This document shows, in pieces, positions 1 to 64,000 of a stretch of DNA of 64,000 bases. The stretch lies in contig NZ_CP157940.1 of assembly GCF_040207125.1 (NCBI RefSeq), positions 2,046,001-2,110,000 of the forward strand, given 5' to 3'. This DNA is from Lacrimispora sp. BS-2. Its GTDB lineage: Bacteria > Bacillota > Clostridia > Lachnospirales > Lachnospiraceae. Within the stretch, counting starts at the first letter, position 1, and each line of letters starts with the position of its first letter. The position numbers and the translations under genes are program-made. The notes beneath the pieces were generated by a model. That model was not told the origin of the DNA, made no database searches, and saw only the letters and a list, made by a program, of their open reading frames with translations.

Positions 1-236
1 ATAACAGGAACCATACTCCAGCTCCTAATAGACTTCAGTACTTCCATGCCATCCATATCCGGCAGCCCCAAATCCAGTAAAATTAAATCCGGGCAATGAG
101 AAGAGGCAAAGGAAATGGCTTCTTTTCCATTGACGGCTTTCAGTATCCTATAGCCTTGCAATTCTAATTTTACAGAAATGAATTCGATGATTGCGTCCTC
201 ATCCTCTACTATCATAATAACGTGTTTATTTTCCAT
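1..236 (-). CDS. Response regulator, KdpE-like (3' end outside window)
   Basis: The reverse strand encodes the N-terminal receiver domain of a two-component response regulator, starting at the ATG at 234-236 and running off the left edge. About 78 residues are visible. The acidic pair Glu11-Asp12, the phospho-acceptor Asp55 in the sequence LLDLGLPDMDG, and the following Pro are all present. The gene lies 60 bp downstream of the histidine kinase at 297-1796 on the same strand, so the two form a cognate pair. The DNA-binding domain is not visible, so the OmpR/KdpE class is inferred from the KdpD-like partner and the early receiver sequence (MIVEDEDAI). Confidence 0.85.
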   Translation of the reverse strand, partial: MENKHVIMIVEDEDAIIEFISVKLELQGYRILKAVNGKEAISFASSHCPDLILLDLGLPDMDGMEVLKSIRSWSMVPV

Positions 237-296
237 AGCAACACCTTTCTGGTAAACTGTATCCCCTGAACCGCAGGCGCAAATAATCTTTAAAAA

Positions 297-1796
297 TTAT
301 TTCTCACTGCCAAGCGGTATTGTAAACATGAATTGTGCCCCGCCTTCTGGACGATTAGCTGCATATATTTCTCCTCCATGAGCTCTGATTATGGTTTTAC
401 AAATGGAAAGCCCTATCCCCAGATTTCTCGTTGAATCTTTATATGGGTTCTCCTGCGTAACCGTAAAATCAAATAGCTTGGGAAGAATCTTTGGATCTAT
501 TCCCGGACCGGTATCTGTTATTAAAAAACTTACAAAATCATCCTCTTCTTTTACTTCTATTACCACATCCGACCTCTGGCCTCCAGCATGTCTTTGAGTA
601 TTTTCCAAAATATTAATAATGACCTGAGAAATCAACATAATATCTATGGGAATTAAAATCACATATTCAGGCTGATTTATGGTGATTCTGGTATTAGGAA
701 AGCGCTTGCGAAAAGTTGAGACAGCCTCTTCTATAACCTCTTCAACGATTTCTTCTGATTTATCAATCACCATGCCATTGTTCTGAACCTTTGTAATGGA
801 CAAAATGTTTTCAATCATATTCAAAAGCCATTGGGCATCATTTTGTATCCCCTCTGTCAGTCTGGCCTGTACCTCATAAGGAATCTTATTCCCTTCTTCC
901 AGTAAAGTAGAACTTGCACCTATAATACCAGTAAGCGGAGTTCTCAAATCGTGAGATATACTTCTTAAAAAGCTGTTCTTTACTTTTTCCGTTTCCATCA
1001 TCACCTTAATTTCCTGCTGTTCCGCCATAAGACGGTACATCCTAAGTGCCTGAGCCGTTTGCTCCGCTATTAATTCTAAAAACATCTTTTGCTTTTTGTC
1101 CAAATCCTTTTCATTAAAAGAAAAAGCAAATACTCCATATGTTATGTTCTGAGTCATTATGGGCAAAAAGTAGCCATAGTCTTTATCATCCAAAGCTTCC
1201 TGCTTATCCGCAGCAAGCCTTACTAAATGAAATATTTCCTCTTTCGTAAAATATTCAATACCCACATCATCTTTTACATATGTAAAATAAGGATTCAACT
1301 TTCCCTCTGGTTTGATATCTTCAAAAAAAGCTACAGAATGAATTAGTTCATCCTTTAAGTAATCCATTGAATATCTTACAATCGTATGCAGATCCCTGGT
1401 AGAAAGAAGCTTCCGGTTAATACTGTATAGCAATTCAGCCTGCTGGCATTTCTGCCTGGCATGTTCCGCCTGTGCCTTAATGCTGGTAGTAATAATGCTG
1501 CTGGTGAAAACTACAAGCAGAAGGATAATAAGAGTTAATGGAAAATTCACAGTAAAACTAAAACCAAATCTTGGTGAAGTTATTAAAAAATCATAAGTAA
1601 ATACTCCTATAACTGCTGATAACAATCCATATATATACTCTTCTGTAACAGCTGTAATAATAAATATTGCCATAGCCATTACAATGTTTATATTCTGGTA
1701 TCCAAAATTATTACGGTAAAGAACTTCGCAGATAAGTAATGTACCGCAAAGAATACAGAAAGAGAAAATAATATTTTTAGCCTTTTTCTTATTCAA
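297..1796 (-). CDS. Membrane sensor histidine kinase, KdpD C-terminal-like (DUF4118-GAF-HisKA-HATPase)
   Basis: This 499-residue protein is a sensor kinase. Four hydrophobic segments lie within residues 9-105, as in the KdpD DUF4118 membrane module. A GAF-like region (about 120-255) is followed by the HisKA box SISHDLRTPLTG with phospho-acceptor His282. The HATPase_c domain shows the N box (IINILENTQRHA), G1 (ITDTGPGID) and G2 (NLGIGLSICKT). The N-terminal KdpD sensor and Usp domains of full-length KdpD (about 900 residues) are absent, so this is the short KdpD-type kinase common in Clostridia. It probably phosphorylates the regulator encoded immediately downstream. A potassium-related role is only a family inference, because no kdpFABC genes are in view. 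Confidence 0.85.
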   Translation of the reverse strand: MNKKKAKNIIFSFCILCGTLLICEVLYRNNFGYQNINIVMAMAIFIITAVTEEYIYGLLSAVIGVFTYDFLITSPRFGFSFTVNFPLTLIILLLVVFTSSIITTSIKAQAEHARQKCQQAELLYSINRKLLSTRDLHTIVRYSMDYLKDELIHSVAFFEDIKPEGKLNPYFTYVKDDVGIEYFTKEEIFHLVRLAADKQEALDDKDYGYFLPIMTQNITYGVFAFSFNEKDLDKKQKMFLELIAEQTAQALRMYRLMAEQQEIKVMMETEKVKNSFLRSISHDLRTPLTGIIGASSTLLEEGNKIPYEVQARLTEGIQNDAQWLLNMIENILSITKVQNNGMVIDKSEEIVEEVIEEAVSTFRKRFPNTRITINQPEYVILIPIDIMLISQVIINILENTQRHAGGQRSDVVIEVKEEDDFVSFLITDTGPGIDPKILPKLFDFTVTQENPYKDSTRNLGIGLSICKTIIRAHGGEIYAANRPEGGAQFMFTIPLGSEK

Positions 1797-1918
1797 ATCA
1801 ACTCACCCTACACTTTTTCATATATTATTGACTAGATGTCCGGAATCATCTTTCATCTCCATACATTTACTATTATACATTATATCATTGTTTAACTGTA
1901 CCAGCTATAAATAATTTA

Positions 1919-3064
1919 TTATCCGAACATGGAAATAAAAATTCCTGCTATTATTGCTGAACCTATGGTGCTTGCAACAATCGGCCCCATTGCATGCATT
2001 AAAAGATGGTTTGAAGGATTGTATTTATGGCCTAGCTTTTGTGATATTCTTGCAGCCATTGGCATCGCAGATACTCCTGCATTTCCAATGAGGGGATTTA
2101 CTTTTCCTCCTGTTAATTTGCATAAAACTTTTGCTACCAGTACTCCTCCGGCTGTTCCCATTATAAATGCAAAAAGGCCTAAGATAATAATAAAAAGTGT
2201 TTTAATATTTAATACCCTCTCAGCCGTTGCACTTCCTCCAATGGATAAACCAATTAACAGGGTAAGCAGATTCAGCAAATCCCCCTGCAGCATTCTGACT
2301 AACCTTTCTGCCACGCCGCTCTCTCTGATAAGATTACCAAGCATCAGCATTGCTATTAACGTTGCAGCAGAAGGAACGAAGATTAAAACCAGCAAAGTAG
2401 TTACAATAGGAAAAAGAATTTTCTTTCTCCTGGACACCTTTTTAGGAATAGGCATAATTATCATTCTTTCCTCTTGGGTGGTAAGTGCTCTCATGATAGG
2501 CGGCTGAATAAGAGGAACTAAAGCCATATAGGAATACGCTGCAATAGTAATCGTCGGAAGCAGATGACCTGCCAGCTGCTTTGTGATATAAATGGAAGTC
2601 GGACCGTCTGAACTTCCTATTATTCCGATAGCTGCCGCTTCCTGTATGGTAAAGTTTTCAAAGCCGGGGATAAAATGAGAAATTACAGACCCTATGCCTA
2701 ATGCTCCAAACATCGCCGCAAATATACCAACCTGACCTCCAAGACCAATTAACGCTGTTTTTGGCGATGATATTAATGGACTAAAATCTGTCATTGCACC
2801 AATACAGATAAAAATCATGGGAGGATAAATTCCAAGCTCAATGCCCTTATACAAATAATAAATCAATCCGCCTTCATCATAAGAGGACAGACCCGCAATT
2901 GATATATTGGCAATAATCATTCCAAATGCCAATGGAAGAAGCAGCAGGGGCTCATACCTTTTTTCTATAGCCATATATGCAAGGGCAAGGGCCAAAATTA
3001 TCATTATTATTTCCGGCAGTGTTAAATTATTAATTATATTTGTTATATAATTAATCACAATCAT
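1919..3064 (-). CDS. Sodium ion-translocating decarboxylase beta subunit (OadB/GcdB family)
   Basis: The 381-residue polytopic membrane protein matches the beta subunit of biotin-dependent Na+-pumping decarboxylases (oxaloacetate, methylmalonyl-CoA and glutaconyl-CoA types). In these complexes it couples decarboxylation of carboxybiotin to outward Na+ transport. The diagnostic segment GIIGSSDGPTSIYIT, with the Asp needed for Na+/carboxybiotin chemistry, is present, as is the C-terminal motif NAGVSAMPMAARISQKLGH. Length is typical. No carboxyltransferase, biotin carrier or gamma subunit lies next to it, so it is a detached subunit here and its substrate cannot be assigned. It lies upstream of the two-component genes with a 122-bp gap and has its own promoter-like sequence at 3136-3163. 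Confidence 0.88.
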   Translation of the reverse strand: MIVINYITNIINNLTLPEIIMIILALALAYMAIEKRYEPLLLLPLAFGMIIANISIAGLSSYDEGGLIYYLYKGIELGIYPPMIFICIGAMTDFSPLISSPKTALIGLGGQVGIFAAMFGALGIGSVISHFIPGFENFTIQEAAAIGIIGSSDGPTSIYITKQLAGHLLPTITIAAYSYMALVPLIQPPIMRALTTQEERMIIMPIPKKVSRRKKILFPIVTTLLVLIFVPSAATLIAMLMLGNLIRESGVAERLVRMLQGDLLNLLTLLIGLSIGGSATAERVLNIKTLFIIILGLFAFIMGTAGGVLVAKVLCKLTGGKVNPLIGNAGVSAMPMAARISQKLGHKYNPSNHLLMHAMGPIVASTIGSAIIAGIFISMFG

Positions 3065-3110
3065 CTCCTGGTTATTTGTGTAGTTACGTTATTGTGGTTA
3101 ACAATTATAT

Positions 3111-3212
3111 CTAGCATTGGGTTTTCTTTCCATATTTTATATTCAATAGTTTTGATATGTCAAAAATGGTCATTTTTCTTTGAGAATTGATTGCAAAGGT
3201 GTAGTTTCCCAA
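3111..3212 (-). CDS. Possible 33-residue leader ORF upstream of the decarboxylase subunit
   Basis: A short reading frame begins at a TTG (3210-3212) preceded at about 9 bp by a very strong AAAAGGAGG ribosome binding site, and ends at a TAG at 3111-3113. It encodes 33 residues beginning MGNYTFAINSQRK and ending KKTQC. The strong Shine-Dalgarno sequence in otherwise AT-rich DNA is the only positive evidence. The frame spans the candidate promoter at 3136-3163, so it would need a transcript starting further upstream. It may be a remnant or a leader peptide and has no recognisable family. Confidence 0.22.
   Translation of the reverse strand: MGNYTFAINSQRKMTIFDISKLLNIKYGKKTQC
3136..3163 (-). promoter_or_regulatory. 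Sigma-A type promoter for the decarboxylase subunit gene
   Basis: On the reverse strand TTGACA (3158-3163) is followed after 16 bp by TATAAA (3136-3141). It sits about 72 bp upstream of the start codon at 3064. Confidence 0.5.
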
Positions 3213-3361
3213 CCTATTTTCCTCCTTTTTTATTAATAATTTATTCATTTGTATTAATTATAAAAGAAATATGCATAAAGAAGCTGTTAAGAAAATCGGA
3301 AGACTTTAAAAAATTCCCCCTGTTTCCCACAGCACCTATGTGAATTTTGACAAACAATTAC

Positions 3362-3403
3362 AAAAAAAGTCAGTACAGTGCCATAGGCAAAATACTGACT
3401 TTT
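3362..3403 (-). terminator. Rho-independent terminator after the nitroreductase gene
   Basis: AAAAGTCAGTA (3365-3375) pairs perfectly with TACTGACTTTT (3393-3403) around a 17-nt loop. On the reverse strand the stem is followed by a run of T residues, about 85 bp past the nitroreductase stop codon. Confidence 0.75.
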
Positions 3404-3487
3404 AGGATCATTGAATATGAAGTTGTATTGGTGTAAAGGATATGTACGGCAGAATCGTAAGCTTTGTATTAGAAGCTTAAAAGGAAT

Positions 3488-4021
3488 TTAAACGAACCGG
3501 ACAATTTCCTCCAGTGGTTTGCGGGATTTCTTTCGTACCGTCTGATCTGCCGGATATCCGGCTGCAATTAATCCGCATATATGCTTTTCCTTTGGAGTGT
3601 TCAGCAGTGAAGCAATTTTCTCTCTATCATACATTCCAAAAATGCAAGTACCGATTCCCTGTGATTCAGCTTCCAGGCAAAGATAGGCAATTGCCGCTCC
3701 AATATCGCCGGGAGCGAAATACTGGCTGTCTACAAGGCTCCTAACATGGGGCATTAAATTTGCATGTTCTTCAACCACAACAAAAAATGCCCGTGCTTTG
3801 GAAGCAAACCCATTTGATCCCAACTGCTGTGCAGCTTCCGCTACCTTTTCTATAAGTTCTGGATTTTCGACTACCACAAAACTCCAGGGCTGACCATTAC
3901 AGCCGGAAGGTGCCAGGCGGGCCGCCTCAACACATTTGACCAGCTTTTCATGTTCTACCGGTTGATCTTTAAAATTTCTGCTGCTTTGCCTGCGAAGGCA
4001 TAAATCCATAAAATCATTCAT
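3488..4021 (-). CDS. Nitroreductase family protein
   Basis: The 177-residue protein belongs to the FMN-dependent nitroreductase fold. The N-terminal LRRQSSRNFKDQPV, the middle RLAPSGCNGQPWSFVVV and the LCLEAESQGIGTC segment are typical FMN- and substrate-contacting regions. Such enzymes use NAD(P)H to reduce nitroaromatics, quinones or flavins, and the physiological substrate is unknown here. The start at 4021 is preferred over an upstream ATG at 4081 because AAAGGAG lies 9 bp before it and the family begins with this MNDFMDL-type segment. It may be co-transcribed with the phosphatase upstream, which ends 94 bp before this start, and has its own terminator. Confidence 0.85.
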   Translation of the reverse strand: MNDFMDLCLRRQSSRNFKDQPVEHEKLVKCVEAARLAPSGCNGQPWSFVVVENPELIEKVAEAAQQLGSNGFASKARAFFVVVEEHANLMPHVRSLVDSQYFAPGDIGAAIAYLCLEAESQGIGTCIFGMYDREKIASLLNTPKEKHICGLIAAGYPADQTVRKKSRKPLEEIVRFV

Positions 4022-4115
4022 TTTAATTGCTCCTTTATGTGTGAAACTTGCAAATAAACGTGTTCCAATTGATCTTCCCACCGCTTTCGGATGATGCTTT
4101 ACTGTTGGTACTGCC

Positions 4116-5276
4116 TCAGTTAGAAAGATTGACTCTAAGTTTTTCTATTTCATCATCAGTTAAACCGATTGACTTGATATAACCCTCTGCTGCTTTGGTC
4201 AAATCTACCCCTTTAAGACTGCTTCCTTTGGAAATACCAGCCATCTGTCTCATACTCTCCAGGATGTTGTTGTTCCCAATCCGGTCATATTGACCAGGTG
4301 CGACAGGCACATGGTAGAAATTAACGAAACTGTCCATATAGTCAGTCTTAATCTCCCAATATTTCGCGCCCATCAGGGATTCAAGCAATGCGACAACAAA
4401 ACCAGTCCTGTCTTTTCCCTCTACGCAATGGATAAGGTATGGACCTTTCTTTTCGCCCATTTCCCGTAAAACAACAGCAAGCTTCTGCTTGAAATCTTCC
4501 GATTGTAAGTCAAGTCCCATGCCCAGTGCATACACATTACCGATATCATTCAGTCCCTTATAATATGCAAGTTCGCCGTTAGCATCGGTTCTTAAATGAC
4601 CCGCAACCTCCTCGGCTGTTTCGGAAAGATTAAATATAACATTAACTCCCGCATCCTTTGTAAGCCTCATAGCGTATTTGTTTCTTCCGATTTCCGGATT
4701 GATCGGGTTGGAAGACCTGTATAGCCTGCCCGGAGCTATACTGCCAAAAGCCGCTTCACGGAAATTGGCAAACACCTCATCACTGCTATAATCATCTCTG
4801 TTGTTAGTACGTTTCAGTTGGCGTACTTCGTATTCATCCAGGTATCCTCCCTTTTTTGAAAGGGTGATGGTTACCTGATCATTAACAGCCGTCCCGTATG
4901 TATCGGCAAAGCTGCCGAGATTTATTGCCAATATAATGTCCTCATTGGATTTTTCCTCGGCTGACGATGCAACTATAACGACCTTCTTACTGTCCACATC
5001 ACTATATGAGGAACATACCGGAACCTCTAATAACTGCCCGCCAATTGCCACATTCACGATGTCGCCATATTGGAATAACTTTAGAAAATCAGGGTTTTTA
5101 ATATTAATATATACATTGCCATATTTTTCATGCACTTTTGAAACACTAACGGATAACTGGTTCTGCGACTCTTGAATTACACTTGCATTTTCATAAGCCA
5201 TGGTGTAAACAGGCTTAGCACCACTTAAGAACACAGCAATAAATAAGCCAATCGAAATACATTTTCTCCTTTTCAT
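4116..5276 (-). CDS. Secreted tyrosine-protein phosphatase
   Basis: This 386-residue protein starts with a signal peptide (MKRRKCISIGLFIAVFLSG). Residues about 40-135 form a beta-rich N-terminal region that I do not recognise with certainty. The C-terminal half is a Tyr_phosphatase3/dual-specificity-like domain with the segment GRLYRSSNP and the CX5R active site HCVEGKDRTGF, so the catalytic Cys and Arg are intact. It presumably dephosphorylates phosphotyrosine proteins or small phospho-esters outside the membrane. Homologous secreted phosphatases occur in many Clostridia and Bacilli. Neighbours do not clarify the substrate. Confidence 0.85.
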   Translation of the reverse strand: MKRRKCISIGLFIAVFLSGAKPVYTMAYENASVIQESQNQLSVSVSKVHEKYGNVYINIKNPDFLKLFQYGDIVNVAIGGQLLEVPVCSSYSDVDSKKVVIVASSAEEKSNEDIILAINLGSFADTYGTAVNDQVTITLSKKGGYLDEYEVRQLKRTNNRDDYSSDEVFANFREAAFGSIAPGRLYRSSNPINPEIGRNKYAMRLTKDAGVNVIFNLSETAEEVAGHLRTDANGELAYYKGLNDIGNVYALGMGLDLQSEDFKQKLAVVLREMGEKKGPYLIHCVEGKDRTGFVVALLESLMGAKYWEIKTDYMDSFVNFYHVPVAPGQYDRIGNNNILESMRQMAGISKGSSLKGVDLTKAAEGYIKSIGLTDDEIEKLRVNLSN

Positions 5277-5624
5277 TAAAACGCCTCCAAATATAATATT
5301 TTGTAAACCTCACATATCAAGAATACCACAAAATAAGCAGGATGTTAAGATTAATTACGCATCAGTTTTCCCCTTTTTACAGGCATTTTTTTAAGTCTTT
5401 TATTTCTTACATCAAATGAGCTCTATTTCTTTTTCCCCTTCTATTAAAGCCTTTTATAAGGCTGATTGGCTGACCAAACATTTTCATTAACTTACTTTAT
5501 AGACTAACTATGTCAAGTAGTTATTTTATATTAGTTTTCCTGTTATATAATTGTACTTTGAAAATCGCATGACAAATAAAGCACCCTTAAAGCTGCCTTG
5601 TAAAATTGATATGAGAGATAAGAA
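5277..5624. other. AT-rich intergenic DNA between phosphatase and IS110 transposase
   Basis: No coding sequence was recognised in these 348 bp. A short inverted repeat, AGCCTT-TTAT-AAGGCT, lies near 5449-5464. The right part must contain the 3' end of the IS110 element, but no terminal repeat could be defined. Confidence 0.4.
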
Positions 5625-6791
5625 CTACTTTATGTAAGCTTCATGTTTCATTTCCATACAGTAAAGAACTCTGACCAGTTTTTTCGCAACGTGGGAAACT
5701 GCAACATTATAAGGTTTTCCTTCTGCCTGTTTTTTCTGCAAGAATAAACTGAAATTAGTGTCCCAGTTACCAACATTTTTAGCAGCTGTATAAAGTGCGA
5801 AACGCAGGTATTTTGAGCCTCGCTTAACCATTTTGGCATGGGTAAACGTATACTTCCCAGATTGATAGATAGATGGCTCCATTCCAGCAAATGCAAGTAT
5901 TTTTTCGGCATTAGAAAAATCAGAAAAGTCACCTATCTCAGCATGGATGATAGCTGCAGTTATATAAGAAATACCGGGAATTGTTATAAAAGGAGAATCT
6001 ATATTTTTAACAATCTCTTTTATTCTTTTTTCAATCACTTCGGTTTGTTCCTGTAGCAGAAAAATGCGAGCTAAGGTTTGCTGTAGTTCAATGGTCTGTA
6101 TGCCATCGCAGGTTCCGATCGATTGTTTGGCGGCTTTTTTGATGTCAATTGCTTTTTGGCGACCATAGTGACCTTTTGAATGTTTTGATAAAAGGTTAGT
6201 CAAACGAGTCAGATGAGCCTTTGAAATGGCGTTAGTATCTGTGTATTCACTCATAAGGTGATAAACCGAATTAACCTGTAGCTCATGAACTATTTTCTCT
6301 AATTCGGGGAAAATGATATTCATCAACCTGGCAAACGATACTTTGAGCCTGGAGCAATCTTTTACAAGGTTAAAACGATATCTTGTTAGTGACTTTAGTT
6401 CTTTTTCATGGTATGATGCAGGTGCATAGGGCGTTAGCTTCTGTGTCATCAGCATTGATACGATTGATTGGGCGTCAGCCTTGTCCGTTTTAGTCTTTCT
6501 AAAGCTTAGACTTTTTTTGTATAGACTAGTGTGAAGCGGATTGATAATAAAAATGTGGTAGTTTTTATTAACGAGGAAATCAGCGATATTGTTGCTATAA
6601 TGACCAGTTGCTTCCAGCCCTAATTTTATTGTTTCCGGGTTATTGGTACAGGATTGCATACGCTGAAGTAAAAGAGAAAATCCAATAAGATCATTAGAAA
6701 TGGTGAAGACAGGGAAAAGAATTTCACCGTCCGAATTGGTGATAAGACAATCGTGCTTATCTTTTGCGACATCAATACCTACGTAGATCAT
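5625..6791 (-). CDS. IS110 family transposase (DEDD recombinase)
   Basis: The 388-residue protein has the two-domain architecture of IS110 transposases. The N-terminal RuvC-like DEDD domain shows VGIDVAKDKHD, LGLEATGHYS and KTDKADAQSI, which carry the Asp, Glu and Asp residues. The C-terminal Transposase_20 domain shows ITIPGISYITAAIIHAEIGD and FAGMEPSIYQSGK. The reading frame is intact and of normal length, so the element may be active. Recent work on the family shows that target and donor choice is made by a structured non-coding 'bridge' RNA encoded in the element; the best candidate here is the region just upstream. Confidence 0.93.
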   Translation of the reverse strand: MIYVGIDVAKDKHDCLITNSDGEILFPVFTISNDLIGFSLLLQRMQSCTNNPETIKLGLEATGHYSNNIADFLVNKNYHIFIINPLHTSLYKKSLSFRKTKTDKADAQSIVSMLMTQKLTPYAPASYHEKELKSLTRYRFNLVKDCSRLKVSFARLMNIIFPELEKIVHELQVNSVYHLMSEYTDTNAISKAHLTRLTNLLSKHSKGHYGRQKAIDIKKAAKQSIGTCDGIQTIELQQTLARIFLLQEQTEVIEKRIKEIVKNIDSPFITIPGISYITAAIIHAEIGDFSDFSNAEKILAFAGMEPSIYQSGKYTFTHAKMVKRGSKYLRFALYTAAKNVGNWDTNFSLFLQKKQAEGKPYNVAVSHVAKKLVRVLYCMEMKHEAYIK

Positions 6792-6794
6792 AAT

Positions 6795-6990
6795 AAAAGC
6801 TCCTTATGGTAAATTGACACTGTTATCAGTTCCACAGAACTGCCTGCTATGTAGCCTCGTGCTAATTAAAACGTCATGCGTTATCTAACTGATCAACATT
6901 TAAGCAGGCAGCTGTGGTTATAGCCTATAAACAAACGTCTAAGCGTTAGGAAAGTTCGACTAATTCACAGTGCCTATAAACAGTATACAC
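6795..6990 (-). ncRNA. Candidate IS110 bridge-RNA region
   Basis: Directly upstream of the transposase a long hairpin is visible. CCACAG-AA-CTGCCTGC (6832-6847) pairs with GCAGGCAG-CTGTGG (6904-6917): 14 base pairs interrupted only by a two-base bulge, closing a 56-nt loop. Next to it lies TTATAG-C-CTATAA (6918-6930). In the IS110 group the bridge RNA is encoded in this upstream end, so position and foldability fit. The guide loops and exact RNA ends cannot be defined without the element boundaries and an empty target site. Confidence 0.38.
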
Positions 6991-7018
6991 TTACTCAAGA
7001 AAGAGTAAGGAACTAATA

Positions 7019-7767
7019 TTAATTTAACATACGAGGAAAATAAATATCAATTTCAGAATCAGGATTATCAGGACCTGAAAAATTTTCTGTATAACATTCA
7101 AAATCATCATGTCCGGCGATTTCATATCCGCTATTCGGAAACCATACCCCCATATATACCGGTATGTTTTAAGTAAAGATCCAGCAGTTCCAGTATGAGT
7201 AAATTTTGCATATTTATTAGAGACTAACCTTTTTATCAGCATTTCCTCCGGTATATTATTATTTTGGTGTACTTCAATGCCTATAAAGACAGTTGCTTCA
7301 CTGTCTGCATTAAATTTATCTACCGAACATGACTCTGTTGATTCAAATATGCTATATCGTTTGCATGCACATACATCATAGTCCAGCCTGGACACCAACT
7401 CATTGAAAATACTCCACATTTCAACAATATTGCTTGTATCAATATCCGTTTTAAATCTTATACCCATAATATATTTTGGAATAGTATTTACTATCCGAGC
7501 TTCCAAACTACATTGATTTTCCAGTTTAAACATCTTATTATCAGTATGTACTAAACTCCATGCTGCCTGTGTCAGCCGTCTGCCTCTGATATAACTTCTA
7601 ATAGTTTCTCCCATAATAACATAAAAATAACGATGAAAATGATAATAGGAGTAGCCTGCCGCCTTGGCAACATCACAAGCTGAAATAGAATTATACAAAT
7701 TGTTTTCAATAAATATAATTGCCTTCCCAATAACTTCTTCCTTACCCAGGATAGCCCCTCCTTTCAT
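7019..7767 (-). pseudogene. AraC-family regulator with GyrI-like domain, deleted and frameshifted
   Basis: The N-terminal part (GKAIIFIENNLYNSI, AGYSYYHFHRYFYVIMGETI) is the first helix-turn-helix of an AraC DNA-binding domain. After TQAAWSLVHTDNK the sequence jumps straight to the effector-binding domain (MFKLENQCSLEARIV), so about 40 residues containing the second AraC helix-turn-helix appear deleted in frame. Near the 3' end a G-run (reverse strand of 7147-7151) has lost one base. Restoring it gives VWFPNSGYEIAGHDDFECY and a normal GyrI-like C-terminus ending IDIYFPRMLN at the stop 7019-7021. An AAAGGAGG lies inside the first codons, so the original start was probably just downstream. The gene is almost certainly non-functional. 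Confidence 0.75.
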
Positions 7768-7772
7768 ATATT

Positions 7773-8461
7773 TCAGTATGTTATTTTATAAAAGTCCTTC
7801 CCTGCTTTTTCTTGAGGAAGCATTACTTTAATCTCTTTTTCATTTAACGCTCCAACCAGAAATGTATTCCACTTATTTATTTTAGGAGAACCAAACGTTA
7901 TTTCTATGTTTTTTTCAGTTACATCAAATATCATAGAACGCAGTGTTCCAAAAAACTCATCATAATAATGACAACAGAGACCGTCTGGATAAGGTGTGGA
8001 TAAACCGATTGGAGCTTCCATTGTCCAATCTATTGCTTCTTTAACTGTACGGCAATTTTCCAAGATACTGCGAACAACAATCCAAAACCCGTTACACCTG
8101 CTTTTTGCCCTCCTTCAAAATTACCGACCGGTAAGCCATTACTGGCTTTACAAACAGCTAAACCATATTCATTCATACCATCACATCTGCCAAATAGATT
8201 TAGAGTTGAACCAATATACTTATATTTGCCTGTAATATTTGTATAAGCAAAACACATTTCTTCCATTTCATCATTAATACCACTGCAATATTTGTCCAGT
8301 AAATCTGTGATTTGGATTAATTTATTCTCCGGATATACTTTTGGCGGCAACAATACTTTCTGCAGTAAATCCGGTTGTAATAAAACCCATTCACCAATTT
8401 TCTTTCCAACCTCGTAATTCGTTCCTTCAAAATTTTTAAGATGTGCTTTAATCTCTTTCAT
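7773..8461 (-). pseudogene. C45-family acyltransferase/peptidase remnant (acyl-CoA:6-APA acyltransferase type)
   Basis: Two frames make up the remains of a linear-amide hydrolase of the C45/acyl-CoA:6-aminopenicillanic acid acyltransferase type. The upstream frame starts at the ATG 8459-8461 behind GGAGAG. It runs MKEIKAHLKNFEGTNYEVGKKIG through FAYTNITGKYKYIGST and NLFGRCDGMNEYGLAVCKASN to VTGFGLLFAV, then shifts frame near 8063-8080. The second frame continues SILENCRTVKEAIDWTMEAP to the TAA at 7773. The nucleophile Cys segment expected after FAYTNI is missing, so the deletion removed the active site. It lies 5 bp upstream of the broken AraC gene; the two probably decayed together. Confidence 0.65.
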
Positions 8462-8581
8462 ATCTACTCTCCTTTTCTGTAAAGTATAAAATGAAATGGA
8501 ACAGGAAACTTGATATTTTTTGCTGCTTATTGTTATGTCTATAGACCTCACTATTGCTACAATGATACACCAGATATTTTT

Positions 8582-8627
8582 GCCCCGCTGCCAGCCGGTT
8601 CAATCCGGAGGGCGGCGGGGCTTTTTT
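8582..8627 (+). terminator. Orphan rho-independent terminator
   Basis: A GC-rich hairpin with arms GCCCCGC and GCGGGGC, and an inner CCGG/CCGG stem, is followed by six T residues on the forward strand. No forward-strand gene precedes it, so it has been separated from its gene by rearrangement. Confidence 0.65.
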
Positions 8628-8655
8628 CGTTCACCGCTCGTTCATAACGCTCACC

Positions 8656-8684
8656 TTGACTTTTACCACCTACGGGGGTAATAT
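8656..8684 (+). promoter_or_regulatory. Promoter with CsoR/CstR-like operator in its spacer
   Basis: TTGACT (8656-8661) and TAATAT (8679-8684) are separated by exactly 17 bp. The spacer carries an imperfect inverted repeat, TTACC-N9-GGTAA, with the core CCTACGGGGG. This core resembles operators of CsoR-family repressors (copper or persulfide sensors). The promoter drives the membrane protein gene at 8748, 64 bp away. Confidence 0.5.
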
Positions 8685-8747
8685 ACGAATATTACAAATG
8701 TAAGATTAGTTTGGGGCAAGACGGATCAGGATATAGGAGGTGGTTCG

Positions 8748-9734
8748 ATGAAAAGAGGAATAAAGTTTTCGCTATGTACATTGGGAAGCGGAATCGGTCT
8801 TGCTGTTGTGGGATGGGGTTTGGTCTGTATTCTACAGCATTACGGTTTGATGCTTCGAGCATGGGTCGGAATCACGTTCTTTGTTATCATAGCGCTTCTC
8901 GGGTTTGCTTTATCAGGCGGCATTATATACACGCTGACTAAGGTATATTCAAGACCGAAAGAAGGCATTTTGCGAAAAATTGTGTCCGCAACCGGAATTG
9001 TCATTATCCTGTTAGGAACCGGTGCGTTTGTAATCCTCGCATTATTCGGGGCGGCTTTTGGATATAACCCTGAGCATGTGGTGGAAAAATACGGTCAAAA
9101 GATGGTCTCTTATGATAGGAGCTATTTGGATACGAATATCGAGTATTACGAATACATAAATTTCCTTGTTTGCGGAAATAAAGTTATTGGAAATGAAGGG
9201 CCTAAGCAAAACTACTGGTTTCAGGATTTTCAAGGTAATCTGATTGCGAGTTATGAAGAAGACTTTGCTCTGTTGGAGATCACAGATAAAATAGCAATCT
9301 CTTTCCCGCCCGAAGAAATGAAATGCACATTTGATGGCTCGGATACGAGATCACGGAGCGTGATGTCATATTCAGTAGACGGAGAAAATTGGGAGGAAAG
9401 AGACACCGGCTACCATTATCAATTTTTCTTTGGAGATATAGGTTATTTGGTTGTTTCATACGACTGGGCAATGCAGCACGAAGCGGCCGCTGTTTATAGA
9501 TCCGTAGACAGAGGCGAACACTGGTCATTCATATCAGCTACCCCATCGGACACGTTGCTGCAAAACGTGATGTTCTTCGATGAAGACACAGGTGTTTTTG
9601 AATATGGCGAAGTCGGAACTGACAGCTATGCCTTGTATACCACAATGGATGGGGGAAGCACATTTATGAAAGTGAATTTACCAGCAGAAACGCAGGTCTT
9701 TGTATGGTGGAGAAAACGGGAATCGAACCCGTAA
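8748..9734 (+). CDS. Membrane-anchored Asp-box (BNR-like) protein, C-terminus truncated at a tRNA scar
   Basis: The 328-residue frame starts behind AGGAGGTGG. Three hydrophobic helices (about residues 6-30, 38-62 and 80-108) are followed by an extracytoplasmic beta-rich region with Asp-box-like motifs: SVDGENWEE, RSVDRGEHWSF and TTMDGGSTFMKV. These resemble sialidase/photosystem-assembly beta-propeller blades. The last residues (WWRKRESNP) are an artefact: they are read from the antisense strand of a tRNA 3' end at 9705-9754. The original C-terminus was therefore replaced by an integration or deletion event, and too few blades remain for a full propeller. Function is unknown. Confidence 0.6.
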   Translation: MKRGIKFSLCTLGSGIGLAVVGWGLVCILQHYGLMLRAWVGITFFVIIALLGFALSGGIIYTLTKVYSRPKEGILRKIVSATGIVIILLGTGAFVILALFGAAFGYNPEHVVEKYGQKMVSYDRSYLDTNIEYYEYINFLVCGNKVIGNEGPKQNYWFQDFQGNLIASYEEDFALLEITDKIAISFPPEEMKCTFDGSDTRSRSVMSYSVDGENWEERDTGYHYQFFFGDIGYLVVSYDWAMQHEAAAVYRSVDRGEHWSFISATPSDTLLQNVMFFDEDTGVFEYGEVGTDSYALYTTMDGGSTFMKVNLPAETQVFVWWRKRESNP

Positions 9735-9754
9735 CCTCTTAAATATCATTTAAG
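9705..9754 (-). other. 3' half of a tRNA gene (attachment-site scar)
   Basis: Read on the reverse strand, this contains an anticodon-arm-like CTTAA...TTAAG segment, a five-base variable loop AGGTT, a perfect T-arm (ACGGG-TTCGATT-CCCGT), the acceptor strand TTTCTCC, an A discriminator and an encoded CCA (complement of 9705-9707). No matching 5' acceptor strand (GGAGAAA) or D-arm occurs upstream. Such 3' tRNA halves are typically left by tRNA-integrating elements. Confidence 0.65.
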
Positions 9755-9781
9755 CGCACACCCGGCAAATCAGGTGTGCGC
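9754..9781 (-). terminator. Hairpin downstream of lpdA, possible terminator
   Basis: GCGCACACC (9754-9762) pairs perfectly with GGTGTGCGC (9773-9781) around a 10-nt loop, 86 bp past the lpdA stop. The T-tract on the reverse strand is weak (TTAAATGATATTT), so termination is likely but unproven. Confidence 0.45.
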
Positions 9782-9866
9782 CCTCATAAATCTCTTTGTA
9801 ATATCAGTTTCTTCAGCAATAAGAACCGATATATCATGTTTTCCATATCTGGATTTTTATAATCAA

Positions 9867-11279
9867 TTACCTGCGTGGCAGTACATGAATCGCCCCGCCA
9901 ATACAGTCCTCAAGCGCCTCCGCCACAGATTCATTATAGGTAGGATGAGCCCGCATAGCCTTTAAAAGCTGCTCTGCAGTAAGTTTATTGGAAATGGCGG
10001 TTCCCATTTCACCAATCATGTCCGTAGCTCTGGCGCACATCATCTGTACTCCCAGCAGTACGCCTGTTTCCTTATCTGTTACAACTTTAACAAAGCCTCT
10101 CTCTTCCTTAGTTATAAATGATTTACTGTTGGCATGAGTTAAGAATTTCCCGGTAACGGTCTCGATTCCTTTTTCTTTTGCTTCCTCTTCCGTTATTCCC
10201 ACACATGCAATCTCAGGATCCGTATAAACACATGACGGAACTACCGATAAATCAATGGACGGCTCTTTCCCATTCATTCCTTCCACCGCACAGATGCCCT
10301 GGGAGCTTGCGGCATGGGCAAGCTGAATACCTCCGATGACATCTCCGATAGCAAACACGCCCGGCATACTTGTCTCAAAGTTTTCCTTCACCACAATCCT
10401 GCCACGGTCCATTTTAAGTATTGTCCCTTCCTCCAGCAGTCCATCCGTATTAGGGATACGTCCGGTGGCTGAAAGCAGGTATGGCGTCTTTAAGACCTCA
10501 ATCTTTTCTTTATCTTTTACTTTCTCTCCATAGGTACAGATAAAATCCAGGCCCTCCTTTTCTATCTTCCGGACAAATGCCTTGGTATGAATGTCAACGC
10601 CTCTCTTTTTCAAAAGCAGCTTTACACTCTGGGAAATCTCTTTATCCAGACCTGGCAGAAGCCTTTCTTCCGCCTCCAGCAATGTGACCTTGGAACCAAA
10701 GGAAGAGAATACGGTGGCAAACTCCACCCCTATGACCCCGCCCCCTATAATAATCAGGTTTTCCGGTACATGATCAAGCTGAAACATCTCATCGCTGGTC
10801 ATAATTCCGGGAAGGCGGATTCCTTCAATAGGCAAAAGAGCCGGCTTGGATCCTGTTGCCAGCAGGATATGTTTTGCCTGAAGGATTTCTTCTCCTTCCG
10901 TTGTCTTGACCCTGACCCTTCCATCCATGGTCAGCGACCCTGTCCCACTGATCCGTTCCACTTTATTTCCTTTAAGGAGCTGTTCCACACCAAGTCTGAG
11001 ACTTTCGGAAGTTTCATTTTTATAGGACATTACTTTTCCGTAATCATAGCTCACCTCTTTTGAGATGATTCCAAATCGCTCTCCGGAAAGAACCTCCTGA
11101 TATAATTTGGCAGCATGAAGCATGGCCTTTGCCGGAACGCAGCCCCTGTTTAAGCAGGTGCCGCCGACTTCCCGGTTTTCTATCACCGCTGTCTTCATTC
11201 CCAGCTTTGCAGCCTTGATCGCTGCTACATATCCTCCGGGTCCTGCACCAATAACAATCAGATCATATTGTTCCTCCAT
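9867..11279 (-). CDS. lpdA: Dihydrolipoyl dehydrogenase (L protein)
   Basis: The 470-residue flavoenzyme reoxidises the dihydrolipoyl arm of GcvH with NAD+. It shows the FAD-binding VIGAGPGGYVAAI, the redox disulfide GGTCLNRGCVP (Cys42 and Cys47), the NAD-binding IIGGGVIGVEFA, and the C-terminal catalytic pair in AHPTYNESVAEAL. Length is normal for an E3 without an extra lipoyl domain. It is the last gene of the glycine cleavage operon, 18 bp after lplA. This position makes it a dedicated L protein, although E3 could also serve other lipoyl complexes. Confidence 0.95.
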   Translation of the reverse strand: MEEQYDLIVIGAGPGGYVAAIKAAKLGMKTAVIENREVGGTCLNRGCVPAKAMLHAAKLYQEVLSGERFGIISKEVSYDYGKVMSYKNETSESLRLGVEQLLKGNKVERISGTGSLTMDGRVRVKTTEGEEILQAKHILLATGSKPALLPIEGIRLPGIMTSDEMFQLDHVPENLIIIGGGVIGVEFATVFSSFGSKVTLLEAEERLLPGLDKEISQSVKLLLKKRGVDIHTKAFVRKIEKEGLDFICTYGEKVKDKEKIEVLKTPYLLSATGRIPNTDGLLEEGTILKMDRGRIVVKENFETSMPGVFAIGDVIGGIQLAHAASSQGICAVEGMNGKEPSIDLSVVPSCVYTDPEIACVGITEEEAKEKGIETVTGKFLTHANSKSFITKEERGFVKVVTDKETGVLLGVQMMCARATDMIGEMGTAISNKLTAEQLLKAMRAHPTYNESVAEALEDCIGGAIHVLPRR

Positions 11280-11297
11280 CCTATCCCTCCCTGGTCT

Positions 11298-12296
11298 TTA
11301 TAATTCTGCAGCAGCAAAAAATTCTTTTAAGTCTTTTATCATGGCCGACTGGGCCTGGGTTTCTGCAGGCACCTGATCCAGCTTATTATAAATATCCTCA
11401 TTTTCATATTTGCTTCCCTTTATATATCCGGGGATTCGGTCCATAAGATCCGGCTCCATGGAATCGGAAAACAATTGGAGATCCTTTATGATCCCGCTGT
11501 TCACCTGAAACTGCCAGATTACATTTCCCCATACAAACCGTTTTGACAATTCGTACTGAAAATCCATGTTACGTCCATACAGCCAATCCCAGGAAGAAAA
11601 TTTCTTTCTTCCCTCAGCCAATGCTTCCTGGTCTAAATCCTCCTGCCTGCAGAAAACCGCCTTACATCCATAAGTTTCCTCAAATGCCTCCAGAAGCTTT
11701 TCTTTTAACATATCGATAGTCAGGTCATCCCGATATTCAGAAAGATTGGTCACCCTGGATTTAACGGAGTCCACTCCTTTTAATGCCAGCTTATCCTTTG
11801 AGACCTGGAGATATTTGGACAGCTTCTCCATATCTGCACGAACCAGCAGGGTCCCATGATGATAGCATTTCTCCCCTCTTGTATAAAAGGCATTACCGGA
11901 AAACTTCCTGTCTGACACGGTAATATCGTTCCGTCCGGATTTCTCTGCATAAATTCCCAGCTTTTTGACCCCGCTTAAAATGACCTCAAGCTGTTTATCC
12001 AGATCATAATGTTTCTTGTTTACAAGGAACGTAAAATTCAAATTGCCCAGGTCATGGAATACGGCGCCTCCTCCTGAAAGCCGTCTCACCAGGTGCCCGC
12101 CATCCTGCTCTAACTCCCGGATTCTGCATTCCTTCCATGGATTCTGGTTTTTACCGATTACAACGGTATTTTCATTCTGCCAAAGATATAGGATACAGGT
12201 ATCCCGCCCTGCTGTTTCTAATAAATACTCCTCAATGGCAAGATTCAGATATGGGTCATGACTGCTTCCATTTATATATTTAATTTGCTGTATCAT
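11298..12296 (-). CDS. lplA: Lipoate-protein ligase A
   Basis: The 332-residue protein activates lipoate with ATP and transfers it to lipoyl domains, here presumably Lys64 of GcvH. The family signature RRLSGGGAVFHDLGNLNFTF and KFSGNAFY are present, as is the C-terminal accessory domain (WDWLYGRNMDFQY). The start codon overlaps the end of gcvPB by 17 bp, indicating translational coupling. Its position in the operon points to scavenging of exogenous lipoate for the glycine cleavage system rather than de novo synthesis. Confidence 0.93.
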   Translation of the reverse strand: MIQQIKYINGSSHDPYLNLAIEEYLLETAGRDTCILYLWQNENTVVIGKNQNPWKECRIRELEQDGGHLVRRLSGGGAVFHDLGNLNFTFLVNKKHYDLDKQLEVILSGVKKLGIYAEKSGRNDITVSDRKFSGNAFYTRGEKCYHHGTLLVRADMEKLSKYLQVSKDKLALKGVDSVKSRVTNLSEYRDDLTIDMLKEKLLEAFEETYGCKAVFCRQEDLDQEALAEGRKKFSSWDWLYGRNMDFQYELSKRFVWGNVIWQFQVNSGIIKDLQLFSDSMEPDLMDRIPGYIKGSKYENEDIYNKLDQVPAETQAQSAMIKDLKEFFAAAEL

Positions 12297-13740
12297 CTTT
12301 ATCTGTTTCCTTATCTAAGAAGTCATACTTTAACTTTGGATTTCTGGCTGCCCTTACTTCATCAAGTCTGGTGACCGGCGTATGGATGGGGGCCTGATGC
12401 AGGGTTTCCGGCTGAGACCTTGCAGTTTCATAGAGGCTGCGCAATACAGAAATCACTTCATCCAGGGTTTCTTTTGACTCCGTTTCCGTAGGCTCCGCCA
12501 TTAAAGCTTCCGGTACGATCAGTGGAAAATACATGGTCGGCGGATGGATTCCGTGGTCCAAAAGCCCTTTTGCTATGTCCATAGCTGATACACCGGTTTC
12601 TTTTTTAAGTCTTGCCAGGCTCATGACAAATTCGTGCATACAGGGTCCCTGGTATGCCATATCATATACATCCTTTAATTGGGCCATCATATAATTGGCG
12701 TTTAAAACGGCATGCTTTGAGGCCTCCGGGATTCCTTCCTTTCCAAGCATGAATAAATACGTCATGGCCCTGACCACGATCAAAAAGTTGCCATAAAAGC
12801 TTTTCACCTGTCCCATGGTCTGGGCAGGACGATGAAACATATATCCCTTATCTTCCTCCACCATGTTACCCGGTAAAAATTCAGCCAGGAGATTCTTGCA
12901 GCCTACTGGTCCGCTGCCCGGGCCTCCTCCTCCGTGGGGAGTAGAAAAGGTTTTGTGAAGATTTAAATGAACCACATCAAACCCCATATCCCCAGGTCTT
13001 ATCATACCCATAACAGCATTTAAATTTGCTCCGTCATAGTAATTCAGGCCACCCCCATCATGAACGATTTTTGTAATTTCCAGTATGTTTTTATCAAAAA
13101 GCCCTAATGTATTGGGATTGGTCAGCATCAGTCCGGCCGTATCTTCCCCGACTGCTTTTTTTAATTCCTCCAAATCCACTCCGCCGTCATCAGCAGATGG
13201 GATACTGATTACTGAAAAGCCTACCATTGCCGCACTTGCAGGATTGGTTCCATGTGCGGAATCCGGTACAATGATCTTAGTTCTTTTTTTGTCACCGCGG
13301 CTTTCATGGTATGCTTTTATCAGCAAAAGCCCGGTAAATTCACCATGAGCTCCTGCTGCCGGCTGGAAGGTCATGCGATCCATTCCGGTGATCTCACATA
13401 AGTATTGCTCTGCTGTTTTCAGTACCTCCATGCAGCCCTGCACCGTATGCTCCGGCTGCAGCGGATGAATCTGCTTAAATCCAGGAAGGGCCGCCACGTC
13501 TTCATTGATCTTGGGATTATATTTCATGGTACAGGAACCCAGAGGATAAAAGCCGTCATTGACACCATATGCCTTTTTCGCTGCTTCTGTATAATGCCTG
13601 CTTATATCATTTTCAGACACATGCGGAAGGTGCAGGCTCTTTTTTCTTAAGCTGCCTTCTTCCGGCAGACTTACCGGCACATCACATTCCGGCAGGATGC
13701 TCATCTTTCTTCCTTGCTGTCCCTTTTCAAATATCAGCAT
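12280..13740 (-). CDS. gcvPB: Glycine dehydrogenase (decarboxylating) subunit 2
   Basis: The 486-residue PLP-containing half of the split P protein decarboxylates glycine and transfers aminomethyl to lipoyl-GcvH. The PLP lysine lies in NLHKTFSTPHGGGGPG, with the glycine-rich loop that follows. DSAHGTNPASAAM and NPNTLGLFD are other fold-type I landmarks. It is separated from gcvPA by only 4 bp and overlaps lplA at its 3' end. The split gcvPA/gcvPB form is usual in Firmicutes. Confidence 0.96.
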   Translation of the reverse strand: MLIFEKGQQGRKMSILPECDVPVSLPEEGSLRKKSLHLPHVSENDISRHYTEAAKKAYGVNDGFYPLGSCTMKYNPKINEDVAALPGFKQIHPLQPEHTVQGCMEVLKTAEQYLCEITGMDRMTFQPAAGAHGEFTGLLLIKAYHESRGDKKRTKIIVPDSAHGTNPASAAMVGFSVISIPSADDGGVDLEELKKAVGEDTAGLMLTNPNTLGLFDKNILEITKIVHDGGGLNYYDGANLNAVMGMIRPGDMGFDVVHLNLHKTFSTPHGGGGPGSGPVGCKNLLAEFLPGNMVEEDKGYMFHRPAQTMGQVKSFYGNFLIVVRAMTYLFMLGKEGIPEASKHAVLNANYMMAQLKDVYDMAYQGPCMHEFVMSLARLKKETGVSAMDIAKGLLDHGIHPPTMYFPLIVPEALMAEPTETESKETLDEVISVLRSLYETARSQPETLHQAPIHTPVTRLDEVRAARNPKLKYDFLDKETDKDDTAN

Positions 13741-13744
13741 AACA

Positions 13745-15064
13745 TTACACCTCCTTCAGAATGCCAATGACACGGTCAATGTCATCCTTTGCATTCATTT
13801 CCGTACAGCACCATAAGATCTGTCCGGCTCTTTCACCGGTCAAAGGATAACCGCCAAGAATTCCATGTTCTTCCAGTACACTCATCACCTGTTCTGCCGG
13901 AAGCTTTGAAATGGTCACAAATTCGTGGAAGAATTCCCCGCGGTTTACAACCGGATATCCGATTGCTTCCAACTGGTCTGCCATATAATGGGCCTTTGAC
14001 ATACATTGTATGGCTGCCTGCCTCAGTCCTTCTGCTCCCATCGCCGCTAAATAGACTGACACTGCCAATGCGCAAAGCGCCTGATTTGAGCAGATGTTGC
14101 TTAACGCTTTTTCTCTGCGGATATGCTGTTCCCTTGCCTGAAGGGTCAGGACATATCCTGTTTTTCCGTTGGAATCAACAGTTTCTCCCACGATCCTTCC
14201 CGGAAGCTTTCTGGTCAGTTCTTTCGTACATGCCATGAAGCCGATATATGGTCCGCCAAATGACAGAGGCAGTCCAAGGGGCTGTCCCTCCCCCACTGCA
14301 ATATCAGCACCGTATTCTGCCGGCGTCTTTATTACCCCTAAGGAAATGGGATTCACACCCATGATATACCGCGCACCGGCTTCCTTTGCTATGGTTCCAA
14401 TTTCAGCCGCCGGTTCCAGGCTGCCGTAATAATTGGGATTCTGAATATAGACACATGCGGCCTGACTATCCAGATGCTCTTTCAGAAAATCCAGATCCGT
14501 AACACCGTCTTTCTCAGGAATAACAGTCAGTTCTATCCCGTTTCCAAAACAATAAGTCTTTATAGTCTCCATTACCTGAGGATGAACTGCCGCGGAAACA
14601 AAGGCCCTGTTTTTCTTTCTGTCCCTGCACATTGCAACTGCTTCTGCAGCTGCAGCCGCACCGTCATACACGGAAGCATTGGCTGTATCCATTCCTGTAA
14701 GCTCACAGATCATTGTCTGGTATTCATATATGGATTGTAAGATTCCCTGGCTGATTTCCGCCTGATACGGGGTATAAGCAGTGTACAGGGTTTCCTTTGA
14801 TAATACGCTTTTCACAATGGACGGAATGTAGTGGCTGTAAGCGCCTGCCCCTCTGAATATGACCGGAAATACCTTATTTTTTGCCGCAATACCTTCCATC
14901 CTCTTACATACTTCCATTTCAGACATTCCACTGGGAAGATTCAATCCATCCTTTAACAGAACTTCCTGGGGGAGCTGCCCGAAAAGGTCTTCTATGCTCT
15001 CAATTCCGATCGCTGACATCATTTCTTTTCTGTCATGATCGGTTACCGGTACAAATGAACCCAT
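13745..15064 (-). CDS. gcvPA: Glycine dehydrogenase (decarboxylating) subunit 1
   Basis: The 439-residue N-terminal-half subunit of P protein pairs with GcvPB. Landmarks are the start segment MGSFVPVTDHDRKEM, the PSIVKSVLSKETLYTAYTPYQAEISQGILQ region (split by typical P-protein loops), YDGAAAAAEAV and FGGPYIGFMAC. Length matches the family. It starts 13 bp after gcvH with an AGGAG-type site. Confidence 0.96.
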   Translation of the reverse strand: MGSFVPVTDHDRKEMMSAIGIESIEDLFGQLPQEVLLKDGLNLPSGMSEMEVCKRMEGIAAKNKVFPVIFRGAGAYSHYIPSIVKSVLSKETLYTAYTPYQAEISQGILQSIYEYQTMICELTGMDTANASVYDGAAAAAEAVAMCRDRKKNRAFVSAAVHPQVMETIKTYCFGNGIELTVIPEKDGVTDLDFLKEHLDSQAACVYIQNPNYYGSLEPAAEIGTIAKEAGARYIMGVNPISLGVIKTPAEYGADIAVGEGQPLGLPLSFGGPYIGFMACTKELTRKLPGRIVGETVDSNGKTGYVLTLQAREQHIRREKALSNICSNQALCALAVSVYLAAMGAEGLRQAAIQCMSKAHYMADQLEAIGYPVVNRGEFFHEFVTISKLPAEQVMSVLEEHGILGGYPLTGERAGQILWCCTEMNAKDDIDRVIGILKEV

Positions 15065-15077
15065 ATGCAGATCTCCT

Positions 15078-15461
15078 TTATTCCATTTCTTTTTTTACAA
15101 ATTCTCCATATTCCTCGGGACTTAAGAATTCTTCTTTATCCGTAATATCAGTTATCTTTACAAACCAGGCTTCATAAGGAGCCTCATTGATCTTTTCCGG
15201 TGCTTCCAGAAGTTCTTCATTGACTTCTGATACGACTCCGGTCACCGGACAATACACATCCGAAACGGCTTTTACGGATTCCACATCGGCAAATGATTCA
15301 CCGGCTGTGGTCTCATCACCTTCTTCCGGAAGATTGACGAAAACAAGCTCTCCCAATGACTGCTGGGCGTGATCCGTAAGTCCGACCAAAGCTGTTGTTT
15401 CATCTTCAAACCTCACCCATTCATGTGTTTTTGTGTAAACCAGATTTTCTAATACCTTCAT
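15078..15461 (-). CDS. gcvH: Glycine cleavage system H protein
   Basis: The 127-residue carrier shuttles the aminomethyl group between P, T and L proteins on a lipoyl arm. The lipoylation lysine is Lys64 in [13 protein letters not shown]. The N-terminal THEWV and [22 protein letters not shown] are family hallmarks. It is the second gene of the operon, 78 bp after gcvT, and its intergenic region shows no terminator. Confidence 0.97.
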
Positions 15462-15539
15462 GTTTCCTTCTCCTTTTCCTTGTTATTGCCCACATTTTCC
15501 AGGCATGTAAGTACACCCGCAGGGTGTTTCCTTGATGGA

Positions 15540-16622
15540 TTATTTTGATTTTTTATAAAATGGCAGGGCTACTACTTCTGCTTCTACTTCTCTTCCCCGC
15601 ACGATTACCGTTACTTTTGTTCCTGTTTTCGCATATTCCTTATCCAAAATAGCCATGGCTGCCGGGTAACCCAGATAGGGACAATGGGTTCCCGATGTTG
15701 TAAAGCCCACTTTTTCCCCGTTTACAAGTACATCTTCCTGTTCCCTTATGATTCCCCGTCCTGTGACTCTTAAGCCTGCACGTTTTCTAATGAGGGAATC
15801 CTTATCCGGCAAATGGCTTTTTCCGATAAAATCCTCCTTCTGCATCTTGACAGCAAACCCAAGACCGGTTTCTACAGGATTGATATTATCGTTCATTTCA
15901 TGTCCGTACAGCGGCATGCCGGCCTCCAGCCTCAGAGTGTCTCTGGCTCCCAGCCCGCATGGGATCAGTCCGTATTCCCTGCCTGCCTCCATGAGGGTTT
16001 CCCACATTGTCTCCGCATATGCATTGTCTAAATAAAGCTCAAAACCATCTTCCCCTGTATAACCGGTTCTGGATACCATGCATGTGATTCCTGCCACTTT
16101 TCCATCAAAAACTGCATGATAGTATTTTTCAGGAATATTTGCGGTCAGTTTCATAAGTATTTCCTGTGATCTGGGACCCTGCAGGGCGATTTGTGTGATT
16201 TTATCAGAAATGTCTTCAAACACCACTTCTCCTAATTTATGTTCCAGCATCCATTGGTAATCCTTTTCTTTATTGGAAGCATTTACAACGATAAAGTACT
16301 CCTCATCTTTTTTCTTATAAACAATCAGATCATCCACCGTTCCACCGTGCTCATTGCACATGGGGCTGTATCTTGCCTGTCCGACCTCCATATCGGTAAA
16401 ATCATTGGTCAGCAGCCGCTGCAGATTATTAAGTGCGTCTTTTCCCTTACAGATTATTTCTCCCATATGGGAAACATCAAAAAGCCCTGCCCTTGTTCTT
16501 ACTGCCATATGCTCCTTTATGATCCCCTCTTCATATTGGATGGGAAGCAGATACCCGGCAAATGGTACCATTTTGCCGTGATGCTTTAAATGCATCTCAT
16601 AAAGCGGTGTTTTTAGTTCCAT
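15540..16622 (-). CDS. gcvT: Aminomethyltransferase (T protein)
   Basis: The 360-residue enzyme transfers the methylene group from aminomethyl-GcvH to tetrahydrofolate and releases ammonia. FAGYLLPIQYEEGIIKEH, LFDVSHMGEI, RTGYTGEDGFELY and GLGARDTLRLEAGMPLYGHE are diagnostic of GcvT. It is the first gene of the operon and follows the tandem glycine riboswitch, so its expression should respond directly to glycine. Confidence 0.97.
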   Translation of the reverse strand: MELKTPLYEMHLKHHGKMVPFAGYLLPIQYEEGIIKEHMAVRTRAGLFDVSHMGEIICKGKDALNNLQRLLTNDFTDMEVGQARYSPMCNEHGGTVDDLIVYKKKDEEYFIVVNASNKEKDYQWMLEHKLGEVVFEDISDKITQIALQGPRSQEILMKLTANIPEKYYHAVFDGKVAGITCMVSRTGYTGEDGFELYLDNAYAETMWETLMEAGREYGLIPCGLGARDTLRLEAGMPLYGHEMNDNINPVETGLGFAVKMQKEDFIGKSHLPDKDSLIRKRAGLRVTGRGIIREQEDVLVNGEKVGFTTSGTHCPYLGYPAAMAILDKEYAKTGTKVTVIVRGREVEAEVVALPFYKKSK

Positions 16623-16683
16623 GTCTTAATCCTCCTTAGATAATTTATATGATAATATAGGAACATCATCCGTTTATATGCAC

Positions 16684-16729
16684 AAAAAAAGGCAGAAAGA
16701 AATATTCGTATCAAATATTCCTGTCTGCC
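16684..16729 (-). terminator. Riboswitch expression-platform terminator
   Basis: On the reverse strand GGCAGA pairs with TCTGCC, extended by an AGGAATATT/AATATTTCTT inner helix, followed by seven T residues (complement of 16684-16690). It sits between the second glycine aptamer and gcvT and is the likely switch element. Confidence 0.85.
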
Positions 16730-16730
16730 T

Positions 16731-16864
16731 CTGTCCTTTTACCTGAAAGATTGACTTCGTCGGTACATAAATGTTCTCCAGAGTTACGTCCGAATCCGAT
16801 CCTTTTGCCTGAGAGTTTCTGCCTTCCCCTTCGGCGGCACAGATATGTGCTCTCTCTCCGATCC
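16731..16864 (-). promoter_or_regulatory. Tandem glycine riboswitch
   Basis: Two glycine aptamers lie head to tail on the reverse strand. The first (about 16798-16864) shows GGAGAGAG, GCCGCCGAAGGGG and AACTCTCAGGCAAAAGGA. The second (about 16731-16795) shows CTCTGGAGA, ACCGACGAAG and CTTTCAGGTAAAAGGACAG. These are the conserved cores of the gcvT RNA family. Position between promoter, terminator and gcvT matches the usual glycine-activated arrangement. Confidence 0.95.
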
Positions 16865-16892
16865 ATCATCCGTCATTTATTATTTATAATTG

Positions 16893-16921
16893 ATATTATC
16901 AGACTACTTAAGCACTGTCAA
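16893..16921 (-). promoter_or_regulatory. Sigma-A promoter of the gcv operon
   Basis: TTGACA (16916-16921) and TAATAT (16893-16898) on the reverse strand are separated by 17 bp. The predicted start is about 20 bp before the first aptamer. Confidence 0.85.
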
Positions 16922-17150
16922 TCATTTTTTCCTTAACTTTTTATAGAGAATCTTTTATCTGTCAATAGGTTTCTGACCGCAGTCCTAATGATTACTGGAT
17001 AAGGAAGACGGCACGTTCCGGCGTCTGCCGGACATTCTCCTGCTTCCTGTCAAATTAATGGTGGTTGCCTTTGGACTTTTCTAATTCTTCACCAAATTTT
17101 CTGCAATTATGATATTGTTAAATACATCCATTATTTATAACCTATTAATT

Positions 17151-17510
17151 TTATCCCCTATTAGTATCACGGAACAGATGATTAAAGATAACCATGATGA
17201 AAGCCGCAAGCAGCGAATTGAGAAAGCCGCCCATGCTTATATCTGTTACAAAATGATCTGCAATCATAATCGTCCAGGCATTCACAATAAAACTGAATAA
17301 TCCTAGGGTCAGCAGGCTGACCGGTAATGTAACCAACAGCAGAATCGGCTTTAATATAAAGTTTACTAAAAGCAGCACCAATCCCATGATAAGAAGTGCC
17401 GGGATACTGCCAATATAAACCGTTTGTGATACAAATGACAGCAGATATATGGTCAATATGATAGATATATATTTTATGAACAGTTTCGACATTTTACCTC
17501 CAATAAACAT
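17151..17510 (-). CDS. Phage-holin-4-type small membrane protein (YvlD-like)
   Basis: The 119-residue protein is almost entirely hydrophobic, with four predicted membrane helices and the motif LLVNFILKPILLLVTLPVSLLTLG typical of the YvlD/Phage_holin_4_2 family. Bacillus YvlD is encoded beside YvlB, and the same pairing is suggested here by the SHOCT-like gene two positions upstream. The family is linked to envelope-stress operons rather than to phage lysis. The start follows an AGGT-type site 3 bp after the preceding stop. Confidence 0.75.
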   Translation of the reverse strand: MFIGGKMSKLFIKYISIILTIYLLSFVSQTVYIGSIPALLIMGLVLLLVNFILKPILLLVTLPVSLLTLGLFSFIVNAWTIMIADHFVTDISMGGFLNSLLAAFIMVIFNHLFRDTNRG

Positions 17511-17513
17511 GCT

Positions 17514-17828
17514 TTACCTGATTTTAATTAGTACTTTGACTTTGTCAGTTGTAACATCAACAAGATCATAGGGTGCATCCACCGCTAAAGAATCCAGAAG
17601 TTTCATGGCCATGATAACGAGCTCTTTCACTGAATCAATGGTGATTCGGGAGGATAACCCCGGATCAGGCACTTTCGGTACGAAAAAACATGCAGCAGTC
17701 ACTAAGTCCTGAAAACAGTCCAATAATTCCCGAAAAATATACAAAGGAATTGGAAAGGGAATATTCATGAACCTTCTGTTATCAATCCATAGCCTGATCC
17801 ACAAAAAACGACAACTCCTAATCCACAT
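17514..17828 (-). CDS. Hypothetical protein of the yvl-like operon
   Basis: The frame of up to 104 residues overlaps the previous gene by 11 bp and ends 3 bp before the YvlD-like gene, so it is part of the operon. I do not recognise a family. The C-terminal part (ITIDSVKELVIMAMKLLDSLAVDAPYDLVDVTTDKVKVLIKIR) resembles the end of the preceding SHOCT-like protein in pattern and may be a diverged partial copy. The start is uncertain: the ATG at 17828 has GGTGAG before it, a TTG eight codons later follows TTAGGAG, and the ATG at 17768 has poor spacing. Confidence 0.55.
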   Translation of the reverse strand: MWIRSCRFLWIRLWIDNRRFMNIPFPIPLYIFRELLDCFQDLVTAACFFVPKVPDPGLSSRITIDSVKELVIMAMKLLDSLAVDAPYDLVDVTTDKVKVLIKIR

Positions 17829-18261
17829 ATACTCTCACCTTTACCATCGCATTATGGCTTTCATCCCATGCTTCCACATCAACGATATTCGGTTCATCCA
17901 AGGTGCCGTTTATGATCTCCCCGATTATTTTTGCAAAATCAATGCTGGAAATATCAATACCTTTCGCTTCCATCTCCCTTCTGGCATCCACAGGAACCAT
18001 AGTAGTCATCTTATCCGCGATCTCACTGATCGTGGTCAGCAGGCGTATCGGTATATTTACGTTAACGTTAACGGAATTGTTATCCGACGTAACCTTAACT
18101 TTAAGGAATTTATAGTTTCGCCTTGCAGTCGTTACGGATTCGACCTTCTGAATCGTTCCTGCTTCCTTAGTCATATTCAGGGCTTCCAAAAGCTCCATAC
18201 CTTCGGCAGCGGTAATCTGACCTTTTTCTATCATTTCTAATATTTTTTGTTGTTCACTCAC
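17818..18261 (-). CDS. SHOCT-like/YvlB N-terminal-like protein
   Basis: The 147-residue protein starts MSEQQKILEMIEKGQITAAEGMELLEAL, the short SHOCT-type helical module that ends in an amphipathic 'GxItxeEa' pattern and is found at the N-terminus of YvlB proteins. The remainder has a beta-strand region (NYKFLKVKVTSDNNSVNVNVNIPI). The same short module recurs at the C-terminus of the upstream DUF2089 protein (LDQLSKGEISSKEATERI). It probably acts as an interaction partner or oligomerisation factor in an envelope-stress operon; the biochemical role is unknown. Confidence 0.65.
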   Translation of the reverse strand: MSEQQKILEMIEKGQITAAEGMELLEALNMTKEAGTIQKVESVTTARRNYKFLKVKVTSDNNSVNVNVNIPIRLLTTISEIADKMTTMVPVDARREMEAKGIDISSIDFAKIIGEIINGTLDEPNIVDVEAWDESHNAMVKVRVYVD

Positions 18262-18280
18262 AAACTGACCCTCCTATTTA

Positions 18281-18670
18281 TTATAGATTTTTTATCCGTT
18301 CTGTTGCTTCTTTCGATGAGATTTCACCCTTTGATAATTGGTCAAGAATTTCATTCCTGGCGGTTGCTTTGTCTTCATTTTCCTTAATCGATTCTTTTGA
18401 TGACACTTCATATCCAAGACTTCTTATGACTGAATCCAGTTTACCGCGGACCGTAGGATAAGAAATACCCAGTTCTTTCTCAACATCCTTGATATTACCG
18501 CGGCATCTTATGAATACCTTGACAAACTCAAGATCTTCTGCTGGAAGACGGCAGAATTCACAAGGCTGGAAATCTCCTTCAATAACTGTTGAACACTTGG
18601 GACAGCCTAGCTTGGTTATGGAAAGTTTTTCACCGCATACGGGGCATTTACCCGGAGCTTTGTATTTCAT
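18281..18670 (-). CDS. DUF2089 family zinc-ribbon/HTH regulator
   Basis: The 129-residue protein has an N-terminal zinc ribbon (CPVCGEKL...CPKC...CEFC) and a helix-turn-helix (KDVEKELGISYPTVRGKLDSVIRSLGYEV), the DUF2089 arrangement. It ends with a SHOCT-like helix. It is likely the transcriptional regulator of the operon it opens. The ATG at 18670 is preferred over the GTG three codons upstream because AAGGTG lies at correct distance. A consensus promoter is 34 bp upstream. Confidence 0.8.
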   Translation of the reverse strand: MKYKAPGKCPVCGEKLSITKLGCPKCSTVIEGDFQPCEFCRLPAEDLEFVKVFIRCRGNIKDVEKELGISYPTVRGKLDSVIRSLGYEVSSKESIKENEDKATARNEILDQLSKGEISSKEATERIKNL

Positions 18671-18703
18671 TGATTTCACCTTCCTAATGTATTATTTGAT
18701 TAT

Positions 18704-18732
18704 AGTATATGACCACCAATTAAATATGTCAA
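18704..18732 (-). promoter_or_regulatory. Sigma-A promoter of the DUF2089/yvl-like operon
   Basis: TTGACA (18727-18732) and TATACT (18704-18709) on the reverse strand are separated by 17 bp, 34 bp before the start codon. Confidence 0.75.
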
Positions 18733-19053
18733 TATTAAAATCAATAATATTAATTATAGTATTAAAATAATTAATATTTAATTCAAATATATGAAAACAA
18801 CCTTTTAATAATATTAATCTTGCATTTATCTGTTTTGCTCCAGCGCCGTCATAGGGCTTGTTCTCCGTTTCATGATTTTTGCAATCGGAAAATAAAGAAT
18901 AAGCAAAGGGAACGACAGCCTGCGTCGTGTTTCTTGGACAAACAAAAAGGCCGTAAACTGCCACAGACAATTTACAGACCTCTTTGCTTTAATATTCTTG
19001 TTTTTTATATGCCAAAAAATGCACTGCCCATGTGGGACATCTTTATTTCCTCT
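18733..19053. other. Intergenic DNA without recognised gene
   Basis: The left part is extremely AT-rich (repeats of ATTAATAT). The right part has short open frames on both strands, but none has a ribosome binding site or recognisable protein, and no terminator with a T-tract was found. Confidence 0.5.
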
Positions 19054-20286
19054 TTATTGATTATTTTTATGTCTTGCCAGAACCAGACTGGCTAATAAGC
19101 TAAGTACAGATACCAAAGCACAGGTCAGCCAACCGGCAGTCCAATGTCCATTGCTTCCAAGTAATACGCCTACGACCATAGGCGCGATTGGATTTGGAAT
19201 ATTAGCCGCCCCGGAGCAGAATGCCGTTCCCGGAATATTATCGTCTTCAGTATACACTTCAACGGGAAGGGCCCAGAAAACTCCGGCAGCCCAGGATACT
19301 CCGAACATCATTGTGCAGGAGACCAGAGCCAATGGCAGAAAACCCATGGCAGATGCATTGGGAAGCAAAACAGCAGCCATAGCACTTAATGCATAGCCAG
19401 CCGCCATGATCATGCTTCTGCTTCGTACTTTGTTCTTTGCTCTCATTGCAAACCAGTCTGAAACCCCGCCGGCCATAATTGATGAGACTACGGTCACAAA
19501 GCTGATTGCCAGCATTAGATTACCGGTTTGACCATAGCTGTATCCTATTATATTTGCATAGACAGACATATCTACGGTGACAGATTGGCATACCCATGTA
19601 TTGGCGATTAAGGCCAATATCAAAAGCCAGGTAACAGGCTGCCTGATGACGTTTCCATATACGTTTTTTGAGAGTACGTTAAGCTGGCTTTTCTGAGGAA
19701 CCTCCATAATTTTTTCTTTCGTCAGCAGCCATGCCGGAATTGCAAAAAACAGGCAGATTCCCCCCACGGCATAGAACGAAGCCTGCCAGCCCAGTACCGG
19801 TACAATTCTTCCTGAAATCCATGCTCCAACTCCGCTTCCGGCTACAAAGCTGCCGTTAAATAAAGCTGTTGCCAATGCAGTATAGCGTTTGTCCATCCAT
19901 AAAGTTATGGTTGAAATATAAAGCGGAAAAGCCATTGCATTAAAGCCCTGCATTCCTTTAAAAAGAAATAATAACAGTATGTATTTTCCGTTTACAGCCA
20001 TAGGTATAAGAAACTGGGGCAGTATTTGAAACATCAGTCCCAAAGCCATTGTTTTTTTCAGTCCAAAACGTTTGTAGACATAACTGGATAAAAACATGGC
20101 CGTGACAAGGCATACGGCCCGGGTAGTATCAGCCAGCAAAATCACCTGGCTGTCAACAGCAAGTGCTTCCGACAGGCTGTTGACTACCATACTGAACTGA
20201 GTGACCGATGCCGGAAAAAATATTCCCAGTAATGAATAACATGCTACCAGCAGCCACGGGTAACTTTTATATTTTGTAATTTTCAC
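19054..20286 (-). CDS. MFS transporter
   Basis: The 410-residue protein has 12 predicted membrane helices and the MFS loop signature between helices 2 and 3 (SSYVYKRFGLKKTMALG), with a second-half counterpart GGVSDWFAMRAKNKVRSRS. It starts 3 bp after the GntR regulator stop, so it belongs to the same operon as the C-S lyase and APC permease. An anion/sugar-acid or amino-acid-derived substrate is possible. The operon suggests a compound linked to sulfur amino acid metabolism, but this is inference. Confidence 0.82.
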   Translation of the reverse strand: MKITKYKSYPWLLVACYSLLGIFFPASVTQFSMVVNSLSEALAVDSQVILLADTTRAVCLVTAMFLSSYVYKRFGLKKTMALGLMFQILPQFLIPMAVNGKYILLLFLFKGMQGFNAMAFPLYISTITLWMDKRYTALATALFNGSFVAGSGVGAWISGRIVPVLGWQASFYAVGGICLFFAIPAWLLTKEKIMEVPQKSQLNVLSKNVYGNVIRQPVTWLLILALIANTWVCQSVTVDMSVYANIIGYSYGQTGNLMLAISFVTVVSSIMAGGVSDWFAMRAKNKVRSRSMIMAAGYALSAMAAVLLPNASAMGFLPLALVSCTMMFGVSWAAGVFWALPVEVYTEDDNIPGTAFCSGAANIPNPIAPMVVGVLLGSNGHWTAGWLTCALVSVLSLLASLVLARHKNNQ

Positions 20287-20289
20287 ATT

Positions 20290-21024
20290 TTACTCCTGTT
20301 TTGAGAAGAACCGTTCAAAATATTCCTCATAAGAATTTAAAAGGTACATCATATGCTCCTTCATATAAAAATAAGCAAATTCCGAATCATGGTTCTCTAT
20401 TGCCTTAAATATTTTTTTATGCTGACTATTGAGTTCAGCGGAAATCCTTTTTTGATGCTCAGGAGTAACAAGGCTCAGGACAGCGTGATTGCGGCTTTCA
20501 TTCTGGCTTTCAAGTTCTAAAAGCTCTTTCATAAAATCTATAAGTACTGCATTGCCCGCAGTTTTGGCAATCGCATAATGAAAATTGTCAAACTGGTTCT
20601 CAGCCGCCGGTACAGACTGTTTTACAAAAAGTGTATTCTTGATTTCCTGAATATCTGCTTCTGTTGCCCTTGCAGCAGCAACACGGGCAAGTTCTGGCTC
20701 TAATATCAGCCTTGCCCTGCTGGAATTCAAGAAATTTTTTTGATAATCTGCCTGCTGCTCTACCGCAGTCTCATCAGGAGTCAGAGTTTTTGCATCCACC
20801 AGGACAAAGCTGCCTTTTCCTTTTTTTGTTTCAATAATTCCAACCTCTGCCAGAGATTTCAAAGCCTCTCGGACGGTAATCCGGCTGACTCCAGTCATCT
20901 GTATCAGATCTTTTTCACTTGGAAGCATATCCCCTTTCTGATATACCCCCTGAGCTATCATAATTTTTATCTGTTCTACCACCTGCTCGTATAACGTGGT
21001 TGTGCTTTGTACTTTTTTCAGCAT
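20290..21024 (-). CDS. GntR/FadR-family transcriptional regulator (FCD domain)
   Basis: The 244-residue protein has an N-terminal winged helix (YQKGDMLPSEKDLIQMTGVSRITVREALKSLAEVGIIETKKGKGSFV) and a C-terminal FCD effector domain (RARLILEPELARVAAARATEADI, DNFHYAIAKTAGNAVLIDFM). The start at 21024 is chosen because CAGGAG lies 8 bp before it; an upstream ATG lacks a site. It likely represses its own operon. A palindrome in the promoter at 23648-23676 is a candidate operator. Confidence 0.88.
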   Translation of the reverse strand: MLKKVQSTTTLYEQVVEQIKIMIAQGVYQKGDMLPSEKDLIQMTGVSRITVREALKSLAEVGIIETKKGKGSFVLVDAKTLTPDETAVEQQADYQKNFLNSSRARLILEPELARVAAARATEADIQEIKNTLFVKQSVPAAENQFDNFHYAIAKTAGNAVLIDFMKELLELESQNESRNHAVLSLVTPEHQKRISAELNSQHKKIFKAIENHDSEFAYFYMKEHMMYLLNSYEEYFERFFSKQE

Positions 21025-21090
21025 ACTATTTCTCCTGTCATGCAATATTGGTTTATCTTATTATATCACATAACATGTAAAAAGTAACTT

Positions 21091-22425
21091 TTATTCTCCT
21101 GACCTGGCGGAAGAATAATGAATAACTTTCTTTTCTCTTATAAATGCATATATGATGACAATGATGCTGTATATTGCCATTATCTTCCATGCACTTTCAA
21201 TATCGCTGAAATTTAATACAGCAGCTAATGCATATCCAGCCAATGCAACGGTTGTCAGTATGGCAAGGACCGGTTTGCTGATTCTAAATGAAGTTTTTTT
21301 CATTGCATCCGGATTTTTCTTATAAATCAGATATCCGGTAAAAATTGGAAACATAACATAAATGAGAGATACTCCATTGCCCAGCATTGCGATTGTCGCA
21401 ATATCAATTCCGGTTAATACCGGTACGGTACCGACAATATAGAATACCGTGAGCAATACCCATGGGGTTCCTCTTTTTGTAAGAGATGCTGCCTGCTTTG
21501 GAAGCCAGCCTTCTTCTGCCGCGATCAATAACCCTTTTGTACACCAGGTAAAGGTTGCATTTAATGTGGAAGCAACTGCAAACATACCTCCGCCAATGAT
21601 AAAGAACACATACAATGGTTTTGGCAGAACTGCACTTGCTACGAGCACCAGGCTTTGTCCTGCCACCTGATCAACTGGTAAAACACCAACAGCTACAATT
21701 CCGATCAGCGCATAAATAACAGCTACAAATATGGTGCTTCCGATCATAGCCCGCGGTAAGTCGTGCCCCGGATTTTTCATTTCTCCGCCTAATTCGCTTA
21801 AAAATTCGGCTCCGCCGGTGGCAAAGGTCAGGAGACTTGATGCGGTTAAAAAATTAATCAATCCATTTGGCATAAATGCTTTCTCAGCCCGAAATACAGA
21901 CCAATCTACCTTTGGAAGACCTAATAGGATAAACAATGCCAAAGCTGCAATCAGTACGGCTACAAGGATGTTCTGCAGCTTTGCAGCCATATCAACTCCC
22001 ACCAGATTCATAACATAGCATAAGGTCAGGATCCCGAATGCAACAAAGGTCTGATTCATGCCGGGCATCAGGCTGCAGGCATAAGTTGCAAAGGTAATCG
22101 CAAACATAGAAAGAACCAGTTGTCCTGCAACCAATAATGCAAGATAAAAGAAACTTGTTTTTTTACCAATGTAGTCTCTGACATAGGTATACATGCCGCC
22201 AGTTGCCGGCACCGCACTCCCCAAAACAGCGAGTACCAAATTGGGGCATATAACCAGAACTGCAGCCATTAAAAACGCCAGCGGAGTACCTGCTCCCGTC
22301 AGTGCAATGCAAATCCCTGTCAATGCCATAATACCGGATCCAATAATCTGTCCGACCCCAATTCCCAATAAATCACCGAATCCAAGAACCTTTTTTAAGC
22401 CATCCTGTTTATTTTCTTCTGACAT
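21091..22425 (-). CDS. APC family amino acid permease
   Basis: The 444-residue protein has 12 hydrophobic helices and the APC signatures GIGVGQIIGSGIMALTGI, near the N-terminus, and SSLLTFATGGAEFLSELGGEMKNPGHDLPRAM. It lies 23 bp downstream of the C-S lyase gene, suggesting it imports that enzyme's substrate, perhaps cystathionine, cystine or another thio-amino acid. The substrate is inference from context only. Confidence 0.87.
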   Translation of the reverse strand: MSEENKQDGLKKVLGFGDLLGIGVGQIIGSGIMALTGICIALTGAGTPLAFLMAAVLVICPNLVLAVLGSAVPATGGMYTYVRDYIGKKTSFFYLALLVAGQLVLSMFAITFATYACSLMPGMNQTFVAFGILTLCYVMNLVGVDMAAKLQNILVAVLIAALALFILLGLPKVDWSVFRAEKAFMPNGLINFLTASSLLTFATGGAEFLSELGGEMKNPGHDLPRAMIGSTIFVAVIYALIGIVAVGVLPVDQVAGQSLVLVASAVLPKPLYVFFIIGGGMFAVASTLNATFTWCTKGLLIAAEEGWLPKQAASLTKRGTPWVLLTVFYIVGTVPVLTGIDIATIAMLGNGVSLIYVMFPIFTGYLIYKKNPDAMKKTSFRISKPVLAILTTVALAGYALAAVLNFSDIESAWKIMAIYSIIVIIYAFIREKKVIHYSSARSGE

Positions 22426-22448
22426 AACGCTACCTCCTCATTGTAAAA

Positions 22449-23618
22449 TCACCCAATATCATTCAGTGCCAGCTTGATACACTCAAGTCCCGCCATTAAC
22501 TGCTTTCTTGGACAAGCAATGTTCATGCGGACAAATCCATCGTATTTTTCCCCATAATGATGGCCGTTGTTCAAGCCGGCTCCAGCTTTTGCAATCCGTT
22601 TTACCAGTTCCTCACTGCTAAGCTGGTATGCCCGCATATCAAACCACAATAAATAGGTTCCTTCCGGTTTTGTAACCCTTACCTTTGGAAGAAAATCTTT
22701 CATGAATTTACAGACAGCCTCCGCATTTTGAGTCAGGTATTCCCGTTCTTCATCTACCCACTCATCGCCGTCTGCATAAGCAGCTCTGGTTGCTTCAAGA
22801 CCTAAGGTATTAGGGCAGAAAAGATATCTCGCATATAACCAGTGCTGATATTTTTCCCTTAATTCCTTACCGGGAATAATGAGGTTTGAAGTCTCAAGCC
22901 CTGCTATGTTGAAGGTTTTACTGCAGCTGGTACATACAATAAGCCTGTCTTGGATTTCTTCGAATTTTCCCATGGTCGTATGTACATGATCACCTAAAAT
23001 CAGGTCCCAGTGAATTTCGTCGCTAATGATAATAACCCCGTACTTTTTACTGATGTCCACAAGGCGCTTAAGCTCTTCTTTCTTCCAGACCCTGCAAACC
23101 GGATTATGAGGACTGCATAAGATTATGACCTTACCGCCAGCCTTACAGGCGGCTTCCAAACCATCATAATCCATACGATAACCATTTTCATCCAGGATTA
23201 AATCATTCTTTATTAACTGCCTTCCGGATGCCTGAATGATGGAATAAAACGGATCGTAAATCGGTGGTTGTATTATGACTTTCGCATCTTTTTCCGTCAA
23301 AGCTTCCAATGCATTACAGATTGCCGGAACAATTCCGCCAGTGGGTACGATCCAGCTGTGTTTTATCTTCCAGTCATGACGCCGCTGGCACCACCCTGAA
23401 ACGGCAGAATAATATTCTTCATTCAAATCCGTATAGCCAATTACCCCATTGTCTATGCGCTTTTTTAATGCATAAAGTATCGGTGTATAGGTTGGATAAT
23501 CTCCATCGGCAATGGAAAACGGCAGTAAACCGCTCATGCCATAATCAGTTTCCTGAAAGTCCCATTTAATGCAGGCCGTTCCATGACGATCCACTCCTTC
23601 ATCAAATGAATTTCTCAT
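22449..23618 (-). CDS. MalY/PatB-type PLP-dependent C-S lyase (cystathionine beta-lyase family)
   Basis: The 389-residue fold-type I enzyme shows PTGGIVPAICNALEALTEKDAKVI, CSPHNPVCRVW, SDEIHWDL and the PLP-lysine segment CTSCSKTFNIAGLETSNLIIPG. This subgroup cleaves C-S bonds of cystathionine or cysteine conjugates to yield thiol, pyruvate and ammonia. It is first in an operon with an amino acid permease, GntR regulator and MFS transporter. The start follows AAAAGGAG with good spacing. Confidence 0.9.
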   Translation of the reverse strand: MRNSFDEGVDRHGTACIKWDFQETDYGMSGLLPFSIADGDYPTYTPILYALKKRIDNGVIGYTDLNEEYYSAVSGWCQRRHDWKIKHSWIVPTGGIVPAICNALEALTEKDAKVIIQPPIYDPFYSIIQASGRQLIKNDLILDENGYRMDYDGLEAACKAGGKVIILCSPHNPVCRVWKKEELKRLVDISKKYGVIIISDEIHWDLILGDHVHTTMGKFEEIQDRLIVCTSCSKTFNIAGLETSNLIIPGKELREKYQHWLYARYLFCPNTLGLEATRAAYADGDEWVDEEREYLTQNAEAVCKFMKDFLPKVRVTKPEGTYLLWFDMRAYQLSSEELVKRIAKAGAGLNNGHHYGEKYDGFVRMNIACPRKQLMAGLECIKLALNDIG

Positions 23619-23647
23619 AGTCTTCTCCTTTTATCATGTTATGAAAT

Positions 23648-23676
23648 AGTATATATTACACAAGTCAACTTGTTAT
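23648..23676 (-). promoter_or_regulatory. Promoter of the C-S lyase operon with palindromic operator
   Basis: On the reverse strand ATAACA (23671-23676) and TATACT (23648-23653) are 17 bp apart. The spacer holds the palindrome ACAAGT-N2-ACTTGT (23660-23673). Overlap of a symmetric site with the promoter suggests repression, most simply by the operon's own GntR protein. Confidence 0.55.
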
Positions 23677-23804
23677 ATTATATAATAAGGTGGTATTCGA
23701 CAAATTTCAACAATTAAATTTGATTTTTATAAATTTCAACCTTTTCAACAAAAAAACGTTTAATTTTTGTGTATTATTACAAAATAAAAGCAAGCTGAAA
23801 AACG

Positions 23805-23844
23805 CGAAAAAAACGCCCTGGGCCAGACCTGGCCGCAGGGCGTT
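23805..23844 (-). terminator. Terminator of the sulfur-trafficking operon
   Basis: AACGCCCTG (23812-23820) pairs with CAGGGCGTT (23836-23844), with an inner GGCC/GGCC helix. On the reverse strand a run of seven T residues follows. It lies 31 bp past the stop of the thioredoxin-reductase-like gene. Confidence 0.9.
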
Positions 23845-23874
23845 GAAACAATAACTGGATCAATTATATTTTGT

Positions 23875-25095
23875 TTATTTGCAAATGCTGTTTATGCGCT
23901 CCGAAGTTATTTCATCATAATATTTTTCTATAATCTGGCATTCCTTGATCCAGACCATACAGGGAGCTTTCTCAACATGAAGCCGTTTTGCAATTCCATC
24001 TGACTTATAAATATCGATACAGGATACCCGGATGCCGCAATGATTCTGTTCAAACTCTTTGAAAACCGGCAGCAGTTCTCTTGCATGGGGATCGATTGCA
24101 TTATAGATATACACCAGGGAAGGCTTTCCTTCGTTCATGATCTGCTTTTCAAATATTTCGCTTTCCGAAACATACTTTTCTGCACCATATCCGGCAACAG
24201 CCCCATCTCCTACCGCTGTTGCAACCTGCTTTAAGTATTTGTCCCGCACATCTCCCACTGCAAATACTCCGGGTATGTTTGTTTCCATGCGTTCATTTGT
24301 TATCAGATAACCTCCCCGGTTCATCTCCAGAATATCACGGAATAATTCTGTATTTGGCAGGTAACCGATAAACAGGAAACAGCTGTCCACAGGAACAGGG
24401 ATCTTTTCTTCTGTTTTCACATTTTTTAATACAACTGTGTGCAGTCTTTCCTCTCCTTCAAAACTGTCAACGACCGTATTCCAGATAAATTCCATTTTCG
24501 GATTAGCAAGAGCCTGTGCTTTGGCAATCTCGTTGCAGTCCATTTTACCATCTTCATGCATAACAGATACCATAACCTTGTCTGCAAATTTGGTTAAAAA
24601 TATCCCCTCTTCAATGGCTGCATCTCCGCTTCCGATTACCATAACGGTCTTTCCCGTATTTGCCGCTGCATCACAGGTAGCACAGAAAGAAATCCCTTTG
24701 TCATAAAGGTATAAATCCTCATTTTGGGCTCCTGTCAAACGGGGTTTGCCGCCGCTTCCGATTATCACAACCTTTGCCTGGTAAATGGTACGGAAGGTCT
24801 CTACCTGCTTCATATCCCCTTCCAGGGATACGGATTTTACATCAGTTAATTTAAATTCCACACCGAATTTTTTAGCCTGTTTATGGAATAATTCCATCAG
24901 TCCAAGCCCTGTTGCTCCATCTGGAAAACCAGGATAGTTTTCTATTTCATTGGTATATGTAGCAAGCCCGCCTACCAGAGTTTTTTCTATGATCAATGTT
25001 TTAAGCTTGGCTCTGCCGCAATATATTCCCGCAGTTAAGCCGGCTGCTCCGCCGCCTATAATTACAACGTCATATGATTCTGTCTTTTTAGTCAT
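23875..25095 (-). CDS. Thioredoxin reductase-like flavoprotein with C-terminal CxxC-less thioredoxin fold
   Basis: Residues 1-310 form a complete thioredoxin reductase: FAD site VIIGGGAAGLTAGIY, redox pair CATC at Cys138/Cys141, NAD(P) site VMVIGSGDAAIEEG, and the second FAD motif GVFAVGDVRDK. Residues about 315-406 add a thioredoxin-like domain (PSLVYIYNAIDPHARELLPVFKEFE) in which the CGPC active site is replaced by NAIDPHA, so it cannot do disulfide exchange itself. The ordinary enzyme is about 310 residues, so the extension is a fusion. As last gene of the YedE-TusA-YedE operon it probably reduces a persulfide or selenium/sulfur carrier; that role is inferred. Confidence 0.85.
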   Translation of the reverse strand: MTKKTESYDVVIIGGGAAGLTAGIYCGRAKLKTLIIEKTLVGGLATYTNEIENYPGFPDGATGLGLMELFHKQAKKFGVEFKLTDVKSVSLEGDMKQVETFRTIYQAKVVIIGSGGKPRLTGAQNEDLYLYDKGISFCATCDAAANTGKTVMVIGSGDAAIEEGIFLTKFADKVMVSVMHEDGKMDCNEIAKAQALANPKMEFIWNTVVDSFEGEERLHTVVLKNVKTEEKIPVPVDSCFLFIGYLPNTELFRDILEMNRGGYLITNERMETNIPGVFAVGDVRDKYLKQVATAVGDGAVAGYGAEKYVSESEIFEKQIMNEGKPSLVYIYNAIDPHARELLPVFKEFEQNHCGIRVSCIDIYKSDGIAKRLHVEKAPCMVWIKECQIIEKYYDEITSERINSICK

Positions 25096-25211
25096 TACAT
25101 GTTCCTTTCTGAATACTCTTATTCAGCCTCCACAGCCGTTTTTTCTTTTCTCATGACCGGGTATTGATATTTTTTAGGGGCAATCAAATATGATCGCCCC
25201 ATGATTACAAA

Positions 25212-25760
25212 TCACATAAAATATTTGGCTAATAATTTGCTTCCCAGGAAAGCACCTACAAGCAAAAATGCCCCGAATACCCAGCCGGATAAGGAAAAAG
25301 CTGAAATTGCTGTAAATAACGCTCCTATATTACAGCCATTTGCAAGTCTTGCTCCATAGCCCATTAACAAACCGCCAAGAATTGCCGCCACTACCTGCCG
25401 TAATGACTTGATCTTCTTGATCTTAAACTGTGATGCAAATAACGTTGCCGCTAAGGCTCCCAATACAATGCCCAGATTGCGGATGGAAGCGCCGTCTGCC
25501 AGAAAGCTGGTATTCAGCTCCTTTTGCATCTTTTCAGAAGCATAATACACCCAGCCGCTTGCGTCACCGCCAAGAGCTTTATAAATCCAGGTGCCCCAGT
25601 TGGCAAATGCGCTTGTAACTCCCCAGCCGCTGCCCAGGACTGTGAAATGGGCAATTTGAAAAACTGCAAGCAAAACTGCACCAGCCACGTATGTTAAGGG
25701 CTCTTTTAACAGTTTTTTGTAAATCGGATGATCGCCAAGCTTAATAAAAAATTGCTTCAA
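25212..25760 (-). CDS. YeeE/YedE family transporter, C-terminal half
   Basis: The 182-residue membrane protein contains the YeeE/YedE (DUF395) signature GARLANGCNIGALFTAISAFSLSGWVFG with its conserved Cys. The family moves thiosulfate or other sulfur/selenium species across the membrane. A second half is encoded at 26044-26730, with tusA between, so the transporter is built from two polypeptides. It starts 29 bp after tusA. Confidence 0.85.
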   Translation of the reverse strand: MKQFFIKLGDHPIYKKLLKEPLTYVAGAVLLAVFQIAHFTVLGSGWGVTSAFANWGTWIYKALGGDASGWVYYASEKMQKELNTSFLADGASIRNLGIVLGALAATLFASQFKIKKIKSLRQVVAAILGGLLMGYGARLANGCNIGALFTAISAFSLSGWVFGAFLLVGAFLGSKLLAKYFM

Positions 25761-25789
25761 ATTTATTCACCTGCTTTCACAGAAGTTAT

Positions 25790-26017
25790 CTACTTCGTCT
25801 TTTCAATGACAATTTCCCACTCACCATCATCCACTTCTTCAATTTCTACGTTATGTCCCTGTTTTCTTGCCCACTCAGGAATATTCTTCATTGCACAGCT
25901 ATGATCGATGGATACGGCTAAAACGTCTCCTACGGATAACTCATTTATTTTCTTCTCAGTTTTCATAAGCGGGACCGGACAAGCCTCTCCCAGACAATCT
26001 AATGTAAATTCAGCCAT
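25790..26017 (-). CDS. TusA-like sulfur carrier protein
   Basis: The 75-residue protein has the TusA/SirA motif CLGEACPVPLMKTEKKI with the persulfide-forming Cys13 in CPxP, and the second landmark DHSCAMKNIPEWARKQGH. It would accept sulfur (or selenium) imported by the flanking YedE halves and relay it. A ribosome binding site AAAGGAG precedes the ATG. Confidence 0.92.
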   Translation of the reverse strand: MAEFTLDCLGEACPVPLMKTEKKINELSVGDVLAVSIDHSCAMKNIPEWARKQGHNVEIEEVDDGEWEIVIEKTK

Positions 26018-26043
26018 TTTTATATCTCCTTTATTTTAAAATT

Positions 26044-26730
26044 TTATTCTGCACTTCCCATTTTCTTTTCCTGCCATTTGACGGCTGCTATGTATAAAAG
26101 GACAATGATAAGTCCCTGTACAACGATTGCTCCAAACCAGCCAAACACATTCGGTAAAAAGATTTTCGGAGCATTTTCATTAAATCTGCTCCAGAAGTTC
26201 ATGTCGTGTGCACCCCAGAAAGAACCTGCAATGAAAAATACCAAAGACAGCATTTGCATGGTAAAGCCCTCTCCAACGCGCATCAAGGTTCCGGATGCAC
26301 AGCCACCGGCAATTACCATTCCGATACCAAACAGAACCGCGCCGACCATCAAGGGCAAACCGATGGGCGCTACGCCGGTCATGCTGAAATTGGATTCTGC
26401 ACTTGCCATTACACTGGCATACTTGATTGCCCAGAAACCAACGCTTGCAACTGCAACTGCCACCAATACGGCTCTTGTTACGGATGTGCTTCCGGTAATA
26501 CATGGATCACGGAATGCCGCCGTAAAGCAAAAACGAGAACGCTGCAGGATATACCCGAATGCAATTCCGAATCCCCAATAAACGGGCAGCTTATTGTTCC
26601 CTCCTGCCAAATAAAATCCAAATGCAATAATCAGGATTGTAAGCAAAATTGCATATGGAATCTGGCTCTTTTTTGGTTTTCTTGGTTTACGCACTCTTCC
26701 CCCACTTATGCTTGTGTTTACCTCTGACAC
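26044..26730 (-). CDS. YeeE/YedE family transporter, N-terminal half
   Basis: The 228-residue membrane protein carries LQRSRFCFTAAFRDP and GMVIAGGCASGTLMRVGEG, both YeeE/YedE pore motifs with conserved Cys. It is the first gene of a four-gene operon (yedE half, tusA, yedE half, TrxR-like). A GTG start is used, preceded by AAAGGGGG. Transcription is divergent from a LysR regulator whose likely box lies between them. Confidence 0.85.
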   Translation of the reverse strand: MSEVNTSISGGRVRKPRKPKKSQIPYAILLTILIIAFGFYLAGGNNKLPVYWGFGIAFGYILQRSRFCFTAAFRDPCITGSTSVTRAVLVAVAVASVGFWAIKYASVMASAESNFSMTGVAPIGLPLMVGAVLFGIGMVIAGGCASGTLMRVGEGFTMQMLSLVFFIAGSFWGAHDMNFWSRFNENAPKIFLPNVFGWFGAIVVQGLIIVLLYIAAVKWQEKKMGSAE

Positions 26731-26833
26731 GTAAATCCCCCTTTCTTAAAATAGTATTTGTTAATATTATAACAAAATCACAATTCAAATTATACCACAC
26801 TTATGAATATTCAGTTAATCAAGAATCCGATAT

Positions 26834-26854
26834 GTCATAAGATTTACTTATGAC
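26834..26854. promoter_or_regulatory. LysR-type operator (T-N11-A) in the divergent region
   Basis: GTCATAAG-ATTTA-CTTATGAC is a perfect 8-bp inverted repeat containing T-N11-A (26838 to 26850). It sits between the yedE operon and the LysR gene, where LysR regulators usually bind. Confidence 0.6.
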
Positions 26855-26892
26855 CCATTATTTTATCACACTAGCCACACCCAATTATATTT

Positions 26893-26937
26893 GCTATAAT
26901 AAAAGAACAAAAAAGAACTGTTAAGTTTTTAACAGTT
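26893..26937 (+). promoter_or_regulatory. Extended -10 promoter and 5'-UTR inverted repeat of the LysR gene
   Basis: TGCTATAAT (26892-26900) is an extended -10 without a clear -35. The transcript would include AACTGTTAA-GTTT-TTAACAGTT (26916-26937), a perfect 9-bp hairpin 43 bp before the start codon. Confidence 0.5.
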
Positions 26938-26980
26938 CAGTCAACTGGTTTGGAATTAAATGTCAGAAAGGCGGGGTAAC

Positions 26981-27880
26981 ATGAACATTCATAACCTGAA
27001 AATGTTTATAAAGATAGTGGAATCCGGCAGCATCTCAAAAACTGCGGAACTGATGAATATCAGCCAGTCCGCACTAAGCCAGCAGCTGCGGGTCATGGAG
27101 CAGGAATTAAATACACGGCTTTTTGAACGGAACTATCAGGGCGTGATTCCGACTAATATTGGTATGATTGTTTATAACCGTGCTCTTGAAATATTATCGT
27201 CCTATGACAGAATGCTGGTTGATATATCCAATGCACAGAACCAAAATAAAACCATACATATCCTTGCTTCTCCCTGTGTATATTCTTATGCCCTGCCATG
27301 CACCTTTTACCATGTAAAAAACAAGTACCCGGAATTTACACTTAATATGGAGATGATGTCCAGCAAAATCATAGAAGAAAAAGTATCAAAAGGCTTTGCT
27401 GATATGGGAATTATCATAGGCAGACCCAAGGATAAAAATCTAAGGGCCAAAAAAGTATTTTCCGACCGTGTTTTTCTGGTTGCAGGAGAAAAAATGAAGG
27501 TTCCTTCCCAGTTAGACTGCCAGGATCTTTATCATTATCCTCTGCTGATGCTGATGAAAGCCCAAAAGACAAGACAGGTGCTGGATAAAATGCTGAACAA
27601 AAACGGAATCCTCATCAATCAGCTTCATATTCCTTATACTCTTGAATCCACGGAATCCATTAAATTATCTGCTATTAATGGCTTCGGACTTGCTTTTCTT
27701 CCTTATATGGCAATTAAGAAGGAAATCTACAATAAACAGCTCCGCATTATTGAATGTCCATGGCTGGAATTTGATAATGAATATTATTCCATAAAAAATG
27801 CTGTCAGTGTTCCTCTCAATCATGAATCGTCAAAACTCATTAAGTACATTGAAGCAATATTAAAGGAGACTATTTGTTAG
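26981..27880 (+). CDS. LysR family transcriptional regulator
   Basis: The 299-residue protein begins MNIHNLKMFIKIVESGSISKTAELMNISQSALSQQLRVMEQELNTRLFER, the LysR winged helix, followed by a two-lobed effector domain. The ATG at 26981 is preferred because AAAGGCGGGG is correctly placed; the upstream ATG at 26960 is not. It is divergent from the YedE/TusA operon and convergent with a second tusA, so it probably controls sulfur import in response to a sulfur metabolite, as CysB-like regulators do. Confidence 0.9.
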   Translation: MNIHNLKMFIKIVESGSISKTAELMNISQSALSQQLRVMEQELNTRLFERNYQGVIPTNIGMIVYNRALEILSSYDRMLVDISNAQNQNKTIHILASPCVYSYALPCTFYHVKNKYPEFTLNMEMMSSKIIEEKVSKGFADMGIIIGRPKDKNLRAKKVFSDRVFLVAGEKMKVPSQLDCQDLYHYPLLMLMKAQKTRQVLDKMLNKNGILINQLHIPYTLESTESIKLSAINGFGLAFLPYMAIKKEIYNKQLRIIECPWLEFDNEYYSIKNAVSVPLNHESSKLIKYIEAILKETIC

Positions 27881-28091
27881 CAAAAACAGTAACTTCCCAT
27901 ACACCGTTAATGACTTCTTCTGTAGTATAACTTAAATTATTTGCCTTACAAAAAGCTTCAATATTAGAACTTGTACAGCTGTGATCCGTAACCAGCATAC
28001 ATTCCTCGCCTTTTTTTATGGAATCAATGACAGTTTTTAATCTCATAACAGGCACAGGGCACATATCGCCCAGACAATCGATTTTAACCAT
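27870..28091 (-). CDS. Second TusA-like sulfur carrier protein
   Basis: The 73-residue protein shows CLGDMCPVPVMRLKTVIDSI with the CPxP Cys11 and the DHSCTSSNIEAFC segment. It overlaps the 3' end of the LysR gene by 11 bp in convergent orientation. No transporter gene adjoins it; degraded DNA upstream suggests its original operon partner was lost. Confidence 0.88.
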   Translation of the reverse strand: MVKIDCLGDMCPVPVMRLKTVIDSIKKGEECMLVTDHSCTSSNIEAFCKANNLSYTTEEVINGVWEVTVFANK

Positions 28092-28973
28092 AAATACTCC
28101 TTACGCACATTCCTATGCTTTCGCAAGCTGCTGCGCTTTATTTTGAACAAAAAACATAGTTTTCCGTTTCATTTTATATCTTCCAGCTTATACCCCATGG
28201 GTCATCCGGTCATCCTCGTCACTGGATAATACATACGATATATTATCGCTCTTTATTACACTGATTGCAATATGCTGGGGAACTTCTTCTGTATTATACG
28301 GATCTTAAAAAGCTCAAACAACGGTTCTCCTGTATGGCACTGTATTTACCTGGATAATGCCTTTGTGGCTCTTCGTGCCTTTAATACTTAATGATACACC
28401 TTCAAATTAACGCTGTAATTATTCTCCAGGATCCGGAACATGGAAAAATCCTCTGTCATTCGAGCAGCGATACCAGGGAAAGGCTTAACGGAAGGTAGCA
28501 CATATTCACCATCATAGGAATATCAACTGCATCACCGGTTTTAGCTTCTTTCACAGATAGTTGATTTTTCTACCAGGAAAGGATTAGGCCTTTTCAAAAC
28601 TATCGTACATGTGATAGCAGCTTCTCCTTCTGCTCGAACCGGATCCTCCGCCAAAACAGAAGGTCTGATGAAATCAGAATTTATTGTTATATATTAAGCA
28701 ATTTACGCTTAAGAAGAAAAACGCTACGCAAATTGCAAAAACATTATATTAGGGTGATATTATGGTAAATTTATAATAGCAACAATAATAAAGTAGACAC
28801 GGAAACTTATTTACTTTTGCTTTCAAAGTGAAGATTTCCAATCTACAAGTGTAAGCATGCAGTAAGTAATAAAAGTAATTGAAGGCGGAGTGGTGCCAAT
28901 AATTTCTTGAAAGCGGTTTAGCAATATGTAATATTAGCAATGTAACTATCTTTAGTTAGAAGGAGGTATTTGT
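28092..28973. other. Long non-coding stretch with decayed coding sequence
   Basis: No intact gene is present in these 880 bp. On the reverse strand near 28555-28680 an open stretch reads RPSVLAEDPVRAEGEAAITCTIVL..., and near 28420-28500 another reads IAARMTEDFSMFRILENNYSV. They are in different frames and interrupted by stops. They look like remains of a single gene that I cannot identify. A TATAAT at about 28770 may belong to the promoter of the peptidase gene at 28974. Confidence 0.35.
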
Positions 28974-29699
28974 ATGGTAAAAAAAGTAGTTCGGGTTTTA
29001 GCCAGCATTATGGTGTTTACAATGATGTCAAGTGTTGTTGCTTTTGCAGCAGAAAGTAAGAACGTTGCATCTGAGGCAGTGATTTTAGATGGCGATATGT
29101 CGATTGAAGAAGGTGCAGAACCTGGAATTCCAGCCGCAGATGAAGCAGCAAATGCTAAAAAATTGGCTGAAATGCAAACCAGGCTTTCAATGCGACTGAG
29201 TGGACCGACCTATATGAGCTTGAATGTACCTACGTGTGAGCAAATTAATGGTTATTATTGTGGGCCTGCAACTGTTCAACAAACAATTAAATTTTACAAA
29301 GGATCGGCTCCAAGCCAGGATACCTTAGCTTCTCAGTTGGGAACAACAACTGATGGAACAGATATGACAAGAATCGCTGGTGTAGTCAATAACAATTTAG
29401 GATATAGTCAGTATTCCATGATTGCGATCGGAACTCAAACGGATTGGGCTAACAAAGTTACATACGCACTGTCAATAAATAAACCAGTTATTATTGACAT
29501 TAAGGCTGCATCAGGAAGTGGTTGGCCATATACAACAAATGGACATTTTATGAATGTATCCGGACATGACCGTTCTTCCTCTGTTTCCAAAGCAAAAGTT
29601 ACTGATCCTTGGAAATTAGGTTTAGGTAGCCATTGGTATAATGAATCGCTTGTCTATAAAGTAAATAATGCACATTTCCGCCAAGCAATGATATGGTAA
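28974..29699 (+). CDS. Secreted C39-like cysteine peptidase
   Basis: The 241-residue protein has a signal peptide (VRVLASIMVFTMMSSVVAFAA) and a peptidase_C39-like domain. The nucleophile is Cys96 in NGYYCGPATVQQT; the His lies in TNGHFMNVSGHD and the Asp in KVTDPWKLG. It is free-standing, not part of an ABC exporter, so it acts outside the cell, possibly on peptides or wall proteins. An optimal AGAAGGAGG precedes the ATG. The next gene lies 112 bp downstream on the same strand and may be co-transcribed. Confidence 0.82.
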   Translation: MVKKVVRVLASIMVFTMMSSVVAFAAESKNVASEAVILDGDMSIEEGAEPGIPAADEAANAKKLAEMQTRLSMRLSGPTYMSLNVPTCEQINGYYCGPATVQQTIKFYKGSAPSQDTLASQLGTTTDGTDMTRIAGVVNNNLGYSQYSMIAIGTQTDWANKVTYALSINKPVIIDIKAASGSGWPYTTNGHFMNVSGHDRSSSVSKAKVTDPWKLGLGSHWYNESLVYKVNNAHFRQAMIW

Positions 29700-29725
29700 T
29701 TGAACATTCTTTTAGATAAATGTCT

Positions 29726-29785
29726 GGAGCTGTCGTAGGGATAAATATACGTAATGTAGCTATATATTAGATCTACGGCAGCTCC
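29726..29785 (+). other. Intercistronic stem-loop
   Basis: GGAGCTGTCGTAG (29726-29738) pairs with CTACGGCAGCTCC (29773-29785), 13 bp with one G-U, around a 34-nt AT-rich loop. No T-tract follows. It may modulate expression of the downstream gene or be a small repeat. Confidence 0.5.
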
Positions 29786-29811
29786 TCAATATTAATGGAG
29801 AACCATTTATT

Positions 29812-30906
29812 ATGCAAAAAAAAATAAGTAAAGCTGTTGTAATAGGCATATGTATGGCAGCATTTGTATTAATCGCATTGAGCTACATTAGGAAAAGTGA
29901 GGTTAAGCACTTGCGACCAGGTACTGTTAAGTACAACATAAATAATATGGCAGTAAACAAAACTTTAAAAAATAATTTTGATGATTTTGCACTTGTTGGA
30001 TATGATAATGAGTTAATTTATACATTTCAATCCAAGGATGATGGAATTGAATATTATGTTAACAATGGAAATTTTTCCAATATGGTTTATAAATCGAATG
30101 CTTCTGCCGTTTTTTGTAATCAGTTGTATAGCAGAGATATGATTATTGGAGAGTTTTACGCGGAAGAACCAATGTCATATGCAATTCGGCGTGTTAATAA
30201 AGATACTGAAGAAATATTAATGCAGGGAGAGTGTAAAGGAATTCCGATTGTGAATGTAATAGGTGAAAATTTAGTGGTTAATTCACACGCTTACAAAGGC
30301 GGAAAAGTAGAACAAACTCTTCAATTATATAACTTCATAAATAATGAGATAATGACGATAGGAAACTATGTTTATGAAATAGATATGGAAGGAAAGTGCA
30401 CGGGGGAACTTCTTCAAGCAGTGGATGGTTTTGATAATAGTATTGTTTTTGAATTGATTTATTTTGATAATGAAAATATGGATCTTGATGAAACAGGGAA
30501 GCCAACTTTATTTCGTTATGATTTAAAAGAGAATAATCTAATAAAATTACCAATAACTCCTCCAAGAAAACTTTTATATGTTGCAGGGGATGAGCAATGT
30601 ATAATTACTTCTGACTATGCCTCTGCAAGACCATTAAGCGATGTGGGAACTATATATGTGCTTAGAAATGGTGAGTATATCAGTATGGGAATTCCTGAAA
30701 TCGAATCGGGTAATGATATAGTGGATGCGGGACGAATTACCGAATCAACAATTATAATTCAAACGTTAAATAATGTTTACATGATAGATTATGAAAAAGG
30801 AATATACGAAAAAATTAATAATAGCAATCCAATAAAAATAAATGAAGAATCGTTTGGATTTATTGATAAAAACAACTCTTTGAATATCTATGAATTTAAC
30901 AATTAG
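29812..30906 (+). CDS. Membrane-anchored hypothetical protein, possible beta-propeller
   Basis: The 364-residue protein has one N-terminal membrane helix (VVIGICMAAFVLIALSYI) and an extracytoplasmic domain of repeated short beta segments with aromatic and acidic turns. This suggests a propeller like those in DUF5050-type proteins, but no family is recognised with certainty. It follows the C39-like peptidase on the same strand. GGAGAA lies upstream of the ATG. Its codon use is AT-rich compared with the gcv operon, suggesting acquired DNA. Confidence 0.6.
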   Translation: MQKKISKAVVIGICMAAFVLIALSYIRKSEVKHLRPGTVKYNINNMAVNKTLKNNFDDFALVGYDNELIYTFQSKDDGIEYYVNNGNFSNMVYKSNASAVFCNQLYSRDMIIGEFYAEEPMSYAIRRVNKDTEEILMQGECKGIPIVNVIGENLVVNSHAYKGGKVEQTLQLYNFINNEIMTIGNYVYEIDMEGKCTGELLQAVDGFDNSIVFELIYFDNENMDLDETGKPTLFRYDLKENNLIKLPITPPRKLLYVAGDEQCIITSDYASARPLSDVGTIYVLRNGEYISMGIPEIESGNDIVDAGRITESTIIIQTLNNVYMIDYEKGIYEKINNSNPIKINEESFGFIDKNNSLNIYEFNN

Positions 30907-30942
30907 AAACAGTGGAAAAGCTGGGGATGACGTATAATTAAT

Positions 30943-30960
30943 GCCGCCCACTAGGGCGGC
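30943..30960 (+). terminator. GC-rich hairpin after the propeller-like gene
   Basis: GCCGCCC-ACTA-GGGCGGC lies 37 bp past the stop codon. The following forward sequence (TGCTAAATTTATTTC) is only moderately T-rich, so it is a probable but imperfect terminator. Confidence 0.5.
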
Positions 30961-30968
30961 TGCTAAAT

Positions 30969-31067
30969 TTATTTCTTCAGTTTTCTACAGCATTCCGGGA
31001 TCTTGTCTGACCATGGTACCGGATCTCCGATATAACCCATCGGTTCATCATCAAGATAAATTAACAT
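30969..31067 (-). CDS. Small 32-residue ORF or gene fragment
   Basis: An ATG at 31065-31067 opens a 32-residue frame (LDDEPMGYIGDPVPWSDK in its middle, ending CCRKLKK). The composition is protein-like rather than random. The ribosome binding site is weak (GGA). No family is recognised, and it may be the C-terminal fragment of a deleted gene. Confidence 0.3.
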   Translation of the reverse strand: MLIYLDDEPMGYIGDPVPWSDKIPECCRKLKK

Positions 31068-31104
31068 TTATTCCAATAGAAGAAAAATAATAATTAAAAA
31101 ACAA

Positions 31105-31725
31105 CTAATTATTATTGTCGTCACTATCCCCCAGATTGTTATCATTTCTTTCCTCCTTGGAAGCTCGTTGCAACTCAGCTTTTCTAGCTGCGATCATTCC
31201 TTCTAATTTATTAATTGTTTCCAATTCATTCTCTTCCTTTTCAAGTTTAAGTAAAGTGGATACCAGACGGAGAAATTGCGGCTTTTCATTTTGGGGAAAA
31301 CTATGCGAAAATTGTATAGTTGCATAAGCATTAGCTGTTATTAAAGGACTATAATTTCTGGCTGTTGTTTTTAACACACGAGAATACGATGATACCTCAA
31401 TTGCACCCTTCGATAATAAAGATTCTAAAATAACACCCTCAAAGATTTCGACTTCCGCACTTATGTTCCAAATTGATGCAGGCAGCACGAAACCTTCCTC
31501 TTCATTGCCGTAAGAATAAGCTTTTACCTGTTTCGTCGGTGACACCACCCGTTTAAAGTCAAATTTCAATTCTATTCTTTTCGGAATGAAATATCTGGTT
31601 TCCATTTCCCTGAAGCTGTTTTTATTGATAAATTCAAGGACGATGCCTTTACCGGAAAATATCAGTGTACCCTGGGCGCACCGCAAAAAGCCGCTTGCTC
31701 TTAATGAAAGAACAAACGGCTTCAA
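31105..31725 (-). CDS. Hypothetical protein with C-terminal coiled coil
   Basis: The 206-residue frame has no recognisable family. Residues about 40-150 are predicted beta-rich. The last 50 residues are strongly charged and helical (LLKLEKEENELETINKLEGMIAARKAELQRASKEER), a likely coiled coil, ending in an acidic Asp/Asn tail. The start is uncertain; an internal ATG (METRYFIPKRIEL) is possible. It lies 20 bp downstream of the M20 peptidase gene on the same strand and could be the last cistron of that operon. Confidence 0.5.
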   Translation of the reverse strand: MKPFVLSLRASGFLRCAQGTLIFSGKGIVLEFINKNSFREMETRYFIPKRIELKFDFKRVVSPTKQVKAYSYGNEEEGFVLPASIWNISAEVEIFEGVILESLLSKGAIEVSSYSRVLKTTARNYSPLITANAYATIQFSHSFPQNEKPQFLRLVSTLLKLEKEENELETINKLEGMIAARKAELQRASKEERNDNNLGDSDDNNN

Positions 31726-31745
31726 TCTCTATATATTCTCCTATG

Positions 31746-32903
31746 TTATAATTGTCCCAGACGATACAGGGCCAGTGCATAGATCTTTGCATTGGCTATT
31801 AAGTCTTCCACGCTCATCCACTCATTGGGATTATGGCTGATGCCTTTCTGGCCCGGGAAACTTGGACCAAAGGGAACAATTCCCGGCATGGCCTTGGCAT
31901 AAGTGCCGCCAGTGGTGGTCACAGGGGCACCATCCAGCCCTGTGACCAGTTCATAGCTCTCCTGCATGGCCTTAACCATGGGTGTGTCCTTTGGAAATAC
32001 CACCGGATCAAAATTCTGCATAAGCCCTGCAGTAAGCCCCTCTGCCCCGGCCTTACTGCAGATGCGCTTCATGATTTTATCGATAGTGACGCCTCCCGGA
32101 TAGCTTAACGTCACATCAAAGGCCGCCTGCCTTTTTCCACAGAGACTGTCCGGATCCACACTCAGCTTATATCCACGCATCTCCATCATCCCGTATTCCT
32201 CGTGGCTAAAATCAATCTCCAGCCGGTCGCCTGTATTCCTGGCTCCGATAAAATATTTATTTACAAAGTCAAAAAATATCTCCAACTGGTCGATACTGCC
32301 TGTGATCCGCACCACAGCCCTGCCCCGTTCGCTGTACACCACCGGATACTTGCAGTCCGGTGTGAAACCATAGAGAGGCGGTCTCTCCTTTGAAAGATAA
32401 TACTTCAGATCCTCAAATCCTGATTCTTCATCACATCCAAAGATAATTCGTACCGGATTCTTAAGGCTAAGTCCGGCCTCCTTAATGGCTGCCAGGCCAT
32501 AGAGACATGCCATGACTGGCCCTTTGTTGTCCAGCACTCCCCTGCTGTAGATGATTCCGTTCTCCATATAGCCGCTGAAAGGCTGCTGCCTCCAGCCTTC
32601 TCCTGCCGGAACTACATCCACATGACCGATGGCACAGACATAGCCCTCTTCTTTGCCATACTGGGCATATCCGATATAATTATCCAGGTTCACGGTGTCA
32701 AATCCCAGTTGCCTGCTGATACCCAGGGCATATTCCAGTGCATTCTTTACTCCAGTGCCAAAGGGAGCACCTTCGCAGGCCTCCCTTTCCACACTGTCAA
32801 TGCGCACCAGCTCCAGGACACTGTTTATAAACTGGTCCTTTAACCGGTCCACACAGTCCAGTATCTTCTTATCTGATTCATTTTCGATCTGTCTATATCC
32901 CAT
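31746..32903 (-). CDS. M20 family metallopeptidase (PepV/dipeptidase-like)
   Basis: The 385-residue protein belongs to the M20A peptidases. AIGHVDVVPAGEGW carries the first zinc ligand His and Asp. RGVLDNKGP carries the bridging Asp. FGCDEESGFEDL carries the catalytic Glu pair. TTGGTYAKAMPG is close to the PepV substrate loop. It is shorter than PepV (about 470). The gene overlaps the transcription unit of the asparaginase-like hydrolase, with GAGGAA inside the previous gene's end, indicating translational coupling. Likely job: removing amino acids from a dipeptide or glycosyl-amino-acid imported by the PTS. Confidence 0.85.
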   Translation of the reverse strand: MGYRQIENESDKKILDCVDRLKDQFINSVLELVRIDSVEREACEGAPFGTGVKNALEYALGISRQLGFDTVNLDNYIGYAQYGKEEGYVCAIGHVDVVPAGEGWRQQPFSGYMENGIIYSRGVLDNKGPVMACLYGLAAIKEAGLSLKNPVRIIFGCDEESGFEDLKYYLSKERPPLYGFTPDCKYPVVYSERGRAVVRITGSIDQLEIFFDFVNKYFIGARNTGDRLEIDFSHEEYGMMEMRGYKLSVDPDSLCGKRQAAFDVTLSYPGGVTIDKIMKRICSKAGAEGLTAGLMQNFDPVVFPKDTPMVKAMQESYELVTGLDGAPVTTTGGTYAKAMPGIVPFGPSFPGQKGISHNPNEWMSVEDLIANAKIYALALYRLGQL

Positions 32904-32906
32904 ATT

Positions 32907-33875
32907 CTATTCCTCTATGGGCGCCATGCGCGTCTTCATGTAATTTTCCATCCATTCTTCAGATGCTTTCTCGTAAGTGCAGCGGCCGTCCTCCCTGCGG
33001 GTCACCAGGTAAACCGTGGGGTCCTGCTCCTCAGTAACCACTGCGAAAGAGAACCCTTCTATATTTGTGGCAGCCCCCCACTCTCCCTTAGGGTTCATGG
33101 CAATGAGGGATATGTCACCGGCTTCGCCCCGACGTTCCCGAAGCTCCCCATCAAGCCGGTTCACCGCTGCCTCACAGGCTTCCTGAGGATGTATCCCCTC
33201 TCCCATAAGGCGGACGATCTCATAAGAAATACAGCCTTTCATCAGGTCCTCTCCCAGGCCGGTGGCGCTGGCAGCCCCTTTTTTGCTGTCAGCGTAAAAG
33301 CCGGAACCGGATATAGGGGAATCACCTACTCTGCCCTTTTTCTTCATGAACAGGCCGCTGGTTGAAGTAGCTGCCGTCATCTTGCCCTTTCCATCCAGAC
33401 AGGCCATGCCCACGGTATCATGACCGGAATAGGGCTTAAGCTCCTTAGAGGCCGCCTGGGCGGCCATCTCCTTTACCCGCTTCCTGTAATGTGCCTTAGC
33501 CCGGTCTGTCAGCATGTTCTTGCGTTCAAAGCCTTCCTTGTGGGCAAATTTCTCAGCGCCCTCAGCCACCAGCATGCTATTGACTTTCTCCGCACTCAGA
33601 CGCCTGGCAATAGACACCGGATTGGCAAAGTCCCTGATGGCAGCCACAGCTCCTATATCCAGAGTATTGCCGTCCATATAGGCCGCGTCCATTTCCACTT
33701 CCATTTCCTCATTAGGCAGTCCGCCATAGCCCACGGATTTATAATAAGGGAAGTCCTCCACCTGTCGGATGGCTGCCTCGATGGCATCCCCTGCGTCTCC
33801 GCTTTCCTTAAGCATCTCAGCTCCCTTTGTAATCCCTTCTACGGCCATACGCCATGTTGCTATCATTCCCCACAT
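32907..33875 (-). CDS. Ntn-hydrolase of the glycosylasparaginase/isoaspartyl peptidase family
   Basis: The 322-residue protein is an asparaginase_2 family Ntn-hydrolase. The autocleavage/nucleophile Thr lies in HDTVGMACLDGKGKMTAATSTSGL, and KGRVGDSPISGSGFYAD is the substrate-binding loop of glycosylasparaginases. These enzymes split GlcNAc-beta-Asn (N4-(beta-N-acetylglucosaminyl)-asparagine) or isoaspartyl dipeptides. There is no signal peptide, so the substrate is cytoplasmic, matching uptake by the PTS next door. AAAGGAGG precedes the ATG. It lies 15 bp after the GrdB-like gene. Confidence 0.87.
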   Translation of the reverse strand: MWGMIATWRMAVEGITKGAEMLKESGDAGDAIEAAIRQVEDFPYYKSVGYGGLPNEEMEVEMDAAYMDGNTLDIGAVAAIRDFANPVSIARRLSAEKVNSMLVAEGAEKFAHKEGFERKNMLTDRAKAHYRKRVKEMAAQAASKELKPYSGHDTVGMACLDGKGKMTAATSTSGLFMKKKGRVGDSPISGSGFYADSKKGAASATGLGEDLMKGCISYEIVRLMGEGIHPQEACEAAVNRLDGELRERRGEAGDISLIAMNPKGEWGAATNIEGFSFAVVTEEQDPTVYLVTRREDGRCTYEKASEEWMENYMKTRMAPIEE

Positions 33876-33890
33876 TGCAAAGGCCTCCTT

Positions 33891-34415
33891 TTATTTAAAA
33901 CAGAATTCATGGATCAGCTCGGAAGTGTCCGCATCGTCAGCCAGCGCTCTGGCCAGGGCACACATGTTCTTAAGGGCGTCATTAAGGCCCAGACCACCCT
34001 TTTTCGGCGTTTCCACAATCGCTACTTTATCCTTATAGGCCGCAATGGTATCTGCATTCTCCACAGACATGGCTGCAAATGCCTTGGCCCCGGTGGTGGC
34101 GTTGATATCACAAGCCACTTTGGCGCACATCTGCGCGTAATCCGCGTAATTAAAGGCTGGCCCGCACATTACCACATCCGGTTGTAACTTGTTCATCATG
34201 GCACAAAGCTTGCGGCTGACCTCCTCGGGATCAGCGAGGTATGTGCCGTTTCCGCAGCACAGGCAGGCCATTACGTGTCCATCCACCTGCTTTAAGAAAG
34301 GTTCCATCATGATTGCCGGTCCGATGGGCTCCTTTTTCCCTGTAAGGGGAACCATGGTGTCATCCTTGGTTCCAAGTCCTGATTGAATCTGATCGTATAT
34401 CATAATAAGCTTCAT
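33891..34415 (-). CDS. GrdB-like protein (glycine/sarcosine/betaine reductase component B, N-terminal part only)
   Basis: The 174-residue protein aligns by eye with the N-terminal region of GrdB-type reductase proteins: EPIGPAIMMEPFLKQV, ACLCCGNGTYLADPEEV and the diagnostic VVMCGPAFNYADYAQMCAKVACDI. GrdB proper is about 435 residues with a selenocysteine in its C-terminal half; that half and any Sec codon are absent here. Such short proteins occur in Firmicute PTS operons as 'GrdB-related putative oxidoreductases', without proven activity. The ATG at 34415 follows GAGGT; a GTG sits one codon upstream. It is 17 bp after the IIC gene. Confidence 0.75.
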   Translation of the reverse strand: MKLIMIYDQIQSGLGTKDDTMVPLTGKKEPIGPAIMMEPFLKQVDGHVMACLCCGNGTYLADPEEVSRKLCAMMNKLQPDVVMCGPAFNYADYAQMCAKVACDINATTGAKAFAAMSVENADTIAAYKDKVAIVETPKKGGLGLNDALKNMCALARALADDADTSELIHEFCFK

Positions 34416-34431
34416 CACTGTTTACCTCATT

Positions 34432-35763
34432 TTATAAGTCATCAAAGGAAAGGTCGTTAAGATCAATATCGTCGTCATCGGATTTCTCAACCGTCCTGGA
34501 CTCCTCTTCCAGGTACTGTTTATCCATCATCTTGATGAACGGCATATAGATGAATACGCCCAGTACAAGAAGAAGCATTTGAAGAACAGCTCCCTGCCAG
34601 CCGGTTGCCAGGAACCCGGAAAGGATAACAGGCATGGTCCATGGAATTGCTACACCGGAGCACAGCGGAACCAGGCCGATGCTCATACAGAAGTAGGAAA
34701 TCACAATGTTGATGGTTGGCACCAGCATGAAGGGAATAAGCATCATTGGGTTCAGCAAAATGGGCAGGCCAAACACGATGGGCTCATTGATACCGAACAA
34801 ACCAGGAATAAATGCCAGCTTTCCTAACTCCTTGATACGCTTGGAACGGCAGAAAAAGAGCATTGCTATTAACAGGGACAGGGTGGAGCCGCATCCGCCG
34901 AAGGTGGCGAACAGATCCTGGAACTGCTGGGATATAATATTGGGCAGCGGCTGGCCTGCCTGGAATGCAGCCAGGTTTTCGGCAGACAAAGTCTGAAGAA
35001 TGGGATTGAACACCGCACCCACCACGGAACCGCCGTTTACTCCAAAGAACCAGAAGATATGGAGAAAGATATAAGCGATTACCATAGCCGGAAGGGTATT
35101 GCCCAGCTTAAGAAGCGGAGTCTGCAGGATGGTGAATATAAAGTTGAAGGCGTTCTCATATGGTGTCATGGCAAAGACAATGTTCAGAATAAAGAACACC
35201 AGCACGGAAATTCCAGCAGGAATCAGGGCTGAGAAAGACTTTGCAACCGTTGGAGGAACACCGTCGGGCATCTTGATGATCCAGCCCTTTTTATTGACCC
35301 ACGCATAGATATGCACGGATAAGAAAGCCACAAGGATTCCTACAAAGATACCCCTGGAACCGACCCAGCCCAGCGGAATGCCGGACACGGCAGTATCATT
35401 TACCAGGATCTCATAAGGCATGATTAAGAACCAGCATACCAGTGATACGGCAGCTCCGAACAGCTTATCTACCTTCATCTGCTCTGAAAAGGAATAGCCG
35501 ATTCCAATCACTGCCAGCACTGCCATGATTGAGAAAGTGGCGTCAGTGGGCTTGGAGAAATAGGAGTCCCAGTGTTCCCCGAAGAACCTTGCCCAGAAAT
35601 CAGTCCACCCCGGAATCGGGAAGTTGGCAATGAGCAGGAAAAAGGAACCCACGATTAACAGCGGCATGGACAGCAGGAAGCCGTCACGAATTGCAATGAG
35701 ATACTTGTTCTTTCCAATTTTCTCTGCCAAAGGCATGAGCATTGACTCTAATTTACTTAACAT
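34432..35763 (-). CDS. PTS lactose/cellobiose-type transporter subunit IIC
   Basis: The 443-residue membrane protein is an EIIC of the lactose/N,N'-diacetylchitobiose/cellobiose family. It shows FLLSMPLLIVGSFFLLIANFP, WFFGVNGGSVVGAVFNPIL, FGGCGSTLSLLIAMLFF and FIPGLFGINEPIVFGLPILLNP, where the last carries the substrate-binding NEP motif. It forms the channel that translocates a disaccharide while IIB phosphorylates it. The matching IIB and IIA genes precede it. Confidence 0.93.
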   Translation of the reverse strand: MLSKLESMLMPLAEKIGKNKYLIAIRDGFLLSMPLLIVGSFFLLIANFPIPGWTDFWARFFGEHWDSYFSKPTDATFSIMAVLAVIGIGYSFSEQMKVDKLFGAAVSLVCWFLIMPYEILVNDTAVSGIPLGWVGSRGIFVGILVAFLSVHIYAWVNKKGWIIKMPDGVPPTVAKSFSALIPAGISVLVFFILNIVFAMTPYENAFNFIFTILQTPLLKLGNTLPAMVIAYIFLHIFWFFGVNGGSVVGAVFNPILQTLSAENLAAFQAGQPLPNIISQQFQDLFATFGGCGSTLSLLIAMLFFCRSKRIKELGKLAFIPGLFGINEPIVFGLPILLNPMMLIPFMLVPTINIVISYFCMSIGLVPLCSGVAIPWTMPVILSGFLATGWQGAVLQMLLLVLGVFIYMPFIKMMDKQYLEEESRTVEKSDDDDIDLNDLSFDDL

Positions 35764-35820
35764 ATTGTTGTTCCCCCGTTTTAATTTATTTTTGCTATTA
35801 ATAGAAGTTCTGTTTTTGCC

Positions 35821-36141
35821 TTATTTGGCTGCTTTCAAAAGCTTGATCGCAGATTTAAGGACCTTCTCACCATTCATCATACCGTAATCAGTCTGGTCAA
35901 TGACCTGAATCGGGATGCCTTTACTTCCGAACTTTTCCACAATCTCACCGTAACGGTATTTGACCTGGGGCCCTAAAAGTATCACATCCGGATGCTTCTC
36001 ATCGATGATCTGGCCGATCTTTCCATCAGGGAAAGCTTCCACTTCAATGGGAAGGTTATGCTCGTTGGCTACCGTCTGCATCTTGCTTGCCAGCATGCTG
36101 GTTGACATTCCTGCGCTGCAAAATAAATACACTCGCTTCAT
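35821..36141 (-). CDS. PTS lactose/cellobiose-type subunit IIB
   Basis: The 106-residue protein has the phosphocysteine Cys8 in LFCSAGMSTSMLASKM and the family segment VILLGPQVKYRYGEI. It accepts phosphate from IIA and transfers it to the sugar in IIC. It starts behind AAGGAGG and sits between the IIA and IIC genes. Confidence 0.93.
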   Translation of the reverse strand: MKRVYLFCSAGMSTSMLASKMQTVANEHNLPIEVEAFPDGKIGQIIDEKHPDVILLGPQVKYRYGEIVEKFGSKGIPIQVIDQTDYGMMNGEKVLKSAIKLLKAAK

Positions 36142-36180
36142 TGTAAAATCCTCCTTGCTATTTGCATTTTTTTATTTCCA

Positions 36181-36519
36181 TTATTTACTGCTCAACTTCT
36201 CCTCCAGCTTAACTATTCTCTCATAGCTGGCGATCATCTCCTCTGCAATGATCTTGAATGCTTCCGCGCTCATAAGCTGGTCTTCCGCATGAATCAGAAT
36301 CAGGGAACCGCCCACCATCTCACCCTGAGCTTCTTTCTGAATTAGTTCAAAGTGGGCCTCATGTCCTGTGAGGAACATTTCCTGACCGGCTTTCATACAT
36401 TCCCCGGCACCGTCAAAATCCCCATGCTTTGCTTTCTGGATCGCCTCAATGTAGCTGGACCGTGCACCGCCTACATTGGATATGATTTTAAAACAAATCG
36501 TCTCTAAGCCCTCTAACAT
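36181..36519 (-). CDS. PTS lactose/cellobiose-type subunit IIA
   Basis: The 112-residue three-helix protein has the phosphorylated His77 in GGSLILIHAEDQLMSAE and the N-terminal GGARSSYIEAIQKAKHGDF. The ATG at 36519 is preferred because CAGGAGG lies 8 bp upstream; a longer frame lacks a site. It is the first gene of the PTS operon and is preceded by a hairpin and the palindrome at 36649-36667. Confidence 0.92.
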   Translation of the reverse strand: MLEGLETICFKIISNVGGARSSYIEAIQKAKHGDFDGAGECMKAGQEMFLTGHEAHFELIQKEAQGEMVGGSLILIHAEDQLMSAEAFKIIAEEMIASYERIVKLEEKLSSK

Positions 36520-36552
36520 ATTACTGCCTCCTGTATGTGTTAATGAAAACAA

Positions 36553-36583
36553 GATGCAGCAAAACCGTTCTGTTTGCTGCATC
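36553..36583 (-). terminator. Terminator or leader attenuator before the PTS operon
   Basis: GATGCAGCAAA (36553-36563) pairs with TTTGCTGCATC (36573-36583) around a 9-nt loop, followed on the reverse strand by TTGTTTTC. It lies 86 bp after the regulator gene and 34 bp before IIA, so it either ends the regulator transcript or attenuates the PTS operon. Confidence 0.6.
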
Positions 36584-36648
36584 TTAAATTAAGCTGCCTT
36601 AATTAATTATAATTATAAGGCACTTATTCAATTTTTTCCTTAAAGGTA

Positions 36649-36667
36649 TTTCCTAGCTCTTAGGAAA
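36649..36667. promoter_or_regulatory. 19-bp palindromic operator, copy 1
   Basis: TTTCCTA-GCTCT-TAGGAAA is a perfect 7-bp inverted repeat with 5-bp spacer, 130 bp upstream of the IIA start. An identical arrangement with a different spacer recurs at 39831-39849, supporting a regulator binding site for the PRD protein of this locus. Confidence 0.65.
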
Positions 36668-36668
36668 T

Positions 36669-38588
36669 TCACTCCATGATCCGGTCGATAAATTCATCAT
36701 ATTCGCAGGGAGCCGCCAATTTTGCCAGCTCCTCAGGCTGATTCACTATGTTGGATATCCAGTCAAAGAAGATTTTAATCATCCTGGCATCTCCTTTATT
36801 GATAGCGAACAGCATTACCAGCCGTACCTCAAAGACGCCCCATTTCACAGGATTTTTAAGCTGGGCCACCGCAATGGTGGAATTCCTGGCAAAGGCCCCA
36901 AAGGCATGGGGAATAGCAAATGTATTCACAAAGGAGGTTGGGGACATCTGCTCTCTCTTTAATACCACATCTGTAAATTCCGGGTCCACAACGCCCGCCT
37001 TTATGAGACTTAAGCACAGCAGGGTGATAATTTCCTCCGGACTGGTACAGTTCACCTCAGTATGGTAGTGCTCCCGGGGGATTAAGTTGCCGATATGGGA
37101 GGAAAACTCCAGCCGGAATCCTTTCTTATCCAGCCGGTTGATGGCCTGGAGAATCCTGGACTCTGTTTCAGAATCCACAAATAAGTTAATGGGGACTGTT
37201 TCCACATTAAGCCCGTGCTCCAGGGGAAATGTACTGAGCAGCAGGTCCGGATCCAGGGAAGATACTGCCTCCTCTTCAAAATAACCAAAGACCTTTACCA
37301 CTTCCATCCTCTCACGAAACATATCGGAGATTTTCTTCACACACATATCGGAAAAGGACTGGTTGTGAGGCAGGATCATTACGGCACAGTACTTCCTTTC
37401 CGCTTTCATGCGCTCACTGGCAGCTCCCAGATGAAGGGCGATATAACAGCTCTCCGCATCGGATATAGGAGTCTTAAGCCTTTCTTCCAGAAATTGCAGC
37501 ACGTAGATGCCCATCTCAAAGACCAGAGGGTATTTGCGCTTGATCTCTTCCACAAATATATCCTCCATCCGAACCTGGTTCCTGACGCGCTCGACCAGTC
37601 CGTGGATATGCATCTTAAGACCGGCGATAAGGTCCCCATCCTGTCGGAAATCCAGCCCGAACAGAGTGTATATCTGCTCCAGGGCCTCACCTACCAGCTT
37701 TCTGGTACTCAGCCACCTGCCGGCGAAATTCACGTAATCATCAGTATAATTGGAAGACTTTCTCCCCATGACCACCAGGGCGAACATACTGACTTCGCCG
37801 TCCTGGATCTTTATGTGCAGGCGTTTGGAAATTCGGTCATAGAAGTCCCGTGAAATCTGGTACTCAATGGTATCCTCAAGTTCCGGCATCTCCTCATCCA
37901 TGCTGATGTAGTTGGCGCAGTTCATCCTCTCAATGCTGGTACCGGCGTGCAGGATAAGCATGGGAAACATGGATTCATGAATGGAATAATCGTATTCCTT
38001 CAGCACAGCCACGAATATGTCCTTTACTTCGATCAAATTAAAGCTTTTGTACAAATTAGCCAGCAGGTTTAAGTTGAGAAAATTCTCCTGCACTTCGGCC
38101 ATCAGAAGATCCTTGTAAAACCGCCGTTTTCCAGCCTCATCCCCCTTTAAGGAAATGCATTCCCTATTGCGGACCAGCTTTAAGCCGGGATAGGGCTCCA
38201 GCATCTTCCGTATACGCTTTAAGTCATTGTCAATGGAGGCTCCGCTGACATAGATCTGGCTCTGGAGAAGGGTGAGGTTCAGTTCCTTCACCTCGAATAA
38301 CAGCTTCTGTATAATGTATGCACAGCGGGCACCTGGAGTCTGGGGAATATCCCCTCCCCTGGATTCTTTCAGCGGCAGAGGAGATATTCTGGCCTTTTCG
38401 CAGATCCGGTAGCCCTTCCGAACATTAGATTCTATGGGAGGCGGGATCATTTGTCTGTTGATGGATTCCACATCGGAGCGTATGGTACGGTCCGACACCT
38501 GCAGAAGTACAGCCAGGCGCCGGCTGGTTATCCAGTCTCTCCGCTCAGATAATATGGTAAGCAGCTGCTCCTGTCTTTCATTCTGCAT
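36669..38588 (-). CDS. PRD-containing transcriptional regulator (BglG/MtlR/LicR type with PTS domains)
   Basis: The 639-residue regulator begins with a DeoR/Mga-like helix-turn-helix (LLTILSERRDWITSRRLAVLLQVSDRTIRSDVESIN). Two PTS regulation domains follow, then a IIB-like segment (YCAVMILPHNQSFSDMCVKKI) and a C-terminal IIA-like domain (FVNTFAIPHAFGAF with its His). Phosphorylation of PRD histidines by HPr/IIB tunes activity to sugar availability. The ATG at 38588 follows AAAAGGAG with 9-bp spacing; the frame extends further upstream without a site. It is encoded between the muramidase-like gene and the PTS operon and is the natural candidate to bind the two palindromes. Confidence 0.9.
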   Translation of the reverse strand: MQNERQEQLLTILSERRDWITSRRLAVLLQVSDRTIRSDVESINRQMIPPPIESNVRKGYRICEKARISPLPLKESRGGDIPQTPGARCAYIIQKLLFEVKELNLTLLQSQIYVSGASIDNDLKRIRKMLEPYPGLKLVRNRECISLKGDEAGKRRFYKDLLMAEVQENFLNLNLLANLYKSFNLIEVKDIFVAVLKEYDYSIHESMFPMLILHAGTSIERMNCANYISMDEEMPELEDTIEYQISRDFYDRISKRLHIKIQDGEVSMFALVVMGRKSSNYTDDYVNFAGRWLSTRKLVGEALEQIYTLFGLDFRQDGDLIAGLKMHIHGLVERVRNQVRMEDIFVEEIKRKYPLVFEMGIYVLQFLEERLKTPISDAESCYIALHLGAASERMKAERKYCAVMILPHNQSFSDMCVKKISDMFRERMEVVKVFGYFEEEAVSSLDPDLLLSTFPLEHGLNVETVPINLFVDSETESRILQAINRLDKKGFRLEFSSHIGNLIPREHYHTEVNCTSPEEIITLLCLSLIKAGVVDPEFTDVVLKREQMSPTSFVNTFAIPHAFGAFARNSTIAVAQLKNPVKWGVFEVRLVMLFAINKGDARMIKIFFDWISNIVNQPEELAKLAAPCEYDEFIDRIME

Positions 38589-38635
38589 GTCTAAATACTC
38601 CTTTTTTTGCTGTATTCTTCTGCAATAGCCTCTGT

Positions 38636-39727
38636 TCAGAGAATGCTGAATGCAAACACCGTCCATGGCTTTGCATAATCCAGCAGAACGTGCTCATACT
38701 CAGGTAGATGACCGATAACATTTTTGCGGCCGTCATTTGGCATGTCTTTGGTGACGATTTGCAGTTCCCCCTTATATTTGGGATAACCATCATTTAAGAT
38801 GACCACATCACCAGGTTTTAATTCCCTGGTATTGGCAGCAGGAATGGAGTGGTCTGCAAATGTGACTCTGGGACCGGAGGAACGGATCATATAGTCGCTT
38901 ACATCACCTCTTACCACATGATGGGACTTATAATCCAGGATCTGGTGCTCGGTCTGAGTCAGTTCTTTCTCCAGCTGGATACGAAAGGTCAGAATGCTGG
39001 AATTAAGACCGGCACAAGCCTTAAGTTCCTCATCAGTGGCATAGGCATTAGCAATGAGCACATCATCTACCATGCCGGTGGCAAACAGATGACGCACCTG
39101 AAAATCAATGGGAAGACCGCGGTGCATCTCCAGAGTACACAGTCCTTCATTTACGGGCCACGGGCCATATGCAAAAGGCGCGTTGCTGGACACAAAGGCC
39201 GCCACCTTAAGCCCCAGTGATTTTATCTTTTCATTACAGGTATTAAAATGTTTAAGGCTCAATCCCGTGTACTTCTGCGGATAAAAATTGTGGCAGGTAA
39301 TTAGCTTTTCACGATCCGGATGATGATCTATGATATTCTCCACATATGCCAGCTTGGCGCTGGAATTGAGCTCTATTTTAAGCCCCTGGGGATTGTAAGT
39401 CATAAGGCTTTCTTTCATGCCGTCAAAGCCTTCATCCAGACGGATGCCATCCACATGCATTTCCTGAAATATGGATAAGTCTTCGTAGGAGATTCCCAGC
39501 CGGGAGAATACGGCAGGGCTTACATCCGGTATGATCTCCATACCGCAGGCGTGGGCTTCATCCGCCAGTCTCCGAAAACGGCCGATTACCTCTTCCCTGC
39601 TCTCCTCCACGCTTAAGAGACAGGTAAAGATTCTCTTATACCCCAATCTCCCTGCCTTTCTGATATATTCCATGTCCTTTTCTTCAGTAGAATGTTCCGG
39701 ATAAACGGAAATGCCCAATCTTGCCAT
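38636..39727 (-). CDS. MupG-like TIM-barrel protein (6-phospho-N-acetylmuramidase family, DUF871)
   Basis: The 363-residue protein begins MARLGISVYPEHSTEEKDMEYI and contains DVSPAVFSRLGISYEDLSIFQEM, GIRLDEGFDG, IELNSSAKLA and CHNFYPQKYTGL, all typical of the MupG/DUF871 family with an N-terminal TIM barrel and a cyclophilin-like C-terminal domain. Staphylococcus aureus MupG hydrolyses MurNAc-6-phosphate-GlcNAc taken up by a PTS. Here it implies that the PTS product is a 6-phosphorylated amino-sugar disaccharide. The ATG at 39727 follows GAGGGG; an upstream ATG lacks a site. Confidence 0.85.
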   Translation of the reverse strand: MARLGISVYPEHSTEEKDMEYIRKAGRLGYKRIFTCLLSVEESREEVIGRFRRLADEAHACGMEIIPDVSPAVFSRLGISYEDLSIFQEMHVDGIRLDEGFDGMKESLMTYNPQGLKIELNSSAKLAYVENIIDHHPDREKLITCHNFYPQKYTGLSLKHFNTCNEKIKSLGLKVAAFVSSNAPFAYGPWPVNEGLCTLEMHRGLPIDFQVRHLFATGMVDDVLIANAYATDEELKACAGLNSSILTFRIQLEKELTQTEHQILDYKSHHVVRGDVSDYMIRSSGPRVTFADHSIPAANTRELKPGDVVILNDGYPKYKGELQIVTKDMPNDGRKNVIGHLPEYEHVLLDYAKPWTVFAFSIL

Positions 39728-39830
39728 ATAAATTACCCCTCTCTTATATTTAACCAGCCGGTCCTGATCTGCCGGATGGTCCTTTGACATTAACTATAAT
39801 CCGTCAAGAAAGAGTTTGGAGATAAATCTG

Positions 39831-39849
39831 TTTCCTAATTACTAGGAAA
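39831..39849. promoter_or_regulatory. 19-bp palindromic operator, copy 2
   Basis: TTTCCTA-ATTAC-TAGGAAA has the same arms and spacing as copy 1 and lies 104 bp upstream of the MupG-like gene. Confidence 0.65.
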
Positions 39850-39863
39850 TAATCTTGTTTCTG

Positions 39864-40121
39864 CTATAAATTGGCCGGAAGAAATTCCTTAAGGAAACTC
39901 AATGCCTTGTTCTCATCCGTCCCCTCCACTATAAACTCCAGTAATTCTCCCTGGCGTGCTCCCAGACCTATGAGCGAAAGCACATTCTTGCAATCCGCTG
40001 TACCTTTCCTGCTCTTAAGGGTTATACGGCTCTCATATTCCGATGCCGTCCTGCTCAGCCTCATAGCATTGATAGCGTGGAGCCCCTGTTTGTCCGATAC
40101 TATGTATTCATAACTTATCAT
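39864..40121 (-). CDS. HPr-like phosphocarrier protein
   Basis: The 85-residue protein has the HPr fold with His15 in KQGLHAINAMRLS and a NVLSLIGLGARQG segment at the regulatory-serine region. In canonical HPr the active site is HARPA with Arg17; here it is HAINA, so Arg17 is replaced by Ile, which should alter phosphotransfer. The position suggests a dedicated phosphocarrier for the adjacent PTS rather than the housekeeping HPr. It starts 80 bp downstream of a terminator-like hairpin. Confidence 0.85.
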   Translation of the reverse strand: MISYEYIVSDKQGLHAINAMRLSRTASEYESRITLKSRKGTADCKNVLSLIGLGARQGELLEFIVEGTDENKALSFLKEFLPANL

Positions 40122-40200
40122 CTCATCATCACCTTTTTACGATTCATGGGAAAACGACAAGCCAATGTCAGAAGAGCCTGACACCAGCAGCTGGGCACAC

Positions 40201-40234
40201 AAAAAGGCACATCCTCTTAGGAAAATGTGCCTTT
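40201..40234 (-). terminator. Terminator-like leader hairpin upstream of HPr
   Basis: AAAGGCACAT (40203-40212) pairs with ATGTGCCTTT (40225-40234). On the reverse strand five T residues follow. No reverse-strand gene lies upstream, so it may attenuate the HPr transcript. Its 12-nt loop contains CTCTTAGGAAA, identical to the right half of operator copy 1. Confidence 0.55.
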
Positions 40235-40330
40235 CATACTCTGTCTCTGATTTTTATCAATTGTCCCGCCCCCCCTAAAAATCATAATCGAAGCCACAAG
40301 CTGTCATGCCTGCGGCTTATCACCAGAATA

Positions 40331-40365
40331 GAGATAGCAGGATTCGAACCCATGACCCTGCTTAA
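40331..40365 (-). other. tRNA-like 3' fragment (possible attachment scar)
   Basis: The reverse strand reads CATGGGTTCGAATCCTG with a flanking acceptor-like CTATCTC, a T-arm and acceptor 3' strand arrangement. T-stem pairing is imperfect, no CCA is encoded and no 5' half is present. It lies next to a phage-type muramidase gene. Confidence 0.4.
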
Positions 40366-40518
40366 CTCCTTTTGTCTCACTATTTGCAAGTTTAACAGCT
40401 TTGCCGTTGGTTGTCAAGACCAGACAAAAGTACTCTCAAAGCCCTAAATTCAGGACTTTGATGGTTTCAAAATTGAAGTTCATTGTTTACAAACAGATGA
40501 AAATCTTCTTTCTATTTA

Positions 40519-40536
40519 TTGAATTTGCAAATTCAA
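40519..40536 (+). promoter_or_regulatory. Perfect 18-bp palindrome in the muramidase leader
   Basis: TTGAATTTGCAAATTCAA is a perfect palindrome 24 bp upstream of the start codon and just before the AAAAGGAG site. It is well placed as an operator. Confidence 0.45.
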
Positions 40537-40560
40537 CAAAATAGAAAAGGAGATATTATT

Positions 40561-41460
40561 ATGGCAGATTATGATAACTCAAGATATACCTATGCCCAGG
40601 TGCTTGCAGGCACTGGCTATTACATGAAGGATGACAAGCTTCGTTACAGTGCAGGTGTAAAAACCATGCAGACGAAATTAAATACAGCAGGGCACAAATG
40701 CGGCACTCCTGATGGAAAATTCGGCAATAATAGTGATACCGCAGTAAGAAGCTTTCAGAGAGCCAAAGGTCTTACTGTAGATGGTAAAGCCGGAAAAAAC
40801 ACCCTTATTGCACTTGATAAGGCAGCAGCCGGCGGCGATTCTGGCGGTGGCTCCGGCGCCAGTACGGCAGCTAAAAACTTAAAGAAGAAATTCGGATCTA
40901 TTATTTCTTCATTTGCATCGAAATATTCCATTGATGAGGACGTTTTAGGCGGATTTATCCTGACAGAATCGTCTGGATCAGGCTTTACCGACGGAAAGTT
41001 ATTAATCCGGTTTGAAAACCATATTTTCTTAAAAAATGTTTCCAACGCTTCCTCAACCTTTAAGGTGGAAAATAAGGTACATTATTACTACAAAAACGGC
41101 AAATGGAATCAGACTCATACCGGAAAGCAGGCCAGTGAATATGAAGCCTTTAACCTGGCAAAAAACATCAGTGAGTATTATGCATATTATTCTATCAGTA
41201 TGGGACTCCCCCAGATTATGGGCTTTAACTATAAAGTTACCGGTTATGACTCTCCAGCAGCCATGTTTAAGGATTTCAGCATCAGTGAGGACAAGCAGAT
41301 GACAGGATTTTGCACCTTTGTTGCAAAATACGACAATGGCTCATTATTAAAAGCTTGCCAGTCACGTGATTTTACTAACATGGGGAAAATTTACAATGGA
41401 GACGGTGACACCTATGGTCCTAAGTTAAAGAAAAATGCAGCCGATTACGCAAAAGCATAA
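40561..41460 (+). CDS. Peptidoglycan-binding N-acetylmuramidase (DUF3380-type endolysin-like)
   Basis: The 299-residue protein has an N-terminal peptidoglycan-binding domain (MQTKLNTAGHKCGTPDGKFGNNSDTAVRSFQRAKGLTVDGKAGKNTL), a Gly/Ser linker, and a C-terminal muramidase domain with FILTESSGSGF, LLIRFENHIF and SISMGLPQIMGFNYKVTGY, as in DUF3380 lysozymes of phages. There is no signal peptide, so release needs a holin, lysis or non-classical export, and no holin gene adjoins it. AAAAGGAG precedes the ATG. It is probably a prophage or bacteriocin remnant, or a wall enzyme captured from one. Confidence 0.85.
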   Translation: MADYDNSRYTYAQVLAGTGYYMKDDKLRYSAGVKTMQTKLNTAGHKCGTPDGKFGNNSDTAVRSFQRAKGLTVDGKAGKNTLIALDKAAAGGDSGGGSGASTAAKNLKKKFGSIISSFASKYSIDEDVLGGFILTESSGSGFTDGKLLIRFENHIFLKNVSNASSTFKVENKVHYYYKNGKWNQTHTGKQASEYEAFNLAKNISEYYAYYSISMGLPQIMGFNYKVTGYDSPAAMFKDFSISEDKQMTGFCTFVAKYDNGSLLKACQSRDFTNMGKIYNGDGDTYGPKLKKNAADYAKA

Positions 41461-41482
41461 TCATCTTAAAGTATAACAAAAG

Positions 41483-41522
41483 CGGCCCCAGGTGATTTTA
41501 ACATGCACCTGGAGCCGTTTTT
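41483..41522 (+). terminator. Terminator of the muramidase gene
   Basis: CGGC-CCCAGGTG pairs with CACCTGG-A-GCCG, followed by TTTTTT on the forward strand, 22 bp after the stop codon. Confidence 0.9.
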
Positions 41523-41548
41523 ACAAATTAATCAAAAGTAATGAATGA

Positions 41549-42232
41549 TTATTTATTTTCCAGATATTTACATATGTTATCAATGTTTATATCTTTTTCA
41601 TCCATATTTTCGGTTATGTCATCTATTAAATCCTTTGCCAGATGAAATTCCTTTTTATCCGCCAGGAAAATTCTGGCTCTGGGGCGAGGAACCATGCCTT
41701 GAGGACCAGCACCTGTAATATAGTTAATAATGACGATTATATCCTTTAAATTGTCATGATTCACATCGCGGAATCCTACAGACTCCACACCATCAAAAAG
41801 ACCTGCATAAGTATCAGTTCTGTTATTTTCGCCATAATAAGGGAATGAATATACAACCTTATTGTCTTTCATCAGATAAAATGAAACATCTTCAAAATCA
41901 GCACCAGCTTCCGGAGCATATGAAATAAACCTTACATTTCCCCATTCATTCAATTCAACATCAAAGGATTGATCTGGTATGATTCGTTTTTCATCCAGGG
42001 ATATCTCTGATTGAGAAACTCCGGTATCAGAGGCAGAAGATGAATTTATCTTCACGCTTTTTGTCTCACTTTCTTTTTCCTCATTATTTTCATTGGATGA
42101 TTCAACTTTTATCTGTCCTTCTTCTGAAGTTACAGTGTTCGGATTCAACTGGTCACCTTTTGTTTTCTGGCAGCCTGCCAATAAGCATCCACACAGCAAT
42201 GCCGCCGCTAATAAAATCACCTTTTTTTTCAT
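41549..42232 (-). CDS. Lipoprotein with VCBS/FG-GAP-like C-terminal segment
   Basis: The 227-residue protein has a lipobox (LLCGCLLAGCQ). A Ser/Glu-rich linker (about residues 30-75) is followed by a globular domain with SVGFRDVNHDNLKDIIVIINY, a calcium-binding FG-GAP/VCBS-like Asp pattern. The ATG at 42232 follows AGGGGG; a longer frame is unsupported. It would be anchored outside the membrane. No specific role can be assigned. Confidence 0.75.
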   Translation of the reverse strand: MKKKVILLAAALLCGCLLAGCQKTKGDQLNPNTVTSEEGQIKVESSNENNEEKESETKSVKINSSSASDTGVSQSEISLDEKRIIPDQSFDVELNEWGNVRFISYAPEAGADFEDVSFYLMKDNKVVYSFPYYGENNRTDTYAGLFDGVESVGFRDVNHDNLKDIIVIINYITGAGPQGMVPRPRARIFLADKKEFHLAKDLIDDITENMDEKDINIDNICKYLENK

Positions 42233-42341
42233 GTTACAACCCCCTAATATTTTTTTATATGTTTGCATTCATTGGGTAATACAAATTCACTATTTTCTTT
42301 TTAAATTCTTCCATATATCGGATACCGTTTTAGGACATTGT

Positions 42342-42746
42342 TTAACACATGCCTTTCATATCCGCTTCTCCAAATTCCCCGGCATTCGGTTTTGTCTTGT
42401 GCCGAAAAAGCGTTTCTTCAAAAGGGATATCAAAATAATAAGCATGGATCTGATTGGCGAATTCATCTTTTATGACTTCAAATAGTCTTTGATACCAATC
42501 TGCATATAAGATACCCTCTAATATTACAGTTGCACAATTTTCCTTTCCATATCTAACAAGATTAATCATTAAATCAATCGCTTGTGTTTCTCAACCATCA
42601 TTTACGTACAACATTTCCCGCCGAACTACATCTTGTGAAATAAGTAACGTACCTCTTCCATAATGTCTTTGTAGTTTTCTTGCAATGGTTGTTTTTCCAC
42701 TTCCAGAATTACCCCTTAATATGATAATCTTTGGATTTATATTCAT
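42342..42746 (-). pseudogene. P-loop kinase (AAA_33/zeta-like) with in-frame stop
   Basis: Reading from the ATG at 42746 gives NPKIIILRGNSGSGKTTIARKL (Walker A GNSGSGKT) up to EMLYVNDG, then a TGA near 42592. The same frame resumes ETQAIDLMINLVRYGKENCATVILEG and continues to YYFDIPFEETLFRHKTKP before ending early at 42342. The family usually continues further, so the C-terminus is also lost. One nonsense mutation plus a truncated end indicate a pseudogene. Confidence 0.75.
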
Positions 42747-42902
42747 ATGACTTTCACCTCTGGATTCCGATTTCTTAATTATACCAAAAATTGGAATAAA
42801 AATATATCATAATTTCTGTAAGAAGTTCTGCCATGTGACGATCTTGCACATTGCCCGCTCTTTTTTACCTGATGCCTAAATAACACTCACTCCTGTTTTA
42901 AT

Positions 42903-43343
42903 TTATATTATTTTTTTATTCATAAATACAAGGTTTGGATCCGTTTCATATCCATTTTTATTGTAGAATCCTTCAGTCCTTGGATCTTTCAAAGTGAGTA
43001 AGTTAATACTTTCTACCCCTCTTCTTTTCACATCCTGTTGAACCAAAGACAGCATTTGAGTCCCCAGTCCCATTCTGCTAAAATCTACAGAAATCACAAA
43101 ATCCTGTATATGAAATTCTTTAACGCCTAAATAGGAGGTTATGTATCCCATTAAAAACCCAACTATATTTCCATCTTGACGGGCTTCATATCCCAGGGCC
43201 ATGGGATTTTGAAGATAATCATTGATCCTCATACCAGCCATGCCAAGTGTCCACGTTTCATTCCAGGGGTTCATACGAAAAGACTTTACATATAGTTCCA
43301 AGATTTCTTCTGAAACATTTCCTTGAATAATTTTTAATTCCAT
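42903..43343 (-). CDS. GNAT family N-acetyltransferase
   Basis: The 146-residue protein shows the GNAT core: IVGFLMGYITSYLGVKEFHIQDFVISVDFSRMGLGTQML (acetyl-CoA loop RMGLGTQ) and INLLTLKDPRTEGFYNKNGYE. The substrate is unknown. The ATG at 43343 is preferred, with GAGGAG just upstream; a TTG two codons earlier is also possible. A full-length normal frame distinguishes it from the decayed kinase gene downstream. Confidence 0.83.
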   Translation of the reverse strand: MELKIIQGNVSEEILELYVKSFRMNPWNETWTLGMAGMRINDYLQNPMALGYEARQDGNIVGFLMGYITSYLGVKEFHIQDFVISVDFSRMGLGTQMLSLVQQDVKRRGVESINLLTLKDPRTEGFYNKNGYETDPNLVFMNKKII

Positions 43344-43466
43344 AATCAATCTCCTCTCATTGTAAAATCAATATAAATTATAACCGAAAGGTATGAAGAA
43401 CACCTTCCAACTTCTTAATCCGGCAATTAACAGCTTTTTAGCCGTTTGACTATCTTGCTTTTAAAA

Positions 43467-44324
43467 TCACAAATATTTTTTTCCTATACTAAATCCTCTG
43501 CCTCTTACCTCATTAACATGGCTGATAATCACAAAGGCCTCGTCGTCTATTTCATGAATCAGCTTTTCAAATTTAGATAAATCATTATTAGAAATAACCG
43601 TTAGTAAGACATCCATCTCTCGTTCCAGATATCCTGATTTACTATGTAAAAGTGTGACTCCTCTGTCAAATCTCGAAATTATTGCATCTTTTATCTCCGA
43701 AGATTTGACACTTATTACTTTTATCTGTATTTTATTTGTACCAAGTAATAGAAGTTTATCTAAGACGATGGAATAAATCATAACTAAAATGATGCCATAA
43801 AGGATTTTATTTTTATCACTAAACGTTACCTGCAGTGCAAGTATGATACAGTCTCCTACGTATAAACTGACAGATACCGGAATATGCGTATACTTATGTA
43901 AAATTAAAGGTGGTATACTCATGCCTCCAGTACTTGCCCCAACTCTGATAACAAGAGCAATCGCACTTCCTATACAAACACCTCCGAATATTGTACATAA
44001 AAAAATATCATCTGTAATTACAAAATTTACGAACAATGTCTGCAATACTTCCAAAGATAATGGAAAGAATAATGTACTAATCAGTGTAGTTAATGCGAAC
44101 TTTTTTCCCAAAACGAACAATCCAATTAAAAACATAATTACATTAAAAACTAATACAATACTTGAAATAGGTAGTTTTGTATAGTGATTAACAGCAATTG
44201 CAATCCCCGTTGTTCCTCCGGTAATTAAGCCAGAAGGCATAATAAAAAACACAATTCCTACTGCATAAATAAAATTCCCTAACATGATCGTTAAAATTTC
44301 CAGTGCTAATCTTCCTTTTTTCAT
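43467..44324 (-). CDS. YitT family membrane protein (DUF161/DUF2179)
   Basis: The 285-residue protein has five or six membrane helices, with the DUF161 signatures FIMPSGLITGGTTGIAIAVNH and GGVCIGSAIALVIRVGASTGGMSIPPLIL, and a C-terminal cytosolic DUF2179 domain (KDAIISRFDRGVTLLHSKSGYLEREMDVLLTVI). The biochemical role of YitT proteins is unclear; some act in thiol or nitrite/formate-related export. A terminator hairpin lies directly before its ribosome binding site. Confidence 0.88.
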   Translation of the reverse strand: MKKGRLALEILTIMLGNFIYAVGIVFFIMPSGLITGGTTGIAIAVNHYTKLPISSIVLVFNVIMFLIGLFVLGKKFALTTLISTLFFPLSLEVLQTLFVNFVITDDIFLCTIFGGVCIGSAIALVIRVGASTGGMSIPPLILHKYTHIPVSVSLYVGDCIILALQVTFSDKNKILYGIILVMIYSIVLDKLLLLGTNKIQIKVISVKSSEIKDAIISRFDRGVTLLHSKSGYLEREMDVLLTVISNNDLSKFEKLIHEIDDEAFVIISHVNEVRGRGFSIGKKYL

Positions 44325-44344
44325 ATCATAACCTCCAAAAAAAA

Positions 44345-44376
44345 CACGTTTGCTAAGATTTTCCCTAGCAAACGTG
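44345..44376 (-). terminator. Perfect hairpin plus T-tract immediately before the yitT ribosome binding site
   Basis: CACGTTTGCTA (44345-44355) pairs with TAGCAAACGTG (44366-44376). On the reverse strand eight T residues and then GGAGG follow. It either terminates the orphan IIB transcript or attenuates yitT. Confidence 0.8.
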
Positions 44377-44523
44377 GATCAAGGCTTACGCCTAATATCT
44401 AAAAATATATTTTTTATTATGATAACATATGCACTTTAAAAACTCAATACCAATCGTATATAAACTGGAGTAATTTTGTCTTCACTTATACTCCCTCGCT
44501 CTCTTCTATGCAAATTGGATCAT

Positions 44524-44835
44524 TTACCAGCCAAACTTTTCCGCCATATCATTAAATATTTTTTCACCTCTCATCATCCCATAGTCTTTCATATTAATAA
44601 CCTCAACAGGAACATCCGGATATTTTTTTACTATGGTATCCTTCATATATCCTACCTGAGGTCCAAGCAAAATCACGTCACTACCCGGAGCTGCCGACTG
44701 CAAGCTATGAACAGAATAGGCATCGCACTCTGTTCCTTCATAGCCTTTCTTTTCTGATGCTGCGATAATTTTCCTGCACAACATACTGCTTGACATACCG
44801 CCAGCACAGGCAAGTGTTATTTTAAGCTTTTTCAT
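44524..44835 (-). CDS. Orphan PTS lactose/cellobiose-type subunit IIB
   Basis: The 103-residue protein has the phosphocysteine Cys10 in LACAGGMSSSMLCRKI and VILLGPQVGYMKDTI, so it is an intact IIB. No IIA or IIC gene is adjacent. It follows the DUF5692-type membrane protein gene by 18 bp, indicating a two-gene operon in which the membrane protein may replace a IIC or be regulated by IIB phosphorylation. Confidence 0.88.
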   Translation of the reverse strand: MKKLKITLACAGGMSSSMLCRKIIAASEKKGYEGTECDAYSVHSLQSAAPGSDVILLGPQVGYMKDTIVKKYPDVPVEVINMKDYGMMRGEKIFNDMAEKFGW

Positions 44836-44853
44836 ATTTCTTCTCCCTTAAAT

Positions 44854-45912
44854 TTACTCTGCCAAAGCCTTAATCTCCTGATACTTCTTATGATCCGTAT
44901 ATAATTCTCCGGTATATGGATTTCTCTTTGTCTTATACATTCTGTGAATCATATAGACAAATACTCCGATATTTACAAGAAGAGCCAGTAAACTCATAAC
45001 GAATAATAAAGTAGTATCCGGTGATACACCTGCCACCGGCTGGATTCCTGTTCCGGTCAATACCGTATACCCGTCAGGGGAAAGGATTCTTTCCCGTATT
45101 GCTGCTTCTGCAATTGCCTTACTGGATCCGGAATGCACCAGAAAACGACTGGCATCCTGAAATGCAGGAAACGTCTGGGCAAACATACACCACAGAGCCA
45201 GTGTCTGGGCACGATGCTGCAGCCATGCTCCCTTACCAATTGTAAATGCACAGATCGTAGGAGCCAGTAAAAGTGCAAATCCGCAATACCATGCGTGAGT
45301 GGGAAGGCAGTTATAGGTATAAGCAAAATTCCACAAATCATAGGCAATAATCCAGAACCACATCATATCAGGCCAAAGCATATCCTGGCTTTTATCCTTA
45401 CTGGTCTTCTTTCGAATACAAATTCCAAACCAGCCTGTAATGGTCACAATATTTAAAAGACCTGCAATCCCATTCATGACATTCCATGGACCGCCGATAT
45501 AGTACTGAACCTGATTGTTCATATACTCCATAACCGGTGTCACATACCGGCTTACTTCAAAATCCCGGAAACAGGCTTCCAGGATATTTACAGCCAGAAT
45601 TAACGGCGGGAAACACAACGCAATTTTATTATGCTGCAGCTTTTTGATATGACGGATACACCAAAAACCAATACAGCCCGCCGTAGAAGAATAAACCTTT
45701 GCCAGATGAAACCAGTCCATATAAGAAGTATCCTTTAACCTTGTCATCCATAAAACTGTTAAAACTACCGGAAGCACAACAAAGCAGCCAAACCCCACCC
45801 ATTTAAAACGGCGGCTCAATTCATTTGCAGCAAACAACGATAAGAACACCCCAAGCCATACCAGTAACACCAATATTGTTGGAACACTTTCTGAAAATAC
45901 AAACATACCCAT
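44854..45912 (-). CDS. Polytopic membrane protein, DUF5692-like
   Basis: The 352-residue protein has about nine predicted membrane helices. A conserved-looking core contains YIGGPWNVMNGIAGLLNIVTITGW and WFWIIAYDLWNFAYTYNCLPTHAWYCGFALLLAPT. I assign it tentatively to DUF5692; the function of that family is unknown. It is not a recognisable EIIC. AGGAGG overlaps the stop codon of a gene fragment upstream, showing that an operon partner was removed. Confidence 0.65.
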   Translation of the reverse strand: MGMFVFSESVPTILVLLVWLGVFLSLFAANELSRRFKWVGFGCFVVLPVVLTVLWMTRLKDTSYMDWFHLAKVYSSTAGCIGFWCIRHIKKLQHNKIALCFPPLILAVNILEACFRDFEVSRYVTPVMEYMNNQVQYYIGGPWNVMNGIAGLLNIVTITGWFGICIRKKTSKDKSQDMLWPDMMWFWIIAYDLWNFAYTYNCLPTHAWYCGFALLLAPTICAFTIGKGAWLQHRAQTLALWCMFAQTFPAFQDASRFLVHSGSSKAIAEAAIRERILSPDGYTVLTGTGIQPVAGVSPDTTLLFVMSLLALLVNIGVFVYMIHRMYKTKRNPYTGELYTDHKKYQEIKALAE

Positions 45913-45917
45913 TCCTC

Positions 45918-46100
45918 CTATTTAACACGGTTCCATTTTCTTGATATTAATTCAGCCCCCGCTGCCAGATAAGTGGATTCTCTCCCGCAATGGGGGCAAA
46001 TCTTTTTATATTCCAGTGTGAAATAAATCTCCGCGTGCTGCAGCAACGGCCACATTTCCTCCGCCTATAACCACCGTACGTCCAGATAATGTTATAACTT
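45918..46100 (-). pseudogene. Deletion scar joining an oxidoreductase fragment to the tail of another gene
   Basis: The reverse strand first reads ITLSGRTVVIGGGNVAVAAA (about 46040-46100), a copy of the second Rossmann motif found in the 896-residue oxidoreductase at 46478-49168. It then switches frame to ...EYKKICPHCGRESTYLAAGAELISR, which ends at a TAG (45918-45920) overlapping the AGGAGG of the next gene. Two unrelated gene pieces have been fused by a deletion. Confidence 0.55.
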
Positions 46101-46115
46101 CATCGTTAGATTACT

Positions 46116-46457
46116 TTAGTTGCACACGATTTCTTTAATTATCATGTCATCCCCCTCCAGGATTTCCATATCCTTGCTGCCGCAGTCAGGGCAGTTTAAA
46201 TCACTGTAAACAGCATTAAATACCCTGCCGCAGCCTTTACATTTAACAATACCGGGAATAACGATAAGCTCCAGCTCTGTTTTTTCCATAAAAGTCTTAT
46301 AGGAGGCAGCGGGCCAGCTTTGCTCCAAGTATCTGGGCACGATACCGGAAAGCTCGCCAACTTCGATGACAAGCTTGTAGACCTCTGTTACGTTCTGCTC
46401 CTTTACGATACGCTCAATGGTGTGGACCATAGAGTTTAATACACCAAGCTCATGCAT
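46116..46457 (-). CDS. hypA: Hydrogenase nickel incorporation protein HypA
   Basis: The 113-residue protein starts with MHELGVL, whose Met-His-Glu binds nickel, and contains a zinc site with two CxxC motifs (CKGCGRVF and CPDCGSKD). With HypB it delivers Ni to [NiFe] hydrogenase or urease precursors. It is last in an operon with a large Fe-S/FAD oxidoreductase and hypB. No nickel enzyme gene is in the window. Confidence 0.93.
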   Translation of the reverse strand: MHELGVLNSMVHTIERIVKEQNVTEVYKLVIEVGELSGIVPRYLEQSWPAASYKTFMEKTELELIVIPGIVKCKGCGRVFNAVYSDLNCPDCGSKDMEILEGDDMIIKEIVCN

Positions 46458-46477
46458 TGTTCCCTCTCCTTTTTTCG

Positions 46478-49168
46478 TTAGCTTCTTTTGCCAACGCTTT
46501 CTTTGAGAGCAGTTACGGCAATCTTTCCGGTACGCACAACTGCGTTGGTGGCAATCTTGACAGGAAGTTTTTCATAGGTATTGGGAACCGTGTCATAGGT
46601 GCGCTCCAGATGAATTGCATCAAATTTACATTTGGTCGTACACATGCCGCAGCCAATACACATATAACTGTCGATTTCTACCGCACCGCAGCCAAGGCAG
46701 CGTTCCGTCTCTTTCTTTAACTGTTCCTCGGTGAAGGTCAACCGTTCATCATAGAAGCTGCCTTTTTTCTCAGGAGAGTGTCCTGCTCTCTGGCGGGGAG
46801 TCGTATCAAAATCCTGTACACCGAAAGCAACGTTATTCTTATCTAAAGCATGGTATTCACGGCGGTCACGGCCAAATACAAGGGACTGTCCCGGCTGTAC
46901 ATAACGGTGAATAGAGATTGCACCTTCTTTTCCGGCTGCAATGGCATGGATGGCAAATTGGGGTCCGGTAAAACAGTCACCGCCCACAAAAATGTCCGGT
47001 TCCGAAGTCTGTAAGGTCAGACTGTCCGCTTTGGCAGTACCGCCGCGTCCAAGCTCAACCTTGCTTTCTGAGAGAAGTCCGCCCCACTCGATGGACTGGC
47101 CAATGGAAAGCAGTACGGTATCGGCTTCCACAATGATCGTATCATTTTCTTCATACTTTGGAGCAAAACGTTGGTTCTCATCGAATACACTGATGCAGCG
47201 CTTAAATTCTACACCGGTCACCTTTCCGTCTTCTGTCAGAATGCGCTTAGGACCCCAGCCATTATGAAAGGAAACTTTATCTTCCTCAGCCTCTGTAATT
47301 TCATCCGGTAATGCCGGCATTTCACCGGGACTTTCCAGACAGTAAAGATTAACAGCAGCAGCCCCCTGTCTTACCCCTGTACGGGCTACATCAATTGCTA
47401 CATTTCCGCCGCCGATCACAACTACATTACCGGAAAGTTCCGCCTTTCTTCCAAGGTTTACGTTGCGAAGGAAATCAACGCCCGAGACAACACCCTTAGC
47501 TTCTTCCCCCTCAATTCCAAGACTTCTTCCACCCTGTGCGCCTATTGCCAGATAGAAGGCTTCGTAACCTTCTTTCCGAAGTTCATTAAGAGTAATATCT
47601 TTTCCGACTTCAATTCCGGTTTTAAAGGCAACACCCATTTCACGCAAAACGTCTATTTCAGCATTAAGAACCTCCTTTTCCAGGCGGAAGGAGGGAATGC
47701 CAAGGGTAAGCATACCACCAAGTTTTTCTTCCTTTTCAAATACTGTTACCTGATAACCATCAATTGCCAGGTAATATGCACAGGAAAGACCGGAAGGACC
47801 GGAACCGATCACTGCGATTTTATTTCCAAGGTGGTAACGCATGGGCGGGATATAACGGATAGAACCATCCAGCTCTTTATCCGCAATAAATTTTTTGATT
47901 TCGTCAATGGAAACCGGTTCATCAATATCTCCGCGGGTACATTCGCTTTCACAGCCGTGAGGACAGATCCGTCCGCAGACAGCAGGGAAAGGATTTTCTT
48001 TCTTTATGAGCTCTAATGCTTCATGGTAGCGGCCGGAAGCAGCAAGCTTTATGTAACCCTGTACGGAAATATGAGCCGGACAGGCAGTTTTACAAGGAGA
48101 TGTGCCTTCTTCTGTAACATCTTTTCGGTTCTCACGGTAATCCACATTCCAGTTGCTTTCTTTCCAGACATGGTCACGTGCGGTAGGTTCTGCCTTTATG
48201 GTAACAGGTGTTTTGGAACAGAGTTTTTGACCAAGCTTTAAAGCATTAACAGGACAATTTTCCACACACTGTCCGCAGGCTACACAGTTTTCCTTATTTA
48301 CCTTGGCAGTGAAGTTGGAACGTATGGAATCAGGAGTATTAAAAAGTGTCGCAAGGCGCAGGGAGAAGCAGGAGCAGCCACAGCAGTTGCAGATTGCCGC
48401 TGATTCACCAAGTCCGTCGGTATGGGGCATTTCATGCATCAGGCCGTTATTTTCTGCAAATTTAATAATTTCTTTTGCTTCTTCCCGGGATATCTGGCGG
48501 CCTCTGCCTGTTCTTATATAATATTCGGCACCTTCACCCATCTGGATACAGATATCTTTTTCCAAATGGCCGCAGCCCTCATCCAGTACACGGCGTGACT
48601 GGCGGCAGGAGCAGTCAGATACCGTGAACGTATCATATTTATCCAGATAATAGGAGAGACGTTCCCAGGGTTTTGTACCGGGAATATCTTTGATGGACTC
48701 TTCTACAGGAATGACACGCATCATTGCCATGCCCTGAGGGAATTTTGCTGCCATTGGCGCAAGACGCAGTCTGGTATATTCTTCAAAGGCTTTACCGATT
48801 TCAGGATGTGCGTTAAGCTGTTCACGGTTATTTACCATCATTTCTAACATACCAGGGGCAAATATATTCACAAAAAACCGTTCTTTATGATCCTCCTTAT
48901 CCTCCCATACTTTAGCGACACCTGTGTAGGTCAGCTGATCTAAGAGGGCCCTTGTCTCTTCTTCACTCTTTCCGGAGCGCTTAGCGACATACTCGAAGGT
49001 ACGGGGTTTACGCAGCCCCATAATCATAGCAATATCAGCCATGTCATCTGTTACAACACAGTTTAGAGCGTAGTATTCGGGAGAATTTTCATCGATTTTG
49101 TTCATGGCTCCGGCAATACCGCCTACCATTTTTGCCAGTTTTACAATTTTAGGTCTTAATTCACTCAT
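46478..49168 (-). CDS. Multidomain Fe-S/FAD oxidoreductase (GltB-small-subunit/NuoF-like electron-transfer protein)
   Basis: The 896-residue protein is modular. Residues 1-260 contain a helical region and a Cys-rich segment (VSDCSCRQSRRVLDEGCG, AICNCCGCSCFS). A ferredoxin module follows (CVACGQCVENCPVNAL). Then comes the glutamate-synthase small-subunit-like part: an Fe-S domain (CKTACPAHISVQGYI, CGRICPHGCESEC), FAD site VIGSGPSGLSCAYYLA and NAD(P) site VVIGGGNVAIDVART. A C-terminal Fe-S domain has CLGCG and CIGCGMCTTKC. It shuttles electrons between NAD(P)H and an Fe-S partner. Placement between hypA and hypB suggests a link to a hydrogenase, which is not seen here. Confidence 0.85.
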   Translation of the reverse strand: MSELRPKIVKLAKMVGGIAGAMNKIDENSPEYYALNCVVTDDMADIAMIMGLRKPRTFEYVAKRSGKSEEETRALLDQLTYTGVAKVWEDKEDHKERFFVNIFAPGMLEMMVNNREQLNAHPEIGKAFEEYTRLRLAPMAAKFPQGMAMMRVIPVEESIKDIPGTKPWERLSYYLDKYDTFTVSDCSCRQSRRVLDEGCGHLEKDICIQMGEGAEYYIRTGRGRQISREEAKEIIKFAENNGLMHEMPHTDGLGESAAICNCCGCSCFSLRLATLFNTPDSIRSNFTAKVNKENCVACGQCVENCPVNALKLGQKLCSKTPVTIKAEPTARDHVWKESNWNVDYRENRKDVTEEGTSPCKTACPAHISVQGYIKLAASGRYHEALELIKKENPFPAVCGRICPHGCESECTRGDIDEPVSIDEIKKFIADKELDGSIRYIPPMRYHLGNKIAVIGSGPSGLSCAYYLAIDGYQVTVFEKEEKLGGMLTLGIPSFRLEKEVLNAEIDVLREMGVAFKTGIEVGKDITLNELRKEGYEAFYLAIGAQGGRSLGIEGEEAKGVVSGVDFLRNVNLGRKAELSGNVVVIGGGNVAIDVARTGVRQGAAAVNLYCLESPGEMPALPDEITEAEEDKVSFHNGWGPKRILTEDGKVTGVEFKRCISVFDENQRFAPKYEENDTIIVEADTVLLSIGQSIEWGGLLSESKVELGRGGTAKADSLTLQTSEPDIFVGGDCFTGPQFAIHAIAAGKEGAISIHRYVQPGQSLVFGRDRREYHALDKNNVAFGVQDFDTTPRQRAGHSPEKKGSFYDERLTFTEEQLKKETERCLGCGAVEIDSYMCIGCGMCTTKCKFDAIHLERTYDTVPNTYEKLPVKIATNAVVRTGKIAVTALKESVGKRS

Positions 49169-49238
49169 AATTTCCTTTCCTGCGCCTGTTTGCGCATTTG
49201 AAGTTTATGAATACCTTTTTATGATAGTTATACGTTTA

Positions 49239-49907
49239 TTATTCACACCAGGATTTTACTGCATTGCTTAACCAGTCGGTCCATTCCCTAATTCCTTCAT
49301 CTTTTAAAGCACTGATGGGAATGATAATAGCGTTGGGATTACGAAGTCTGATATTAGCTTTGCATTTTTCCATATCAAAATCAAAATACGGCATTACATC
49401 CATCTTGTTTATCAGTATTACATCGCAAATAGAGAACATCAGCGGATATTTAAGAGGTTTATCGTCTCCTTCCGGTACGGAGAGGATCATAGCATTTTTT
49501 ACTGCGCCGGTATCAAATTCTGCAGGACAGACCAGGTTGCCCACATTTTCTAATATTACAAGGTCAAGACCGTCTGTATCAAGACCCTCTAATCCCTGGC
49601 GGGTCATTTCCGCATCCAGATGGCACATACCACCGGTATGCAGCTGGATAGCCTTTGCACCAGTCTGCTGAATGGTACGGGCATCCACGTCAGAATCAAT
49701 ATCCGCTTCCATAACACCAATATTAAGGTCGTTCTTTAGTGCATGAATCGTACGGATCAGGGTAGTGGTCTTACCTGCACCGGGACTGGACATTAGATTA
49801 AGAAGAAAGACCTTCTTATCCTTTAATTCCTCCCGAAGCTTTCCGGCTTGTATGTTGTTGTCAGCAAAAACACTTGTTTTTATCTCAAGAACTTTAAAAT
49901 CTTCCAT
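49239..49907 (-). CDS. hypB: Hydrogenase nickel incorporation GTPase HypB
   Basis: The 222-residue G3E GTPase shows the P-loop NLMSSPGAGKTTTLIR, EADIDSDVDARTI, CHLDAEM and DVILINKMDVMPYF. GTP hydrolysis drives Ni insertion together with HypA. It lacks an N-terminal His-rich nickel store. The ATG at 49907 follows AAAGGAG; a longer frame is unsupported. It opens the hypB-oxidoreductase-hypA operon. Confidence 0.94.
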   Translation of the reverse strand: MEDFKVLEIKTSVFADNNIQAGKLREELKDKKVFLLNLMSSPGAGKTTTLIRTIHALKNDLNIGVMEADIDSDVDARTIQQTGAKAIQLHTGGMCHLDAEMTRQGLEGLDTDGLDLVILENVGNLVCPAEFDTGAVKNAMILSVPEGDDKPLKYPLMFSICDVILINKMDVMPYFDFDMEKCKANIRLRNPNAIIIPISALKDEGIREWTDWLSNAVKSWCE

Positions 49908-50223
49908 GTGTCGCGCTCCTTTCTTTCCATTCGCCTTTTTTGTCATCCGTTGGCTTGAAACTCACTTTTTGGCATTTTCCTTTTCTTCAACAGTCTTTTA
50001 ACCGTCAAGATCCAGGTATATTTTTCATAAGTGTTCTGGTTCAGCCAGATGAACAGTTTGGTTTATTTTTTAACAATATCATTATAAGATATTCTATGAA
50101 AACTGGCAATATTGCAAAAAATAATTGTCATTATCACATATTTATTTGTTGATTTTTTGTAAGAATGTGTGATAAAATAGTATTGATTTCTGGTATGGCC
50201 AGAGCCAGAACAAGGGGGAAAAA
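49908..50223. promoter_or_regulatory. Divergent control region between hypB and the FCD regulator
   Basis: On the forward strand TTGATT (50149-50154) and TAAAAT (50173-50178) are 18 bp apart. CTGG-TATGG-CCAG (50190-50202) lies just downstream and resembles FadR/GntR operators, suggesting autoregulation. No gene lies in these 316 bp. Confidence 0.55.
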
Positions 50224-50925
50224 ATGGAATTTCAGAAACTTAACGCTTTGAGCTTAAAAGAAATGTTTATTTGTCAGATTCGTGACATGATTTTATCAGG
50301 GCATATCCCGGTTGGAAGCAAATTACCTCCTGAAAGGGAAATTGCGAGACAGATGCAGGTCAGCCGTGCAGTGGTTAACAGTGGGTTTGCAGAACTTGAA
50401 AAACAGGGTTTTTTGGAAGTACATCCAAGGCAGGGGGTGTTTGTAGCAGATTACGGCAGAAACGGAAATATCAACACCTTAAATGCCATTATGGAATATC
50501 ACGGAGATACACTTGGACAAACAGAAATTTACTCAATACTTGAAGTCCGCCGGGCATTGGAACATCTGGCAACGGATTCGATTATAAAGAATTCATCCAA
50601 TGAGGATATTCTTGCATTGGAAGGCTTATTAGAGGAAGTTGCAGATGCAACTTCGATTGAAGAGACGGTCTCAGCCACCTTTTCTTTTCATCACAGACTT
50701 TCCGTTATTAGTGGAAACAGCATTATACCTTTAATTTACATATCTTTTAAACCTGTTGTAACACAGCTTTGGAAGCGTTTTTGCCTGCGTTACGGGAAAG
50801 AGGCACTATACGACAGCGTACTTAGTTTATATAAATGCCTCAAAGCGCGTGATGCAGAGGCGGCAAGAAGATGTACCGATAAACAGCTGGATGAGGCTTT
50901 GGAAGGTGGGCGGCAGATTTTTTAA
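50224..50925 (+). CDS. GntR/FadR-family transcriptional regulator (FCD domain)
   Basis: The 233-residue protein has a winged helix (GSKLPPEREIARQMQVSRAVVNSGFAELEKQGFLEVHPRQGVFV) and an FCD-type helical effector domain (YSILEVRRALEHLATDSII, FHHRLSVISGNSIIPLIYISF). It is divergent from hypB and is the likely regulator of the hyp/oxidoreductase operon. AAGGGGG precedes the ATG. Confidence 0.88.
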   Translation: MEFQKLNALSLKEMFICQIRDMILSGHIPVGSKLPPEREIARQMQVSRAVVNSGFAELEKQGFLEVHPRQGVFVADYGRNGNINTLNAIMEYHGDTLGQTEIYSILEVRRALEHLATDSIIKNSSNEDILALEGLLEEVADATSIEETVSATFSFHHRLSVISGNSIIPLIYISFKPVVTQLWKRFCLRYGKEALYDSVLSLYKCLKARDAEAARRCTDKQLDEALEGGRQIF

Positions 50926-50945
50926 GTGATGATAAAATAAAGGGG

Positions 50946-50970
50946 CCGGCTGTATCCTTCCCACAGCCGG
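50946..50970 (+). terminator. Hairpin after the FCD regulator gene
   Basis: CCGGCTGT pairs with ACAGCCGG, 21 bp after the stop codon. No T-tract follows, so termination is uncertain. Confidence 0.45.
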
Positions 50971-51092
50971 ACGGATTGGAGATTTGCACTCGTTAGAACG
51001 TGTGCCCACTGGACACACCAAAAAGATGGACAATCACATAATTCTCCACCTTCCTATCTAGTTATTTTAATCCGTTTTTCCAATGGTTTGTT

Positions 51093-51266
51093 TCACCTGA
51101 TTTTTTTACGATGTTTTTCTGCTATCTCTAATAATTCCTTCTCGTTTACATAACGTGTTAAACATCTAATCCTTTCTATACATAATCCGCCGATAATGTT
51201 GCCAAACAATATGGCATTTTTAATGTCATAGTCATGATATAAACCATAATCGCATTTCCTCGCCAT
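51093..51266 (-). pseudogene. C-terminal fragment of a PfkB-type carbohydrate kinase
   Basis: The reverse strand reads 57 residues including KNAILFGNIIGGLCIERIRCLT and YVNEKELLEIAEKHRKKIR before a TGA at 51093-51095. The pattern matches the C-terminal helix of PfkB sugar kinases. There is no ribosome binding site and an in-frame stop lies just upstream of its ATG, so the rest of the gene is gone. The remaining DNA from 50971 to 51748 shows no other supported gene. Confidence 0.5.
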
Positions 51267-51748
51267 TATGCTTCAGGGTGGCTCTCTGCCAGCTTCACCG
51301 AGCTTATAACTCTCTGTATTATGCATTTACATAACGTCATTCAGAGTATCAAAGGGGGCGTTCCCCTGTTATTCCACCTCTCGGAAAATAAGTAAATACT
51401 CTTTTATGTGGAAATGTATTTATTCTATATAATTGTCTAATTTCATAGAGCCTCCTCGTATTATAGAGCTCTTCTCTTTCTGGAGTAATTGTTATTTACA
51501 AAGAATAGCGGAAAGCATCTATATTTCTTGTTCATGCTATGACTTGGTAGTTTTCGTCATATGGACAACGGTAGACTTCAGGGATACCTCTAAAACAAAA
51601 GACGCATTACACTGTAGTGGAATGCACAGGATAATTCATTAATCCTCAATTGAATTTCCATAATAAAACGGATATAATAAGAGAAGAAATGATGCCCAAA
51701 ATAAGTATGTTTATGGTGAATTTTATAGAGAGAAAAGGAGGATTCTAC

Positions 51749-52327
51749 ATGGCACAATTATTGACTAAGAAAATGATACGTGAAGTGTTTGTTCAGATGT
51801 TGAGCGAACGCCCATTACATAAAATCACAGTGACAGATGTTGTTACTGCTTGTAAAATCAATCGTAATACATTTTATTACTATTATGCGGATCTTTATGG
51901 TATTATCTCTGAAATATTTCAAACAGAATTACAAAAAGTAATCGATGATTATTATGATACAAATTCTTGGGAAGAGAGCTTGCTTCAAGCATTGAAATTT
52001 GCCATAGAGAATAAAAAGGCTGTTTACCATATCTATAATTCCATACAGAAAGAGAAATTGGAAAAATACTTGTTTGATGTTTCAGGTAATGCCATGAAAC
52101 GCTATGTGGAAAAGATAATGATTAACCTTGATATTCGTGCTTCCCATACAGATATAAATATTATCATTTTGTTTTATCAATATGCCCTCACAGAAATGTT
52201 GATTAATTGGGTTTCTTCCGGGATGAGCATGGAACAAGAAAACATTATTCGAAGATGCGGGCAACTGTTTAACGGAAATATAGAACGTTCTTTACGAAAA
52301 AGTGTTGAGCTAAATAATAATTGGTAA
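51749..52327 (+). CDS. TetR/AcrR family transcriptional regulator
   Basis: The 192-residue protein has an N-terminal TetR helix-turn-helix (LSERPLHKITVTDVVTACKINRNTFYYYYADLYGII) and a TetR_C-type helical domain. The ATG at 51749 is chosen because AAAAGGAGG precedes it; the frame extends upstream without a site. It sits 205 bp upstream of the oleate hydratase gene in the same orientation, with a large palindrome between, so it probably senses fatty acids and controls that gene. Confidence 0.87.
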   Translation: MAQLLTKKMIREVFVQMLSERPLHKITVTDVVTACKINRNTFYYYYADLYGIISEIFQTELQKVIDDYYDTNSWEESLLQALKFAIENKKAVYHIYNSIQKEKLEKYLFDVSGNAMKRYVEKIMINLDIRASHTDINIIILFYQYALTEMLINWVSSGMSMEQENIIRRCGQLFNGNIERSLRKSVELNNNW

Positions 52328-52370
52328 ATTTGCCTCTGTAAGGTAAATTTGTATATATTCAGAAATTCAG

Positions 52371-52415
52371 CAAATGATCGAGATTGTTCGAATATCGAAC
52401 AATTTCGATCATTTG
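52371..52415. promoter_or_regulatory. 45-bp near-perfect palindrome upstream of oleate hydratase
   Basis: CAAATGATCGA-G-ATTGTTCGA is mirrored by TCGAACAAT-T-TCGATCATTTG around 52393, with 20 of 22 arm positions pairing. No T-tract follows. The size fits a TetR double operator or a site for two dimers. The TetR protein encoded just upstream is the simplest binding candidate. Confidence 0.65.
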
Positions 52416-52532
52416 ACTGTATTAACTATAACCTCTTGTTGATAGAATTAATTCAGAAGTTCAAGGGCACCTATAAAGACAAAATACATTTAAAAATCTT
52501 GAACTTACTATTTATATAGGAGGATTAATGAT

Positions 52533-54311
52533 ATGTATTACAGCAGTGGTAATTATGAAGCTTTTGCCCGTCCTTTGAAGCCGGAAGGTGTGGATAATAA
52601 ATCCGCTTACCTGATTGGATCCGGCCTTGCAGCTTTATCAGCTGCTTGTTTTCTTGTCCGTGATGGACATATGAAGGGAGAACGAATCCATATTTTGGAG
52701 AAAGACAGACTCCCGGGTGGTGCCTGCGATGGCTATAAATACAATGAACTTGGATATGTAATACGCGGCGGACGCGAGATGGAAAGTAATTTTGAGTGTA
52801 TGTGGGATTTGATGCGGTCCATCCCATCCATTGAAACAGAAGGTGTCAGTGTTTTAGATGAATATTATTGGCTCAACAAACGTGATCCTAACTATTCTCT
52901 TATGCGTGCGACGATCAATCAGGGAGAAGATGCCCATACCGATGGAAAATTTGGGCTGTCCGATAAGGGATCTATGCAGATTATGAAGCTGTTTTTTATG
53001 CAGGATGAAGACCTGTATGATAAACGGATCGATGAAATATTTGACAATGAAGTGCTGAATTCTAATTTCTGGTTATATTGGCGTACTATGTTTGCCTTTG
53101 AGAATTGGCATAGCGCTTTAGAAATGAAACGCTACCTTCACCGCTTTATTCACCTCATCGGGGGAATGCCCGATTTCAAAGCACTTAAATTTACTAAGTA
53201 TAATCAATATGAATCTTTAATTCTTCCAATGGTAAAATATCTGGAGAATCATAACGTTCAATTCCACTACGAAACGAGAGTGGTAAATATCGAGTTTGAT
53301 ATCCAAACGGATAAGAAACAGGCAAAGAGCATTTTGTATGTTCATGGCGATGTTGAAGATACTATCAGCCTGACAGAAAACGACCTTGTTTTCATTACAA
53401 ATGGAGGTTGCGTTGAAAACTCATCATTGGGTGACCAAAATCATCCGGCAGAGTTCCGCTATAATATCAGTGCTGGCGGAGGTTGGGATATGTGGCGAAA
53501 AATCGCAGAGCAGGATAAATCGTTTGGAAATCCCGACAAATTCTGTAGCAATCCTGAGCTGAGTAATTGGATGTCCGCTACTGTTACCACTTTAGATGAG
53601 CGCATTCCGCCGTATATTCAAAATATTTGTAAACGTGATCCATTTGACGGCAAAGTCGTAACAGGAGGAATAGTAACAGCGAAAGACTCTAACTGGCTTC
53701 TTAGCTGGACATTCAATCGTCAGCCGCATTTCAGCAGTCAGCCAAAGAATCAACTGGTTGGTTGGATTTATGGACTGTTTAGCGACAAACCAGGTAACTT
53801 CGTAAAGAAATCTATGCGAGAGTGCACAGGTAAGGAAATCTGTATGGAATGGCTGTATCATATGGGTGTACCTACAGATAAAATTGATGACTTAGCAGAA
53901 CATAGTGCAAATACTGTACCTTGTATGATGCCCTATGTTACTGCATTTTTCCTGCCTCGCCGTTTAGGTGATCGTCCCAATATTGTACCTGATGGCAGTG
54001 TCAATTTTGCTTTCATTGGACAGTTTGCTGAGACCAAGCGTGATACGATCTTTACTTCAGAATATTCTGTAAGAACCGGAATGGAGTCCGTTTATACATT
54101 ACTGAACATTGATCGTGGTGTGCCTGAGGTTTGGGGAAGTACATACGATATTCGTAGTCTTCTAAATGCTACTGTACAATTACAGGATGGAAAAAGCTTA
54201 ATGGGGCTTGATTTAGAACCTGGCCGGAAAAAGGAACTTGTTGAGGTAATTAAGAAAGTACAGAACACAGAAATTGAAAAGCTACTGATGGAATACCATT
54301 TAATAGGTTAA
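52533..54311 (+). CDS. ohyA: Oleate hydratase (myosin-cross-reactive antigen family)
   Basis: The 592-residue flavoprotein matches fatty acid hydratases that add water to the 9,10 double bond of oleate and linoleate, detoxifying unsaturated fatty acids. It shows the nucleotide-binding YLIGSGLAALSAACFLVRDG, the downstream GGACDG and GGREMESNFECMWDL segment with the catalytic Glu region, FENWHSALEMKRYLHRFIH, and FIGQFAETKRDTIFTSEYSVRTGMESVY. Length is typical. AGGAGG precedes the ATG. Confidence 0.93.
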   Translation: MYYSSGNYEAFARPLKPEGVDNKSAYLIGSGLAALSAACFLVRDGHMKGERIHILEKDRLPGGACDGYKYNELGYVIRGGREMESNFECMWDLMRSIPSIETEGVSVLDEYYWLNKRDPNYSLMRATINQGEDAHTDGKFGLSDKGSMQIMKLFFMQDEDLYDKRIDEIFDNEVLNSNFWLYWRTMFAFENWHSALEMKRYLHRFIHLIGGMPDFKALKFTKYNQYESLILPMVKYLENHNVQFHYETRVVNIEFDIQTDKKQAKSILYVHGDVEDTISLTENDLVFITNGGCVENSSLGDQNHPAEFRYNISAGGGWDMWRKIAEQDKSFGNPDKFCSNPELSNWMSATVTTLDERIPPYIQNICKRDPFDGKVVTGGIVTAKDSNWLLSWTFNRQPHFSSQPKNQLVGWIYGLFSDKPGNFVKKSMRECTGKEICMEWLYHMGVPTDKIDDLAEHSANTVPCMMPYVTAFFLPRRLGDRPNIVPDGSVNFAFIGQFAETKRDTIFTSEYSVRTGMESVYTLLNIDRGVPEVWGSTYDIRSLLNATVQLQDGKSLMGLDLEPGRKKELVEVIKKVQNTEIEKLLMEYHLIG

Positions 54312-54358
54312 AAAGGGAGGTATCTTACTGGAAAGATAGTAAGTGGTAAACCACTGGT

Positions 54359-55702
54359 AGTGTAATAAATTTTGTGTCTCTGGAAATAAATGGCTCCTTT
54401 CTGGGTATGAATTAGATAAATAATTCATTTTTAGAAGGGAGCTTTTTCTATGGCAATCGCTAAAGAACAGTTACAGCAAATCATTGCAGACAATGACATA
54501 AAAAGTGTCGGTGATATTTACTCCTTATTTAAGGACAGCTTTAAAGACATGTTGCAGGAATTATTGGAAGCAGAAATAAATGCAACACTTGGTTATGAAA
54601 AAAATAAAAAAGAGGTTACTGATACTGATAACAAGCGTAATGGATACTCCCCCAAACGGGGAAGAGTCAGTTTGGGCAATTAGCCCTGGATATTCCCAGA
54701 GATAGAAATGGAGAGTTTGAACCCCAAATCGTCCCCAAATATCAACGAGATATTTCTGGCATTGAAGAACAGGTCATTTCTCTTTATGCAAGAGGAATGT
54801 CTACCAGAGATATTCATGACCAGCTTCATGATTTGTACGGAATTGAACTGTCTGCGGATATGGTCAGTAAAATTACAGACAAGATTTTACCGGAAATAAA
54901 GGAATGGCAATCTCGTCCTCTTGAACCAGTTTACCCCTTTGTTTTTATGGATGCGATTCATTACAAGATTCGTGAAGATGGCCGGATCCTTAACCGCGCC
55001 GCCTATGTGGTTCTTGGCGTATCACTTGATGGGAACAAAGATATTCTAAGCATTAACATAGGTGCAAATGAATCCTCAAAGTTCTGGCTTGGCATGCTTA
55101 ATGATTTAAAGAATCGCGGGGTGCAGGAAGTTCTGTTTTTTTGTGTAGATGGGCTTGCTGGTTTTAAAGAGGCAATTCATGCCGTTTATCCCCAGGCAGA
55201 AGTACAACGGTGTATTATTCATATGCTGCGTAATTCTTTTAAATATGTATCCTATAAAGATATCAAAAAATTCGCAGCGGATTTCAAGGCAGTTTATAAG
55301 GCACCAACAGAAGAATTGGCCCTTTCTGAACTGGACAGCGTGAAAGAAATCTGGGGCAAGAAATATCCTTATGCAATATCCAACTGGGAACAAAACTGGG
55401 AAGTGGTACGCCCGTTTTTCGAATTCAGTGATGATATCCGAAGGATTATGTATACCACAAATATTATTGAAGGAGTCAACCGCCAATTCCGTAAAGTCAC
55501 AAAAACCAAGAATAGCTTTCCCAGTGACAATTCTTTGGAGAAGATGCTGTATTTGGCAAGTCAGAATGTTAAAAAGAAATGGACGCAGCGTTACCGGAAT
55601 TGGGATTTGGTACTCAGCCAGTTGATGCTGTTGTATCCGGAACGATTGAATGAATATCTATAAAGGAAAACCGGTCAGACAGTTTGCTACAACTGTCTGA
55701 CC
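54359..55702 (+). mobile_element. IS256 family element, frameshifted and without a visible right end
   Basis: The left end may start at GTGTAATAAATTTTGTGTC (about 54359), a sequence typical of this IS group. The complementary right inverted repeat is not found within 200 bp after the transposase. A 12-bp perfect hairpin (55673-55702) follows the stop. Confidence 0.6.
54450..55663 (+). pseudogene. IS256 family transposase, single-base frameshift
   Basis: Residues 1-67 (MAIAKEQLQQIIADND..., DTDNKRNGYSPK) and the downstream frame from about 54690 (GQLALDIPRDRNGEFEPQIVPKYQ...) are parts of one transposase of about 404 residues. Loss of one A in the run at 54654-54656 shifts the frame after SPK. 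The catalytic DDE residues are all preserved: FVFMDAIHYK, FFCVDGLAGFK and TTNIIEGVNRQFRK. Because only a single base is missing, the inactivation is recent, or could be a sequencing error. Confidence 0.85.
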
Positions 55703-55924
55703 AGCCCATTAATTTCCTTATTCCGTCGGTACTTATAGTATGCCCGATTTTTTCCTAATAATTCCAGAGGTCGGGTGTGGGCAGAGCCCACAAAAAGAAA
55801 GCTACAGGTAACGACTATTTTTGATGTCCGAAAGTATATAAATATAGAATGAGGGGAAACTACTAACAGAAACTTGTGTTCGACATAGCAAAACAGTTGC
55901 GAATCAGAGGAATCTACTACATAT
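55703..55924. other. Junction DNA between IS256 and the RHS fragment
   Basis: No gene is seen. A perfect 7-bp hairpin TGTGGGC-AGA-GCCCACA lies at 55776-55792. Confidence 0.4.
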
Positions 55925-56165
55925 CTAATTCAATTTCAGAAAGTTGTTGGATTTCTGGACACAAGAAAATTTACACTCTCCCTCCATTTGGTGAATACTA
56001 TTGTCAAAATCTTTTATTTCAATTATTCTTCCGCTGTCATTGTACTGATATCTACGTTTGTTACCAGCTGCATTCATTATTTCTTCCAGCTTACCAGCTT
56101 TATTATAAGAATACAAAGTCTGATTCCCGTTCCATCAATGTATTTTTCCTGCTGACCTAATTCAT
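55925..56165 (-). pseudogene. RHS/YD-repeat fragment
   Basis: The reverse strand encodes NELGQQEKYIDG and, after a frameshift, LYSYNKAGKLEEIMNAAGNKRRYQYNDSGRIIEIKDFDNSIHQ, two typical YD repeats. The frame then decays. It is a displaced piece of an RHS gene and marks the far end of the rearranged RHS region. Confidence 0.8.
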
Positions 56166-56205
56166 TGTAAAAAAACCTTCTGCAATTTTAATTTAACGTT
56201 GCACC

Positions 56206-56934
56206 CTATTCCTCTATTTCTATATCAAATTCCGAACTTGGTTTATCACTAATTAAATTTTCATAATACCAAAAATATCTCTTCTCCCCATAAAGTGTAT
56301 ATTCAATAATTTCAGTTGGACTCTGACCTTCTATTTTCAGCCTTTTTACATATTCTCCATCAAGGCCTCCAAATACAAATCGGTTCCCTTCGACGATACT
56401 CAAATCTCTTAAATTTGATATGTCAGACACTTGAATCGCCTGGCAGAATAGGCTAAATTCTCTTTCTGGGGTTATCTTAGTTTTTCCTGGATCTCCATGT
56501 CCTTGAATGATTGCAGTAAGCAGTGCATATTGCTTTTTATTCTCTACTGTTCTTATTTTAAATTTAGCAAAAACAAGTGCCCCTTCTTTTGGATCCATTT
56601 TGGAAAAGTAAACCATTGTTGCATATTCATCATTTTCGAAGATTTTCATGATATCACTTACTTTACTTGCATATAAATAATCTTCTGCAAAATAAATCTT
56701 CTGATTTACAGCAACAAGAGCTTCTTCTTTCGTAACTGCATAAACTAGTTGCGGCTCTTCAAAAGTCGGCATTTCCCTCGCACCAAACTCAAATATTATA
56801 TGTTGAGAATTATGTGCTGTACTTCTCTCACTTTTTGATTTTAATGCAAGAAATACTATCAAAACAGCCAACACCATGAATAATACAATTATTGCAAGTA
56901 TAAAAAGTCCTATGTATTTTAATATTCTTTTCAT
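56206..56934 (-). CDS. Membrane-anchored hypothetical protein, paralogue A (possible immunity protein)
   Basis: The 242-residue protein has an N-terminal membrane helix (YIGLFILAIIVLFMVLAVLIVFLAL) and a soluble domain ending in YFWYYENLISDKPSSEFDIEIEE. It is clearly paralogous to the protein at 57263-57967: the helix, the PTFEE segment, the DYLYASKVSDIMKIFENDEYA region and the last 30 residues match. The ATG at 56934 corresponds to the paralogue's start; the upstream ribosome binding site is weak. Its location downstream of an RHS C-terminal cassette suggests immunity, but no known immunity family is recognised. Confidence 0.65.
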   Translation of the reverse strand: MKRILKYIGLFILAIIVLFMVLAVLIVFLALKSKSERSTAHNSQHIIFEFGAREMPTFEEPQLVYAVTKEEALVAVNQKIYFAEDYLYASKVSDIMKIFENDEYATMVYFSKMDPKEGALVFAKFKIRTVENKKQYALLTAIIQGHGDPGKTKITPEREFSLFCQAIQVSDISNLRDLSIVEGNRFVFGGLDGEYVKRLKIEGQSPTEIIEYTLYGEKRYFWYYENLISDKPSSEFDIEIEE

Positions 56935-57262
56935 TATCATCTCGCTCTGGCTATTATGCAATGCTATACTCCACATAATAGACCTAAGGATGCTACAGCC
57001 GTTAATGGAACTAATGCTACAGCAATGGAAACTAACGCCAACACACTCTACCACAATATCCCATGACGCCATTCTTTTATCTTTTGAAACTGACCATTCG
57101 GAAGTTTTAAGTATAACAATAAATACTCTTCATTATAGATCCTATATGCTTTCTGCCCCAAAGAATTGAGTATTTACATTAAATCCGCACAGTTATAGTA
57201 AAAACACCTTATTAAATTTCTTCTTTTATCTGTGTAACAATCCTTAAATTATCGTCATTTTA

Positions 57263-57967
57263 CTATTCTTCCATTTCTATGTGAAGTTCTGTACTAGGTT
57301 TATCACTGATTAAGTTTTCGTAATACCAGAAATACTCTTTTTTACCATTGCTAATATATTCAATTACCTCTGTGGGCATTTGTCCTTCGATTTTCAATGT
57401 TTTTACCTTATCTGATTGAATGCTTCCAAATATGAAACGACTTTCATTGCTAATTCCAAACTCTCCAAAATAATCAAAGAATACAGCCATATCACGAATT
57501 GCTTCTAATTCGTTTGACACCTGTTTTCCTCCACTTTCAACAGGTAACACCAAAATCACTGCATATTGTTTTTTTCCGTCAAATACTCTTATTTTAAACT
57601 TACTGGCCACAAATCCATCTGTTTTAGAGTTTTTAACAGAATGATAAAACAATGCTGCATATTCATCACTCTCAAAAGTTTTTATGATATCATTCACTTT
57701 ACTCATGTATGGATATTCTTTAAAGTAATAATTCTCTACAGCAATAAGCGCCTCTTCCATGGTATCCTTAAAAATTGGTTCCTGTTCCTCAAAGGTAGGA
57801 ATTTTTCCTTTCCCCTCATACTCCAGTATTATGCTTCCTGAATTATTTCCGATGCTTCCCTTATTCTCCGAACTTAATCCAGAAAATATAATCAGAACAA
57901 CCAACACCATGAATAATCCAAGTATTGCAAGTATAAAAAGTCCTATGTGTTTTATTATTCTCTTCAC
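57263..57967 (-). CDS. Membrane-anchored hypothetical protein, paralogue B (possible immunity protein)
   Basis: The 234-residue protein has a membrane helix (HIGLFILAILGLFMVLVVLIIF), a PTFEEQEP segment and the C-terminal block KEYFWYYENLISDKPSTELHIEMEE shared with paralogue A. A GTG start is likely, with AGAAAGAGAG upstream. The gene ends 191 bp before the 5' region of paralogue A at 57072, and the ISL3 element is inserted 41 bp upstream of its start. The insertion separates it from the orphan RHS C-terminal cassette. Confidence 0.65.
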   Translation of the reverse strand: MKRIIKHIGLFILAILGLFMVLVVLIIFSGLSSENKGSIGNNSGSIILEYEGKGKIPTFEEQEPIFKDTMEEALIAVENYYFKEYPYMSKVNDIIKTFESDEYAALFYHSVKNSKTDGFVASKFKIRVFDGKKQYAVILVLPVESGGKQVSNELEAIRDMAVFFDYFGEFGISNESRFIFGSIQSDKVKTLKIEGQMPTEVIEYISNGKKEYFWYYENLISDKPSTELHIEMEE

Positions 57968-58007
57968 TAATATTCTCTCTTTCTGGCTAATTATCTAATA
58001 CTATATC

Positions 58008-58042
58008 GTAAGCGCCTAAATGGTTCTTTCCAGAGTTGGTTG
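58008..58042 (+). repeat. ISL3 left inverted repeat
   Basis: It begins GTAAGCGCCTAAATGG and is mirrored at 59840-59874 with one mismatch. Confidence 0.92.
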
Positions 58043-58090
58043 TATTTACATTGTTAAAGGTGTATAATTACTCCATAGGACGGTGATTAC

Positions 58091-58537
58091 ATGGAGACTA
58101 AAATTATAAAACTATTAGATTCTTCTTTAGAATGTATTGATTGTAAAATTAAAGATGATAAGATAATTCTACATATTTATTCCACAAAGCAAAAACTGAT
58201 CTGCCCTTATTGTGGTAATGCATCTTCAAAAATACATTCTGTTTATCAAAGGGAACTTCAGGATATCCCTTTACATGAGAAACAAACAATTCTACTATTG
58301 GATACAAGAAAAGTATACTGTGATAATCCGGAGTGCAGTCACAAAACTTTTTCGGAACGCTTTGATTTTGTTGTACCTAACGGAAAGAAAACGAAACGTC
58401 TTGTTGAAAAGATATTAGTGACATCTGTTAAATTAAGTTCAGTAAGTGCATCATCTTTACTTAAAGCGGATTATGTCAAAACCAGTAAAAGCAGCATCTG
58501 TGACCTGATTAAAAAAAATGCCTTCCCTTGTGGATAA
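58091..58537 (+). CDS. ISL3 transposase, N-terminal zinc-finger frame
   Basis: The 148-residue frame holds the ISL3 zinc-binding N-terminus (CPYCGNASSKIHSVYQRELQDIPLHEK, CDNPECSHKTFSERF). It ends soon after an A8 run at 58511-58518. Skipping one A would fuse it in frame to the catalytic part starting at 58518. Thus the protein may be made by transcriptional slippage on the A-run, or the gene is mutated. Confidence 0.85.
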   Translation: METKIIKLLDSSLECIDCKIKDDKIILHIYSTKQKLICPYCGNASSKIHSVYQRELQDIPLHEKQTILLLDTRKVYCDNPECSHKTFSERFDFVVPNGKKTKRLVEKILVTSVKLSSVSASSLLKADYVKTSKSSICDLIKKNAFPCG

Positions 58538-59846
58538 ATCTGCTGTTACAAAAGTTTGTGTGGACGATTTTGCTTTTCGAAAAAGATATACTTATGGCAC
58601 AGTTATGGTCGATTTAGAAACACACAGAATTATTGATATTATCGACTCAAGAGAAACGAAACAGGTTGAGGAGTGGCTAAAATCCTATCCTAACTTAGTG
58701 GTTATTTCGCGTGATGGAGCCCAAACATATTCATCTGCTTCAACGAATTCTCATCCAGATGCACTTCAAATCAGTGACAGATTTCATCTGTTGAAAAATC
58801 TATCGGATGCAGTACAAAAATATATGTACCGTCTATTTCCTTCCAGATTGGTGATATCTGCTACTTCACAGAATGCAGAAATGCAGGCGCTATATGATAC
58901 AAAAAACCGTACAGAAAGAATCCATTTTGCACATAAAAAGCGTCAGGAAGGATATATGACGGATGATATTGCTTTGCTTTTGCACTCATCATCCTCTACA
59001 ATAAGAAAATATCTTGCTATTCCAAAAGATAAAATCCCTGAAGCGAAGGAAAATGCCCGGAAACGTCAGCATATCAGGCAAATGCAAAATAAACAGCAAG
59101 CAATTGAAGAGGTCAGAACTTTATATGCACAGGGGAATGCAATTGACAAAATCACATATTTAACTGGTCATACTACCTTAACGGTAAAAAACTATCTGAA
59201 AAAAGACTGCCCACTGAGTAATGGACACTACGATTGCAGGAGGCCAGGCAAATTGGCATCTTACGAGCAAACAGTCATTGAAATGCGTTCAAATGGAATA
59301 ACTTATGACAAAATTCATGAGCATATTTGTAAAAATGGGTACACAGGCACGGTTGCTTCTTTAAGAATGTTTATGCAGAAAGAAAGAACACATTTAAAGA
59401 ACGTATCAAAAAATGAAAACGAGCCTGTTGAATATATTCCACGCAAGTTCTTTTGTCAGCTTATTTATAGGGAATTAGAACGTGTAAAAGGGTTAACACT
59501 TAAACAATATGAAGCTGCAATTAAAAGATATCCTGTCTTAGGAAAAATCTATTCGCTGCTTAGGGAATTTCATCGTATTATATTTTCCCGTCAAAGTAAG
59601 GAATTGGATTCATGGATTACAAAAGCAAAACAATTAGAAATTGATGAGGTGGATACATATATTAATGGTTTGAAACATGATATTACAGCAGTAAAAAATG
59701 GTATAGATTTTGAATATAATAATGGGTTGGCTGAAGGAAGTGTGAATAAAATCAAGCTGATCAAACGAATTATGTATGGGAGAAACAGCTTTTTACTATT
59801 AAAAGCAAAGCTGCTTCTCAATGAATATTATTATCAAATCAACTAA
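58518..59846 (+). CDS. ISL3 transposase, catalytic DDE frame
   Basis: The 442-residue frame carries the DDE_Tnp_ISL3 domain: VCVDDFAFRKRYTYGTVMVDL, LVVISRDGAQTYSSA, DRFHLLKNLSDAV and the C-terminal NNGLAEGSVNKIKLIKRIMYGR with the catalytic Glu. An internal helix-turn-helix region (DKITYLTGHTTLTVKNYL) is usual. Its first codon overlaps the end of the N-terminal frame, as described there. Confidence 0.88.
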   Translation: MPSLVDKSAVTKVCVDDFAFRKRYTYGTVMVDLETHRIIDIIDSRETKQVEEWLKSYPNLVVISRDGAQTYSSASTNSHPDALQISDRFHLLKNLSDAVQKYMYRLFPSRLVISATSQNAEMQALYDTKNRTERIHFAHKKRQEGYMTDDIALLLHSSSSTIRKYLAIPKDKIPEAKENARKRQHIRQMQNKQQAIEEVRTLYAQGNAIDKITYLTGHTTLTVKNYLKKDCPLSNGHYDCRRPGKLASYEQTVIEMRSNGITYDKIHEHICKNGYTGTVASLRMFMQKERTHLKNVSKNENEPVEYIPRKFFCQLIYRELERVKGLTLKQYEAAIKRYPVLGKIYSLLREFHRIIFSRQSKELDSWITKAKQLEIDEVDTYINGLKHDITAVKNGIDFEYNNGLAEGSVNKIKLIKRIMYGRNSFLLLKAKLLLNEYYYQIN

Positions 59847-59874
59847 CTCTGGAAAGAACCATTTAGGCGCTTAC
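59840..59874 (-). repeat. ISL3 right inverted repeat
   Basis: The complement of 58008-58042 with a single mismatch; it ends GGCGCTTAC. Confidence 0.92.
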
Positions 59875-59887
59875 TTTTCAACTAATC

Positions 59888-60366
59888 TTAGTATGCCGCC
59901 TGACAACTACCAAATACCTGCGAGAATAATTGTGCTGCTTTTGCAAAAAGTGCCACAGCAACGCCATTATCGAATCCTCCAACACCAGTAATATCATCTG
60001 CAATCAAAACACCCCTGCTATCACCGCTACGACTCCTACCACCACTAGACCTGCATTCTTCGCCCATTCCAATGCATCTTTTGGTACTGCTACCATTTCC
60101 TCCTGCGGCTGTTTTTTCCTATTCTCATATGACCAGAAGATCATTCCGGGATATTCTGCATCAGTATGGTAATGAATGACTTTATTTGGATATCTTTGGC
60201 TTGGGATATCGCAGTTAAATATAGCATTTAAGGAGTCCCCCGGTATTGCAGTCCTTCCCTTATACCTTTTATCAGTTTCATTCTCCCTTATCGCTTTTAC
60301 ATAAGCATTTAACTGTACTTGTCCTCTGGCTTTACTATAAGCAGTATCATGCTTTAATTCATACAA
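59888..60366 (-). pseudogene. Orphan RHS C-terminal cassette
   Basis: The frame YELKHDTAYSKARGQVQLNAYVKAIREN... through DALEWAKNAGLVVVGVVAVIAG is nearly identical to the tip of the main RHS protein. One base missing from a G-run (complement of 60012-60015) then shifts the frame; restoring it gives VLIADDITGVGGFDNGVAVALFAKAAQLFSQVFGSCQAAY and a TAA at 59888-59890. Homology starts abruptly at YELK, so the RHS core and the first part of the toxin domain are missing. It is a displaced, inactive tip, of the kind known from RHS and contact-dependent-inhibition loci. Confidence 0.85.
60041..60365 (-). repeat. 325-bp direct repeat, copy 1 (RHS tip)
   Basis: It is displaced exactly 1,500 bp from copy 2 at 61541-61865. 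Five differences occur in the 300 bp from 60061 to 60360, about 98% identity. Confidence 0.93.
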
Positions 60367-60491
60367 GCCTGGATTTACATTTGCTTCCCTGAGGAATAAC
60401 TCTGTTACACTTATATTTTCTACTATTGAATATCTAATATTCGAAAAATCACAGTTAACTGCTATTTACTAAAGAATTACATGCATTTTTA

Positions 60492-61334
60492 TTACATTGG
60501 CGGTACTTTCCATTTCGCATAACCGGATGTTGGTTGCCAATCTTCCCCATGCGATTTTCTACACGCTCTTACCCATTTAATAATTTTATTACAATTATTA
60601 TAATAATCATTTATTATTAATTCAGCGTCTTCCCTTTGCCATATCCGTACCAAATCCTTTAATATATCACACTGACGTAATAAAGTTATATCCACACTAG
60701 TAATTCCATTTAAAACACGATGATCCCATCGTCCACCCACCTTTTTTATAAACATATTTCCATATACAGAAGCAAGCTCTATTAATTTATCCTGCACTGC
60801 TTTATACGGCTCTCCTTTGACCTTCTCTAACTCTTTTTTTATTAGCAGAAGCATGTTCTCTTCTGACAATTTATATGCATTATGTTGTTCTATAAACTTT
60901 TTTGTCAATACGGTATTCTCTTCATATAACTTTTTATACATTTCAGAAGTTGGATAAAGCCATTCTTCCATCTCTTTTTTCGTCTCTTTTGCCTCTTCTG
61001 CTTTTTCTTCCAGTTTATTCAACCCATATTGTTCAACCAAATCTAACAATCGATTCAGAACAGCAATTTGTTCTTCCTCGTTATGAAAGGGCAGAAAGTC
61101 TAACCTACAGTTTGGATCATCGGTTATTTCCCTTGATCTACCAAACCAATAACCATTGTCCATTTCCAAAGTATAATCATTTCCATGATAACTTTTCTGA
61201 ATCACTACGCTTTGAATCAATCCATCTACCTCTCTGCTAAATCTCCACCGATATCCTTCATAATCCGCATATTGAAAACCGTAGGGAGCCAACCTCTTTT
61301 TCATCACTTCAATTACGATACTCTTCTTTCCCAT
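60492..61334 (-). CDS. Probable immunity protein for the RHS toxin (DUF4304-like N-terminus)
   Basis: The 280-residue soluble protein begins 52 bp after the RHS stop on the same strand, the normal place of a cognate immunity gene. The N-terminal part (KKRLAPYGFQYADYEGYRWRFSREVDGLIQSVVIQKSYHGNDYTLEM) resembles DUF4304-type proteins that occur with polymorphic toxins. The middle is helical and charged (LNKLEEKAEEAKETKKEMEEW). The ATG at 61334 follows AAAGGA. It would bind and block the toxin domain in the cytoplasm; the assignment rests mainly on position. Confidence 0.65.
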   Translation of the reverse strand: MGKKSIVIEVMKKRLAPYGFQYADYEGYRWRFSREVDGLIQSVVIQKSYHGNDYTLEMDNGYWFGRSREITDDPNCRLDFLPFHNEEEQIAVLNRLLDLVEQYGLNKLEEKAEEAKETKKEMEEWLYPTSEMYKKLYEENTVLTKKFIEQHNAYKLSEENMLLLIKKELEKVKGEPYKAVQDKLIELASVYGNMFIKKVGGRWDHRVLNGITSVDITLLRQCDILKDLVRIWQREDAELIINDYYNNCNKIIKWVRACRKSHGEDWQPTSGYAKWKVPPM

Positions 61335-61386
61335 ATTCGTTCCTTTCTCAAACACTGTGCTTGATTCATCTGTTTACTCTGATATA

Positions 61387-64000
61387 TTAATTTACTGCCG
61401 GGCAGCTGCCAAATACTTGTGTAAATATTTGTACTGCTTTGGCTAAAAGTACCGCAGCAACGCCATCATCTGCAAATCCAATACCAGATAAATTATCTAT
61501 AAGCAAAACACCCCCTACTACCGTCAAACCTGCACCTGCTACTACCAGACCCGCATTCTTCGCCCATTCCAATGCATCTTTTGGTACTGCTACCATTTCC
61601 TCTTGCGGCTGCTTTTTCCTATTCTCATATGACCAGAAGATCATTCCGGGATATTCTGCATCAGTATGGTAATGAATGACTTTATTTGGATATCTTTGGC
61701 TTGGGACATCGCAGTTAAATATAGCATTTAAGGATTCCCCCGGTATTGCAGTCCTTCCCTTATACCTTTTATCAGTTTCATTCTCCCTTATCGCTTTTAC
61801 ATAAGCATTTAACTGTACTTGTCCTCTGGCTTTACTATAAGCCGTATCATGCTTTAATTCATACACTTCTATCTGTCCAGCCGCATTATAATACAAGTAA
61901 TCCACTCTCCCTTTTCCTGTCGGTGTAGAATACCCTGATCCATTCCCTCTTTCTAACCCACTCGGTATAGTCTGCTCTGGTAATAACCCAGGACACCCAA
62001 ATACATGAGCCCTTAACGTCGTATGCGCATCATTCCCCTTCTCAATCAGATCGCGCCACCATTCTATTGCCTCCCCCAGTAAATCCACAAAGTTTAATGG
62101 GGAATTTAAGCAGTATATATAACTGTTTAAAGAGAAAGGACTATCCAGATATCCCTTTTGAATATCCTCTCCCGCAAATCTTCCAAGCTCCGGGACATAC
62201 TCTCTGGCCTGAGCATAATAAGTTCCAATTACTTCATCTGCTAAGTATCCGGTATAAGAGAAGGGCTGTCTCTTCCCCGCATTTCCATATTCGTCACAGC
62301 CAAATTCATCATACCCATAACGTTCCAATTCTTTTCCGGTATACCAAAGAAAACGAACCGGACTTCCCATTTCATCTAAAAGGGCAAAGCTGTCTACCCC
62401 GTTTTCTCTCATGCCTTCCAGAGAATTCCCCCACAAATAGGTTTGACGTTTTCCTCCCCTTTCTAACGCCAGAAGGTCATGATGATCCTTTGTCATGTCA
62501 AGAAGATATTCTGTGTCAACAGGATTTGCTCCGCCTTTTTTTTCTGACGTTCTGACTCTTTGTCCCAGACCATTATATTCATGCCTGCTGCTTTTCCCGT
62601 CTCTGGTTTCTGCTCTTTCAAGCCTTCCCATGGCATTATAACTGTATTTCTGCCAAAGGACATCATTCTCCCAGACCTCTGTCAGATTCCCTCTTAAGTC
62701 ATACCGATATGCGTACTTGGACGTTCCGTTTTTTTGAACTATCTGATCTGCGGCATTATAGATATAATCGGTTCGGTCTTCTCCTTCCACCATAACTGTA
62801 CGATTATAAAACCTATCATACCCATATTCACGCAGCACTTGTCCATTCTGTTCCACAGCGGTTAGCCGTCCACTCCGGTCATAGTGATACCGGTAGTCTC
62901 CGCTTTCCTTAGGGATTCCTCTGCGGTATTTCTGGATTTGTGTTTTATTCTCCATGAGATCATACGCATATTGGTAGTCTTCCAATACCGTTTCACCGCT
63001 TTTATGAATCAGCTTCTTAAGCCTTCCCACATGATCATAAGTCCAACACGTAGTAAGATTGTCATTGCAGATTCTTTCTGCCAGCCTTCCAGCCGAATCA
63101 TACCGGTAATTCACACGGGATTTACCATTTTTCACCTGGGTAAGGCGCAAAAGTTGGTCATAGGTATATTCGGTACGGTTCCCCTCTGGATCGATCACAG
63201 CTTTTCTTTCATCCATATCTCCGAATTCATACGCTATGCTCTGGCCCCGGTGGTTGGTTACCTTTTGGATTCTTCCATAACTGTCATACTCAGCGGCTGT
63301 GGTTCCCAACCAGTCTTCTATCTCCTTTAACTGCCGAAGATGATCGTAGGTATATTTTACCACGTCCCCATTATCATATGCAATGCTCTCAAGCAGTCCA
63401 TCTATGGTGTACGAAAAGGAAGTGCTCCGTCCATCACGGTCTGTTCTTCGCAATACGTTTCCGGCTGCATCGTGTTCATACTGTTCTTTATTTCCAAGCG
63501 GATTTATTACAGACACTACCCTGCCATCCAAATCCCTCTCATATAGCGTTAAGTGCAGGTTATGTTTGTCCTGATTAATCCGCATGGCCTCTTCTAACTC
63601 CAGATTCCTCTCGGTGATATTTCCCGTGCGGAATACTGCCGTTACATTTCCCAATGGGTCATAACCATACTTTGTTACATTCCCTTCTCCATCCTCTACG
63701 CTTACGAGTTTTCCCGACGGGGAATATCGGTACGTCATTTTATTTTTGTTGGCATCAATCACAGCAGTTATGTGGCCAACTGCGTCATAATCATATGTTT
63801 TTTCCTGCCCATCACTGCTTTTTATAAATATCATGCGGTTTTCATTATCATAAGTGTAATGAATACGGTATCCCCCAGCATCCCACTTTTCTATTATGTT
63901 CCGATTTGCATCATAAGTATAATTCTCACTTTTACCATCTGGAAAAATAACCTTTTTTAAAAGCCCCCCCGGAAAATATTCATAAGAAGTTGTCCTTCCA
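61387..64000 (-). CDS. RHS repeat protein with C-terminal toxin tip (5' end outside window)
   Basis: The reading frame is open from the stop at 61387 to the right edge (at least 870 residues), so the ATG at 63834 is internal. Many YD repeats (YDAVGHITAVIDANKNKMTYRY-type) are followed by the RHS core SYTGYLADEVIGTYYAQAREYVPELGRFAGEDIQKGYL and the boundary SLNSYIYCLNSPLNFVD. The last 190 or so residues are the variable tip. It contains GRVDYLYYNAAGQIEVYELKHD and GQVQLNAYV, a D...ExK...Q arrangement like PD-(D/E)xK nucleases, then a hydrophobic Gly-rich tail. The shell would encapsulate and deliver the tip into neighbouring cells. Signal or export region is out of view. Confidence 0.92.
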   Translation of the reverse strand, partial: GRTTSYEYFPGGLLKKVIFPDGKSENYTYDANRNIIEKWDAGGYRIHYTYDNENRMIFIKSSDGQEKTYDYDAVGHITAVIDANKNKMTYRYSPSGKLVSVEDGEGNVTKYGYDPLGNVTAVFRTGNITERNLELEEAMRINQDKHNLHLTLYERDLDGRVVSVINPLGNKEQYEHDAAGNVLRRTDRDGRSTSFSYTIDGLLESIAYDNGDVVKYTYDHLRQLKEIEDWLGTTAAEYDSYGRIQKVTNHRGQSIAYEFGDMDERKAVIDPEGNRTEYTYDQLLRLTQVKNGKSRVNYRYDSAGRLAERICNDNLTTCWTYDHVGRLKKLIHKSGETVLEDYQYAYDLMENKTQIQKYRRGIPKESGDYRYHYDRSGRLTAVEQNGQVLREYGYDRFYNRTVMVEGEDRTDYIYNAADQIVQKNGTSKYAYRYDLRGNLTEVWENDVLWQKYSYNAMGRLERAETRDGKSSRHEYNGLGQRVRTSEKKGGANPVDTEYLLDMTKDHHDLLALERGGKRQTYLWGNSLEGMRENGVDSFALLDEMGSPVRFLWYTGKELERYGYDEFGCDEYGNAGKRQPFSYTGYLADEVIGTYYAQAREYVPELGRFAGEDIQKGYLDSPFSLNSYIYCLNSPLNFVDLLGEAIEWWRDLIEKGNDAHTTLRAHVFGCPGLLPEQTIPSGLERGNGSGYSTPTGKGRVDYLYYNAAGQIEVYELKHDTAYSKARGQVQLNAYVKAIRENETDKRYKGRTAIPGESLNAIFNCDVPSQRYPNKVIHYHTDAEYPGMIFWSYENRKKQPQEEMVAVPKDALEWAKNAGLVVAGAGLTVVGGVLLIDNLSGIGFADDGVAAVLLAKAVQIFTQVFGSCPAVN
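61541..61865 (-). repeat. 325-bp direct repeat, copy 2 (RHS tip)
   Basis: This is the parental copy inside the intact RHS gene; see 60041-60365. Confidence 0.93.

Follow-up and report, generated by a model that had tools for sequence, protein, structure and literature searches.

The nine minus-strand genes at positions 31746–40121 of the window, the 64,000-nucleotide stretch of Lacrimispora sp. BS-2 DNA analysed here, form a conserved, privately regulated set, common to many gut anaerobes, that most likely imports and dismantles sugar–asparagine stubs derived from glycoproteins. On balance we read the locus as a complete operon, under its own regulation, for the catabolism of N-linked sugar–asparagine stubs, a substrate that we infer. 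The digestion of glycoproteins ends in glycosylasparagines, for which the literature searched yielded one bacterial pathway, from a lactobacillus; it yielded no published description of the present gene set. The locus offers a second, PTS-based glycosylasparagine route with a testable substrate in gut anaerobes, the hosts of related cassettes including Enterocloster, Hungatella, Thomasclavelia and Clostridioides difficile. It also gives a first handle on the selenium-free family of GrdB-like proteins, whose partner, in the genomes sampled, is one clade of IIC permeases.

Gene content and organisation of the locus

Every gene named in the original prediction corresponds to an open reading frame at its position, and the nine proteins were assigned to families with Pfam and NCBIfam profiles (Table 1). 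They comprise an HPr-like protein, a GH170 enzyme, a PRD regulator, the three proteins of a lactose/cellobiose-type PTS, a GrdB-like protein, an Ntn hydrolase and an M20 dipeptidase. The description of these genes as one tightly spaced locus with a complete cellobiose-type PTS and an M20 dipeptidase is borne out: the coordinates leave gaps of 3 nt between the M20 and hydrolase genes, 15 nt between the hydrolase and GrdB-like genes and 13 nt between the GrdB-like and IIC genes; IIA, IIB and IIC all match the lactose/cellobiose family with its active-site residues; and the peptidase falls above the cut-off of the Sapep dipeptidase subfamily. Three reading frames extend upstream of their likely starts, which were chosen by eye, namely those of GH170 (to 39790, with the likely ATG at 39727), the PRD regulator (38666, ATG at 38588) and IIA (36582, ATG at 36519). 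The probable terminator hairpin is missing from the output of the hairpin scan, which had a loop limit of 8.

Table 1. Features of the PTS locus, with positions given in the window
Feature	Position	Strand	Evidence
HPr-like phosphocarrier, 85 aa	39864..40121	-	PF00381 69.7 bits
Operator palindrome TTTCCTA-N5-TAGGAAA, upstream of MupG	39831..39849	.	perfect copy, conserved footprint
GH170 (MupG-family) 6-phosphoglycosidase, 363 aa	38636..39727	-	MupG_N 301.6, MupG_C 120 bits
PRD/Mga-HTH/EIIA-2 transcriptional regulator	36669..38588	-	PF00874, PF05043, PF00359, PF08279
Operator palindrome TTTCCTA-N5-TAGGAAA, upstream of IIA	36649..36667	.	perfect copy, conserved footprint
PTS IIA, lactose/cellobiose family	36181..36519	-	PF02255 103 bits
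PTS IIB, lactose/cellobiose family, active-site CSAGMST	35821..36141	-	PF02302 66 bits
PTS IIC, cellobiose/chitobiose type	34432..35763	-	TIGR00359 461 bits, cut-off 434
GrdB-like protein without selenocysteine half, 175 aa	33891..34418	-	NF041545 243.6 bits, cut-off 175
Ntn hydrolase, glycosylasparaginase type, 322 aa, HDTVG	32907..33875	-	PF01112 (Asparaginase_2) 230 bits
PepV/Sapep-like M20 dipeptidase, 385 aa	31746..32903	-	PF01546 99 bits; TIGR01887 333, cut-off 208
Probable terminator hairpin 3' of M20 gene	31686..31722	-	read by eye

Conservation of the cassette

The neighbourhood of the GrdB-like gene was compared across 80 related loci, the best 80 of 114 that match the GrdB-like pattern, a set that is conditional on the GrdB-like protein. 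It spans several families and two phyla (Bacillota plus two Atopobiaceae) and includes short contigs and near-copies, among them four C. difficile records and two contigs of Clostridium sp. KNHs214. With presence defined as a tblastn match of at least 40 bits on the same strand as the GrdB-like gene, the predicted co-occurrence is found well beyond this genome, since IIC is present in 80 of these best 80 of 114 loci, IIB in 76, M20 in 75, the hydrolase in 74 and IIA in 68. Same-strand adjacency holds in the same set for IIC and the GrdB-like gene (76/80), the GrdB-like gene and the hydrolase (64/74), and the hydrolase and M20 (66/73). The hydrolase is missing from six and M20 from five of the 80, with contig ends as part of the cause.

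A reverse test, which took 397 genomes of the same family instead of GrdB-like loci as its starting point, gave one and the same set of 7 genomes for a GrdB-like protein above the cut-off and for an IIC with 46% identity or more (Fisher p 3.4e-15, the 46% line having been set afterwards). Of the 397, 7 carry a hydrolase with 71% identity or more, and 6 of these are among the GrdB-like/IIC genomes. The nearest relative, L064, is absent from the 69-row tree because its IIC is split in two. A CutC gene accompanies 64 of the best 80 of 114 loci and is absent from the locus in the window; CutC, YitT and RDD are further genes of the related loci for which the proposed pathway has no explanation.

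The hydrolase, the dipeptidase and the proposed pathway

The original prediction placed the Ntn hydrolase in the family that cleaves GlcNAc-Asn, and the comparison agrees. The protein scores 200 bits against the glycosylasparaginase of E. meningoseptica and at most 133 bits against an isoaspartyl peptidase, so that it is nearer to the true glycosylasparaginases. It retains the ATW, HDTVG and GRVGDSP stretches, including the catalytic HDT motif with its Thr nucleophile at the autoproteolysis site, and residue 154, the Thr of HDTVG, is where its alignment to the beta chains of solved enzymes begins. All 77 hydrolases detected in 85 loci keep HDTVG; GRVGDSP is found in 65 of the 77, three more differ by one residue, and six further ones that were inspected carry GRxGDSA. 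The M20 protein matches PepV (1lfw) with 172 bits, at 385 aa compared with 470 aa for PepV. Its metal-ligand motifs are retained in 76 of 85 loci, and in the other nine the M20 match is short or missing.

The same pairing of genes is found in the alf-2 locus of Lactobacillus casei BL23, where the gene of an intracellular glycosylasparaginase that cleaves GlcNAc-Asn (asnA2) is linked to the M20 peptidase gene pepV (PMC6960285). The remaining alf-2 genes encode an MFS permease, an alpha-fucosidase, an aspartate decarboxylase, a sugar kinase and a GntR regulator, and the gene list in the available part of that source contains no PTS, GH170 or GrdB-like protein, unlike the locus described here (PMC6960285). 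Fucosyl-GlcNAc-Asn is taken up in L. casei by the MFS permease and not by a PTS, and a pepV mutant grew on it as did the wild type, according to the same part of the source (PMC6960285). Neither an MFS permease nor an alpha-fucosidase is among the nine proteins of the present locus, which has the PTS instead.

In the pathway proposed for this locus, the PTS would import GlcNAc-Asn and/or chitobiosyl-Asn, short glycopeptides included, and would phosphorylate the sugar at O6. On substrates with a second GlcNAc, the GH170 enzyme would free GlcNAc-6-P. Glycosylasparaginases require an asparagine with free amino and carboxyl groups, which the M20 dipeptidase may provide by trimming flanking residues; in some other loci a pair of M42 aminopeptidases, alongside or in place of M20, may serve this step. 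The Ntn hydrolase would then release aspartate and the sugar from GlcNAc(6P)-Asn, the family being known and its activity on the 6-phosphosubstrate predicted. The GlcNAc-6-P would finally pass to NagA and NagB. A nagA gene is located elsewhere in the genome, and queries among the best 80 of 114 loci matched NagA in none and NagB in one. The settings of more distant hydrolases (45–48% identity) speak independently for this pathway: the neighbours are a glucosamine-6-P-deaminase-type gene and a glucose/maltose-type PTS IIBC in L156, such a deaminase-type gene and a GH4 gene in L158, and oligopeptide-type ABC importer genes in L159.

A different aspartyl or asparaginyl adduct, for instance an isoaspartyl dipeptide glycoside or the Amadori compound fructose-asparagine, is an unlikely substrate, for which the hydrolase would act as an asparaginase or isoaspartyl peptidase. 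PF01112 does include isoaspartyl peptidases, and the GrdB-like protein could then supply the missing cleavage enzyme. The two distant hydrolase homologues that adjoin a deaminase-type gene, in L156 and L158, would fit such an adduct as well. Against such an adduct stand the bit scores and retained motifs given above and the absence of any FraB-like (SIS) or kinase gene among the listed neighbours, and the GH170 gene, present in 33 of the best 80 of 114 loci, suits an N-acetylhexosamine better. Of the two substrates that were originally put forward, glycoasparagine and muropeptide, glycoasparagine is the better because of the closeness of the hydrolase to glycosylasparaginase and the very strong co-occurrence of the genes.

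The permease and the GrdB-like protein

Among 85 related loci the IIB motif C[SG].GMS[TS] is found in 74 (5 of the 11 misses have no IIB match), the IIC INE motif in 78 and, by the pattern used, the HxxDxLM-type IIA motif in only 50. The sole solved relative found for the IIC is 3qnq (386 bits), which is annotated as a cellobiose IIC and which we take to be a diacetylchitobiose transporter. At the position where 3qnq and most other IICs compared carry His, the window IIC has Asn243, and Asn occupies this position in 81 of 82 aligned rows, the window row included, whereas 22 of 23 family IICs without a GrdB-like partner have His. Judged from this replacement, the substrate of the IIC need not be chitobiose-like.

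The original prediction rightly singled out the GrdB-like protein as the least explained part of the locus. Its match to PF07355 covers only positions 2–160 of 347, and at 175 aa it has no C-terminal selenocysteine domain; it scores above the cut-off for the no-selenium family NF041545 (GrdB_like_no_Se), which NCBI names merely as a putative oxidoreductase. The GrdB of glycine, sarcosine or betaine reductase has a selenocysteine half, whereas the locus protein lacks it and is encoded in a PTS operon, and neither GrdE nor GrdA was seen among the nine locus proteins with the Pfam and NCBIfam profiles. Residues shared with 47 full-length GrdBs are Gln10, Gly16, Gly33, Cys55-Gly56, Pro80-Asp81, Gly86-Pro87, Asn90, Met117 and Glu120-Asn121. 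Cys55 and Cys85 are conserved in 82 of 82 GrdB-like rows, Cys153 in 81 and Cys173 in 80. Lys140 is present in all 82 and in none of the 47 GrdBs, and Cys153 and Cys173 are found in only 1 and 4 of the 47, respectively; Cys85 is a weaker mark of the family, being shared with 13 of the 47. The structure model of the protein has a pLDDT of 95.6.

The partner of the GrdB-like protein proves to be the PTS IIC clade and not the asparaginase-type hydrolase; in G590 the GrdB-like gene is present with no hydrolase match. The GrdB-like protein most likely serves the PTS or the first phosphorylated product of the PTS, and may be either an accessory protein similar to DUF3284 or a thiol enzyme that uses two cysteines at neighbouring strand ends. 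A tentative proposal is that a PTS permease clade for N-glycopeptide stubs, with the sugar on asparagine or on a short peptide, forms a new class of PTS and needs this selenium-free, stand-alone GrdB N-terminal domain as a thiol protein, which might handle the phosphorylated conjugate or assist the permease.

It is improbable that the locus instead combines two functions with little connection, namely a beta-glycoside PTS plus its GrdB-like accessory protein and, on a shared promoter, an unrelated peptide-salvage pair of hydrolase and M20. Such a division would fit four loci (L112, L115, L117 and L119) that have the PTS genes, GH170 and the GrdB-like gene with neither hydrolase nor M20, and also L163, where a sister GrdB-like gene lies alongside a PTS and a GH1 glycosidase. 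In G665 a hydrolase of 72% identity is followed by CutC and preceded by the end of a beta-galactosidase-type gene, in a genome with no GrdB-like match and no IIC match, and the hydrolase can thus exist apart from this PTS. However, the hydrolase and M20 accompany the PTS in nearly all of the best 80 of 114 loci, mostly as adjacent genes and in two phyla, and the pairwise distances of four of the proteins over 66 loci correlate at 0.73–0.88, phylogeny being uncorrected.

The GH170 enzyme

Both MupG domains score far above their cut-offs of about 24 bits, placing the GH170 protein in the MupG family. The genome has three GH170 genes in three different loci, which cautions that a MupG match does not always denote peptidoglycan recycling. 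A separate mur locus near 3.01 Mb contains a MurQ above the curated cut-off, a MurR/RpiR-type regulator, a sucrose/MurNAc-type IIBC and its own GH170, and the third, chitobiose (chb)-like locus (L180) has DUF3284 and a lactose-type PTS beside its GH170. The window enzyme shares only 29% identity with the GH170 of the mur locus and 67% with that of L180. The earlier label of 6-phospho-muramidase relative therefore stands as a family name and is misleading as a function, all the more as a MurQ query matched none of the best 80 of 114 loci and MurQ is not among the nine window proteins.

Staphylococcus aureus MupG, of the same GH170 family, cleaves MurNAc-6P-GlcNAc and its gene adjoins a PTS in the mur locus, which, in the part of the source available, is built on MurQ and MurP (PMC6262408). 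Salvage of muropeptides or MurNAc-GlcNAc, in which the PTS would import peptidoglycan fragments, the GH170 enzyme would be a 6-phospho-N-acetylmuramidase and the peptidases would trim stem peptides, is nevertheless very improbable here, because the genome has the separate mur locus with its own, only distantly similar GH170, MurQ is missing from the related loci, and the present PTS is of the lactose/cellobiose type.

A closer likeness is offered by the chb locus of Lacticaseibacillus paracasei BL23, in which a cellobiose-type PTS and a GH170 gene serve an N-acetylglucosamine disaccharide, both being needed for diacetylchitobiose (PMC12791066). This locus also has a DUF3284 protein, and its gene list, in the part of the source available, includes no GrdB-like protein, no hydrolase for asparagine conjugates and no M20 peptidase (PMC12791066). 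In the window no DUF3284 gene accompanies the PTS and GH170, the domain being absent from the nine proteins and, by tblastn, from all of the best 80 of 114 loci. For the sugar–asparagine operon a disaccharide substrate is not general across loci, because only 33 of these 80 have GH170 on the same strand as the cassette.

Regulation

The locus does encode an HPr, as was claimed, and this gene is not a constant member of the cassette, being present in 16 of the best 80 of 114 loci. When aligned to B. subtilis HPr chains, the protein retains His15, has Ile in place of Arg17, and differs from a canonical HPr in that Asn replaces the regulatory Ser46. By eye, 7 of the 16 related HPr genes have Asn at the Ser46 position, 7 have Gln, 2 have Lys and none has Ser, and Arg17 is kept in 6.

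The palindrome TTTCCTA-N5-TAGGAAA occurs without mismatch at two places in the 4.49-Mb genome, and both are in the locus. This count alone proves little because a reversed control motif also gives 2 matches in the genome; the weight of the palindrome lies in both genuine sites falling in the locus and in its conserved footprint. The operator-like character originally suggested for it is upheld by its recurrence, since 40 of the best 80 of 114 loci carry it upstream of cassette genes. Across that set 59 of 60 sites, with at most one mismatch, are found in the 500 nt upstream of a cassette gene, and the reversed control gives 1 site in total. The PRD regulator would be expected to act at this palindrome. 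Its close homologues track the motif, which is found in 38 of the 45 loci with a PRD match of at least 450 bits and in 2 of the other 35 (best 80 of 114).

Gene organisation of the locus

The locus lies on the minus strand and, in order of transcription, encodes an HPr-like protein, a GH170 (MupG-family) protein, a PRD/EIIA regulator, PTS components IIA, IIB and IIC, a GrdB-like protein, a hydrolase and an M20 dipeptidase. The tight spacing of the original prediction is seen in the last six genes, IIA to M20, which are closely packed, with gaps of 13, 15 and 3 nt (from the gene coordinates) flanking the GrdB-like gene and the hydrolase. The genome is a single contig of 4.49 Mb and, among the loci found, the nearest named relative is Lacrimispora celerecrescens, at 94% for the GrdB-like protein.

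Features of the window and of the comparison loci
Feature	Coordinates	Remarks
PTS IIA, IIB, IIC		lactose/cellobiose family
GrdB-like protein	33891-34418	175 residues
Hydrolase	32907-33875	Ntn type, PF01112
HPr-like protein	39864-40121
Palindrome TTTCCTA-N5-TAGGAAA	36649-36667	in front of IIA
Palindrome TTTCCTA-N5-TAGGAAA	39831-39849	in front of GH170
Strong leader hairpin	36552-36585	GATGCAGCAAA...TTTGCTGCATC; minus strand, between putative operator and IIA
Second inverted repeat	36596-36621	GCCTTATAAT...AAGGC; minus strand, downstream of putative operator
tRNA-like stretch	40320-40360	GGGTTCGAATCC; upstream of HPr gene, resembles 3' part of a tRNA
Peptidoglycan-binding, lysin-like protein	40519-41460	near tRNA-like stretch; assigned by eye
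Lone lactose-type IIB-like gene adjoining gene for 352-residue membrane protein	44524-45912	assigned by eye
TusA-like genes	25790-26017, 27870-28091	near LysR-type regulator; assigned by eye
YedE/YeeE-like transporter	26044-26730	near LysR-type regulator; assigned by eye
L180, same genome	G000:C1:3112000-3127000	chb-like: GH170, lactose-type PTS genes, DUF3284, GH1, GH4, M42
L181, same genome	G000:C1:3006000-3020000	GH170, MurQ (over cut-off), MurR/RpiR-type regulator, sucrose/MurNAc-type IIBC
L155 (G665)	1383-3130	CutC after hydrolase; M20, PTS and GrdB-like genes absent
L060, CutC	12694-13446	directly after M20
L156	6946-10230	distant hydrolase
L163	5950-13672	sister GrdB-like locus

Conservation of the cassette

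Stand-alone GrdB-like proteins were aligned and then searched for in one genome per GTDB species, and the best 80 loci out of 114 relatives were kept. Neighbouring genes encoded on the same strand as the GrdB-like gene were counted by tblastn. IIC was present in all 80 loci, M20 in 75 and the hydrolase in 74, so that the co-occurrence proposed from the window recurs elsewhere. IIB (76), IIA (68), CutC (64), the PRD regulator (61), RDD (44), YitT (42), GH170 (33), HPr (16) and an M42 peptidase pair (7) complete the census. The central genes are mostly adjacent on the same strand, as for IIC and the GrdB-like gene (76/80), the GrdB-like gene and the hydrolase (64 of the 74 loci having both) and the hydrolase and M20 (66/73). 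Gene content, family membership and conservation of the locus, like its operator footprint, can be regarded as established.

The hosts include Lachnospiraceae, Clostridiaceae, Peptostreptococcaceae (with Clostridioides difficile), Erysipelotrichaceae, Coprobacillaceae and Butyricicoccaceae, and two Atopobiaceae represent a second phylum. Movement of the cassette between families is likely, if not proven, since a tree of 69 concatenated rows requires 18 family-label changes against a possible minimum of 9. The GrdB-like family itself is uncommon, scoring over the cut-off in 2 of 398 phylum genomes and 7 of 397 Lachnospiraceae genomes.

The partner of the GrdB-like gene

The GrdB-like gene follows the clade of the window's IIC rather than the hydrolase. 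Both of these proteins were used as queries against the 397 family genomes, independently of the GrdB-like gene. The IIC matched in 91 genomes, only seven of which reached an identity of at least 46%, a line drawn after the fact (the next matches are at 45% and 43%), and these are the same seven that hold the GrdB-like gene (Fisher p 3.4e-15). The two genes lie within 0.5 kb of each other in all seven, with IIA in between in G590. The hydrolase matched in 11 genomes, seven at 71% identity or more, and six of these belong to the GrdB-like/IIC set. The seventh, G665, is a counter-example, with a hydrolase (72%) near a contig start, between the end of a beta-galactosidase-type gene and CutC, and with no GrdB-like or IIC match in the genome. 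G590 is the reverse case: it carries the GrdB-like gene together with IIC, GH170 and HPr, and the hydrolase query found nothing in it; together the two genomes therefore separate the GrdB-like gene from the hydrolase.

Among solved structures the IIC has a single relative, 3qnq (386 bits), which we take to be the diacetylchitobiose transporter of Bacillus cereus. The window protein has Asn243 in place of a histidine of 3qnq, presumably His250. Asparagine occupies this position in 81 of the 82 rows aligned, and only the sister locus L163 departs from it; among 23 IICs from family genomes lacking the GrdB-like gene, 22 have histidine and one (L192) asparagine.

The GrdB-like protein

As first proposed, the protein lacks the selenocysteine half of GrdB: it scores 243.6 bits against NF041545 (GrdB-related, no selenium; cut-off 175) and covers only the first 160 of the 347 positions of PF07355. 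Cys55 and Cys85 are invariant in 82 family members, and Cys153 and Cys173 are found in 81 and 80. A core of Gln10, Gly16, Gly33, Cys55-Gly56, Pro80-Asp81, Gly86-Pro87, Asn90, Met117 and Glu120-Asn121 is common to the family and to the N-domains of 47 full-length GrdBs, whereas the latter rarely share the family marks Lys140 (0/47), Cys153 (1/47) and Cys173 (4/47); Cys85 (13/47) and Lys139 (18/47) are less sharp. The predicted model is confident (pLDDT 95.6) and has an alpha/beta arrangement, for which fold comparison gave generic matches only. Cys55 comes just after strand 47-54 and Cys85 ends strand 82-85, and hence the two thiols may be close at the sheet edge.

A sister group (the L003-L006 genomes) scores 162-164 bits against NF041545, below the cut-off. 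In L163, the only sister locus examined widely, the GrdB-like gene is flanked by the IIA and IIB genes of another PTS, whose locus also carries a LevR-like regulator and a GH1 glycosidase and has no hydrolase, and the PTS linkage of the domain is therefore wider than the window's system. We favour a role in the service of the window-type PTS or its first product. DUF3284 of the L. paracasei chb cluster offers a precedent: loss of chbD lengthens the lag on chitobiose, and the authors suggest that the protein acts in PTS transport (PMC12791066). By tblastn, DUF3284 was found in none of the 80 loci.

Regulation

The palindrome TTTCCTA-N5-TAGGAAA has two copies in the genome, both in the locus. 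Allowing one mismatch, the 80 loci contain 60 sites, of which 59, in 40 loci, lie no more than 500 nt upstream of a cassette gene, and a reversed-pattern control gave one site; the shared operator-like palindromes noted originally thus stand. Where the PRD regulator closely resembles that of the window (at least 450 bits), 38 of 45 loci have the site, against 2 of the remaining 35, and in alignments of both promoter regions among close relatives the palindrome is the most conserved block. It is a putative operator of the PRD regulator. The leader hairpin folds better than shuffles (z -2.8), is retained in several close relatives and could be an attenuator or mRNA-stability element. The second inverted repeat, also present in several close relatives, covers a likely -10 box.

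The HPr-like proteins (the window's and those of L060-L080 and L119) keep the His15 motif. Ser46 is replaced in 16/16 and Arg17 in 10/16, and they should therefore escape control by HPr kinase. The window's genome has 11 HPr-like matches, nine over the cut-off.

The hydrolase and CutC

The hydrolase scores 200 bits against Elizabethkingia glycosylasparaginase and at most 133 against isoaspartyl peptidases. HDTVG is found in 77/77 hydrolases and GRVGDSP in 65, with three one residue off; of the other nine, the six inspected have GRxGDSA. Among more distant hydrolases (45-48%) of family genomes, those of L156 and L158 lie beside a glucosamine-6-phosphate-deaminase-type gene, with a glucose/maltose-type PTS IIBC and a GH4 gene, respectively, and that of L159 beside oligopeptide-type ABC importer genes, all neighbour names resting on scores below curated cut-offs; L157 and L160 were uninformative. 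L156, which belongs to a further genome of the family, may represent a second route for glycosylasparagines that uses a PTS.

A CutC-family TIM barrel directly follows M20 in 60 of the 65 loci with both genes. CutC proteins are annotated for copper homeostasis. A phosphosugar enzyme is suggested here by the position within an operon for sugar phosphates and by the C. difficile copy, which matches PRA-isomerase weakly and under the cut-off. The window's genome has its CutC gene outside the locus, after oligopeptide-type ABC transporter genes (L183). From the arrangement in G665, CutC may be linked more tightly to the hydrolase than either of them is to the PTS.

Proposed pathway

The original prediction also allowed muropeptide salvage, which is not upheld. 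MurQ and NagA queries gave no match in the 80 loci by tblastn and NagB matched in one; nagA is present elsewhere in the window's genome. The GH170 of the window shares 67% identity with that of L180 and 29% with that of L181, the separate MurQ locus, and the window's locus is therefore not the obvious MurNAc salvage system of this genome.

Two characterised clusters bracket the operon. In alf-2 of L. casei, an intracellular glycosylasparaginase cleaves GlcNAc-Asn, its gene is linked to pepV, loss of which had no growth phenotype, and the enzyme class requires free amino and carboxyl groups on Asn (PMC6960285). In chb of L. paracasei, diacetylchitobiose use needs a cellobiose-type PTS and GH170 (PMC12791066). 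For the window's operon the substrate, step order, phosphorylated intermediates and GrdB-like role are inferred. If the two schemes are joined, GlcNAc-Asn or chitobiosyl-Asn with short peptides would enter through the PTS, which would phosphorylate the sugar; a second GlcNAc, where present, would be cut off, the peptide trimmed by M20 (alongside the M42 pair in seven loci), and the amide finally split.

The locus is rated as a kind of sugar-amino-acid catabolic operon. Its parts are known families. As far as can be told, no description exists of their combination, of the private operator or of the association between the GrdB-like protein and a single clade of IIC: among the papers returned by literature searches on glycosylasparaginase with PTS and on GrdB-like or GrdB-related proteins, none describes the locus in its listing or abstract.

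Flanking features

No tRNA was called by ARAGORN at the tRNA-like stretch, which is possibly an integration scar. The lone IIB-like gene has no IIC beside it in the gene listing, which ends near 46000. The TusA-like and YedE/YeeE-like genes are possibly concerned with sulfur or selenium handling.
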